Shown in pieces: positions 1-32,741 of a DNA stretch of 32,741 nt. Positions within the stretch are counted from its first letter, which is position 1; every line of letters starts with the position of its first letter. A program made the translations under genes and the position numbers. The stretch comes from Candidatus Omnitrophota bacterium (lineage in GTDB: Bacteria; Omnitrophota; Gorgyraeia; Tantalellales; Tantalellaceae), in the NCBI GenBank assembly GCA_016783605.1, contig JADHWG010000014.1, positions 1-32,741 of the forward strand, read 5' to 3'. The notes beneath the pieces were generated by a model. It worked only from the letters and a program-made list of their open reading frames with translations, had not been told where the DNA came from and made no database searches.

Positions 1-3000
1 AGTATATCCCGCTGAAACTTACCGTGCCTGAAGATACTTGCTCGGTCAGAACCTCGGAGGGTTGTAAAGCCGTAGCCGCGCCGGCGGTGGCGGACAACGT
101 AATTTGAGATGTTGAATCGCCGGTTATTATGTTGCCGTATTGGTCTTGAACCTCTACAGTCGGCTGAGGATTAAACGGCGCCGAAGCAATAGCGTCCATT
201 GCCCCTGTTGGAACCGTGAAGCCGAGTTTACTCGCCGAATCCGTAGTTACGGTTATGTCACCGGTCGCGTCATCGGTCGCTATCGCGTGGGCGGCGGTTA
301 TGGTTCCGACTCCGGTATTGTTTAATGCCGGTTCAAACGTAACGCTTGAAGCGGAAGTTGTAGATAGATCGCCCTCGGTAAGGGTTCCGGTTACGCCCCA
401 GGTTACTGTCGCGTTATTGAGGTACGCATCTCCCGAGGTGTAAGCAACGGCGTAAAGGGTTAAGGTATCATGATTGGCGATGAGAGAATCAGTTGTTATT
501 TCGCTTCCCTCGCCGCCCGCCGCGTCTCGTATAAGAATATGGCCGTCTCCTGGAAGGTTTACGTCAAAGGTATTAGAAACGTCGTCTTCCATTGTATTGC
601 CGCAAGAGTCCTTCGCGCCGGTTATGCTGATATGACACTCTCCGGCTACAGAAGACAGTAGTGTAGTAGTACCTTCCCAAAACGTAGGCTCGGCGTCCTG
701 ATAACCGTTGGTATAGCCCTCTCCGGTTTTAGCGACTATTGTAGCGGTGGTATACGGATCGCTGATGCCGTATTTTATCGTGGGGGCGGTTGCCGTGTCC
801 ATATCCTCGCTGAAGGTTATGGTAAAATCTGTTTCAGTTTCGGCGGGCACAGGGCTCACCGGATCTAAAACCACGCTTGAAACTGTCGGCAGTACGCTAT
901 CTAAGGTGGCGGTAATATCAAAGGCCGCGGTTTCACCGGCTAGGGTGAAGGTAATAACGAAAGTATCGGAGGTTTTGCTGGTATACATGGAGTATTTGTT
1001 CGTATTGGTGGCAGGAACCAGAGGGTCCGGCCATGTGCCGTAAGTTTCGGCATCTGACTTCCCTTGATCCGCAACACCTGTCGTATCGTAATAGATTTTA
1101 GTATTGGCATTATCCCCCCAAGCGGCAAGGACATATTCCGTACTGGCAGACAAACTCACGAGAGAGGAAAACTCACTTGTGTACCAACCAGAGGTTGACG
1201 CCGGAATCGACACCGCGTCTCCTGTTCCGTTATTTAAGCTAAGGTTGGAGTTATAAAGAGCGTATTTAGCCGCGTGAGCGGCACCCGCGTCATCGTTTCC
1301 CAGATAAGCGGTAATACTGCTTACGGTTTCTCCTGATGCGCCTTCCGTAAAAGCCGCGCCCTTGATCACGTTTTCCAAACTAATGGAACTCGCGCCTTGC
1401 GTATCATACCCGAACGTAGGGTCAACAATAACCGGATAAGCCGCGTTGTCCAGCCACTTCCGGTCGATGGTGATCGTAATAGTGCCACTCCCACGCTTCT
1501 GTCCCTCATCCTGAGAAACAGCCCCTTCGTCATCCTGAGCCGCAACCCCTTCGTCATCCTGAGTCGCAACCCCTTCGTCATCCTGAGGAGCAATCCCCCC
1601 GTCATCCTGAGGAGCAATCCCCCCGTCATCCTGAGGAGCTCTGCGACGAAGGACCCCACCCTTTTTCACCTTGCGGGTGGAATCCACTCCCACTTCACCA
1701 CTCACCACCGAATGCTCTATCTTCAAAACCCCCCAAACCCAATCCCCATTTGCGTCTATGATTTTCGGCCGATACACATGAAACGCCTTCCCCGCCTTGT
1801 AATTACCCCCCTGCTTGCTTTCGTGATAGACCGCGTAGGAACCAACAACCTCCTCGGGACGCGCCGCGCCCTGAGCTATTTCTTCTTTACTGAGGGGGCC
1901 TTGATAGTAAAACACCAGCCCCTCCGTTTCTATCGGCAGACTAACCACGTTGGAATCGGGAATCTCCTTAAAAACAACTTCAAACTCAACACCACCGCTT
2001 TCGTTGATGACAAACGTCGAATCAACTTCTTCCCGGCTCTTTTTATAAAAACTGCTCCCTATCTCCGGTGAATCCCAATCTATTTTGCCCGCGTTCCGAG
2101 TTACAGATTTTTTCTCCCGTTTTATCTTATTATCCGGAAATTCCACGCTCAGCGAACTTTCTTCTCCCCATCGCTTTATCTTCGCGTGAGGTCTAAACTC
2201 CATAGTCTCAAAGTCCCCAATTTCAGTTTCGTCTTTTCCGAACATAATTTTGTATCGCTTTTTAAGATTGCGTTTTTCTTCTTCTGTCGGAGTGAACTCA
2301 ATAACTACGGTTCCCGCGCCGCCTCTTGTCGCGCCAGAACCTCCGTTCGCGCTAATTACGCCGTCATAAGTCCGCACGGCTGTTTTGACATAAATCCGCC
2401 CGCCGCCGCCGGCACCGCCCGCGCCGTCAACGTATCCTAACCCGGATTCTTCCACTTCACTCCGTTCAGTGTCAGAATGACGAGAAAAACCGTCATCTCC
2501 CCCATCCGCCGTAATATTTCCCGACCCGTCCAAAACCCCCGTATCTATCAAAATGCTGCCGCCCGCGCCGCCGCCCGCGCCTGCCACGCCGTCCGCGCCG
2601 TCAACCGCGATATCCCCTATCACGGTGAGTTTCCCCGGAACAACAAATCTCACAGCGCCGCCACCCGCGCCGCCGGTCGCGCCGTCAACAACACCACCAC
2701 CACCAGACCCAAAATCAACAGGGTCAAGAGAAGACCCATAACGTATCCCGCCGGAACCGGCATTATTGTCTCCCGCGCCGCCCGCGCCGCCATACCCCGC
2801 GCCGCCCGCGCCCGCGTCTTGATTTCCCGGCTTGCCTCTACCGACACCTTCGCCCGCCGCGCCGCCCGCGCCGCCGGAGAAACCCTTCCCGCTCGCCGAA
2901 ATTAACGCGCCTTCCTCGACAACGAGATTGGTAGCGGCCACCGTCACAGCGACTCCCTGAACGGAAGAATCAATTGTAAGCGCCACGCCGGTTTGAATGG

Positions 3001-3223
3001 TGAGCGTCCCCGTAACTTCCATGTCCGAAGTCCACGTCGTGTCTTCCATAATAGTTACGTCGGTAGGACTGGCAAACCCAACTAAAACTTTGTCAGCCTG
3101 GAAGAATAACGAACACGTCACCAGAAACAAGGTCAGGACAAGCGTCCCGACAATGACACCCAGCGTCACTTTCCCTTGAAAGTCCGGCAGCCCAATTCTA
3201 ATTTTTTTATTATAGGTCTTCAT
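1..3223 (-). CDS. Giant secreted Gly-rich/Ig-like surface protein, C-terminus beyond window (missed by ORF track)
   Basis: Reading the minus strand from the ATG at 3223 gives an uninterrupted frame of 1074 codons to base 1, with no stop, which probably explains its absence from the ORF track. AGAGG lies about 8 nt before the ATG. Residues about 17-42 form one hydrophobic segment (signal peptide or anchor). Residues about 100-290 are Gly/Ala-rich with a beta-helix look (GGAGGAGG runs). About 310-520 is a charged unrecognised domain, ending in a YPVIVDPTFGY-type motif near 590. From about 730 onward the protein looks like Ig-like/Big domains (ITFSEDMD, VQDQYGN). It is likely an exported adhesin-like protein; its ligand is unknown. 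Two stretches are translated dispersed repeats (separate entries). The leader carries a c-di-GMP riboswitch. I am sure of the frame and unsure of the role. Confidence 0.85.
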   Translation of the reverse strand, partial: MKTYNKKIRIGLPDFQGKVTLGVIVGTLVLTLFLVTCSLFFQADKVLVGFASPTDVTIMEDTTWTSDMEVTGTLTIQTGVALTIDSSVQGVAVTVAATNLVVEEGALISASGKGFSGGAGGAAGEGVGRGKPGNQDAGAGGAGYGGAGGAGDNNAGSGGIRYGSSLDPVDFGSGGGGVVDGATGGAGGGAVRFVVPGKLTVIGDIAVDGADGVAGAGGGAGGSILIDTGVLDGSGNITADGGDDGFSRHSDTERSEVEESGLGYVDGAGGAGGGGRIYVKTAVRTYDGVISANGGSGATRGGAGTVVIEFTPTEEEKRNLKKRYKIMFGKDETEIGDFETMEFRPHAKIKRWGEESSLSVEFPDNKIKREKKSVTRNAGKIDWDSPEIGSSFYKKSREEVDSTFVINESGGVEFEVVFKEIPDSNVVSLPIETEGLVFYYQGPLSKEEIAQGAARPEEVVGSYAVYHESKQGGNYKAGKAFHVYRPKIIDANGDWVWGVLKIEHSVVSGEVGVDSTRKVKKGGVLRRRAPQDDGGIAPQDDGGIAPQDDEGVATQDDEGVAAQDDEGAVSQDEGQKRGSGTITITIDRKWLDNAAYPVIVDPTFGYDTQGASSISLENVIKGAAFTEGASGETVSSITAYLGNDDAGAAHAAKYALYNSNLSLNNGTGDAVSIPASTSGWYTSEFSSLVSLSASTEYVLAAWGDNANTKIYYDTTGVADQGKSDAETYGTWPDPLVPATNTNKYSMYTSKTSDTFVITFTLAGETAAFDITATLDSVLPTVSSVVLDPVSPVPAETETDFTITFSEDMDTATAPTIKYGISDPYTTATIVAKTGEGYTNGYQDAEPTFWEGTTTLLSSVAGECHISITGAKDSCGNTMEDDVSNTFDVNLPGDGHILIRDAAGGEGSEITTDSLIANHDTLTLYAVAYTSGDAYLNNATVTWGVTGTLTEGDLSTTSASSVTFEPALNNTGVGTITAAHAIATDDATGDITVTTDSASKLGFTVPTGAMDAIASAPFNPQPTVEVQDQYGNIITGDSTSQITLSATAGAATALQPSEVLTEQVSSGTVSFSGIY
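1505..1672 (-). repeat. In-frame dispersed-repeat insertion inside the giant surface protein
   Basis: This stretch has the CGTCATCCTGAG core in a roughly 24-bp tandem array of about six units. It ends in the GACGAAGGACCCCACC tail that is seen in intergenic copies. The frame stays open on the minus strand and encodes APQDDGGI/ATQDDEGV-type octapeptides, about 45 residues in all, between two unrelated domains. The same DNA in the other frames creates the shadow ORFs at 1366-1659 and 1397-2071. Confidence 0.85.
2445..2483 (-). repeat. Second in-frame dispersed-repeat arm in the giant protein
   Basis: The arm containing TTCCACTTCACTCCGTTCAG, found repeatedly between genes elsewhere, sits inside the Gly-rich domain. 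It is read as RHSDTERSEVEES, a charged 13-residue island in an otherwise Gly/Ala-rich stretch. The flanking Gly-rich sequence resumes in the same frame. Confidence 0.8.
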
Positions 3224-3257
3224 AATTTTACCTCTGGTTTATACCCTAAACTTTCGC

Positions 3258-3620
3258 GAAAAGCAGATTCTTCCACTCCGCTCAGAATGACGAACGTGGG
3301 AACTACCATCATCCTGAGCCACTCCCCACTTCGTCATCCTGAGGAGCGAAGCGACGAAGGACCCCACCCATTCCCACCTTGCGGTCGGCCCCCCACTCCC
3401 TCATTCCATTTCAATTCGCGAAGAACAGATCCTTCGCTACGCTCAGGATGACGAACAAGGGTAGCTCAGAATGACGAAATGAAAAAATCGTCATTCTGAG
3501 CCCACGCCCCCTTCGTCATCCTGAGCCCACACCCCACTCGTCATCCTGAGCCCACGCCCCACTCGTCATCCTGAGCCCGAAGGGCGAAGGACCCCACCCA
3601 TTCCCACCTTGCGGTTGGAG
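3258..3620. repeat. Dispersed-repeat cluster between the giant gene and its riboswitch
   Basis: Multiple CGTCATCCTGAG cores occur in both orientations, with the GAAGGGCGAAGGACCC tail and a CCCACCTTGCGG end. The cluster separates the riboswitch terminator (3636) from the ATG (3223), making an untranslated leader of about 400 nt after the switch. Confidence 0.9.
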
Positions 3621-3635
3621 TTCATCCCCACCCCC

Positions 3636-3676
3636 AAAAAAAAACGCCCATACAGTTTGCTTGGGCGTTTTTTTAT
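3636..3676 (-). terminator. Intrinsic terminator of c-di-GMP riboswitch copy 1
   Basis: On the minus strand an ACGCCCA/TGGGCGT stem is followed by nine Ts. It directly follows the aptamer and precedes the giant surface gene, so it is placed as the expression platform. Its 5' arm CGCCC could instead pair with GGGCG inside the aptamer. Confidence 0.85.
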
Positions 3677-3755
3677 TTCCGGCAGCCTGACAATCCCGCG
3701 TTTCACAGGACTCATAGCTTTGCGCCCTCACATTACTGTAAGTTTGCCTTTTTCG
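3677..3755 (-). ncRNA. Cyclic-di-GMP-I (GEMM-I) riboswitch, copy 1
   Basis: The minus strand has the hallmark order: GGCAAAC, a stem CUUACA/UGUGAG closed by a GUAA (GNRA) loop, GGGCGCAAAGC, a second stem AGUCCUG/CGGGAUU, and closing GGCUGCC pairing back to GGCA. This matches the GEMM-I layout. It lies between a promoter (3788-3816) and a terminator, upstream of the giant surface gene. Two further copies (19.1 and 21.4 kb) show compensatory loop and stem changes. Confidence 0.88.
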
Positions 3756-3787
3756 TTTTATACAAAGAACATCGTAATCACCCTTTA

Positions 3788-3830
3788 AGTATACATTAAA
3801 ATGCCAAGCCTGGCAAGTGCCAGGCACTTT
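3788..3830 (-). promoter_or_regulatory. Sigma-70-type promoter with AGTGCCTGGCACTT palindrome (copy 1)
   Basis: On the minus strand TTGCCA (3811-3816) and TATACT (3788-3793) are separated by exactly 17 nt. The palindrome AGTGCCTGGCACT overlaps the upstream edge of the -35 box. The predicted start lies about 25 nt before the riboswitch. Confidence 0.75.
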
Positions 3831-3899
3831 ATGCCTGAAGTTAAGTCTACACACAGTTACGATCTGTCTCTTTTTATCCATTTTTTATTTCCGTTTGTA

Positions 3900-4165
3900 A
3901 AGCGGATTCTTTTAATTTTACACACATTCAAAGAAAAACAAACCTTCATCTTAAAGCTTACATAACTCTTTTAAACATAAGAACATTCATTTCTCTCACA
4001 AGAAACCGCTTCCAACAATTAACGCAAAAACCACACCTTTTTTCGAACATATTTTAATGCCCAAACCAACGCTTTTCAGTCCTCTCTTAACCCTATTTTA
4101 AGTAAAAAAACAAATAATAAAATTTATTCAGCTTTTTTATCTTTAACGCCCCCTTACGCCATTAC
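3900..4165. other. AT-rich gene-free stretch
   Basis: No ORF with coding character, no RNA fold and no repeat core recognised. It lies upstream of riboswitch promoter copy 1 and before the next repeat cluster. Confidence 0.5.
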
Positions 4166-4169
4166 CCCT

Positions 4170-4410
4170 CGTAATTCCGAGCCCCACCCCACTCGTCATC
4201 CTGAGCCCCACTCCCCCCTCGTCATCCTGAGCCCGAAGGGCGAAGGACCCCACCCATTTCCACCTTGCACATTTGCCCCCACTCCCACTCCCTCGTTCCA
4301 TTTCCTTTCGCTAAGAACAGATCCTTCGCTACGCTCAGGATGACGAACAAGGGCAACTCAGAATGACGAGGTGGAAAATTCGTCATTCTGAGCCCGAAGG
4401 GCGAAGAATC
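4170..4410. repeat. Dispersed-repeat cluster abutting the GIY-YIG gene stop
   Basis: Several CGTCATCCTGAG cores and inverted ATCCTTCGCTACGCTCAGGA arms. The last unit runs directly into the stop codon of the GIY-YIG gene (TGA followed by GATTCTTCGCCC). Confidence 0.88.
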
Positions 4411-4707
4411 TCACCCCGTAAACTCCTCATACAAATCCTTCCATCCGGGGTTCTCCTTTTCTATCAACGCGATCTTCTTCTTCCGAACCCACCCTTTAAC
4501 CTGTTTCTCCCGCGTTATCGCGCTTAGAATATCACCAAAAACTTCATAATATACCAGCTTATTCACGTTATATTTTTTCGTAAACCCGGGAGCCAATTTG
4601 TTTTTGTGTATATACACTCTTTTAATCAAATCACTCGTTACCCCCGTATACAGCACCCTGTTGTAAGCGTTGGTCAATATGTAAATGTATCCTCTTTTTT
4701 CGTACAT
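4411..4707 (-). CDS. GIY-YIG nuclease-domain protein, 98 aa
   Basis: A small single-domain GIY-YIG protein of the YhbQ/UvrC-N type. GYIYI and LYTGVTSDLIKR form the catalytic GIY-YIG core, followed by HK, FTKKYN, LVYYE and a terminal NPGWKDLYEEF. Such proteins are metal-dependent endonucleases or nicking enzymes; the substrate of this stand-alone class is poorly known. I start at the ATG at 4707, preceded by AAAGGGAAAAGC. The ORF track starts 24 codons earlier, but those residues are translated dispersed repeat. The stop codon lies at the junction with the next repeat cluster, so repeats flank the gene on both sides. Confidence 0.9.
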   Translation of the reverse strand: MYEKRGYIYILTNAYNRVLYTGVTSDLIKRVYIHKNKLAPGFTKKYNVNKLVYYEVFGDILSAITREKQVKGWVRKKKIALIEKENPGWKDLYEEFTG

Positions 4708-4715
4708 GCTTTTCC

Positions 4716-5130
4716 CTTTCGCTAAGAACAGATCCTTCCACTTCACTCCGTTCAGTGTCAGGATGACGAACAAGGGCAACTCAGAATGACGAGGTGAAAA
4801 AAATCGTCATCCTGAGCCCACTCCCCCCTCGTCATCCTGAGCCCACTCCCCACTCGTCATCCTGAGCCCGAAGGGCGAAGGACCCCACCCATTCCCACCT
4901 TGCGGTCGGCCCCCACTCCCCACTCGTCATCCTGAGGAGCTCTTGCGACGAAGGACCCCACTTCATTTCCACCTTGCACTTCCATCCACACTCCCTCATT
5001 CCATTTCAATTCGCTAAGAGCAGATTCTTCCACTTCACTCCGTTCAGTGTCAGAATGACGAGGTGGAAAACTCGTCATTCTGAGCTCCACTCCCACTCGT
5101 CATTCTGAGCCCGGAGGGCGAAGAATCTCA
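4716..5130. repeat. Dispersed-repeat cluster
   Basis: Fills the whole gap between the GIY-YIG gene and the DUF1573/CcdA gene. It contains at least six CGTCATCCTGAG-type cores plus arms with CACTTCACTCCGTTCAG. ORFs 4857-5096(-) and 5100-5312(-) come from this cluster or overlap the next gene and are not real. Confidence 0.9.
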
Positions 5131-5134
5131 TTCG

Positions 5135-7039
5135 CTACCCCATAAAAAGAAACATAACTCCCAATCCTAAAAAACACAAAAAAAGCAAAAATTTTGCTAT
5201 CGCGGCGTTTTTCTTGGCTAAACGGATAAACTGATACGAACCGGGATTTACAAAGAAAAACACACAAAAGACCACAACAAGCGGCAAAATGAACGCGATA
5301 TTGTAAAGACATAACAAACCGATCGCTCCGGCTTTTAGTTGTTCCGTCTTCAGAATATACAATATCGTGGGCAAATATATCTGTCCTGTACAGGTTAATT
5401 CCGTAATTGACACGATAAAAGCGGTGACCACTACGGCTCCCGCGATATATTTCAGCCGTATGTTTTTCGAAATTAAACGGGATATCCGTTCTTTCTGTTT
5501 TTCAGAGAGCTGAAGGATTATTTTGTCTTTTCGATTTCTTAGATAATTCACGCAATCCATCAAAGAAAGAAACGATAGTACAAACAATACCATCGCCGCC
5601 GTTGAATAGACAAAGGGTCCCAGTTTCTTCATGATTAAAAAACTGCTTACTCTTAAGACCCCAATCCCAATAAGAAAATATGTCAGAAAAGTTGCCGAAA
5701 TAAACAAAAACCCTGCCGCCAAAACAATTCTTTTTTTCTTTCTAACTACAAATAAAGAAGTTACGAAAAAAATTATCGTGCCGAAAGCGCAAGGATTAAT
5801 TCCATCCACCAGCCCCGCGATCGCGACAGGTAATATTTCGAAATTTTCAAACCTCCTTGAAATTTTGTTTTTCAACATTTGGTTATCGGCCCTTTTGAAT
5901 TCTTCGTATAGCTGATCTCCTGAAAAAACTTCCTCTCTTCCGGATTCTTGGATACAAAGTTCAATTGCCGGATGATATTGATCCTTTTCCGTGAAATAAC
6001 GAGTTCCTATGACAAAGGCGGGAAGGCTCAATATTTTATCTTCCCGGACATTCAATTTATTGCCCGCGTATTCATAAAACAGCACGGATTCAGGGTCTTC
6101 GACATAAAACGTTTTAACGGAAAATTTTGGATACTTTTTGCTGAGAAACGCGAGATATTTCTCCATTTGCCGGCATTTTCCACAATACTTTTTTGTGGAA
6201 AATAAGATCGTTTTTATTTCTTTTGGTTCGGTTTCGGATCTTTTTACATTTTCCCGGCTCTTTAGTGTTTCAAGGTCAAAGAAAGGGAGAGTTTTTCCTT
6301 TAGATGATTCCATCTTTTTTTCAAAACTGCCGGAAATTATTTCATCTTCTCTCATCAGCCCGTCATTAAACAAGATTACGGGCCCGGTAGAAGGTGTTTT
6401 TTTGAAACATTCTTCCGCGGACAGAAGAAGTTCAAAATAATTTGGCAAATTTGTGTCAAGTGTTACCATATTGATGTTGTATTTCGCGGCAACCGGCGTT
6501 ATGTATTCTCTAACGCTCTTAACACATTCCTCACATTCGGTGTCTACAAAAACATAGATGTTAACCGTCCCCGCTTTAGTTTTAGCCGAGGGGGTGGCAT
6601 TTTCTTCTTTTGCCGAGATGATATTCGCGTTTAGTTCGATCAGAACGCGGGGGGAAACCGGGTCATTTGAACATATATACACTCTTTTTTTATCTTCACC
6701 CTCTTCGCGTCCGGTAGAGTCATAGGTCATTTCAATATCTATACTCTGTTTTGGCGGAATGTTTTTAACAAAAGGTTTCGTTTTTATGCACTTACAGGCG
6801 GCGCGTATTCCTTCAATGAACAATTCTCCTTCTCCTGTATTTTTTATCAAAAAAGTTTTTTTCGCCGTCATCCCCGACGGGATATCTCCAATATCCCATT
6901 TGTATTCATCAATTTCAATTTTCCCATTTTTAGCTTCATTCCCTTGAAGCGAACCTATTTCTTCCGCGCCCCCGCGGACAGCGGTTCCCAAGAATACAAC
7001 CCAAATCAACATTCCTAATAAAAATTTCTTTGTTCTCAT
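5135..7039 (-). CDS. DUF1573 - two thioredoxin-like domains - CcdA/DsbD-type transmembrane protein, 634 aa
   Basis: Predicted to carry reducing equivalents across the inner membrane to periplasmic thiols. From the ATG at 7039 there is a signal peptide (MRTKKFLLG...), then a DUF1573 domain (about 35-140). A first thioredoxin-like domain has CEEC (C169/C172) and a second has CGKC (C286/C289). A C-terminal domain of about six membrane helices carries the CcdA/DsbD cysteine motifs GINPCAFG (near 414) and ELTCTGQ (near 552). Domains of this kind are known in thiol-disulfide relay and cytochrome c maturation; this particular fusion order is unusual. The track start lies 26 codons upstream in repeat DNA and is rejected. 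The neighbouring TlpA-like protein is a plausible redox partner. Confidence 0.88.
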   Translation of the reverse strand: MRTKKFLLGMLIWVVFLGTAVRGGAEEIGSLQGNEAKNGKIEIDEYKWDIGDIPSGMTAKKTFLIKNTGEGELFIEGIRAACKCIKTKPFVKNIPPKQSIDIEMTYDSTGREEGEDKKRVYICSNDPVSPRVLIELNANIISAKEENATPSAKTKAGTVNIYVFVDTECEECVKSVREYITPVAAKYNINMVTLDTNLPNYFELLLSAEECFKKTPSTGPVILFNDGLMREDEIISGSFEKKMESSKGKTLPFFDLETLKSRENVKRSETEPKEIKTILFSTKKYCGKCRQMEKYLAFLSKKYPKFSVKTFYVEDPESVLFYEYAGNKLNVREDKILSLPAFVIGTRYFTEKDQYHPAIELCIQESGREEVFSGDQLYEEFKRADNQMLKNKISRRFENFEILPVAIAGLVDGINPCAFGTIIFFVTSLFVVRKKKRIVLAAGFLFISATFLTYFLIGIGVLRVSSFLIMKKLGPFVYSTAAMVLFVLSFLSLMDCVNYLRNRKDKIILQLSEKQKERISRLISKNIRLKYIAGAVVVTAFIVSITELTCTGQIYLPTILYILKTEQLKAGAIGLLCLYNIAFILPLVVVFCVFFFVNPGSYQFIRLAKKNAAIAKFLLFLCFLGLGVMFLFMG

Positions 7040-7059
7040 TTTTTCCGTTCCGTCACACT

Positions 7060-7350
7060 CCAAACAGATTCTTCGTCGCAAGCTCCTCAGAATGACGAAC
7101 GTGGGAACTACCGTCATCCTGAGCCCACTCCCCCCTCGTCATCCTGAGGAGCGAAGCGACGAAGGACCCCACCCATTTCCACCTTGCACATTCGCCCCCG
7201 CTCCCTCATTCCATTTCAATTCGTTAAGAGCAGATTCTTCCACTTCACTCCGTTCAGTGTCAGAATGACGAGGGGAAAAAAATCGTCATCCTGAGGAGCG
7301 AAGCGACGAAGGACCCCACCCATTTCACACCTTGCACATTCGCTCCCCCA
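7060..7350. repeat. Dispersed-repeat cluster between the two redox genes
   Basis: Cores CGTCATCCTGAG in several variants, with tails GAAGGACCCCACCCATTTCC and TTGCACATTCGC. It runs up to the stop codon of the TlpA-like gene. Confidence 0.9.
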
Positions 7351-7355
7351 CTCCC

Positions 7356-8840
7356 TCAATCCAAAAACTTCGTCAACTCATCAACATCGCGCGGCTCTGC
7401 CGCGATGGTATTATCCTTGCTACTCACCAGAAACATAACCGGCGTGCTTAATACCGCGTAATCATTAGCAACAGGACCATTTATTCCCCCTTCAACGCTA
7501 AGATGTTTCCATCCGGGGAAATTAGCTATCTCTTTTTCCCACGCGCGCGTTTCTGTTTCGGTTTCATCCAAACTGACAGCGGCAATATCAATTTTTTCTT
7601 TGTTTTCCGGATGATTTTGCCATTGCTTAAGTTCTTTCGCCAAGTTCCGGCAAGACACACAGTCACTTGACCAGAACAAAAGCAGTTTATGCGCCGTGGC
7701 CCCCTTCCATTTATGAAATTCGAAATTGTTACCTTCGTTATCACTCGCGGCAAAATCGGGAGATACGGCTCCGGGAAATAACCTTTTCATCCCTTCCAAC
7801 CGTTTAATTATTTGTTGTTTTTTTTCCGCGTGACAATTCGGATTATTGATATGTTTTTCCAGAACTCTCATTCCTTCCGGGATACCGTAGGTTTCGTACC
7901 CTTTGTAAAAATAATCCACCATCCACCCGTAGACCTTGGGATTGCCTCGAGACGCCTTTTCACAGGCAACGCGCCCGGCCTCGGCAAAAAGTTCGCTACG
8001 GGATTTTTCCGTTACGGCTTGCATAGAAAATAACCTCACATAACCATTCATCAGCATGGATAGTTCACGAGAACGTAGAATCAGAGGATCGTTAAAATCA
8101 ATTCCTTCGAAATAGTTTTGTATAAGCCTCGCGTGCTGTTCATCCGGAGTACCGCCCCATTTCATCTTCGGGATATGCTGAAACCGAAACAATCGGCTCA
8201 CATAAAGGTTTTGATACTTTTTGGATTGAGCGTTCACCCAAGCGTTATATTCCACTCTACGCTCTTCAAATTCTTTAACCGCCCGCGCGTAAAACTTTGA
8301 TTTCGGACGGTCGTAGGTTAATAAAAGTTGTTTAAGAAAATCTACAGGCGCGCGGCGCGCGCGGTTTTCTTTCATAAAAGTGCTGTAAGCGGTATTTTCG
8401 GTTTCTTTGGCGTCGAATTTGGTCTTTTCGGAATTGTTAATATACGGCGGGTCAATAGATAGCTCAATGTTCTGTTTGTTGATAAAAATGTTTCTCTCCG
8501 ACGGGTAAGGGTGGTCAGTCTTTTTGCCGCGATAGTCAAGCCTAAGCAGAAACTCTCCCGGCACATATTTAACGGGTATTTTAAGAACCGCGGTCTCGCC
8601 GTCCTTGACATCCTCAACCACGTCAATAGCGGCATCGGTTTTTATTCCGTCAAAAGGCGTTACGGAAATTTTCGAGCTGTATACCCCCTGCAAATGAACG
8701 GTAAGAAGCCGCACTTCTGCGCTTTCATCATCCGCGAATAAACAACGCCCGGGCAAAACAACACCTGCTATCACACACATCCAAGCCGCAACCGCCAAAA
8801 GTTTGCGAATCATTCTTCCAATCCTCTTCATTTGTTCCAT
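7356..8840 (-). CDS. Exported TlpA/ResA-like thioredoxin with a large N-terminal region, 494 aa
   Basis: The N-terminus has a signal peptide (hydrophobic LLAVAAWMCVIAGVVL, then a likely cleavage region). A long helical region of no recognised family follows (about 40-355). The C-terminus is a TlpA/ResA-like thioredoxin fold: PDFAASDNEG, LLLFWSSDCVSC (C394/C397), and STPVMFLV containing the conserved cis-Pro. These proteins reduce periplasmic disulfides, and electrons could come from the CcdA-type neighbour. The start at 8840 has AGGA about 8 nt upstream; ATGs at 8831 and 8813 are alternatives. The TGA stop reads into the GGGAGTGG end of the adjacent repeat. Confidence 0.88.
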   Translation of the reverse strand: MEQMKRIGRMIRKLLAVAAWMCVIAGVVLPGRCLFADDESAEVRLLTVHLQGVYSSKISVTPFDGIKTDAAIDVVEDVKDGETAVLKIPVKYVPGEFLLRLDYRGKKTDHPYPSERNIFINKQNIELSIDPPYINNSEKTKFDAKETENTAYSTFMKENRARRAPVDFLKQLLLTYDRPKSKFYARAVKEFEERRVEYNAWVNAQSKKYQNLYVSRLFRFQHIPKMKWGGTPDEQHARLIQNYFEGIDFNDPLILRSRELSMLMNGYVRLFSMQAVTEKSRSELFAEAGRVACEKASRGNPKVYGWMVDYFYKGYETYGIPEGMRVLEKHINNPNCHAEKKQQIIKRLEGMKRLFPGAVSPDFAASDNEGNNFEFHKWKGATAHKLLLFWSSDCVSCRNLAKELKQWQNHPENKEKIDIAAVSLDETETETRAWEKEIANFPGWKHLSVEGGINGPVANDYAVLSTPVMFLVSSKDNTIAAEPRDVDELTKFLD

Positions 8841-8849
8841 AAACCGGAT

Positions 8850-9290
8850 CCTCCCACTTCGCTACGTTCAAATCCCGCCCCCCTCGTCATCCTGAGCCCA
8901 CTCCCCCCTCGTCATCCTGAGCCCGAAGGGCGAAGGACCCCACCCATTTCCACCTTGCACATTCGCTCCCCACTCCCCCCATTCCATTTCAATTCGTTAA
9001 GAACAGATCCTTCGCTACGCTCAGGATGACGAACGTGGGTAGCTCAGAATGACGAGGTGAAAAAAATCGTCATCCTGAGGAGCTCCCCCACTCGTCATCC
9101 TGAGCCCACTCCCCACTCGTCATCCTGAGGAGCTCTTGCGACGAAGGACCCCACCCATTTCCACCTTGCACGTTCGCCCCCCCACTCCCCCCCCGTCATT
9201 CTGAGGAGCTCCTTTTTTTTCGTCATTCTGAGGAGCTTGCGACGAAGAATCCCATTCATTTCCACCTTGCACTTCCATCCCGCACTCAAG
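8850..9290. repeat. Dispersed-repeat cluster downstream of the DGR reverse transcriptase
   Basis: At least seven cores in both orientations with GAAGGACCCCACCC and CACCTTGCAC ends. It also contains CATTCTGAGGAGC variants. The track ORF 9095-9343(-) is this repeat read as protein. Confidence 0.9.
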
Positions 9291-9296
9291 CACACT

Positions 9297-10493
9297 TCAT
9301 CTTTGTGAACGCAATACAAATTTTTTATATCCATCCGTAACAAAAACCAAATTCCACCACCATTTTAAAAATTGATTCTTAATCATTTTTTTTCTTATTC
9401 TGTGTGTCTTGTAATGTTTCATTACTCCAAGATAGGAGTTCATACTACTTACAAACTGATTCTCTTCTTCATTGGTTGGTCTGCGATTCAAAATAACTTT
9501 GTTTTGTTTTCGCATCGCATGGTAAAAACTGCCTTTAGTGCGGTTGGAAATATATGTACGGTAAGGTTTTATTACCGCGCCGAGAAATAAAAATCCTGTC
9601 TTGTAATGTTTTATTTTTGTTTTGTCGGGATGCAAAATAAGTTTTTCATTTGCTTTTAAATAGCCTGTAATCTTCGGCAAAGCGTCTAAAAGATAACCTT
9701 TATCAGGATGAATAACAAAAAAATCATCTACATAGCGACCATAGTATCTAAACGCCATAACTTTCTTCATCCAATGGTCAAAATCATTCAAAAAAACATT
9801 GCCAAAAAGCTGGCTGGTAAGATTGCCGATTGGTAAACCGCAACCTTCCGAAGTATGAAACAAACTTTTATTAGCGGGAAGCCCATCCCAATCGGAACGC
9901 GAGCCTTTAATCCTGCAATTATCGGCAGGATTACGAAATATGGTTTTTTTCAATAGAAAATCAACCATGCCGGTATCAAATGGTATCTTCTTGTTCAATA
10001 AGGCGCATTTTTGATATTCTGTTCGCAATACGCCGTTCACTTTGTTGTACAACAATTCTCTGTTGATGCTCATGAAATAACCTGAAATATCCATTTGCAT
10101 GATGTAACACTCTTTTTTATAGTTTTGAGAACAAGAACGTAAAAACTTTGCCGCTCTTTGAATCCCGGCACTTGTTCCTTTGCCTTTACGACACGAATAG
10201 CAGTCGTAAATAAAGTATTTTTCAATTATTGGGCTGAGATATTGGAATAAAAGGTGATGTACCACTCTATCCCTAAAATCCGCCGCGAATATTTCGCGTT
10301 TTACAGGTTTGTTCACAATAAACGCCATTTCACACAAAGGTTTGTACACGCGCGTTTCTATCTCATTGGACACCTTAAAAATTTCACGTTCAAAATTCAA
10401 TTCGAATTTCAATTGATTGATGGTGTTTCTTTTATTTCGACGCGCGTTGTAGTAGCCCCGAAACAAATCGGTAACTAATCGCGTATTATCCAT
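9297..10493 (-). CDS. DGR reverse transcriptase, 398 aa
   Basis: Copies the template RNA with adenine-directed errors to make the cDNA that replaces the variable repeat. Visible RT blocks: the VNKPVKREIFAADFRDRVVHHLL region, QMDISGYFMSI (first catalytic Asp), the DGR-type motif GLPIGNLTSQLFGNVFLN, and the active-site YGRYVDDFF with intact YVDD. There is no maturase or endonuclease domain, unlike group II intron RTs, and the length is normal for DGR RTs. The start codon overlaps the end of avd by 8 nt (ATGGATAA), implying translational coupling. TR, VR and Avd upstream confirm the assignment. Confidence 0.96.
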   Translation of the reverse strand: MDNTRLVTDLFRGYYNARRNKRNTINQLKFELNFEREIFKVSNEIETRVYKPLCEMAFIVNKPVKREIFAADFRDRVVHHLLFQYLSPIIEKYFIYDCYSCRKGKGTSAGIQRAAKFLRSCSQNYKKECYIMQMDISGYFMSINRELLYNKVNGVLRTEYQKCALLNKKIPFDTGMVDFLLKKTIFRNPADNCRIKGSRSDWDGLPANKSLFHTSEGCGLPIGNLTSQLFGNVFLNDFDHWMKKVMAFRYYGRYVDDFFVIHPDKGYLLDALPKITGYLKANEKLILHPDKTKIKHYKTGFLFLGAVIKPYRTYISNRTKGSFYHAMRKQNKVILNRRPTNEEENQFVSSMNSYLGVMKHYKTHRIRKKMIKNQFLKWWWNLVFVTDGYKKFVLRSQR

Positions 10494-10869
10494 TGCCGGT
10501 TACCTTTGTTTTATCATACGTCACGCCTTTATTTATTGATTTTTTCCAACCGCTAAGCTGTTTACTTACGTTTTCTATCAGCATGTTGAGAGAGATCATT
10601 CTCTTGATGCTTATTTGCCGTAAATCATGCAATAACCGTATAAGCAAGCGCACCGCTTCTGTATTCTCCATACACCGATCTATATGGATTTTTTTCTCTC
10701 GTCTCGAATTGACTTTATAGATTTGCAGTAACAATTCAAGAGTTTCATTTTTCAGTTTTTCTCCAAGAGTATATTTGTATTCGCGTGACAAACCGGTTGT
10801 CGTCTTACAAATTTCTATCAACAGATCATACGCCTTTTTAAAAACGGGTAAAGTGTTATACAATGCCAT
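10486..10869 (-). CDS. avd: Avd, accessory variability determinant, 127 aa
   Basis: A small basic, helical protein of the four-helix-bundle Avd family. In characterised DGRs Avd forms a pentamer that binds the RT and template RNA and is needed for mutagenic homing. Its length (127 aa) matches the family. The sequence is a run of amphipathic helices (YDLLIEICKTT, LKNETLELLLQIYKVN, AVRLLIRLLHDLRQI, MLIENVSKQLSGWKKS). It lies directly before the RT with an 8-nt overlap and after the TR. No strong Shine-Dalgarno is visible before the ATG at 10869. Confidence 0.92.
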   Translation of the reverse strand: MALYNTLPVFKKAYDLLIEICKTTTGLSREYKYTLGEKLKNETLELLLQIYKVNSRREKKIHIDRCMENTEAVRLLIRLLHDLRQISIKRMISLNMLIENVSKQLSGWKKSINKGVTYDKTKVTGNG

Positions 10870-10889
10870 AATTTGCTATTTTACCGCCC

Positions 10890-11400
10890 TCTCGTCGTTC
10901 TGCACCCACCCTCCGTCATTCTGAGCCCGAAGGGCGAAGAACCCCACCCTTTTTCACCTTGCGGGTGGCCCCCCACTCCCACCTCGTCATTCTGAGGAGG
11001 TACGACGAAGAATCCCATTCGTTAAGAACAGATCCTTCACTCCGCTCAGAGCCTGCCCTGAGCTTGTCGAAGGGATGACGAGCGTGGAGCTGGATAACGA
11101 GCGTAGAGCAGAATGACGAACAAGAGCGCACAGGATGACGAGCGTAGAGCTGGATGCGAGCGTGGCGCGTCATTCCACCCCACTCATTTCCACTCCCACC
11201 GTCGGCATCCTCAGGAGCCCCCCTTTTTTTCGTCATTCTGAGGAGCTTCATTTTTTTCGTCATCCTGAGGAGCTTGCGACGAAGGACCCCATCCTTTTCC
11301 ACCTTGCACGTTGTCCCCCACTCCCTCATCCTTTTCCACCTTGCACGTTGCAACACGGGCACATGCAATGTGCCCCTACATCCCACATCCCCCGCGTGTT
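10890..11400. repeat. Dispersed-repeat cluster inside the DGR, between TR and avd
   Basis: About 500 bp of CGTCATTCTGAG/CGTCATCCTGAG cores, with degenerate GATGACGAGCGTGGAGC variants near 11070-11170 and a GGGCACATGCAATGTGCCC palindrome near 11356. The track ORFs here (10916-11410 minus; 11135-11443 and 11154-11450 plus) are repeat translations. The TR transcript must cross this DNA if TR, avd and RT share a message. Confidence 0.88.
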
Positions 11401-11443
11401 TCAACTCCACGGTGGTGAAAATTTTGGCAGTATTGTTTCATAG

Positions 11444-11624
11444 TCGCTGAGGCAACGCACACTAAAGCCGTTGGCCTTATTGTTGTTATTCACGTTGCTG
11501 TTCGTGCTGTTGAAGTTCAGTTTGTACCCGTTGGTAGTACTGTTCTGGGTGCTGCTCCAGTAGTTGCCGTTGACACCTCTGTTGTTCAGCGCACCATCGC
11601 TGTTGTCGAGATAGCCAGCAGCAT
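11444..11624 (-). other. DGR template repeat (TR), 181 bp
   Basis: Matches the VR at 12435-12615 over 181 bp (offset 991) with 15 substitutions. Every one falls on an adenine of the TR sense (minus) strand and none on C, G or T. The TR is rich in AAC/AAT codons in the variable part and identical to the VR in the flanks. The upstream flank diverges immediately outside 11624. The ORF 11401-11727 reads through the TR and is not a gene. Confidence 0.97.
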
Positions 11625-11746
11625 ACCAGCCAATAAGTTGCCACTTTACATGTGAATACAAGCAGCTAAGCATGTATTCATCTTTTTTTTGCTTTCGGAA
11701 ATCGATATTCATTCCTAAAGCGGGCAACCCGACTATAATCCGCGCT

Positions 11747-12364
11747 CTAACCGAAACCGATAGTCTCGGTTACTCCGGCGTTTCCCATCCCTGCCAAATC
11801 TTTTTGTAATCGCGTAACAAACTGCATAGTTTCTATAAGAGTATTGTTTGCAACTTGGTAAGTCCGCAGCTTTTGAATAATCTCAATTTCTTTTACATCT
11901 AAACGTTTTGCATGTTCCCTTTTTTCGTCATTCTGAGGAGCTCCCCCACTCGTCATCCTGAGCCCACTCCCCCTCGTCATCCTGAGCCCGAAGGGCGAAG
12001 GACCCCACCCATTTCCACCTTGCACATTCGCCCCCACTCCCCCCACCTGCTTTTGCCAGTTTTCGTAACTGCCGTTAGCGGTCATTCCCGATATGATAAC
12101 TTTTTTTTCACCTTCATCGCTGATGCCATAGCCCTTTTCTAATGCTTTTTTCTTCACTTTTGTCAAGCTTTGCTCGGGAAAACCGCAGTAGTAGACATAT
12201 TCATTCACCTTTTTTACCCACTTTTTGCGCACTTTGTAAGAAAAAAGAGACGTTACCATAAACATCGCGGAGCGATTATACGCCCGAAAAAACATCCCTT
12301 CTTTCAACAAATAAACGGCATTTTTATTCCTCAATTCCTGCTCTATTATTTCCCTTACGGTCAT
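11747..12364 (-). CDS. DGR-associated MutS-domain-I-like accessory protein, 205 aa, carrying an in-frame repeat
   Basis: Lies between the target gene and the TR, where DGR accessory genes are found. The N-terminal half (TVREIIEQELRNKN, then VYLLKEGMFFRAYNRSAMFMV) resembles the mismatch-recognition domain I of MutS (a LFRxGDFYE-like segment). MutS-like accessory proteins are known in some DGRs; the role is unproven. About 43 residues in the middle are translated dispersed repeat (GPSPFGLRMT-type), after which a helical C-terminus resumes (EIEIIQKLRTYQVANNTLIETMQFVTRLQKDL). I start at the ATG at 12364 because GAGAGG lies 7 nt upstream; the track start at 12418 runs through a hairpin. Fair confidence in the family, good confidence that it is a gene. 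Confidence 0.75.
   Translation of the reverse strand: MTVREIIEQELRNKNAVYLLKEGMFFRAYNRSAMFMVTSLFSYKVRKKWVKKVNEYVYYCGFPEQSLTKVKKKALEKGYGISDEGEKKVIISGMTANGSYENWQKQVGGVGANVQGGNGWGPSPFGLRMTRGSGLRMTSGGAPQNDEKREHAKRLDVKEIEIIQKLRTYQVANNTLIETMQFVTRLQKDLAGMGNAGVTETIGFG
11918..12046 (-). repeat. In-frame dispersed-repeat insertion in the DGR accessory gene
   Basis: A full repeat unit (three cores plus the GAAGGGCGAAGGACCC and CACCTTGCACATTCG tail) interrupts the coding sequence between ENWQKQ and RLDVKEIE. The frame is kept, so the insert is a multiple of three and adds about 43 residues. Confidence 0.85.
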
Positions 12365-12396
12365 TAGCATTCCTCTCTTTTTCCAAAAAAAATCGA

Positions 12397-12409
12397 CCCG
12401 CTTCGCGGG
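12397..12409 (-). promoter_or_regulatory. Candidate DGR target-site hairpin downstream of the VR
   Basis: The minus strand reads CCCGC-GAA-GCGGG, a perfect 5-bp hairpin beginning 22 nt after the target stop codon and 25 nt past the VR edge. Hairpins or cruciforms just 3' of the VR aid target recognition in characterised DGRs. The stem and loop here are shorter than usual, so this is a candidate only. Confidence 0.45.
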
Positions 12410-12430
12410 ACATCTCAAATAATCAAATTG

Positions 12431-13501
12431 TCAATCGCTGAGGCAACGCACACTAAAGCCGTTGGCCTTACTGCTGTTATACACGTTGCTGCTCGTGCTG
12501 GCGAAGTACAGTATGTACCCGTAGGTAGTACTGCTCTGGGTGCTGCTCCAGTAGTGGCCGTAGACACCTCTGCTGTACAGCGCACCATCGCTGTCGTCGA
12601 GATAGCCAGCAGCATGTAACACTAAATCAGAGCCGAATGCCCAACTCCAAGTGGTTCCGACATCGACATTAGTATATTCACCGCTGGTTGGCAGGCGCCA
12701 GCCCGCGCCAAGTAGTAGCGCGCAGGGATCAAGAGCTGGATTCCAATTAGAAGCATTACTACCTGAATCAGTATAACTTTCACTTTCGTTAATGGAAGTG
12801 ATAGTCCATGCCGGAGACGGCCCGACAGCGTATCCTTGTTTTCGGTTAAACTGCCAATACCAACCCGCGGAAGCGGCAGTAGCATCATCAACCGCGGTTG
12901 CCTGCTGGGTCGCGCCGAGGTTTCGGGTGATCCAGCACTTTTCAGCTCCCGAAATGGATGTGACTACGGTTCCGTACGTAATGTCTACCGTGACAGGCGA
13001 AATACCATCGCCGGCGGTGTGGCTAACAGTGATAGGGTCTCCGGGGGCCCACACATACTCGCCCGCCGTAAGCGTTACCGTCAAGGTCTGCTCTCCTTCG
13101 GCCGTGGTAGAGCTTGGCGCGGTAAATTGCAGATCAAACGTCTGTCCCGCCGCCGCGGTTAAACTTGCAAGTTCGATTCCACTGCCTACGTTGGTAATAG
13201 CGTCCGACCAACTGCCCGAGGCGTCGTGTTTTAGCACAAAAATGTCCGCCCCCGCACCGGCACCCGGACTCAAGGAGGCACCAGTCACCTTGATATAGAC
13301 TGTTGACGTCACATCACCCTCGTTGGTCGCGGTAAAGGTGTCACCTGTTGTCGTCCTCGCGAGACTCATCCCCACTGTCCCTATTGCCCACGGACCGCCG
13401 GTAATCGACACCGCCCGCCCCGCGTAAGCCGTGGCAGAGACTGCGAAAACAAAGACCAACCCCGTCAATCCCATTTTTATTACCCTATTGAACAGCTTCA
13501 T
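12431..13501 (-). CDS. DGR target: secreted protein with Fib_succ_major/C-type-lectin-like variable domain, 356 aa
   Basis: An exported protein diversified by the DGR. A signal peptide (ending near SATAYAG) is followed by a beta-rich Thr/Ser/Gly region (about 30-190) that is probably a stalk or display domain. The C-terminus (about 195-356) matches the Fibrobacter succinogenes major paralogous type: CWITRNLGATQQ, GWYWQFNRKQGY, DPC...GAGWRLPTSGEY, GHYWSSTQ and KANGFSVRCLSD. That fold is related to C-type-lectin domains that tolerate variability. The last 60 codons are the VR; 14 residues differ from the TR translation, mostly Asn to Tyr or Ser. GGGGGTG precedes the ATG. The ligand is unknown. 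Confidence 0.95.
   Translation of the reverse strand: MKLFNRVIKMGLTGLVFVFAVSATAYAGRAVSITGGPWAIGTVGMSLARTTTGDTFTATNEGDVTSTVYIKVTGASLSPGAGAGADIFVLKHDASGSWSDAITNVGSGIELASLTAAAGQTFDLQFTAPSSTTAEGEQTLTVTLTAGEYVWAPGDPITVSHTAGDGISPVTVDITYGTVVTSISGAEKCWITRNLGATQQATAVDDATAASAGWYWQFNRKQGYAVGPSPAWTITSINESESYTDSGSNASNWNPALDPCALLLGAGWRLPTSGEYTNVDVGTTWSWAFGSDLVLHAAGYLDDSDGALYSRGVYGHYWSSTQSSTTYGYILYFASTSSNVYNSSKANGFSVRCLSD
12435..12615 (-). other. DGR variable repeat (VR), 181 bp
   Basis: The 3' end of the target gene. The 15 differences from the TR lie between 12471 and 12595: in the sense direction eight A to G, six A to T or C and the remainder in a doubly changed codon, none at non-adenines. The last 36 bp (12435-12470) are identical to the TR and GC-rich, fitting the initiation-of-mutagenic-homing end. 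The stop codon lies just beyond. Confidence 0.96.
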
Positions 13502-13524
13502 GATAACACCCCCGCGTTAATTTT

Positions 13525-13843
13525 TCGTTAAGAACAGATCCTTCCACTTCACTCCGTTCAGTGTCAGGATGACGAGGTGAAAAAAATCGTCATCCTGAGG
13601 AGCGAAGCGACGAAGGACCCCACCCATTTCCACCTTGCACTTCCATCCCCACTCCCTCATTCCATTTCAATTCGCTAAGAACAGATCCTTCGCTACGCTC
13701 AGGATGACGAACGTGGGTGGCTCAGAATGACGAGGTGAAAACCTCGTCATCCTGAGCCCACACCCCTCGTCATCCTGAGCCCACACCCCTCGTCATCCTG
13801 AGCCCACACCCCTCGTCATCCTGAGCCCGGAGGGCGAAGGACC
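13525..13843. repeat. Dispersed-repeat cluster upstream of the DGR target gene
   Basis: Includes a short tandem of CGTCATCCTGAGCCCACACCCCT at 13740-13815. It abuts the stop codon of the small secreted protein gene (GAA TGA GGTCCTTCG). No promoter for the target gene is evident within it. Confidence 0.9.
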
Positions 13844-14095
13844 TCATTCCTCCAACCCGCCCACATAAGCCGTTCCGTCATCATTCTCAATCTTTACAAC
13901 ATCTTTAGTGCCAATACCCGTACATTCAACCATGTCACCGACAGTAACTTCATACCAAACCGTATCGTCGGTTATTTCGCTTACTTTCGCCTTTATCTCC
14001 CGGCCTGTTTTCGTATATATGGTCTCTGCGTATCCGCTTATTGCCGCCGAGACAACCAAAAACAATATCAGAACGGCACAAGTCAATTTCTTCAT
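13844..14095 (-). CDS. Small exported protein of unknown function, 83 aa
   Basis: Signal peptide KKLTCAVLILFLVVSAAISGYA followed by about 60 residues of alternating beta character (TIYTKTGREIKAKVSEITDDTVWYEV), resembling small SH3-like periplasmic proteins. I start at the ATG at 14095, which has GGAGGA five nt upstream. The track start seven codons earlier lies inside the previous gene. It begins one base after the stop of the upstream gene, so the two are an operon. The TGA stop sits at the junction with the repeat cluster. Confidence 0.82.
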   Translation of the reverse strand: MKKLTCAVLILFLVVSAAISGYAETIYTKTGREIKAKVSEITDDTVWYEVTVGDMVECTGIGTKDVVKIENDDGTAYVGGLEE

Positions 14096-14096
14096 T

Positions 14097-14615
14097 TTAT
14101 TCCTCCCGCGTAACATCTATTTCAAGATTGGGTTCTGCCGGCAAAGTGGAAATTCTTAACCCGATCTGCACCGCCAGCACAAACATATCTCCCGGAGCGT
14201 CTTTCTTACTTTTCACCTCGATCACTCCCTGATATTTTTTATCCCCGTATTTTTCCATATTCGGCACGTTTATGTAAAGCTCCATTTTTCCGGTACTGTT
14301 GCCCTGTATGGATATTTCTTTCGTTTCGGGAGTCACCCAAGACGTATCGGGAATATCCTGAAACCCCGGTTTCAACCGGCCGTTCCCCGTAACCGCGGAC
14401 AAAACGTTTACGGTATACGTGTGACTGCCTGGATCTTTGTTCTGTATTCTGAGAATCATTTCGTCTCCGCCCAGATCCGATGCCGTCACTTTTTCACCCA
14501 ACGGACAATTAGTTACAATAACGTCCACAGGATCAACTTCCATTCCCAAACCAAAACTCGGTACGGAAGAAAGTAAATATATCACCGTGAATAACGCGCA
14601 CAAACCCTTCTTCAT
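14097..14615 (-). CDS. Exported Ig-like/beta-sandwich protein of unknown function, 172 aa
   Basis: Signal peptide (MKKGLCALFTVIYLLSSVPSFG) and one domain with alternating beta strands (MILRIQNKDPGSHTYTVNVLS, GKMELYINVPN, YQGVIEVKS, FVLAVQIGLRIS) typical of Ig-like or CARDB-like extracellular modules. I start at the ATG at 14615 after AGGTGGAGAA. The track ORF extends to 15020, but that extension is entirely translated dispersed repeat. Co-transcribed with the 83-aa protein. Confidence 0.82.
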   Translation of the reverse strand: MKKGLCALFTVIYLLSSVPSFGLGMEVDPVDVIVTNCPLGEKVTASDLGGDEMILRIQNKDPGSHTYTVNVLSAVTGNGRLKPGFQDIPDTSWVTPETKEISIQGNSTGKMELYINVPNMEKYGDKKYQGVIEVKSKKDAPGDMFVLAVQIGLRISTLPAEPNLEIDVTREE

Positions 14616-14644
14616 TTCTCCACCTCTTTCTGCTAATTCAATGT

Positions 14645-15015
14645 TCATTAAAAACAAATTCTCCCGCTTCACTCCACCCCTCGTCATCCTGAGCCCGAAG
14701 GGCGAAGGACCCCATCCATTCCCACCTTGCACTTCCATCCCCACTCCCTCATTCCATTTCCATTCGCTAAGAACAGATCCTTCCACTTCACTCCGTTCAG
14801 TGTCAGGATGACGAGGTGGAGAGGAACTCAGGATGACGAGGTGGGAGCTACCGTCATCCTGAGCCCGCTCCACCCCCTCGTCATCCTGAGCCCGAAGGGC
14901 GAAGGACCCCATCCATTTCCACCTTGCACGTTCGCTACCCCCACTCTCCTCTTTCTCGTCATCCTGAGGAGCTCTTGCGACGAAGGATCTCATTCCCACC
15001 TTGCGATTGAACACT
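14645..15015. repeat. Dispersed-repeat cluster, right limit of the dense repeat zone
   Basis: At least five cores in both orientations with the usual tails. Beyond about 15.02 kb this family nearly disappears; only degenerate copies remain near 28.84 and 29.15 kb. Confidence 0.9.
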
Positions 15016-15059
15016 ACCACTCCATTCTAACCCCTGCACCTTGACCTGCAATGCGTGCC

Positions 15060-15088
15060 TTGACAACATCCGCCTGTTGTGCTACACT
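15060..15088 (+). promoter_or_regulatory. Promoter with an inverted-repeat operator for the HicB-like gene
   Basis: TTGACA (15060-15065), 17 nt, TACACT (15083-15088). A perfect inverted repeat ACAACA-N6-TGTTGT (15063-15080) fills the spacer and overlaps the -35 box, where a DNA-binding antitoxin would repress its own promoter. Confidence 0.7.
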
Positions 15089-15156
15089 CACTCAGTCAGT
15101 TATTAAGCAACTGAGAAAAACACTCCATAACCTGATTCGACCTACGAGGTAAAAAA

Positions 15157-15411
15157 ATGTCCGAATATCTTATCCCCATATCCATTGAACCGTTAAAAGA
15201 AGGCGGATACTTGGCCGCCAGTTCTTTTCTCCAGGGGCTTATCGCCCAAGGCCGCACTATTGCCGAAACAATAGAAATAGCTGAAGATGTTGCCCATAAA
15301 ATTATCGAATCGCGCATTGAACATAACGAACCTATACCCAAAAACTTAATTTCCGCCCAAGCACCGCGGATCAAATTTGACATAAAAGTACCCGTCTCCC
15401 CGGAAATATAA
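15157..15411 (+). CDS. HicB-like antitoxin, orphan, 84 aa
   Basis: HicB-family partial RNase-H-like fold: SEYLIPISIEPLKEGGYLAASSFLQGLIAQGRTIAETIEIAEDVAHKII. HicB normally neutralises the HicA mRNA-interferase toxin and represses the operon. The region after the fold is short, and no helix-turn-helix domain is obvious. ACGAGGT precedes the ATG. No hicA-like ORF lies on either side, so it is an orphan or a stand-alone HicB-like protein. It is the only plus-strand gene in the left half. The ORF 15096-15482(-) is its shadow. Confidence 0.82.
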   Translation: MSEYLIPISIEPLKEGGYLAASSFLQGLIAQGRTIAETIEIAEDVAHKIIESRIEHNEPIPKNLISAQAPRIKFDIKVPVSPEI

Positions 15412-15527
15412 CCTTTATTTCCAAAGATATTTTCCGAACAACCCTGTTTGTTAATCACATATTCTATTCTCATCGTCCTCATCCCTTTGAAGTTTCATGC
15501 AACACGATACACGTTACAAGTTACACG

Positions 15528-17999
15528 TTATTCCACTATCAAAGACCCGCCTTTACCGGGGTCAAATCCTTCGCCGCCTTTAACGCATATCGTTCCTTTT
15601 ATTCCTCCACTCGCGGCTTTGAGATGAATTCTTCCGCCGCCTCCGCCACCTCCCGTTAGGCCGCCGTAACCGCCTTCGGCGGTTATCACGGCTTTATCGC
15701 TAAAAAACTCGTCAGCCGTTAAGTATACGCTTCCGCCCGCGCCGCCCGCGGATTCATATTCGGTTTCATTACCGAACATTTTTCTGTCTTCTCCGTTGGC
15801 GGTAAGGTATCCGTTAATTTCAAAATCGCCGCGCGCTTTAAGTGTGATGCTTCCGCCGCCGGCTCCGCCCGCGGCATACCATCCGCCACTTCCGCCGGAA
15901 CCCAGATCGCTCGGCGCTCTTTTCGCGCCGTATCTTTCCATGTCTATGTCCGCGTCTTCTTTTTGCGTCTTGGCACGGCCGCCTTTACCTCCGTAAGACC
16001 CGCCTAAAGCGCCCATATCGAGATATTTTCCGGCGCCTCGGCCTTTCGCGTCTGCACGGATGTTTCCGCCGGCGTATCCTTTTTCATCAGCCGTTATTAC
16101 GCCTTCCGGTTTTATCGTAATGTTCTCGGCGGAGAAATTTAGTACGTATGCCTTGACGTCTTCGTTTTCTCTGTGCGTCAATATGCCGCCTCTTTCCACC
16201 ATAAGATCTCCCACGATCGACTGCGGGTTATTGTTTGCCTGGATAAGTTCCCCGCCTTTACGAACGACTATGTCTCCTGAAGCGGGGTTTATGTTGTGAA
16301 TAAGAATGAGTTTGGACGTATGCTCGCCCGTGCCGTCACCGATTATGAGTTTTTTGAAACTGATGCCGCCGGAAGTTTTAATTGTTTCGTTGCCGGCGAT
16401 GGTTACAACCGCGGAAAGATCTTGATACGCTCTTTCTTCGGCGATAATTTCTTCCGCCGTCGCGGGAGCCTCTTCGCCTTCCGAGAGAGAGACCAGCCCT
16501 TCATACGGTTCAACCGTGAACGCGCCGTCCGACAAATCATATATTTTGCTTTCGTTCGCGTCGGAAATCTTGATCACGAGATCGTCCGCCTCTAAATCGC
16601 TTGGTATCGTCCACGCGTAAATTCCGCTGTTTTCTGTTTTTGTAATTTTTGTGAATGTTTTTAGACTGGATTTTTTTGCGTATTCAAGGGTTACCGGATA
16701 GAAAAAATCGTATTCCAGCGCGGACCACATAATGTCTTTCCTGGTTCCCGCCTGCCAAGTTTCGCCGCCATTGGGCACTATCATGGTGATAATCCCGGGG
16801 GCGTAATCCAGTTCCAAAAGTTCCAGTTCTGATTCCTGTATTCCGCGTTCAAATCTTACTTTCGCTTTAGGCTGTTTCCCCGTCTTGAAATCTTCGAGTG
16901 AAACGTAGTAATATGTGTCCGCGTCGCAGTCTTTTTTATACGTTAGTCCGTTATCCGCCGAAACGTCCACGGAAATTTCATCGCCTTCCCATGCCACGAC
17001 GAGTATACGTATATCAAACGCCTCCAATAGAGGCGAGGTTACGTATTGCCCGTTATCGTATCCGTCCAAAAGTACGACGTTTCCAAGCGCATTCAAACCT
17101 ACCTTCTCAAAAGACGGCGTTATCGCCTCTTCCTGTTTGGGCTCATCGCTTGTGTCGGGTTCGGGCACAACTTCTACAAATTCCTTAAGCCATCCGCCGT
17201 TTTCATCCTGTTCACTAAAAACATCTTCAACGCGCGAGGCGTCTTTCGCGTCCACATTTCCGTAATACATATAGATGCTGACCCCGGCGGCGGGTATCTC
17301 GGGCACTTTTACCCAGATCTTCGCGGTACGCGCCGGGCTCACGCCCGTCATCGTCTCACGATAATAGGCGAGTATCGTTTCCCCGTCCGCCGCGGTAAAC
17401 CGGATATCTTCCAGACCTTTCAGCGTATTGCCCAGACAATTGACGTCGTAGTCTTCCGCTTCGAGCGTCTCTCCGACCGCGATATCGACTTGATAGTTAT
17501 ACAGCGTCCGTGAGGAGCCGGTAATGTGAATTTTTTTTCTGTATTTGAGTCCCGAAAGCTGAGGTTCTCCGAATGTAGCGACAATACCGCTTGTATCCGC
17601 ATAGGAAATCTTAACCTCGCTCAAGGTGCTTCCCGTGCCAAGCTGTGCGCGCCACTTCAGGCGGTCGCCTTTCGTGAATCCTGCCTTGAGCGGCACACCG
17701 TTAATCACTTTGTAATAGTGACTTCCCCCGTCAACGCTTACTTCAAGCGTAACCTCGCCGGTAAACACCCAGTTGGCGGTTATCTCTTCTACGAGCCCGT
17801 CCGTTGGCACACTCTTATAAACGACATAGGTGGACCCTGAAATCGCGGGCAAAGAAAAGTCCCCGTTTCCGTCAGCTCGCCAAAAAATAGACGATGTATA
17901 CGTTTTTATCTCCGCCTCCGCCGAAATCGGCCACGCCTGAACAAAAGCGAAAACCAAGATTATCAGTCCCATTTTTATTTTTCCTCTGAGCGTCTTCAT
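15528..17999 (-). CDS. Secreted DUF2341 / Gly-rich surface protein, 823 aa
   Basis: Signal peptide (IKMGLIILVFAFVQAWPISAEA), then beta-sandwich modules. A DUF2341-type domain (about 150-255) has LKYRKKIHITG, DIRFTAADGETILAYYRE and VSIYMYYGN. An acidic Pro/Glu linker follows, then an Ig-like domain with IVPNGGETWQAGTRKDIMWS. The C-terminal Gly-rich region (about 640-823; SYGGKGGRA, GGAGGGSI, GGGGGGGRIHL) resembles the Gly-rich part of the giant protein at 1-3223. The start is the ATG at 17999 with AGAGGTGA upstream; the track used a GTG three codons earlier. It lies 31 nt after the RAYT-like gene, so it is probably co-transcribed under riboswitch copy 2. Likely surface attachment; ligand unknown. 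Confidence 0.88.
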   Translation of the reverse strand: MKTLRGKIKMGLIILVFAFVQAWPISAEAEIKTYTSSIFWRADGNGDFSLPAISGSTYVVYKSVPTDGLVEEITANWVFTGEVTLEVSVDGGSHYYKVINGVPLKAGFTKGDRLKWRAQLGTGSTLSEVKISYADTSGIVATFGEPQLSGLKYRKKIHITGSSRTLYNYQVDIAVGETLEAEDYDVNCLGNTLKGLEDIRFTAADGETILAYYRETMTGVSPARTAKIWVKVPEIPAAGVSIYMYYGNVDAKDASRVEDVFSEQDENGGWLKEFVEVVPEPDTSDEPKQEEAITPSFEKVGLNALGNVVLLDGYDNGQYVTSPLLEAFDIRILVVAWEGDEISVDVSADNGLTYKKDCDADTYYYVSLEDFKTGKQPKAKVRFERGIQESELELLELDYAPGIITMIVPNGGETWQAGTRKDIMWSALEYDFFYPVTLEYAKKSSLKTFTKITKTENSGIYAWTIPSDLEADDLVIKISDANESKIYDLSDGAFTVEPYEGLVSLSEGEEAPATAEEIIAEERAYQDLSAVVTIAGNETIKTSGGISFKKLIIGDGTGEHTSKLILIHNINPASGDIVVRKGGELIQANNNPQSIVGDLMVERGGILTHRENEDVKAYVLNFSAENITIKPEGVITADEKGYAGGNIRADAKGRGAGKYLDMGALGGSYGGKGGRAKTQKEDADIDMERYGAKRAPSDLGSGGSGGWYAAGGAGGGSITLKARGDFEINGYLTANGEDRKMFGNETEYESAGGAGGSVYLTADEFFSDKAVITAEGGYGGLTGGGGGGGRIHLKAASGGIKGTICVKGGEGFDPGKGGSLIVE

Positions 18000-18030
18000 A
18001 ACTCTCACCTCTGTTTAGTTCGTCAATTCG

Positions 18031-18960
18031 TCAGTTTTCCGATTTTTCCACTTCACGTCTCTTTCTCTCTCGATCCAATCTTTTTGTCGTAGCGCGATAG
18101 TATGACACTAAATCCGCGCGATACTTCGCTTCCAGATCCTGTTTAAGCGCGTCTTCTCTCTCCTGAAACATATCTTCCACTTTCCCTTCCACTTTTTGAC
18201 TCGCTGCGAAATAGTAGTATGTGACCGCGCTTAAAGCGATGATCACTGCCGCGCCCGTCACAATAAAGACCTTCTGAAACCGGCTTCGCAGAATCATCCT
18301 TTTTCCCGTCAGGTTTTCCGCCTTATTCTCTTTTTCGAATTCATCTTTAATCCGCCGGACAAATTCCGCCGACCCGATAATCCCGCTTCTCTGCACTTTT
18401 TTATCCAACGCTTTTAGATCCGAAGGCTCGGCTTCATCTACGAATCTTTTGTACAACCTCACCTGTTCGCCGGGAATAACGGAAAACTTCTCCAACACTT
18501 CCTTCGCGTCCCCTTTCGCCTCCAAATAATGCGAATAACTCGACCACCGGTAGTCTTCGGCTTTGGAGCCGGCGTTTAATTTCTCGGGAACAAGATGAAT
18601 ATAGCGCGTCAATTCCGTCAAGTAGGTATCTTTTTCAACAACTGCCGCCTTAAACCGTCCTTTAAAAAGATGTCCGCTTCTTTCGTAGCGGCGGTTGTAA
18701 TATTTTGTGTATGTCGAATTCATCGCGTGCATAATTTCCGAAATCGTCGTTTCCGGCACAAGTTCGAGCAAAAGATGGATGAATTCCGGCATAAGCACGT
18801 ATGAAAAAAGTTTGAAGCCGTATTTTTCCTTGTATCTGGAGAGTAAGTCCACGTACGCGTCTTTATCCGCGTCGGCGCGAAAAAGCAAATTCACCTGACT
18901 ACCGTACGCGGTAACCAAGTACACCCCCTGCTCAATGTGTATTCTCGGAAGTCTTGCCAT
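18031..18960 (-). CDS. RAYT-like Y1-transposase-domain protein with membrane anchor, 309 aa (paralogue A)
   Basis: Residues about 1-130 match the Y1 (IS200/REP-associated tyrosine transposase) domain: FKLFSYVLMPEFIHLLLEL, RSGHLFKGRFKAAVVEKDTYL, LTRYIHL. The catalytic-type Tyr (Y120) is present, but the HUH pair is broken: F60-I-H62 where the family has H-x-H. A transmembrane helix follows (about 231-253, VFIVTGAAVIIALSAVTYYYF), then a highly charged, probably coiled-coil tail. This suggests a domesticated nucleic-acid-binding membrane protein rather than an active transposase. GGAG precedes the ATG by 8 nt. Upstream: promoter, c-di-GMP riboswitch and terminator. Downstream, 31 nt on: the DUF2341 surface protein. 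Confidence 0.9.
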   Translation of the reverse strand: MARLPRIHIEQGVYLVTAYGSQVNLLFRADADKDAYVDLLSRYKEKYGFKLFSYVLMPEFIHLLLELVPETTISEIMHAMNSTYTKYYNRRYERSGHLFKGRFKAAVVEKDTYLTELTRYIHLVPEKLNAGSKAEDYRWSSYSHYLEAKGDAKEVLEKFSVIPGEQVRLYKRFVDEAEPSDLKALDKKVQRSGIIGSAEFVRRIKDEFEKENKAENLTGKRMILRSRFQKVFIVTGAAVIIALSAVTYYYFAASQKVEGKVEDMFQEREDALKQDLEAKYRADLVSYYRATTKRLDRERKRREVEKSEN

Positions 18961-19024
18961 CTCTACATCTCCTTCTTATCAATCCCGCGGGACCACATCT
19001 CATGTGCCCAATCAAAAGTCACAC

Positions 19025-19058
19025 ACCAACCCGTAGGGGCACATTGCATGTGCCCCAC
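19025..19058. repeat. REP-like palindrome in the leader of RAYT paralogue A
   Basis: CCGTAGGGGCACATTGCATG followed by TGCCCC forms a near-perfect hairpin between the terminator and the start of the RAYT-like gene. The same palindrome is tandemly arrayed at 19570-19880. Confidence 0.85.
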
Positions 19059-19096
19059 AAAAAAAAACGCCCGGTAACTTACACGGGCGTTTTTAA
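19059..19096 (-). terminator. Intrinsic terminator of c-di-GMP riboswitch copy 2
   Basis: Minus strand: ACGCCCG...CGGGCGT stem followed by nine Ts, immediately after the aptamer. The loop contains UGUAAGUU, complementary to AACUUGCA of the aptamer P2 strand, and CGCCC is complementary to GGGCG of the aptamer; together these form a candidate antiterminator. Confidence 0.87.
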
Positions 19097-19098
19097 AT

Positions 19099-19178
19099 TC
19101 TCTCGGCAACCAGACAATCCCGAATTCCCCCGGGACTCACGGCTTTGCGCCCTTACATCACTGCAAGTTTGCCATTTT
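19099..19178 (-). ncRNA. Cyclic-di-GMP-I (GEMM-I) riboswitch, copy 2
   Basis: Minus strand: GGCAAAC, stem CUUGCA/UGUAAG with GUGA (GNRA) loop, GGGCGCAAAGCC, stem AGUCCCG/CGGGAUU, closing GGUUGCC. This is the best match of the three to the GEMM-I pattern. Compared with copy 1 (GUAA) and copy 3 (GCGA), the loop stays GNRA and the stem bases co-vary. It controls the RAYT-like/DUF2341 operon. Confidence 0.9.
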
Positions 19179-19219
19179 CTTTTTATACATGTCAAAGGTC
19201 TCTTTCCTGCCACTCCTAA

Positions 19220-19260
19220 AGTATACACCATATGGGGAAGCCTGGCAAGTGCCAGGCACT
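19220..19260 (-). promoter_or_regulatory. Promoter with AGTGCCTGGCACT palindrome, copy 2
   Basis: Minus strand TTGCCA (19243-19248), 17 nt, TATACT (19220-19225). The palindrome (19248-19260) abuts and overlaps the -35 box. It drives the riboswitch copy 2 transcript. Confidence 0.75.
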
Positions 19261-19261
19261 C

Positions 19262-19430
19262 GCCGTTTGAATCTTTCCGATTTTCAGCACCCTCATTAGT
19301 AAATACACCACCGTGGATTTTGCACTCCTTGTGCAACTCCCGTTCCCAAATTTCACCATGAACCAAATTGCTTCCTGCTACCTGTCGAATTTATGCAACT
19401 CCTTTAAATATAAAGAGTGCCAGTCATACC
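19262..19430 (-). repeat. Upstream part of the duplicated RAYT leader (copy A)
   Basis: Upstream of the promoter, the segment running from CTTTAAAGGAGTT and AAATTCGACAGGTAGCAG to the promoter is shared with 21530-21690. The shared leader unit is therefore close to 400 bp. ORFs 19079-19366(-) and 21360-21641(-) look like homologues only because of this duplication. Confidence 0.7.
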
Positions 19431-19569
19431 CCACAGCTAATTTTTCTCAATTTTTACAGTTCCCTTTACCCCTTTTCGCCCGACAATAACCTTCAACTTC
19501 TCTACATCTATTCCCCCAAAAACATCCCCACCGTGACACTCCACAACTTTATTTACCTTTTTTCTTTCT

Positions 19570-19880
19570 AATCCCCACGTCCCCTCTTACCCATACGGCC
19601 ACATTGCCCGCACCCCAATTCAATCTCCACATATCCAAAATCCTACGGCCACATCACATGCGCCCTCCCAATTCAATCCCCACGTACCCATTCACCCGTA
19701 CGACCACATTGCATGTGCCCGACTTCAATCCCCACGTACCCATTCACCCGTACGACCACATTGCATGTGCCCCCAATTCAATCTCCACGTATCCCCTTTA
19801 CCCGTAGGGGCACATTGCATGTGCCCAAATTCAATATCCACGTATCCCCTTACCCGTAGGGGCACATTGCATGTGCCCTA
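19570..19880 (+). repeat. Tandem array of about six 52-53 bp units carrying a REP-like palindrome
   Basis: Each unit reads AATTCAATCYCCACGTAYCC, then TTYACCCGTA and GGGGCACATTGCATGTGCCC. The leftmost units are degenerate (left arm GTACGACC or CTACGGCC) and the rightmost two are near-identical. No variable spacers occur, so it is not a CRISPR. The ORF 19604-19807(+) is an artefact of the array. Confidence 0.85.
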
Positions 19881-19944
19881 ATAACACCTATCGATATAAA
19901 ATTCAAAAAATTTTCCTCTGCCAACGTAATCGTAAGACATCAAG

Positions 19945-19985
19945 AGTATACACAACCATTCCACCCCTGACAAGTGCCAGGCACC
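19945..19985 (-). promoter_or_regulatory. Orphan promoter/palindrome copy 4
   Basis: Minus strand GGTGCCTGGCACTTGTCA then 17 nt and TATACT (19945-19950). It has the same architecture as the riboswitch promoters, but no GEMM aptamer and no ORF follow within 300 nt. Confidence 0.55.
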
Positions 19986-20049
19986 TTTTTCCATAACTCC
20001 TCTATTCCCCCCTTCACAACACACTACCACCATATACACCAACACACCA

Positions 20050-20130
20050 ACCCGTAGGGGCACATTGCATGTGCCCACGAGGTTACCCGCAACCTTGTAA
20101 TAACGGGCACATGCAATATGCCCCTACGAG
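20050..20130. repeat. Two REP-like palindromes in opposite orientation
   Basis: CCGTAGGGGCACATTGCATG at 20051 and its reverse (GGGCACATGCAATATGCCCC) at 20104 flank a short spacer. Nothing else is recognised in the surrounding gene-free stretch 19881-20220 apart from promoter copy 4. Confidence 0.8.
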
Positions 20131-20225
20131 ATAAAATTCAAGGTTGCCATTCCCAAATTTTCAAATATCAAACCCTTCTCTCCCACTTCCTTCGTCCTCA
20201 ATGAATAATATGCGCTCACATCTCT

Positions 20226-20318
20226 CGAAATCCCCCTAACCCCCTTTGCTAAAGGGGGAACTGAAACCCCTCCGCTCTTCCCCCCCTTAGAAAAAGGGGG
20301 CCGGGGGGATTTTAACCA
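20226..20318. repeat. CCCCCTTTGCTAAAGGGGG-type inverted repeat element
   Basis: AAATCCCCCTAACCCCCTTT at the left is mirrored by GGGGGCCGGGGGGATTT at the right, with a second hairpin inside. It ends at the stop codon of RAYT paralogue B and may also act as its terminator. Confidence 0.7.
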
Positions 20319-20319
20319 C

Positions 20320-21237
20320 CTATTCAACCTCCCGTCTCCTCCGTTCCCGATCCAGCCTCTTCGTCGTCGCGCGATAATACGACACCAGATCCGCCCGGTA
20401 TTTCGTTTCCAAATCTTGTTTAAGCGCCGCCTCTCTCTCCTGAAACATGTCTTCCACTTTGTCTTCCACTTTTCGGCTCGCCGTGTAGTAGTAATATGTA
20501 ACCGCGCTTAAAGCGACGATCACGGCTGTGCCGGTTATAATAAAGACCTTCTGGAACCGGCTTCTAAGAACCAACCTTTTCTTCGTCACCTTTTCCGTCC
20601 GGTTCTCTTTCTCAAATTCGCCCCTAATTTGCTCAATGAACTCCGCCGACCCGATGATCCCGCTTTTCTGCACCATTTTGTCCAGCGCTTTCAGATCCGA
20701 ATCTTTGGCTTCTTCAACAAACCTTTTGTACAACCTCACCTGTTCTTCAGGAATAACGGAAAACTTCTCCAACACTTCTTTCGCGTTCCCTTTCGCCTCC
20801 AGATAATGCGAATAACTCGACCACGCGTAATCTTCGGCTTTGAATCCCGGATTTCCGATACCGGGAGCAAGATGAATGTAACGCGTCAAATCCGCCAAAT
20901 ATGTGTCTTTCTCAACAACCGCCGCCTTGAACCTCCCCTTGAAAAGATGACCGCTTCTCTTGTAGCGGCCGTTGTAATATTTCGTATAAGTCGAATTGAC
21001 AGCGTGCATAACTTCCGAGATCGTAGTTTCAGCCATAAGTTCGAGCAGAAGATGTATGAGAGACGGCATAAGCACGTATGAAAAAAGCTTAAACCCGTAT
21101 CGCTCTTTGTATTTGGTCAACAGATCCACATAAGCATCCCGGTCAGGATCGCCGCGAAAAAGCACATCCTCCTGCCCGCCGCGCGTGGTGACCATATACA
21201 ACCCCTGCTCAACATGTATTCTCGGAAGTCTCGGCAT
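20320..21237 (-). CDS. RAYT-like Y1-transposase-domain protein with membrane anchor, 305 aa (paralogue B)
   Basis: Close paralogue of 18031-18960 along its full length. Y1 domain: FKLFSYVLMPSLIHLLLEL, RSGHLFKGRFKAAVVEKDTYL, LTRYIHL. The first His of HUH is replaced by Leu (L-I-H) while the Tyr is kept. A hydrophobic helix (VFIITGTAVIVALSAVTYYYY) and a charged tail follow. I start at the ATG at 21237 (GGAG upstream); the track used a TTG two codons earlier. It has its own promoter, c-di-GMP riboswitch and strong terminator. Unlike paralogue A, no surface-protein gene follows; REP-like palindromes lie downstream instead. Confidence 0.88.
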   Translation of the reverse strand: MPRLPRIHVEQGLYMVTTRGGQEDVLFRGDPDRDAYVDLLTKYKERYGFKLFSYVLMPSLIHLLLELMAETTISEVMHAVNSTYTKYYNGRYKRSGHLFKGRFKAAVVEKDTYLADLTRYIHLAPGIGNPGFKAEDYAWSSYSHYLEAKGNAKEVLEKFSVIPEEQVRLYKRFVEEAKDSDLKALDKMVQKSGIIGSAEFIEQIRGEFEKENRTEKVTKKRLVLRSRFQKVFIITGTAVIVALSAVTYYYYTASRKVEDKVEDMFQEREAALKQDLETKYRADLVSYYRATTKRLDRERRRREVE

Positions 21238-21324
21238 CTCCAACTCTCCTTTTTTTCAAAATTCTAACCAAAATTCCACCTCGTAGATGGAATCCCTAAA
21301 TCCCTCTACCAACCCCCAATAACC

Positions 21325-21362
21325 AAAAAAAAACGCCCATGCAAGTTGCACGAGCGTTCTTA
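21325..21362 (-). terminator. Intrinsic terminator of c-di-GMP riboswitch copy 3
   Basis: Minus strand AACGCTCGTGCAA/TTGCATGGGCGTT, a 13-bp stem with two G-U pairs, followed by nine Ts. It sits between the aptamer and paralogue B. Confidence 0.9.
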
Positions 21363-21366
21363 TATT

Positions 21367-21444
21367 CTCTCGGCAACCAGACAATCCCGATTTTCCCGGG
21401 ACTCACGGCTTTGCGCCCTTACATCGCTGTAAGTTTGCCATTTT
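21367..21444 (-). ncRNA. Cyclic-di-GMP-I (GEMM-I) riboswitch, copy 3
   Basis: Minus strand: GGCAAAC, perfect stem CUUACA/UGUAAG with GCGA (GNRA) loop, GGGCGCAAAGCC, stem AGUCCCG/CGGGAUU and closing GGUUGCC. It precedes a terminator and RAYT paralogue B. Confidence 0.9.
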
Positions 21445-21485
21445 CGTTTTGTGTATGTCAAAGTACGTTTTTCTACTACCCCTAA

Positions 21486-21527
21486 AGTATACATCATATA
21501 GGGAAGCATGGCAAGTGCCTGGCACCT
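21486..21527 (-). promoter_or_regulatory. Promoter with GTGCCAGGCAC palindrome, copy 3
   Basis: Minus strand TTGCCA (21509-21514), 17 nt, TATACT (21486-21491), with the palindrome just upstream. It drives riboswitch copy 3. Confidence 0.75.
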
Positions 21528-21639
21528 GCCGTCCGTTTTTCCCGGTTTTTCAAGCATTGAACCAACAATAGCATCACCGGGAATTTCACACCGAAAATGT
21601 AATTCCCGTTCCAACGATTTCCCATGAACCAAATTACCC

Positions 21640-22090
21640 ACTGCTACCTGTCGAATTTATGTAACTCCTTTAAGCATAAAGAGTGCCAGGCACGTCCCAG
21701 AGCTGATCCCAACCAATTTCCCCTGTTTTCTCTGCCCATTTTTGCCTGACAATTACATACAATTCCCACCCATTCATCCATCAAAGAACCGCCAAAAAAG
21801 TCACTTCACAACTTTATCTACCTTTTTTATCTTTAATGTCCGTAGTGCCACAATCCGGACAACAAATTCGGCGTTAATTTGAAATACGTAGGGGCACGGC
21901 ATGCCGTGCCCTTTCTGTCACACAAATCACCGACTCCATGAGGGCACGGCGTGCCGTGCCCCTACGAGATTAAACTGACCAAAAATCTGTAACGCATAAC
22001 TTGCTAAGCAAAACGCCACACAATACCTATCACTAAGAGTATACCCAACCACATCAAGCCTGGCAAGTGCCAGGCACTTTTTTATTTTTC
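21640..22090. repeat. Gene-free stretch with palindromes and an orphan promoter copy
   Basis: Holds the upstream shared leader segment (about 21650-21690), two GTAGGGGCACGGCATGCCGTG-type palindromes in opposite orientation (about 21889-21912 and 21941-21966), and an orphan promoter copy. No gene is seen. Confidence 0.7.
22038..22078 (-). promoter_or_regulatory. Orphan promoter/palindrome copy 5
   Basis: Minus strand AAGTGCCTGGCACTTGCCA, 17 nt, TATACT (22038-22043). No aptamer or gene follows within 300 nt; the palindromes at 21.9 kb come first. Confidence 0.6.
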
Positions 22091-22148
22091 GTGCTCAAAC
22101 TTCGCCTAAAACCAAAAATCTCAATTTCACCTCCCCTCCCACCCAAAC

Positions 22149-22232
22149 AACCTCGTAGGTTGTTTTCATTGCATTGTTATCCGCGACAAACACAACAACC
22201 TCGTAGGGGCACGGCATGCCGTGCCCTTTATC
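22149..22232. repeat. ACAACCTCGTAGGTTGT hairpin and GCACGGCATGCCGTGC palindrome
   Basis: Two short palindromes just beyond the 3' end of the ATPase gene. The second, with its flanks (CGACAAACACAACAACCTCG, ATCACACGAAACACC), recurs with few changes at 23860-23935 on the other side of that gene. Confidence 0.75.
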
Positions 22233-22311
22233 ACACGAAACACCGATTCCATAGCGAAGCAATTTGATCAAGATTTGTATGTTTTGAATTTTACGGGTAA
22301 AATAGGGACAT

Positions 22312-22364
22312 TTTTTGCAAGGACTTTTTGTATAAATTTTACACTTTTTGGCACGACTTTTATG
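22312..22364. repeat. 53-bp direct repeat, left copy (DR1)
   Basis: Differs from 23736-23788 by one base. It overlaps the last codon and stop of the ATPase gene. Confidence 0.9.
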
Positions 22365-23709
22365 GGCTGGAGGAGACATCAGACTCATTTTTCATAAAAT
22401 CTCCGACTAAATACAACGGATACCGATGAACCTTGTTAATGGGATCGATGAAAAGATTATTCGCGCTAAAAATCGTTCTGTATTTTGACTTATATTTTCG
22501 AGCAAAAACCTTTATGCTCTTTGCCTGGGTTACCCCCCCCGATTTTATTTCTATCGGCAAAATCTCTCCATTTATTTCTCTTAAGAATTCTACCTCAGCC
22601 GATCCTTCTTTCCAGCAATACAGCTCCTTTCCGCTTGAACAAAGAAATTCTTGAGCGGCAAAATTTTCCGCGAAGTAACCTTTGTAAGAACCGTATCCAT
22701 AGTCCATAATAGATTTTGGAGGTAAACCACTCAAAGCTCCCAATAGACCGACATCAAAAACATATAGCTTGAAACTGTTTTCCGTAGTATGCGCGGAAAA
22801 AGGAAGTAGTCCGCTATTGACCATCCGCACTTTTATAACAAGACCGGCGGAAACCAGCCAATCAATGCTCCCGGCTAATTTTGAATACCTTTGAATTCCG
22901 GGGATAACCCCTTTAAACTTAAACTTGCCCGCGGAACCGTCTTGCTCCTTAGCTAATTGCGCGGGAATGTTCTGCCATAATCTTTCAACATGCATCGCGT
23001 TTTGTTTACCGGAATGTTTTGCTATGTCAGCGATATACGCCAATAATAAATTATCCTGTTTTTCTCTCGTTTTTTCTAGAGCAATAAATACATCATCCTT
23101 GTATTCTTTAAACGTGCTAACAATTTCCGGAAGGCCTCCTGTTACAAAATATATTTTTAATTGTTCCCAAAGGCGAATATGAACGATCTGGGGAATTATC
23201 TCGGTTTTCTTGCGATCTTGGAGAAATTCAAATGATTTTATCTCACCGATCCCTTCCAAAAACTCCTCAAATGACAAGGGAAACATATTTAAAAATTCAA
23301 CTTTCCCGACAGGAAAAGATTCATCGGATAACTGGATCCCCAGCAACGAACCGGCCGCGCAAATGGCTAGTTTCGGCAATTCTTCTTGAAAATATTTTAA
23401 ACTGGTTAAAGCTCTTGGAATATTTTGAATTTCGTCAAAAATAATAAGATCGTTTTTTATATCGATAGCGGTGTTGAGATAAAAGCTTAAATCACGCAGT
23501 ATGTTTTGAGGAATAAGGTCTTCAGCGAAAATATCCACTAATTGCTTATGTTTTTCAAAATTCAAATAATGCACTTGTGAAAAACATTCTTTTCCGAATT
23601 TTTGGAGAATATATGTTTTTCCAACCTGACGCGCCCCCTTTAGAATAAGGGGCTTTCGATCTTTTTTATTTTTCCATTTTGTTAGTTTATTCCAAATATT
23701 TCTTTTCAT
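22360..23709 (-). CDS. AAA-type ATPase with DUF4143-like C-terminus, 449 aa
   Basis: Member of the AAA_14/DUF4143 family. Walker A is GARQVGKT and Walker B LIIFDEIQ, followed by the sensor-like AAGSLLG and the family FPVGKVEFLNMFPLSFEEFLEG. The C-terminus carries the nuclease-like VEFLREINGEILPIEIKSG segment (E...EIK, PD-D/ExK-like). The family is common in accessory DNA; the function is not established. I start at the ATG at 23709 (the track used a TTG two codons earlier). There is no Shine-Dalgarno, and the -10 box ends six nt before the ATG. It is a homologue of the plus-strand gene at 27228-28538. It lies between 53-bp direct repeats and palindromes, suggesting acquisition or duplication. 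Confidence 0.93.
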   Translation of the reverse strand: MKRNIWNKLTKWKNKKDRKPLILKGARQVGKTYILQKFGKECFSQVHYLNFEKHKQLVDIFAEDLIPQNILRDLSFYLNTAIDIKNDLIIFDEIQNIPRALTSLKYFQEELPKLAICAAGSLLGIQLSDESFPVGKVEFLNMFPLSFEEFLEGIGEIKSFEFLQDRKKTEIIPQIVHIRLWEQLKIYFVTGGLPEIVSTFKEYKDDVFIALEKTREKQDNLLLAYIADIAKHSGKQNAMHVERLWQNIPAQLAKEQDGSAGKFKFKGVIPGIQRYSKLAGSIDWLVSAGLVIKVRMVNSGLLPFSAHTTENSFKLYVFDVGLLGALSGLPPKSIMDYGYGSYKGYFAENFAAQEFLCSSGKELYCWKEGSAEVEFLREINGEILPIEIKSGGVTQAKSIKVFARKYKSKYRTIFSANNLFIDPINKVHRYPLYLVGDFMKNESDVSSSP

Positions 23710-23715
23710 AATCAA

Positions 23716-23744
23716 ATTATGCCCTATTTATACACTTTTTGCAA
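23716..23744 (-). promoter_or_regulatory. Promoter for a predicted leaderless ATPase mRNA
   Basis: Minus strand TTGCAA, 17 nt, CATAAT, then six nt to the ATG. An inverted repeat ATTTATAC-N20-GTATAAAT (23726-23761) spans the -35 box and is a candidate operator. Confidence 0.7.
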
Positions 23745-23788
23745 GGACTTTTTGTATAAATCTTACACTTTTTGGCACGACTTTTATG
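23736..23788. repeat. 53-bp direct repeat, right copy (DR2)
   Basis: One mismatch to DR1 at 22312-22364, 1424 bp away in the same orientation. It contains two internal sub-repeats (CTTTTTGCAAGGAC and CTTTTTGGCACGAC) and overlaps the ATPase promoter. Confidence 0.9.
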
Positions 23789-23875
23789 AATTGTGACAAT
23801 ATACAAGAATGGAAAAACACTAAAACGTACAATTAATTAACGTAATCGGTATTATTATCCGTGACAAACAAAACA

Positions 23876-23935
23876 ACCTCGTAGGGGCACGGCATGCCGT
23901 GCCCTTTGTATCACACAAACCACCAATCCCATGAG
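23876..23935. repeat. GCACGGCATGCCGTGC palindrome, copy beyond DR2
   Basis: CTCGTAGGGGCACGGCATGC with CGTGCCC, plus flanks matching those at 22185-22255. Confidence 0.8.
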
Positions 23936-23945
23936 GGGATTTTTA

Positions 23946-23997
23946 CAAAAAAAACCGCAAAACGAGACTTTCGTCCTATTTTGCGGTTTTTTGAGAA
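23946..23997 (-). terminator. Terminator of the PpiC/SurA-like gene
   Basis: AAAACCGCAAAA and TTTTGCGGTTTT form a long stem with T-runs on both sides, 28-80 nt past the stop codon at 24025. Confidence 0.85.
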
Positions 23998-24024
23998 ACT
24001 CACCACTGCCTTAACCCTAAAGTC

Positions 24025-24987
24025 TTATTCCTCTTTTTTCGGCATTTTCTCTACGATCTCTGCCTCATATATGGTAACATTTTCCTTCTGGAAGGCGTCT
24101 CTAACCAAGTCTGTAATAATTTTTTGATTTGTTTCTCTCATAAGTTCCGACTGAACCTGCCTGCGGACTTCTTCCAAGGTTTTGTCTTTTACCGGTTCCT
24201 TCTCTTTGACATAGAAAATAAAAAGATCCCCGTCTTTGTTTGTCATTATCTGACTAGTCATTCCCGCTTCAAGCGCGAATAGGGCTTTTTTGTCTTCGGG
24301 GCTAAGACCGTCCAATTCGGGTGAGCCGGGCATGTCTTCCGACATCCAATTATCCGATTTCACCACTTTACGTCCCGCGGTTCTTTTGAACGACTGCCCT
24401 TTGTTTAATTTCGCCAGCATTTTGTCGGCGTCTTTTTGGTTTTTCGGCTTGACGTAGTCGATCTTAACTTTCGCCTTGATCTGATATTTGTTTTTGTTCT
24501 GGATATAATAGTTCTGTATATCTTCTTCCGCTATCAGAACTTGCGCCAATTTGCTTGTTATCAGTTTCTCCGCCAGAATACCTTGTTTCGCCTTTTCGAT
24601 ATCCGCCTTAACGCTTTTGTCTTGCCCCAAGCCTTCTTTTTCAGCCATCTCGGCCAAGGCGATCTGTGCGATGTACTGGCGTATGAAGTTTAAGCGCCAC
24701 TGTTGGCTTGTCTCGAAGTTTTCTTTAAGAAACCGGTTAAGTTTTTGAGCAACACGATTAATTTCCGAGAAATATATCTTTCTCGGACCTATTTCGGCTA
24801 TCAAATAATCACTTTCGTCTACCGGCTCCTTTTGAGGTTCAGCTTTTACGTCAACTTTCGCTTCGGTTTTTTGTTCCGGAACTTCCGCCTTGCGGCTTTT
24901 TCCCCAAGCAAAGCCCGGGGTTTCAAAACACAAAACGCTCGCCAAGAACAAACACACCGCAACAAACAAAACGCTTCTCCTACACAT
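24025..24987 (-). CDS. Periplasmic peptidyl-prolyl isomerase/chaperone, SurA/PpiC-like, 320 aa
   Basis: Helps fold exported proteins. Signal peptide (RRSVLFVAVCLFLASVLCF), a charged Lys/Glu/Pro linker, then a SurA_N-like chaperone domain (about 60-170; IAEIGPRKIYFSEINRVAQKLN through LAEKLITSKLAQVLIAEEDIQNYYIQNKNKY). A parvulin-like segment follows (about 170-275; KVKIDYVKPKNQKDADKMLAKLNKGQSF, DLFIFYVKEKEP) and a helical tail. The parvulin core is short and divergent, so catalysis is uncertain. GAGGGGG precedes the ATG. It is probably monocistronic, and its clients may include the large secreted proteins of this window. Confidence 0.88.
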   Translation of the reverse strand: MCRRSVLFVAVCLFLASVLCFETPGFAWGKSRKAEVPEQKTEAKVDVKAEPQKEPVDESDYLIAEIGPRKIYFSEINRVAQKLNRFLKENFETSQQWRLNFIRQYIAQIALAEMAEKEGLGQDKSVKADIEKAKQGILAEKLITSKLAQVLIAEEDIQNYYIQNKNKYQIKAKVKIDYVKPKNQKDADKMLAKLNKGQSFKRTAGRKVVKSDNWMSEDMPGSPELDGLSPEDKKALFALEAGMTSQIMTNKDGDLFIFYVKEKEPVKDKTLEEVRRQVQSELMRETNQKIITDLVRDAFQKENVTIYEAEIVEKMPKKEE

Positions 24988-25124
24988 ATCGCCCCCTCTT
25001 TTTATTGTTACTAAATTATTTTTTTACGACACTTGTAAGTCTATTAGAAACCACCCCCAAAGTCAAGCTACTTATCAGTTTATCCTCCCCTTAGAAAACT
25101 ACCCATTACCAGTAGTGGCACATC

Positions 25125-25175
25125 GCATGTGCCCATTCGTTATTACAACCTCGTAGGTTGCAACGCGCCCCCGAC
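25125..25175. repeat. Remnant palindromes
   Basis: A GTGGCACATCGCATGTGCCC remnant and TACAACCTCGTAGGTTGCA lie in the gap between the foldase and GtrA genes. Nothing else is recognised there. Confidence 0.6.
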
Positions 25176-25180
25176 CGTTC

Positions 25181-25588
25181 TCACCGAAACAATATATATT
25201 TCCTCGCGAAAAAATTCAGGATAAAAACAAATATTGTAGAGATGACCTTTGAATATAAATAATGTATGTTCATATTCTCTGTAAAGAACCAGAGACAATA
25301 TTGATTTAATATGAGTCCCACGATCCCGATCAACACGAAAATCGATATCTCTATTAGCCTGTTCTTGAAAGTTCTCTTATTAAAGACCCACGTAACGTTC
25401 AGAATATAACTTGCCGCCGATCCCGCGATAAACGCGACCGCCGCCGACGTTAGATAATAACGTCTAAAACATTCCGTAAGGATGATCAACAAACCATAAT
25501 CAACCAAATACGCGAGGCCCCCCGCTAAAACATAACGAAGCACCTGTATAAAAATATTTGACGTCGGATCTTTAAAAAGTTTTTTCAT
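25181..25588 (-). CDS. GtrA-family membrane protein, 135 aa
   Basis: Four predicted membrane helices with the family pattern: QVLRYVLAGGLAYLVDYGLLIIL, SAAVAFIAGSAASYILNVTWVFN, IFVLIGIVGLILNQYCLWFF and TIFVFILNFFARKYILF. GtrA-like proteins are implicated in moving lipid-linked sugars in cell-surface glycosylation. The length is typical. I prefer the ATG at 25588 over the adjacent GTG; AGGAAAAATT lies upstream. No glycosyltransferase partner is in the window. Confidence 0.92.
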   Translation of the reverse strand: MKKLFKDPTSNIFIQVLRYVLAGGLAYLVDYGLLIILTECFRRYYLTSAAVAFIAGSAASYILNVTWVFNKRTFKNRLIEISIFVLIGIVGLILNQYCLWFFTENMNIHYLYSKVISTIFVFILNFFARKYILFR

Positions 25589-25716
25589 CACAATTTTTCC
25601 TCGACAGCCCCCTATGAACTGCGCTAAAAATCTTATGGCGGGAACGCCTGGATTCCGCTTTCACCGCCATTTTCACCACCAACAAATTCTTATTGAACCG
25701 GTATACTTTTCAAATT

Positions 25717-26880
25717 TCATGCTTTTACTCCAAATACTCCCTTCATACCACCCAAAATCTCATCAAATGGCACGACATCAACTTGCTTGTGAATCGAATA
25801 GCGACGACTCCCGGGATAAATCACGGCGATGCGTTCCAGATTCAAATATTCAAGTGCCGTTCGAATAGATGTCGTCATTGTCGGGGCATCCTGGCGTTTT
25901 ATTTCTACGCCATATATCCGTCCGCCTTTTAATAATATGAGATCAATTTCTGCTCCTTGATGTGTCGCCCAATAGTAAACATCTTGCGGTTCTACCCAGC
26001 GAATGATTTCCTCTATAACGAATCCTTCCCACGATGCGCCACATACAGGATAACGGGGAAGCTCTTGTTCCGAATTAATTCCAATCAACGCGTGCAAAAG
26101 TCCAGTATCGCGAATATAGATTTTTGGCGATTTCACCTGACGCTTTTTGATGTTAGCATACCACGGCTGAAGCTGGCGAATCATAAATAGTCCCGTCAAA
26201 ATATCTAAATATTTACGAATTGTGGGATGAGTTAGTCCAAGAGATGAAGCAATGGGCGAAGCATTCCATATTCTCCCGTGATTATGAGCTAACATGATCC
26301 AAAATTTATGAAGCGTCACAACCGACACATCAAGCCCCTGCGCTTGACGGAGATCTCGTTCTAGAAATGTTCGAATGAAATTAACACGCCATGCTAAGCT
26401 ATCCTCATCGTTCTTGGCGAGAAACGACAGCGGAAACCCTCCTCTGTTCCAAAGACGCGTTTGTTTCTTTTTCCCCACCTCGGACAACCCAAACCCCTCC
26501 ATTTCGATCAATTCCAGTCGTCCGGCTAACGATTCTGAAGATTGTCTTAATAAATCCTGCGAAGCACTTCCTAAAATCAAAAATTTGGCAGGCAACGGCA
26601 CGCGATCCAACAATACGCGAAAAACCGGAAAAACATCCGGGCGGCGCTGAACCTCGTCAATCACAACAAGTCCCTTCAAATGCTCAAGAGCCGTTTTGGG
26701 AGCTTCAAATTCGATTAGCGTTGACGGATCTTCAAGATCAAAATAATTAGGCGAACGGATATCGACAAACTGCCGCGCCAAGGTAGTTTTACCGCACTGC
26801 CGCGCCCCCAATAAAGCCACAGCCTTGCTTCGATTAAGAGCTTTCTCAATACCCTTTTTATAATAAGCACGTTCAATCAT
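25717..26880 (-). CDS. AAA-type ATPase with DUF4143-like C-terminus, 387 aa
   Basis: Walker A LLGARQCGKTT, Walker B LVVIDEVQRRPDVFP, sensor region FLILGSASQDLLRQSSESLAGR, then the DUF4143-type half: SLGLTHPTIRKYLDILTGLFMIRQLQPWY, SPKIYIRDTGLLHALIGI, and a C-terminal nuclease-like GAEIDLILLKGGRIYGVEIKR. It belongs to a shorter subfamily than the other two ATPases here. There is no Shine-Dalgarno; the -10 box ends six nt before the ATG. Confidence 0.93.
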   Translation of the reverse strand: MIERAYYKKGIEKALNRSKAVALLGARQCGKTTLARQFVDIRSPNYFDLEDPSTLIEFEAPKTALEHLKGLVVIDEVQRRPDVFPVFRVLLDRVPLPAKFLILGSASQDLLRQSSESLAGRLELIEMEGFGLSEVGKKKQTRLWNRGGFPLSFLAKNDEDSLAWRVNFIRTFLERDLRQAQGLDVSVVTLHKFWIMLAHNHGRIWNASPIASSLGLTHPTIRKYLDILTGLFMIRQLQPWYANIKKRQVKSPKIYIRDTGLLHALIGINSEQELPRYPVCGASWEGFVIEEIIRWVEPQDVYYWATHQGAEIDLILLKGGRIYGVEIKRQDAPTMTTSIRTALEYLNLERIAVIYPGSRRYSIHKQVDVVPFDEILGGMKGVFGVKA

Positions 26881-26886
26881 ATCTCA

Positions 26887-26914
26887 ATAATACCATGAAA
26901 ATTGAAAATGTCAA
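26887..26914 (-). promoter_or_regulatory. Promoter for a predicted leaderless ATPase mRNA
   Basis: Minus strand TTGACA (26909-26914), 16 nt, TATTAT (26887-26892), then six nt to the ATG. Confidence 0.7.
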
Positions 26915-26917
26915 TTA

Positions 26918-27191
26918 CAAATTTCAAAAATTCCCGCACTCCAATCACCTTCCCCGCAGTTTATTCAGCCCCAACAGAAGCCAAAAAACCCATAAATTGG
27001 AAAACGTGCTACAAAAAAAATGTAAGGCGTTAGACCCGCTGCATCAAGCTGGTTTGGTTCGCCCGAACGTCGAAATTGGCTGGGATTCCTGGGAGTCAAT
27101 AGAATATCTTTACTATCTTCCACTTTCTGGCATAGATTCACATAATAGGAACCAAAAAAGTGCAACAAATCACATTTTTTGACCATAAGCC
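26918..27191. other. Gap between divergent ATPase genes
   Basis: AT-rich, no coding or RNA feature recognised. The ORFs reported here have no coding character or similarity I recognise. Confidence 0.5.
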
Positions 27192-27220
27192 TTGCTTTGT
27201 TGCCTTTTTTGGTGTATATT
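27192..27220 (+). promoter_or_regulatory. Promoter for a predicted leaderless ATPase mRNA
   Basis: TTGCTT (27192-27197), 17 nt, TATATT (27215-27220), then seven nt to the ATG at 27228. The ATG must therefore lie at or next to the transcription start. Confidence 0.7.
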
Positions 27221-27227
27221 GTTAGAT

Positions 27228-28538
27228 ATGAAGAGAGATATTTACAATAGTCTTGTGCAATGGAAATCATCCAAAATAAGAAAACCTCTAATCCTTAGAG
27301 GTGCAAGACAAACCGGTAAAACGTATATTCTTAGAGAATTTGGACGAAACGAATACCGGAATGTTCATTATTTTAATTTTGAAGAAAACCCGGAGTTGGC
27401 ACATTTTTTTGAATCAAACCTTGACCCCAAAAGAATTCTTTCGGAATTGTCTGTTTATTGTAAACGGGCAATTAAACCGGCGGACGATCTAATTATTTTT
27501 GATGAAATTCAAGTTTCGAATAAAGCTTTGAATTCTTTAAAATATTTTTGTGAAAACGCTAACGAATATCATATAGCTTCCGCCGGTTCTCTTCTGGGCA
27601 TAAAATTATCTTCGCCAGGGTCTTTTCCCGTAGGTAAAGTAAACTTTCTTAATCTTTTTCCATTAACATTTTTTGAATTTTTGGACGCAATCAATAAATC
27701 CGAATATCGCCAAATGTTAGAAAACGTTAATTCTTTCACCCCTTTAGCAGTAGCATTCCATCAGGATCTGATAAGAATTCTATGCAAGTACTATTTTACA
27801 GGCGGAATGCCGGAAGCAGTGAAACATTATGCCGCTACAACAAATTATACTGAAGTAAGACAAATTCAGAAAGATATTGTCGATTCTTATCTTCTTGACT
27901 TCACAAAGCATGCTCCGGTTCACGATATACCAAAACTTACGCTGATCTGGGATTCTATACCCGCACAGCTCGCAAAGGATAACAAGAAATTTATTTTCTC
28001 TTCTCTCAAACAAGGAGCAAGAGCAAGGGAATATGAAAACGCTCTTATTTGGCTTGATGATACAGGATTGATCTATAAAGTGACGGCTATTGAAAACAGC
28101 CGATTTCCTCTTAAACAATATGCCATTAAAACCTGTTTTAAGGTCTATTATTTAGATATCGGGCTTTTGGGAGCAATGTTCAAAACCCCTATAGAGATAA
28201 CGGTACAAAGCACTTGCTTATTCAACGAATATAAAGGTTCTTTCGTTGAAAACTACGTAGCCCAGCAACTCACTACTGCAATGGACCAAAATATGTATTA
28301 TTGGCGCAGTAAAAACGCAAAAGCTGAAGTAGATTTTCTGTGTGAAATAAATGGACAAATATATCCACTTGAGGTTAAAGCCGGCATAAACCCAAAAAGC
28401 AAAAGTTTAAGATCATACGCTGATAAATTTTCTCCATCATGCCTTATGCGTACAACATTATTAAATTTCAAACAAGATGGTGATATTTGCAACATACCTC
28501 TGTACGCGATCTCCATATTGCCTAAACTATTTCAATAG
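27228..28538 (+). CDS. AAA-type ATPase with DUF4143-like C-terminus, 436 aa
   Basis: Homologue of the 449-aa gene at 22360: RKPLILRGARQTGKTYILREFG (Walker A GARQTGKT), LIIFDEIQ (Walker B), ASAGSLLGIKL, FPVGKVNFLNLFPLTFFEFLDA, IPAQLAKDNKKFIF, and a C-terminal AEVDFLCEINGQIYPLEVKAG nuclease-like segment. I start at the ATG at 27228 (MKRDIYNS, aligning with MKRNIWNK of the homologue). The 12 extra residues in the track come from promoter sequence. Plus strand, divergent from 25717-26880. Confidence 0.93.
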   Translation: MKRDIYNSLVQWKSSKIRKPLILRGARQTGKTYILREFGRNEYRNVHYFNFEENPELAHFFESNLDPKRILSELSVYCKRAIKPADDLIIFDEIQVSNKALNSLKYFCENANEYHIASAGSLLGIKLSSPGSFPVGKVNFLNLFPLTFFEFLDAINKSEYRQMLENVNSFTPLAVAFHQDLIRILCKYYFTGGMPEAVKHYAATTNYTEVRQIQKDIVDSYLLDFTKHAPVHDIPKLTLIWDSIPAQLAKDNKKFIFSSLKQGARAREYENALIWLDDTGLIYKVTAIENSRFPLKQYAIKTCFKVYYLDIGLLGAMFKTPIEITVQSTCLFNEYKGSFVENYVAQQLTTAMDQNMYYWRSKNAKAEVDFLCEINGQIYPLEVKAGINPKSKSLRSYADKFSPSCLMRTTLLNFKQDGDICNIPLYAISILPKLFQ

Positions 28539-28539
28539 A

Positions 28540-28870
28540 ATTTTTTTTGAATTTTCTTTTACAACTGGCTCGAATGTCTGACCGCCTCGTGCTATAATCC
28601 TCCTATTCGTCGGATCACTCACGCCCGATTCGGCATTCGGTCATGACCTTCCCCCCCCAAAATCTCTTCTTTTTTCATTGCTTCTTCCTTAGCCTTATAG
28701 CACCCGCTGTCGCATCTGCTATATTTGTAGGCAAAAAAAATCTATTAACCCCATTCCCTTTTCATCGCTTTAATCTCTCTTATCAATTCGCCTCTCATAC
28801 CGTTTTAATCTAAGTAATACATGCTTGCATCCAATGCGTCATCCTGAGGAGGGGCTGTTGCAAAACACCT
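28540..28870. other. Gene-free stretch
   Basis: No gene recognised. TGCTATAATCC at about 28608 contains a consensus -10 box without a convincing -35, and a degenerate copy of the CGTCATCCTGAG repeat lies at about 28838. Confidence 0.4.
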
Positions 28871-28875
28871 TTTCC

Positions 28876-29116
28876 TGTCATCCTCGCGAACAGACTGTGT
28901 CAAAAGTCGGGGGCACTTTTCAAAGTGGAGCGTCGTGTTCGCAGAAACGACAAAAAAAGATTGTCATTCCCACGAAAGTGGGAATCTATGCTATAAAGTG
29001 GAGCAAATTTTTCAAAGAAAACATAAAATTGTACTTTTGACACAGTCTGGAACGCGGGGATCTGTAACATATTGTGTTTCTTAGGCTTATAGATCCCCGC
29101 GTTCGCGAGGATGACA
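28876..29116. repeat. Long palindrome TGTCATCCTCGCGAACGCGG interrupted by a MITE
   Basis: The left arm (28876-28890, continued at 29050-29063) pairs with the right arm ending at 29116 (AGATCCCCGCGTTCGCGAGG). Without the insertion the two arms would be 26-bp inverted repeats about 27 nt apart. Confidence 0.8.
28891..29049. mobile_element. MITE-like element, 159 bp
   Basis: Perfect 17-bp terminal inverted repeats CAGACTGTGTCAAAAGT (28891-28907 and 29033-29049), flanked by a GAA duplication (28888-28890 and 29050-29052). It has no ORF and contains a smaller CATTCCCACGAAAGTGGGAAT palindrome. It would need a transposase supplied in trans. Confidence 0.82.
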
Positions 29117-29307
29117 TTTTTGGGGTATTTTGCGATTTCCCCGAGGAGCGTTCTTCGCGACGAAGGATCTCCGTACTGATTAAGTTAAAATGGTATCATA
29201 TGTGGTTACAGCATAGCATGTGCCATAGCGGTTGTCAGGTTTTTTTCAGTTTTTCAGTTTTTTTTATGTCGAGTTTATGACGTGTTTACACTTTATACTC
29301 TTCATTA

Positions 29308-29362
29308 ACTAATCGCGCAGTAATCGCGCAAATCGTGCACTAATCACGCATTATTTGCGCAA
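29308..29362. repeat. Short tandem TAATCGCGCA-type repeats
   Basis: Five to six degenerate 10-11 bp units (TAATCGCGCA, TAATCGCGCA, AATCGTGCA, TAATCACGCA, TTTGCGCA). They could be a binding-site array or a decayed coding tail. Confidence 0.5.
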
Positions 29363-29459
29363 TGAATATCTCGCAGATCTTCCTTTGCTTACTGTGGAAA
29401 AAACTTTCTTTTTGACCAACTCTTTCAAATCAGTTAATGCCTGCCGCGATGCTGAGGAT

Positions 29460-29534
29460 TGGCTGGGATGCCTGGACTCGAACCAGAAACGGATGAACCA
29501 GAATCATCTGTGTTACCAATTACACCACATCCCA
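29460..29534 (-). tRNA. tRNA-Gln (anticodon CUG), CCA encoded
   Basis: Minus strand folds into a full cloverleaf. The acceptor stem TGGGATG/CATCCCA is followed by G and an encoded CCA. The anticodon stem GATGA/TCATC has loop TTCTGGT giving CUG, and the T arm is TCTGG-TTCGAGT-CCAGG. It lies just past the GlnRS gene. The ORF 29355-29594(+) is antisense to it. Confidence 0.95.
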
Positions 29535-29567
29535 GCGGATTTAAGAATAAACACCAGTTCTTCTCTA

Positions 29568-29788
29568 CTAGTGTCCGGTTACGCTGAAAATTAACAAATA
29601 GGGACGCTATAACCCTTTAGTTCTGCGGGCTTTAATTTTAAAAGAGAGATTTTCGAATTCAAATCGATAACAGTAATTATGTCACTTTCTCTTTTCTGTC
29701 ATCCTCGCGAAAGCGGGGATCTATAAGGGTTTTAGATTCCCGCTTTCGCGGGAATGACAATGGTTTTTTTATAACAACCGGACACTAG
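29568..29788. mobile_element. MITE-like element, about 213 bp between CTAG duplications
   Basis: Terminal inverted repeats TGTCCGGTT (29572-29580) and AACCGGACA (29776-29784), flanked by CTAG on both sides as a likely target duplication. The interior ends in a long CCTCGCGAAAGCGGGGATC / GATTCCCGCTTTCGCGGG hairpin. No ORF. Confidence 0.75.
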
Positions 29789-29827
29789 TGAGTTCTTCCC
29801 CTCTTTTTCGAAAGGCGAGGAACTTCT

Positions 29828-30001
29828 TTATTTCATCGTGAAAGGAACATTTACGCTTATATTTTTTTGCCGCTTCTTTTTCGTTTTTTTGTCAGAGGTA
29901 TATTTCAAATGTAAGTTTACGAACCTCAAATAATCGTCCATCGACAAACTTTTCGTCGGAGGAACTCGTCCCTTAATAATCGGAAGTTTTAATTTTTCCA
30001 T
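29828..30001 (-). CDS. Small basic protein of unknown function, 57 aa
   Basis: Below the ORF-track cutoff. From the ATG at 30001 (AAGG six nt upstream) the frame gives MEKLKLPIIKGRVPPTKSLS, then MDDYLRFVNLHLKYT and a Lys-rich tail. The order looks like a short conserved-type leader (PIIKGRVPPTKSLSMDDYLRF) rather than random sequence, but I cannot name a family. It lies just downstream of glnS. Confidence 0.55.
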   Translation of the reverse strand: MEKLKLPIIKGRVPPTKSLSMDDYLRFVNLHLKYTSDKKTKKKRQKNISVNVPFTMK

Positions 30002-30077
30002 TTAATACCTTATTTTGTGCTTTTCACTATTTTATCATATATGACACTCGATTCCACCTACTCTGGTGGAATTGGGG

Positions 30078-31757
30078 TTACGCGGTTTTTGCTTCGATTT
30101 TTTTCCATGTGTCTCTTAAGGACACTATTCGGTTAAACACTTTTTGTTCGCTCGAGGAATCTTTCGGGTCGACGACAAAATAGCCTTGTCTTTCGAATTG
30201 ATACCGCACGCCTTTCTCAGCGGTTTTTAAACTTTGTTCCGCGCGGGACGACTTTATTTCTTCCAGTGAATCCGGGTTAATATTGGATTTATAAGTTTGT
30301 CCTTCTTTTGTCTCTTCGGGGTTTCTTTTTGTAAAAAGAGGATCGTATAACCTCACGCTCACTTTTTCAGAATGTTCCGCTGAAACCCAGTGTATTGTCC
30401 CTTTGACTTTTCGACCGTCCGGGGAATCTCCGCCTTTTGTCGCCGGGTCGTATGTACAGCGAAGTTCAGTAACTTCGCCGGTTTTTTTGTCCTTAATCAC
30501 TTCTTGGCATGTAATAAAATACGCGTAGCGCAGCCGCACTTCTCTTCCCGGGGCTAATCTAAAGAATTTTTTGTGCGGCGTTTCCTGAAAATCTTCTTTT
30601 TCGATATATATTTCTCTTGAAAACGGTACTTTTCTTGTGCCTTTGGACGAGTCTTCCGGGTTGTTAACGGCTGTTAGTTCTTCCGTCTTGTTTTCAGGAT
30701 AATTCGTGATGGTCACTTTTAGCGGCCTGAGCACCACCATACGCCGTTCGGCTTTTTTATTCAATTCTTCTCTCAAACCATTTTCAAGCACGCCGAAATC
30801 TATTATGCTGTTTACTTTTGAAACTCCTATTCTCCCGCAAAAGTTCCGGATAGATGCCGGAGTAAACCCCCGTCTTCTAAGCCCCGACAAAGTCGGCATG
30901 CGCGGGTCGTCCCAACCGGCTACATATTTCTCATTCACAAGCTCTAAAAGTTTTCTTTTGCTTAGAACCGTATGGACCAAATTAAGTCTGGCGAACTCTA
31001 TTTGGCGCGGATGATGAACTTTGAGTTCATCGAGTATCCAGTCATATAAAGGACGATTATTTTCAAATTCGAGAGTGCAAACGGAATGTGTGATGCCTTC
31101 AATTGAATCGCTTAAACAGTGCGCGAAATCATACATCGGATAAATGCACCATTTGTCTTTCGTTCTCTGATGCGGTTCTTTTCTTATGCGGTAAAGCGCG
31201 GGGTCTCTCATCAGCAAATTGGGCGATGCCATATCTATCTTTGCTCTTAAAACGCGGGAGGCGTCTTCAAATTCACCCGCCTTCATTCGCTTGAGGAGAT
31301 CCAGATTTTCTTCAATAGTTCTATTTCTGTAGGGGCTTTCTTTCCCTGGCGCCGTAAGTGTGCCTCTATATTCCCGGATCTCGTCCGCCGAAAGATCACA
31401 CACATACGCTTTTTCTTTTTTTATAAGCTCGAGAGCGTATTCGTAAAGTTTGTCAAAATAATCCGAAGCGTAAAAAAGTCTCTCCTCGCAATCGAACCCC
31501 AGCCATTTTACATCTTCTTTTATTGATTCGACATATTCCGCCTCTTCTTTGGTGGGATTGGTATCATCAAATCGCAGGTTGCATAACCCGTTATATTCCG
31601 CCGCTAAGGCGAAATTAAGACAAATGGATTTCGCGTGCCCTATATGCAGATATCCGTTAGGTTCCGGCGGGAACCGCGTATGAACCCGACCTCCGTTTTT
31701 TCCTTCTTTCAGGTCTCTATCGATAATTTCTTTGATGAAATTCGTTTTGTTTTCCAT
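30078..31757 (-). CDS. glnS: Glutaminyl-tRNA synthetase, 559 aa
   Basis: Class I synthetase that charges tRNA-Gln directly with glutamine. Signature [17 protein letters not shown] (HIGH motif), [48 protein letters not shown], and KMSKS-type VLSKRK. The C-terminal beta-barrel anticodon-binding region is complete. The length is typical of bacterial GlnRS. I start at the ATG at 31757 (ENKTNF); the earlier GTG start used by the track lies inside a hairpin repeat. Neighbours are gltX upstream and tRNA-Gln downstream. Confidence 0.98.
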
Positions 31758-31772
31758 GGTTTTTTTGTCCGT

Positions 31773-31811
31773 AAGGGCACCCACAAGGGGCTCCCTTTGT
31801 GGGTGCCCTTT
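31773..31811. repeat. Long hairpin between gltX and glnS
   Basis: AAGGGCACCCACAAGGG and CCCTTTGTGGGTGCCCTT form a near-perfect 17-bp stem without a T-tract directly after it on the minus strand. It is a REP-like element rather than a classic terminator. Confidence 0.7.
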
Positions 31812-31819
31812 TCAATTAA

Positions 31820-32000
31820 TCGGACAAGGCAGGCCTTGTCCCTACGAATAATATAAAACATACCACAACAAATCGTAGGGGCCGGGCCTGCCCTTTTATC
31901 CCCGTCATCATTGATAACCTTTATATGTTGGTGCCATTACAAACGGTTCGTCTTGAATATTGCCCAAAATTTCGTAGGGGCTTCCTTTATGGGTGCCCTT
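31820..32000. repeat. Further GTAGGGGC-type palindromes
   Basis: GGACAAGGCAGGCCTTGTCC (about 31822-31841) and related GTAGGGGCCGGGCCTGCCC and GTAGGGGCTTCC...GGGTGCCC copies fill the intergenic gap between gltX and glnS. Confidence 0.7.
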
Positions 32001-32001
32001 T

Positions 32002-32741
32002 TCATTTTTTTTCCGCCGCTTTTTTCATTCTATCTATTACTATTTCTTTCCCCAAAAGTTCCATTGTCTCAAAAAGTCCCGCGCCGCGCGTTTTGCCGCT
32101 TATCGCCATACGCGCCGGGTGAATTATCTGGGCGGCTTTTAAATTGTTTTTTTCGGCTATCTCTCGACAAATCGTTTCAATATTTTCGTGGGTAAAATCA
32201 ACAGGTGCTTCTAACTTTTCCGCGAAAAGTTTAATGTTTTTTCTATTTTCTTCTTTGGAAAGATATTTTCGTTCCCCTTTTTCTTCCACCACAAAATCTT
32301 CCGTAAAAAAATAGTCGGCAAGTTCCACAAATTCTTTTATGGTTTTGATCCTGATCTTGTAAAGCGCTATTATTTTCATCAAATGATCGTCGCTTACCTC
32401 GCTTGTATCCAATCCGTCCAAGGCAAGCCTGGCTTTAATCAAAGGGAAAAGTTCTTTTGTTTCTTTCTTCGCGATATATTCCCCGTTCAGCCATCTCAGT
32501 TTCCGCGCGTCGAACCGTGCTTGAACATCTTTCACATCGGTAAGCTCAAAACGCTTCGCCGCCTCGGAAAGCGTAACAAGTTCAGAGTCTTCTCCGGGCG
32601 ACCATCCGAGAAGTAAAAGATAGTTCACAAGCGCTTCCGGAAGAAATCCTTCTTTTTTGTATTCTTCAACCGAAACCGCGCCGTGCCTTTTGGAAAGTTT
32701 AGCACCGTCAGCGCCCATCATTAGAGGCATATGCGCGAATT
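32002..32741 (-). CDS. gltX: Glutamyl-tRNA synthetase, 3' part (N-terminus beyond window)
   Basis: Class I synthetase charging tRNA-Glu. The frame is open to the window edge (FAHMPLMMGADGAKLSKRHG). The KMSKS motif is KLSKRHG, followed by YLLLLGWSP, the stem-contact region and the helical anticodon-binding domain (PARMAISGKTRGAGLFETMELLGKE). The HIGH half is not in the window, and the track start (32730) is only an internal Met. GltX next to GlnS suggests Gln-tRNA is made directly. Confidence 0.97.
   Translation of the reverse strand, partial: FAHMPLMMGADGAKLSKRHGAVSVEEYKKEGFLPEALVNYLLLLGWSPGEDSELVTLSEAAKRFELTDVKDVQARFDARKLRWLNGEYIAKKETKELFPLIKARLALDGLDTSEVSDDHLMKIIALYKIRIKTIKEFVELADYFFTEDFVVEEKGERKYLSKEENRKNIKLFAEKLEAPVDFTHENIETICREIAEKNNLKAAQIIHPARMAISGKTRGAGLFETMELLGKEIVIDRMKKAAEKK

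Follow-up and report, generated by a model that had tools for sequence, protein, structure and literature searches.

A c-di-GMP-I (GEMM-I) riboswitch stands in front of a membrane-anchored RAYT-fold protein (hereafter TM-RAYT, for its transmembrane (TM) helix) and a surface protein in the DNA analysed here, a 32,741-nt stretch of a Candidatus Omnitrophota bacterium (GCA_016783605.1, contig JADHWG010000014.1; "the window", at its full length). The parts, their order, their conserved linkage in relatives, the grouping of the TM-RAYTs in one clade, the loss of catalytic residues and the specificity of a palindrome, GTGCCAGGCAC, for these operons are all directly computed. We consider it reasonably probable, reading from sequence, that a domesticated REP/RAYT pair acts here from the membrane to autoregulate surface-protein operons under c-di-GMP control.

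On the minus strand from 19259 to 15528, unit 1 comprises in order a palindrome, promoter, GEMM-I aptamer, terminator, TM-RAYT gene and DUF2341 surface-protein gene, so that every element named in the preliminary description (promoter, GEMM-I, terminator, RAYT-like gene with TM helix, DUF2341 protein) is present. The palindromic site GTGCCTGGCAC, a candidate operator (19249..19259), abuts the -35 box with its centre at about -41. The sigma70-like promoter (19220..19248), read from the sequence, consists of TTGCCA (19243-19248), a 17-nt spacer and TATACT (19220-19225). Running RF01051 on the window, the check proposed for the aptamer call, gave full-length matches above the gathering score of 35 for the unit 1 aptamer (19102..19183; 60.2 bits, E=1.4e-9) and for a second copy (63.5 bits); the unit 1 aptamer scored 69 bits with our own covariance model. 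An intrinsic terminator hairpin with a U-run follows (about 19059..19091). TM-RAYT copy 1 (18031..18960, 309 aa; Y1_Tnp Pfam E=3e-14) has an N-terminal RAYT fold, a single, strongly hydrophobic TM helix (aa 231-249, 18214..18270, by hydropathy) and a C-terminal coiled coil. The next gene in the operon starts at most about 30 nt past the RAYT stop codon and encodes an 826-aa DUF2341 and Kre9/KNH-like Ig surface protein with a signal-like N terminus (15528..18008; DUF2341 E=2.3e-12).

At the ligand-specificity position of this aptamer, G marks the c-di-GMP type and A would suggest cGAMP. The position reads GGC in both window copies and is G in 42 of 47 TM-RAYT aptamers. Four of the 47 carry A instead (L115, L095, L120 and L180, L120 being a poor match), and these aptamers may prefer cGAMP. 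A terminator-like hairpin follows the aptamer in all 32 leaders examined; no consistent antiterminator emerged from folding, whether the terminator was included or left out.

Unit 1 has a tandem duplicate at a shift of about 2.27 kb. Unit 2, also on the minus strand, has a palindromic site at a promoter whose layout resembles that of unit 1 (21515..21525), the second GEMM-I aptamer (21369..21449), a terminator (21326..21357) and TM-RAYT copy 2 (20320..21243), which is 80% identical to copy 1 and more likely starts at the ATG at 21237 than at 21243. A third minus-strand unit has a palindromic site at a similarly laid-out promoter (3817..3827) and a c-di-GMP-I-GGC aptamer (3677..3757; RF03167, 63.7 bits), behind which an ORF for a large surface protein of at least 1074 aa (2..3223) runs off the contig end. 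The source genome is a 1.65-Mb MAG with five GEMM-I in total, three in the window and two elsewhere. An apparent complete diversity-generating retroelement (DGR) lies between two c-di-GMP-controlled surface-protein units (9297-13501), with a reverse transcriptase (RT, 9297-10493), bAvd (10486-10869), a template repeat (within 11401-11727) and a variable lectin-like protein (12431-13501); its 181-nt repeat shows 15 mismatches, all at template A. The window also holds three AAA_14/DUF4143 ATPases in 7 kb (22360-23715, 25717-26880 and 27192-28538).

Relatives were collected by searching 384 genomes of the class with the protein and 285 genomes of the phylum with a profile. RAYT homologues fell into two sets: full-length matches that include the TM region, at about 240-506 bits, and ordinary RAYTs at 213 bits or less, nearly all of which align only over the first ~220 residues. 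Sixty loci were fetched and scanned with a covariance model; of the 27 GEMM-I sequences behind it, only the two window copies came from TM-RAYT operons known at that point. A same-strand aptamer lay 92-300 nt upstream of 42 of the 47 distinct TM-RAYTs and 805 nt upstream of another (L110); with the same model, GEMM-I was found upstream of none of 19 complete RAYTs without a TM helix. The aptamer was also present in all seven full-length members fetched after the model had been fixed, weakly in one (L181, 30 bits); four of the seven came from outside the class. Counted per locus rather than per evolutionary event and uncorrected for genome kinship, as are the ORF and catalytic-residue counts below, GEMM-I precedes 52 of 56 TM-RAYTs including the two window copies, at 92-380 nt with one at 805. 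Since there are few GEMM-I per genome, chance would yield almost no such linkage. The four loci without an upstream aptamer include L109, whose aptamer is downstream, and L133, which encodes an aberrantly long protein. At the nearest relative, L076, a search for a degenerate aptamer found none even at E 10, and the palindrome sites persist there.

The linkage of GEMM-I, RAYT-like gene and surface protein first noted in the window is thus kept in dozens of genera, and an ORF of at least 1000 aa lies within 5 kb downstream at all 37 TM-RAYT loci with at least 6 kb of downstream sequence, compared with 1 of 11 other RAYTs. Neither outcome that would have counted against the preliminary description, a lack of RF01051 matches or a linkage confined to the window, was seen. 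We rejected the idea of a RAYT mobile element that generally carries GEMM-I, which is absent from all 19 RAYTs without a TM helix. GEMM-I as a marker of RAYTs was likewise rejected, because in the relatives the GEMM-I with the best scores stand before other genes, mostly secreted or pilin-like; the TM-RAYT operon is therefore one branch of a wider c-di-GMP regulon.

The downstream ORFs are giants: six with a stop codon span 4116-5971 aa and four extend past 6600 aa, some of the downstream genes ending at contig ends. They have signal-like N termini, and the two that were scanned hold Ig-like repeats, DUF2341, Laminin_G_3 and Kelch domains. The 826-aa protein of the window is built of DUF2341 and Ig modules common to these giants. 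The surface protein may be an adhesin. Many barrel-type loci (the outer-domain types are given below) have a small secreted protein between the RAYT and the giant. A multi-TM protein of up to ~770 aa sits between the small protein and the giant at L092, L094, L098, L103, L109 and L114. The coiled-coil-type giants of L135-L139 share a conserved C-terminal tail, NIANKPVTQTWFEFK, perhaps an anchoring or sorting signal.

The AF2 model of copy 1 (pLDDT 86) had as its top match among all PDB chains 4er8 (Foldseek E 1.3e-7, TM-score 0.74 on the target), which is TnpA_REP, the E. coli RAYT bound to a REP hairpin. The model of a barrel-type relative (pLDDT 90) also matched 4er8 (Z 16.3, rmsd 2.6 over 158 residues). 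The Y1 (IS200-like) fold of the window protein is thus given both by the Pfam match and by the fold match to 4er8, with which a profile alignment of copy 1 to 4er8 is consistent at a weak E-value of 0.42. In the 4er8 alignment F60-I61-H62 stands opposite the HUH motif, Y120 opposite the catalytic tyrosine Y115 (PMC8266576) and V124 opposite N119, the third metal ligand (PMC6006769). Copy 1 carries H60->F and N124->V with H62 and Y120 kept, and copy 2 carries H60->L and N124->A, so that by these positions the first His and the Asn, two of the four catalytic residues, are missing from both window copies. The HUH motif is accordingly degenerate in the window (FIH in copy 1, LIH in copy 2) and lost in 26 of 55 TM members; the Y---NP motif is degenerate too, with Tyr120 kept and Asn124 replaced by V or A. 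All four residues (H, H, Y, N) are intact in 21 of the 55 TM members and in 19 of 19 other RAYTs (Fisher p=1.3e-6 for an intact HUH plus Y, TM against other RAYTs), so some members may still cut DNA. The TM-RAYTs form one clade on one side of a branch with support 94/91, and the HUH+Y centre switched between intact and broken at least eight times on the tree. Six residues, S74, Y84, K86, G96, R102 and S141, are invariant in TM-RAYTs. The suggestion of a domesticated transposase is in keeping with this nuclease centre, degenerate in the window copies and repeatedly so in the clade.

TM helices were called by hydropathy, and positive-inside charge gives modest support for a cytoplasmic N terminus (34 of 55 members, with 9 ties). 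Behind the helix lies one of two types of outer domain, either a coiled coil (the window type, with the signature EKYRADMVSY.A..KRLE.EK) or an eight-stranded barrel. There are also stand-alone genes that encode the barrel-like domain behind a signal-like N terminus (L112 +1377, L182 +1248), and these point to a barrel outside the membrane. The outer barrel of L108 (10845-12110) matched the barrel of the Cap15 cyclic-dinucleotide receptor (7n35, Z 10.7), with avidins nearly as high (9-9.7).

We then turn to the palindrome, which marks TM-RAYT operons: a leader site between aptamer and start codon is present in 42 of 45 aptamer-bearing loci. The commonest 9-mers of the 300-nt leaders, GTGCCAGGC and pieces of AAAGTGCCAGGCAC, derive from it and occur in 33 of 53 leaders and at 2 loci elsewhere. 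With a motif picked by inspecting leaders and then counted, the palindrome and its variants gave 77 matches in 15.9 kb of leaders versus 7 in the flanks, which make up the other 488 kb of the loci. The 1.65-Mb genome has six exact copies of the palindrome, all inside the window. One copy lies 60-66 nt upstream of each of the three window aptamers, at the promoters; neither of the two GEMM-I elsewhere in the genome has one. Five of the six stand before a box resembling TTGCCA or TTGTCA and a TATACT, among them two further minus-strand copies with a similar promoter layout (19974..19984 and 22067..22077), behind which a search with filters off found no hidden aptamer. The remaining copy (21683..21693, minus strand) is without a recognisable promoter. 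The coiled-coil types that have both a promoter and a leader site carry the same variant at both (GTACCACGTAC twice in L080, L084 and L085; GTGCCACGCA twice in L099).

Across 368 genomes, most TM-RAYT genomes have few copies of the palindrome and some genomes have 25-138. In the multi-copy genomes of L127 and L193 it flanks a RAYT without a TM helix on both sides, as a REP does; at TM-RAYT loci it lies at the promoter or in the leader and as a rule does not border the gene on both sides. RAYTs that have this REP do not form a single clade, so the core may have been inherited from a shared ancestor, or it may be a target that RAYTs commonly use. REPs with this core form populations of 51-138 GTGCCWGGCAC copies in the genomes G037, G238 and G175. 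Separately, a GTAG-tagged REP, GTAGGGGCACATTGCATGTGCCC, recurs about nine times at 18965-20076 of the window, perhaps served by ordinary RAYTs elsewhere in the genome.

The palindrome is probably the binding site of the TM-RAYT, and a mechanism can be proposed on that basis. A REP/RAYT pair, that is a transposase and its palindrome, would have been domesticated in the phylum. Its RAYT fold would keep the hairpin-binding surface, often lose cutting and become tied to the membrane, and its REP would be retained as an operator or leader hairpin of the TM-RAYT's own operon. The c-di-GMP-I riboswitch with its terminator would gate transcription of the operon. The first product would be the membrane-anchored RAYT-fold protein, with a predicted cytoplasmic hairpin-binding domain, one TM helix and an outer coiled coil or eight-stranded barrel, and the later ones a small secreted protein (in barrel types) and the very large surface protein. 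By binding the GTGCCNGGCAC palindrome at the promoter, in the 5' leader or at both, the TM-RAYT would autoregulate its own operon and control related surface-protein operons. Surface-protein synthesis would thereby be coupled to c-di-GMP and probably also to the state of the envelope, which the outer domain might sense. Of the two roles offered for the window protein, regulation or assembly of the surface protein, the first is favoured by a palindrome that is specific to the clade and sits at promoters and in leaders. As for the direction of regulation, a promoter site centred at about -41, as in the window, would suit activation and repression alike. One mechanism may not fit all members, since the window has the site at its promoters and most relatives have it in the leader. 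Nor need the palindrome be an operator; it could be left over from REP flanking.

Because the site falls in the leader of most relatives, RNA binding stands as a rival. The RAYT domain would here bind a leader RNA hairpin (AAAGUGCCAGGCACUUU) of its own operon and either tether the very long mRNA to the inner membrane, so that the surface protein is exported as it is translated, or block translation. The palindrome's position between aptamer and start codon in the 42 of 45 loci fits this, as do its strand-specific flanks in the leader (AAAGTGCCA in 32 leaders), the binding of hairpins by RAYTs (4er8) and the huge size of the downstream proteins. However, the window and some other coiled-coil types have the palindrome ahead of the -35 box, outside the transcript, and we know of no RAYT that binds RNA; we regard mRNA tethering as unlikely. 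Less likely again is a mainly structural role in the envelope: the outer domain, coiled coil or barrel, would serve as anchor or chaperone for the surface protein, with the RAYT domain left as a vestige. The outer domains are indeed conserved, and one of them also occurs as separate secreted genes in the same operons, but the RAYT domain with its six invariant residues is the best conserved part of the protein, and a matching palindrome is conserved alongside it. That the TM-RAYT is still a selfish, active or recently active REP transposase, placed in surface-protein operons by chance or hitch-hiking, would suit the Y1 fold, the catalytic residues kept in 21 of 55 members and the palindrome's being a REP in some genomes, but is very improbable given an operon position fixed over dozens of genera, the mostly low palindrome copy numbers of TM-RAYT genomes and the repeated loss of catalytic residues in an otherwise conserved fold.

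The autoregulator reading can be set against several known systems. TM-RAYTs resemble TnpA_REP (PDB 4er8; PMC8266576, PMC6006769) in their N-terminal fold and in having the gene beside a palindrome, one that is shared with RAYTs of the same class that lack a TM helix. Unlike TnpA_REP, they have a TM helix and a predicted outer domain, have lost catalytic residues in most members and are accompanied by a palindrome that is mostly not multi-copy, with a riboswitch in front and a large surface-protein gene behind. The classification in a large survey of the RAYT family was drawn up from proteins whose HuH/Y core is complete, and membranes go unmentioned in the text (PMC6006769). In the open-access literature searched we found no RAYT-type gene downstream of GEMM-I and no paper linking RAYTs with riboswitches or membranes. 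That the whole REP/RAYT transposition pair was turned into a membrane-bound circuit, with a tethered, often catalytically dead sensor-regulator, the REP as operator or leader hairpin, a riboswitch in front and the synthesis of a giant protein set by both c-di-GMP and the envelope, seems to us an evenly balanced proposition. If true, it would provide what is to our knowledge the first membrane-anchored HUH/Y1 member and a bacterial case in which both halves of a mobile element, the protein and its recognition site, were co-opted for host gene control. Palindrome, riboswitch and regulator would also offer a handle on the regulation of very large surface proteins in uncultured bacteria, one that is testable in a laboratory host.

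Omnitrophota are known to encode giant ORFs, very long, with extracellular domains, some of them Laminin_G_3, and poorly understood (PMC10066038); the products described here are likewise very long proteins with extracellular domains, and c-di-GMP control is not mentioned in that paper. The leader agrees with the c-di-GMP-I riboswitch RF01051 in its full-length match, its c-di-GMP-type specificity base and the terminator behind it. Membrane-bound one-component regulators of the ToxR/CadC type have a cytoplasmic winged-helix DNA-binding domain, one TM helix and an outer domain. TM-RAYTs share with them the predicted order of nucleic-acid-binding domain, TM helix and outer domain, as well as a candidate site beside the promoter, and differ in having a RAYT fold instead of a winged helix. 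We know of no transposase-derived membrane regulator in the control of the large adhesins of Vibrio cholerae. What TM-RAYT operons do have in common with these adhesins, which are under c-di-GMP control (PMC6890996), is that c-di-GMP is linked to very large surface proteins.

Follow-up and report, generated by a model that had tools for sequence, protein, structure and literature searches.

The window, a stretch of 32,741 nucleotides of Candidatus Omnitrophota DNA, carries two copies of a RAYT-like gene, each behind a c-di-GMP riboswitch. What would a transposase-derived protein do in such a position, and does the second copy, paralogue B, still do it?

The duplicated unit and its surroundings

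The features of paralogue B, paralogue A, and a third leader, C, are as follows.

20320..21237, minus strand: paralogue B, RAYT-derived membrane protein gene (Pfam, predicted structure, and family comparison)
20485..20547, minus strand: predicted transmembrane helix of B, amino acids 231 to 251 (hydropathy; continuous helix 199 to 305 in the model)
21329..21361, minus strand: strong intrinsic terminator of leader B (15 pairs, 9-U tail)
21368..21448, minus strand: c-di-GMP-I aptamer of B, P1b loop GCGA (covariance models)
21486..21525, minus strand: composite element of B, palindrome GTGCCAGGCAC adjoining TTGCCA-17-TATACT
21683..21693, minus strand: upstream palindrome of B, the equivalent of which is decayed in A (ATGACTGGCAC)
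22038..22077, minus strand: distal composite palindrome-promoter upstream of B
15528..18008, minus strand: 826-amino-acid exported DUF2341 surface-type protein directly 3' of A, likely start ATG 17999
18031..18960, minus strand: paralogue A, 309 amino acids, with Phe60 at the HUH position and the Asn ligand replaced by Val
19059..19093, minus strand: terminator of leader A
19102..19183, minus strand: c-di-GMP-I aptamer of A
19220..19259, minus strand: composite palindrome-promoter of A
19945..19984, minus strand: distal composite palindrome-promoter upstream of A (TTGTCA)
2..3223, minus strand: large surface-type protein behind leader C, at least 1,074 amino acids, running off the contig
About 3671-3636, minus strand: terminator of leader C
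3677..3757, minus strand: c-di-GMP-I aptamer of leader C, which has no RAYT gene
3788..3827, minus strand: composite palindrome-promoter of leader C

An earlier note on this DNA had proposed that the whole unit of promoter, aptamer, terminator, and gene is duplicated. This is indeed so: unit A spans positions 18031-19259, A and B are 80% identical at the protein and DNA levels alike, and the similarity continues for several hundred base pairs upstream. Leader B is transcribed in the order palindrome and promoter, aptamer, terminator, and gene, and its promoter (TTGCCA-17-TATACT, 21514-21486) is sigma-70-like. The covariance-model scan of aptamer B yielded 63.5 bits with RF01051 (cut-off, 35) and 55.3 bits with the sister model RF03167, just below the cut-off of 59. 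The GNRA loop and paired stems described earlier are present, with loops GCGA in B, GUGA in A, and GUAA in C, and the differences among the three aptamers are mostly one-sided and preserve pairing. Selection on the RNA, which had been deduced from these base changes, is clear among 34 Omnitrophota aptamers, in which we counted 166 two-sided covariation cells versus 45 in shuffles. In the window leaders, the 5' arm of the terminator can pair with aptamer nucleotides ~26 to 37, which would give an OFF switch; the overall excess of aptamer-terminator complementarity over mismatched pairs was weak (p about 0.04). No ORF was found behind either distal composite promoter (22077 and 19984) except units A and B themselves. 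Two further aptamers were identified in the 1.65-Mb genome, on contigs C5 and C34, neither with a RAYT gene; by eye, the first precedes a glycoside-hydrolase-like exported protein (aptamer L001) and the second a membrane protein with a nitrilase-like part (L004).

The B ORF is intact over 305 codons, from ATG 21237 (two codons downstream of the TTG start at 21243 called by the ORF finder) to the stop at 20320, and is preceded by a ribosome-binding-site-like AAGGAG. The protein consists of a Y1_Tnp fold (approximately amino acids 1 to 150) followed by a linker, a membrane helix, and a coiled coil, with seven K/R residues before the helix and three after it. The Pfam Y1_Tnp match was 2.4e-11 for B and 3e-14 for A. 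The best Foldseek match of the predicted B structure was 4er8, a TnpA_REP with its REP hairpin (E, 1.5e-7; TM score, 0.75 of target). Since a sequence search of the PDB gave nothing better than E 0.07, Pfam and the predicted structure are the basis for assigning the RAYT fold. The catalytic Tyr120 is retained in both paralogues. However, the first His of the HUH motif (two His) is replaced by Leu60 in B and Phe60 in A, and the third metal ligand, the Asn of Y---NP, by Ala124 in B and Val in A. Two defining residues are thus absent from both, and we class A and B by sequence as RAYT-derived proteins and do not file them as RAYT transposases. With the catalytic metal ligands missing and a membrane helix present, either protein is unlikely to be a transposase; the description of B as a RAYT-like paralogue therefore stands as to its ancestry, but not as to the metal ligands or the membrane helix.

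Paralogue B is under purifying selection. Over 305 codons aligned with A, dN was ~0.12 and dS 0.61 to 0.98, giving a dN/dS of about 0.12-0.19, with 52, 28, and 106 differences at codon positions 1, 2, and 3, respectively. The slowest-evolving region comprises the membrane helix and coiled coil (dN, 0.067). With two outgroup proteins, seven lineage-specific changes were placed on B and eight on A. The dN/dS and the symmetry of the changes rule out simple neutral decay of B, one of two outcomes that would have counted against the earlier account; the other, failure of the aptamer in the covariance-model scan, did not occur either. As that account had it, B is an orphan, with no ORF-coded adhesin between its 3' end (20320) and leader A.

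The window also contains a diversity-generating retroelement (DGR; 9297-13501, minus strand), in which all 15 differences between template and target over 181 aligned bases fall at template adenines.

9297-10493, minus strand: DGR reverse transcriptase
10486-10869, minus strand: DGR bAvd-like accessory protein
In 11401-11727, minus strand: DGR template-like repeat
12431-13501, minus strand: DGR target with an Lcl_C/Fib_succ_major-type C terminus

Short MITE-like inverted repeats of types GTAGGGGCACATTGCATGTGCCC and GTAGGGGCACGGCATGCCGTGCC fill intergenic spaces (19800-20150, 21880-21970, 31771-31812, and others), and some of them lie between terminator A and the start of its gene. Repeats of another dispersed family (1366-1660, 3400-3600, 11135-11410, and 14727-15000), which contain CTCAGGATGACGA and its complement, yield spurious ORFs (LRMTSG and VILSSSPPRHP).

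The Omnitrophota family and its riboswitch leaders

Profile searches were run on 292 genomes from the class and on 285 sampled from the phylum. Full-length relatives of A and B were found in 47 of the 285 sampled phylum genomes (about one in six), usually as a single copy, and they are monophyletic in a phylogeny based on just the Y1_Tnp domain (support, 100/99). A hydrophobic helix at about residue 220 to 270 is present in all 41 proteins of the first set; the positive-inside charge bias is moderate (32 of 55, with 9 ties). Longer relatives carry a C-terminal beta-barrel domain that A and B lack. This domain had no Pfam match, and its resemblance to lipocalin or fHbp-type barrels was below significance, but it is homologous to the signal-peptide proteins encoded at the same loci (E, 1e-17 to 1e-33), suggesting that the C-terminal end lies outside the cytoplasm. 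The complete set of HUH, Tyr, and Asn residues is found in 22 of 22 conventional RAYTs of the same genomes and in 11 of 41 family members. On the tree, catalytic residues changed at least seven times; the catalytic Tyr is kept in 24 of 41 members, and residues of the Y1_Tnp domain are still conserved across the family. Judged from these residues, cleavage was likely lost repeatedly while the fold was retained, and it may persist in some of the 11 members that keep all four catalytic residues.

The riboswitch association was tested with a covariance model built from 34 Omnitrophota aptamers, including those of two family loci (L012 and L015) and the window's own. An aptamer lies upstream on the same strand at 38 of the 41 first-set loci (once at a distance of 805 bp) but at none of 23 conventional RAYT loci (Fisher, 1.8e-14; the loci are related by descent, so that p-values overstate their independence). 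Aptamers were also present at all 15 later loci, which were used in no model, bringing the total to 53 of 56, and Rfam's own models agreed at each of the 12 later loci tested. The associated loci are spread over many taxonomic families and include other classes of the phylum. The usual operon order is RAYT, small exported protein, and giant surface protein; the surface proteins have about 800 to 2,300 amino acids, and the N terminus of the large one is often AVQIKRVQTG or similar. In two genomes (G032 and G137), the riboswitch lies downstream of the RAYT gene. The earlier suggestion that riboswitch and RAYT gene form the core unit thus holds in part: their pairing is phylum-wide, but the pair usually heads a surface-protein operon, to which B is the exception, and riboswitches lacking the gene are found as well, at leader C and twice more in this genome.

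Aptamers L040 and L049 have AGCAAAC where most Omnitrophota aptamers have GGCAAAC. In riboswitches of this class, that position distinguishes c-di-GMP-specific from cGAMP-specific members, and some Omnitrophota aptamers of the AGCAAAC type may therefore be cGAMP switches. Many terminators of the family (L079-L085, L090-L096, and others) have stems of the form CCAGGC..GCCTGG, which resemble half-sites of the palindrome described below, inverted in order. REP sequence may have been the source of the expression platform itself.

A palindrome shared by the leaders

The earlier note overlooked a palindrome, (AAA)GTGCCWGGCAC, that accompanies the leaders. By pattern search, GTGCCWGGCAC has six copies in the genome, all of them within the window, which rules out a dispersed REP family in this genome. 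The palindrome is adjacent to the RAYT gene at both A and B. Five of the six copies adjoin the -35 box of the consensus promoter TTGYCA-17-TATACT, with the motif centre near -41, and the composite GGCACTTGNCA-16..18-TATA had five genomic matches, all in the window, and none in the control. When the 41 upstream regions were compared, the two most widely shared 11-mers were GTGCCAGGCAC and the overlapping AGTGCCAGGCA.

The position of the motif varies among subclades: in this genome it lies at -35, and in most loci in the 5'UTR, between terminator and start codon, in one polarity with A-rich sequence on the 5' side. When up to one mismatch is allowed, 40 of 57 leaders carry it between terminator and ATG. 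Deviating copies contain G.T wobbles as well as paired changes, such as GTACC..GTAC at three loci, and several keep the pairing; the weakest come without a computed chance level. In G032, from another taxonomic family, it is the surface gene and not the RAYT gene that has the composite, here with TTGACA, ahead of its riboswitch; in G137 and at leader C also, the motif goes with the leader of the surface gene, the G137 form being changed but still paired.

Outside taxonomic family f9, 27 of 33 copies are at loci of the RAYT-derived gene family. The motif was found at 2 of 25 conventional RAYT loci and is dispersed in their genomes and in f9, a distribution that suggests, but does not prove, an origin as an ancestral RAYT's cognate REP and later retention as a fixed site. 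GTGCCWGGCAC is dispersed in the genomes of L034 (G037), L016 (G048), and L111 (G085), with 138, 25, and 36 copies, respectively, often in close pairs, as in REPINs. These three genomes lend themselves to comparison where REPs are mobilised by RAYTs with complete catalytic residues.

Possible functions and significance

The architecture of gene, leader, and operon association is well supported; the regulatory act is what we infer from it. Our preferred reading, to which we would give somewhat less than an even chance, is that B belongs to an Omnitrophota-specific family of domesticated RAYTs and acts as a regulator of c-di-GMP-controlled surface operons that is anchored in the membrane and binds the palindrome. 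The cytoplasmic Y1_Tnp domain would have been largely freed from selection for cleavage while its nucleic-acid-binding fold was kept. One helix would tie the protein to the inner membrane, with the coiled coil (and, in longer relatives, the beta-barrel) in the periplasm. Most likely, the protein would bind (AAA)GTGCCWGGCAC in the leaders of surface operons and adjust their expression, by activation or repression, so that feedback from the membrane or periplasm would be added to the c-di-GMP signal. Since the motif adjoins the -35 box here, A and B would regulate their own promoters and leader C. A leader regulator is the simplest account because the motif follows the leaders even where there is no RAYT gene and because a hairpin-binding fold was kept while catalysis was lost. 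The target could be duplex DNA at -35, as its position here would suggest, extruded single strands, or RNA, as the position in most relatives would suggest. Characterised TnpA_REP binds single-stranded REP hairpins and not duplex DNA (PMC8266576); promoter binding would therefore need changed recognition or an extruded hairpin, and by this analogy plain duplex binding by A and B appears less probable. Periplasmic sensing by A and B is doubtful, as both lack the periplasmic barrel.

If the motif were instead bound as an RNA hairpin in the protein's own 5'UTR, controlling translation or elongation of the surface operon, it would be expected to tolerate G.T wobbles and paired changes, as it does, and at most loci it is transcribed, just past the riboswitch terminator and in one polarity with the A-rich side 5'; its 5' single-stranded tag and stem-loop also have the layout of a REP (PMC8266576). 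However, the window and G032 have the motif at -35, upstream of the -10 box, where the proximal promoter would not transcribe it, and the stem has just 4 to 5 bp. Moreover, we know of no RAYT that binds RNA, and we consider such regulation unlikely. The conserved operon order, together with the conservation of the membrane helix and coiled coil, which evolve most slowly between A and B, could also be explained by a factor for membrane assembly or export of the surface protein, the fold being a relic and the leader motif an inherited REP flank. This is distinctly unlikely, since the position and polarity of the motif are conserved in most loci, the motif is found at leaders without a RAYT gene, and Y1_Tnp residues remain conserved.

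The possibility that A alone functions and B is a non-functional leftover of the duplication draws on the missing operon behind B and on the single copy in nearly all other genomes. It has little probability given that ORF, AAGGAG, aptamer, terminator, and promoter are intact and that the low dN/dS and even distribution of changes were maintained over a long divergence (dS, about 0.6 to 1). We strongly disfavour, as very improbable, an ordinary REPtron, with A and B as RAYTs that are active or were so until recently, accompanied by their REPs, and with the riboswitch incidental: a Y1_Tnp domain with flanking palindromes, and the dispersal of the same palindrome in G037, G048, and G085, would fit, but A and B lack the metal ligands and have a membrane helix, this genome has no dispersed copies, and the aptamer recurs at nearly all loci.

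The regulator that we favour would combine parts of known kinds in a way not found in the literature searched. As in RAYT/TnpA_REP (Pfam PF01797; Escherichia coli structure 4er8), there is the N-terminal domain, an adjoining short palindrome, and usually one copy per genome; unlike them, the family has a membrane helix and extra C-terminal regions, degenerate HUH, Tyr, or Asn in 30 of 41 members, a palindrome that is not dispersed in most genomes, and a riboswitch leader with a surface-protein operon. In a RAYT survey, the HUH and Y residues are conserved in its classes, and membrane segments and riboswitches are not mentioned (PMC6006769). The leader resembles the c-di-GMP-I (GEMM-I) riboswitches (RF01051/RF03167) in its match to the sequence and structure models, GNRA loop, and terminator expression platform, but the controlled gene is transposase derived and the leader includes a putative palindrome of the protein-binding type. 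With membrane-bound one-component regulators of the ToxR/CadC type, the family shares a cytoplasmic nucleic-acid-binding domain, a single helix (predicted in B behind that domain), a periplasmic part, and a candidate site near -41; the fold, however, is Y1 HUH and not winged helix, and the likeness is not one of homology. The surface proteins recall the giant ORFs of the same phylum, also large and exported, for which adhesion or predation has been suggested with no mention of riboswitches or transposases, but they fall under the 20-kb cut of that study (PMC10066038). Our literature search, thin on subscription journals and preprints, found no earlier report that connects RAYTs with riboswitches, with c-di-GMP, or with membrane segments.

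It is possible, although we hold this more tentatively, that membrane-spanning regulators arose from an HUH transposase phylum-wide, with the domesticated RAYT domain reading an ancestral REP-like hairpin as its operator and the leader integrating a second messenger, by way of RNA, with a signal from the membrane or periplasm, by way of protein. It is a puzzle why bacteria retain RAYTs, which behave like housekeeping genes and look like transposases. Omnitrophota offer, within one phylum, a series from catalytically complete to degenerate forms linked to a single type of operon, a single class of riboswitch, and one candidate binding site, which makes a host function of RAYTs directly testable. 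As far as our searches show, this would be the first link of a c-di-GMP riboswitch to a transposase-derived protein, and it would provide a handle on the control of large surface proteins in the mostly uncultured Omnitrophota.
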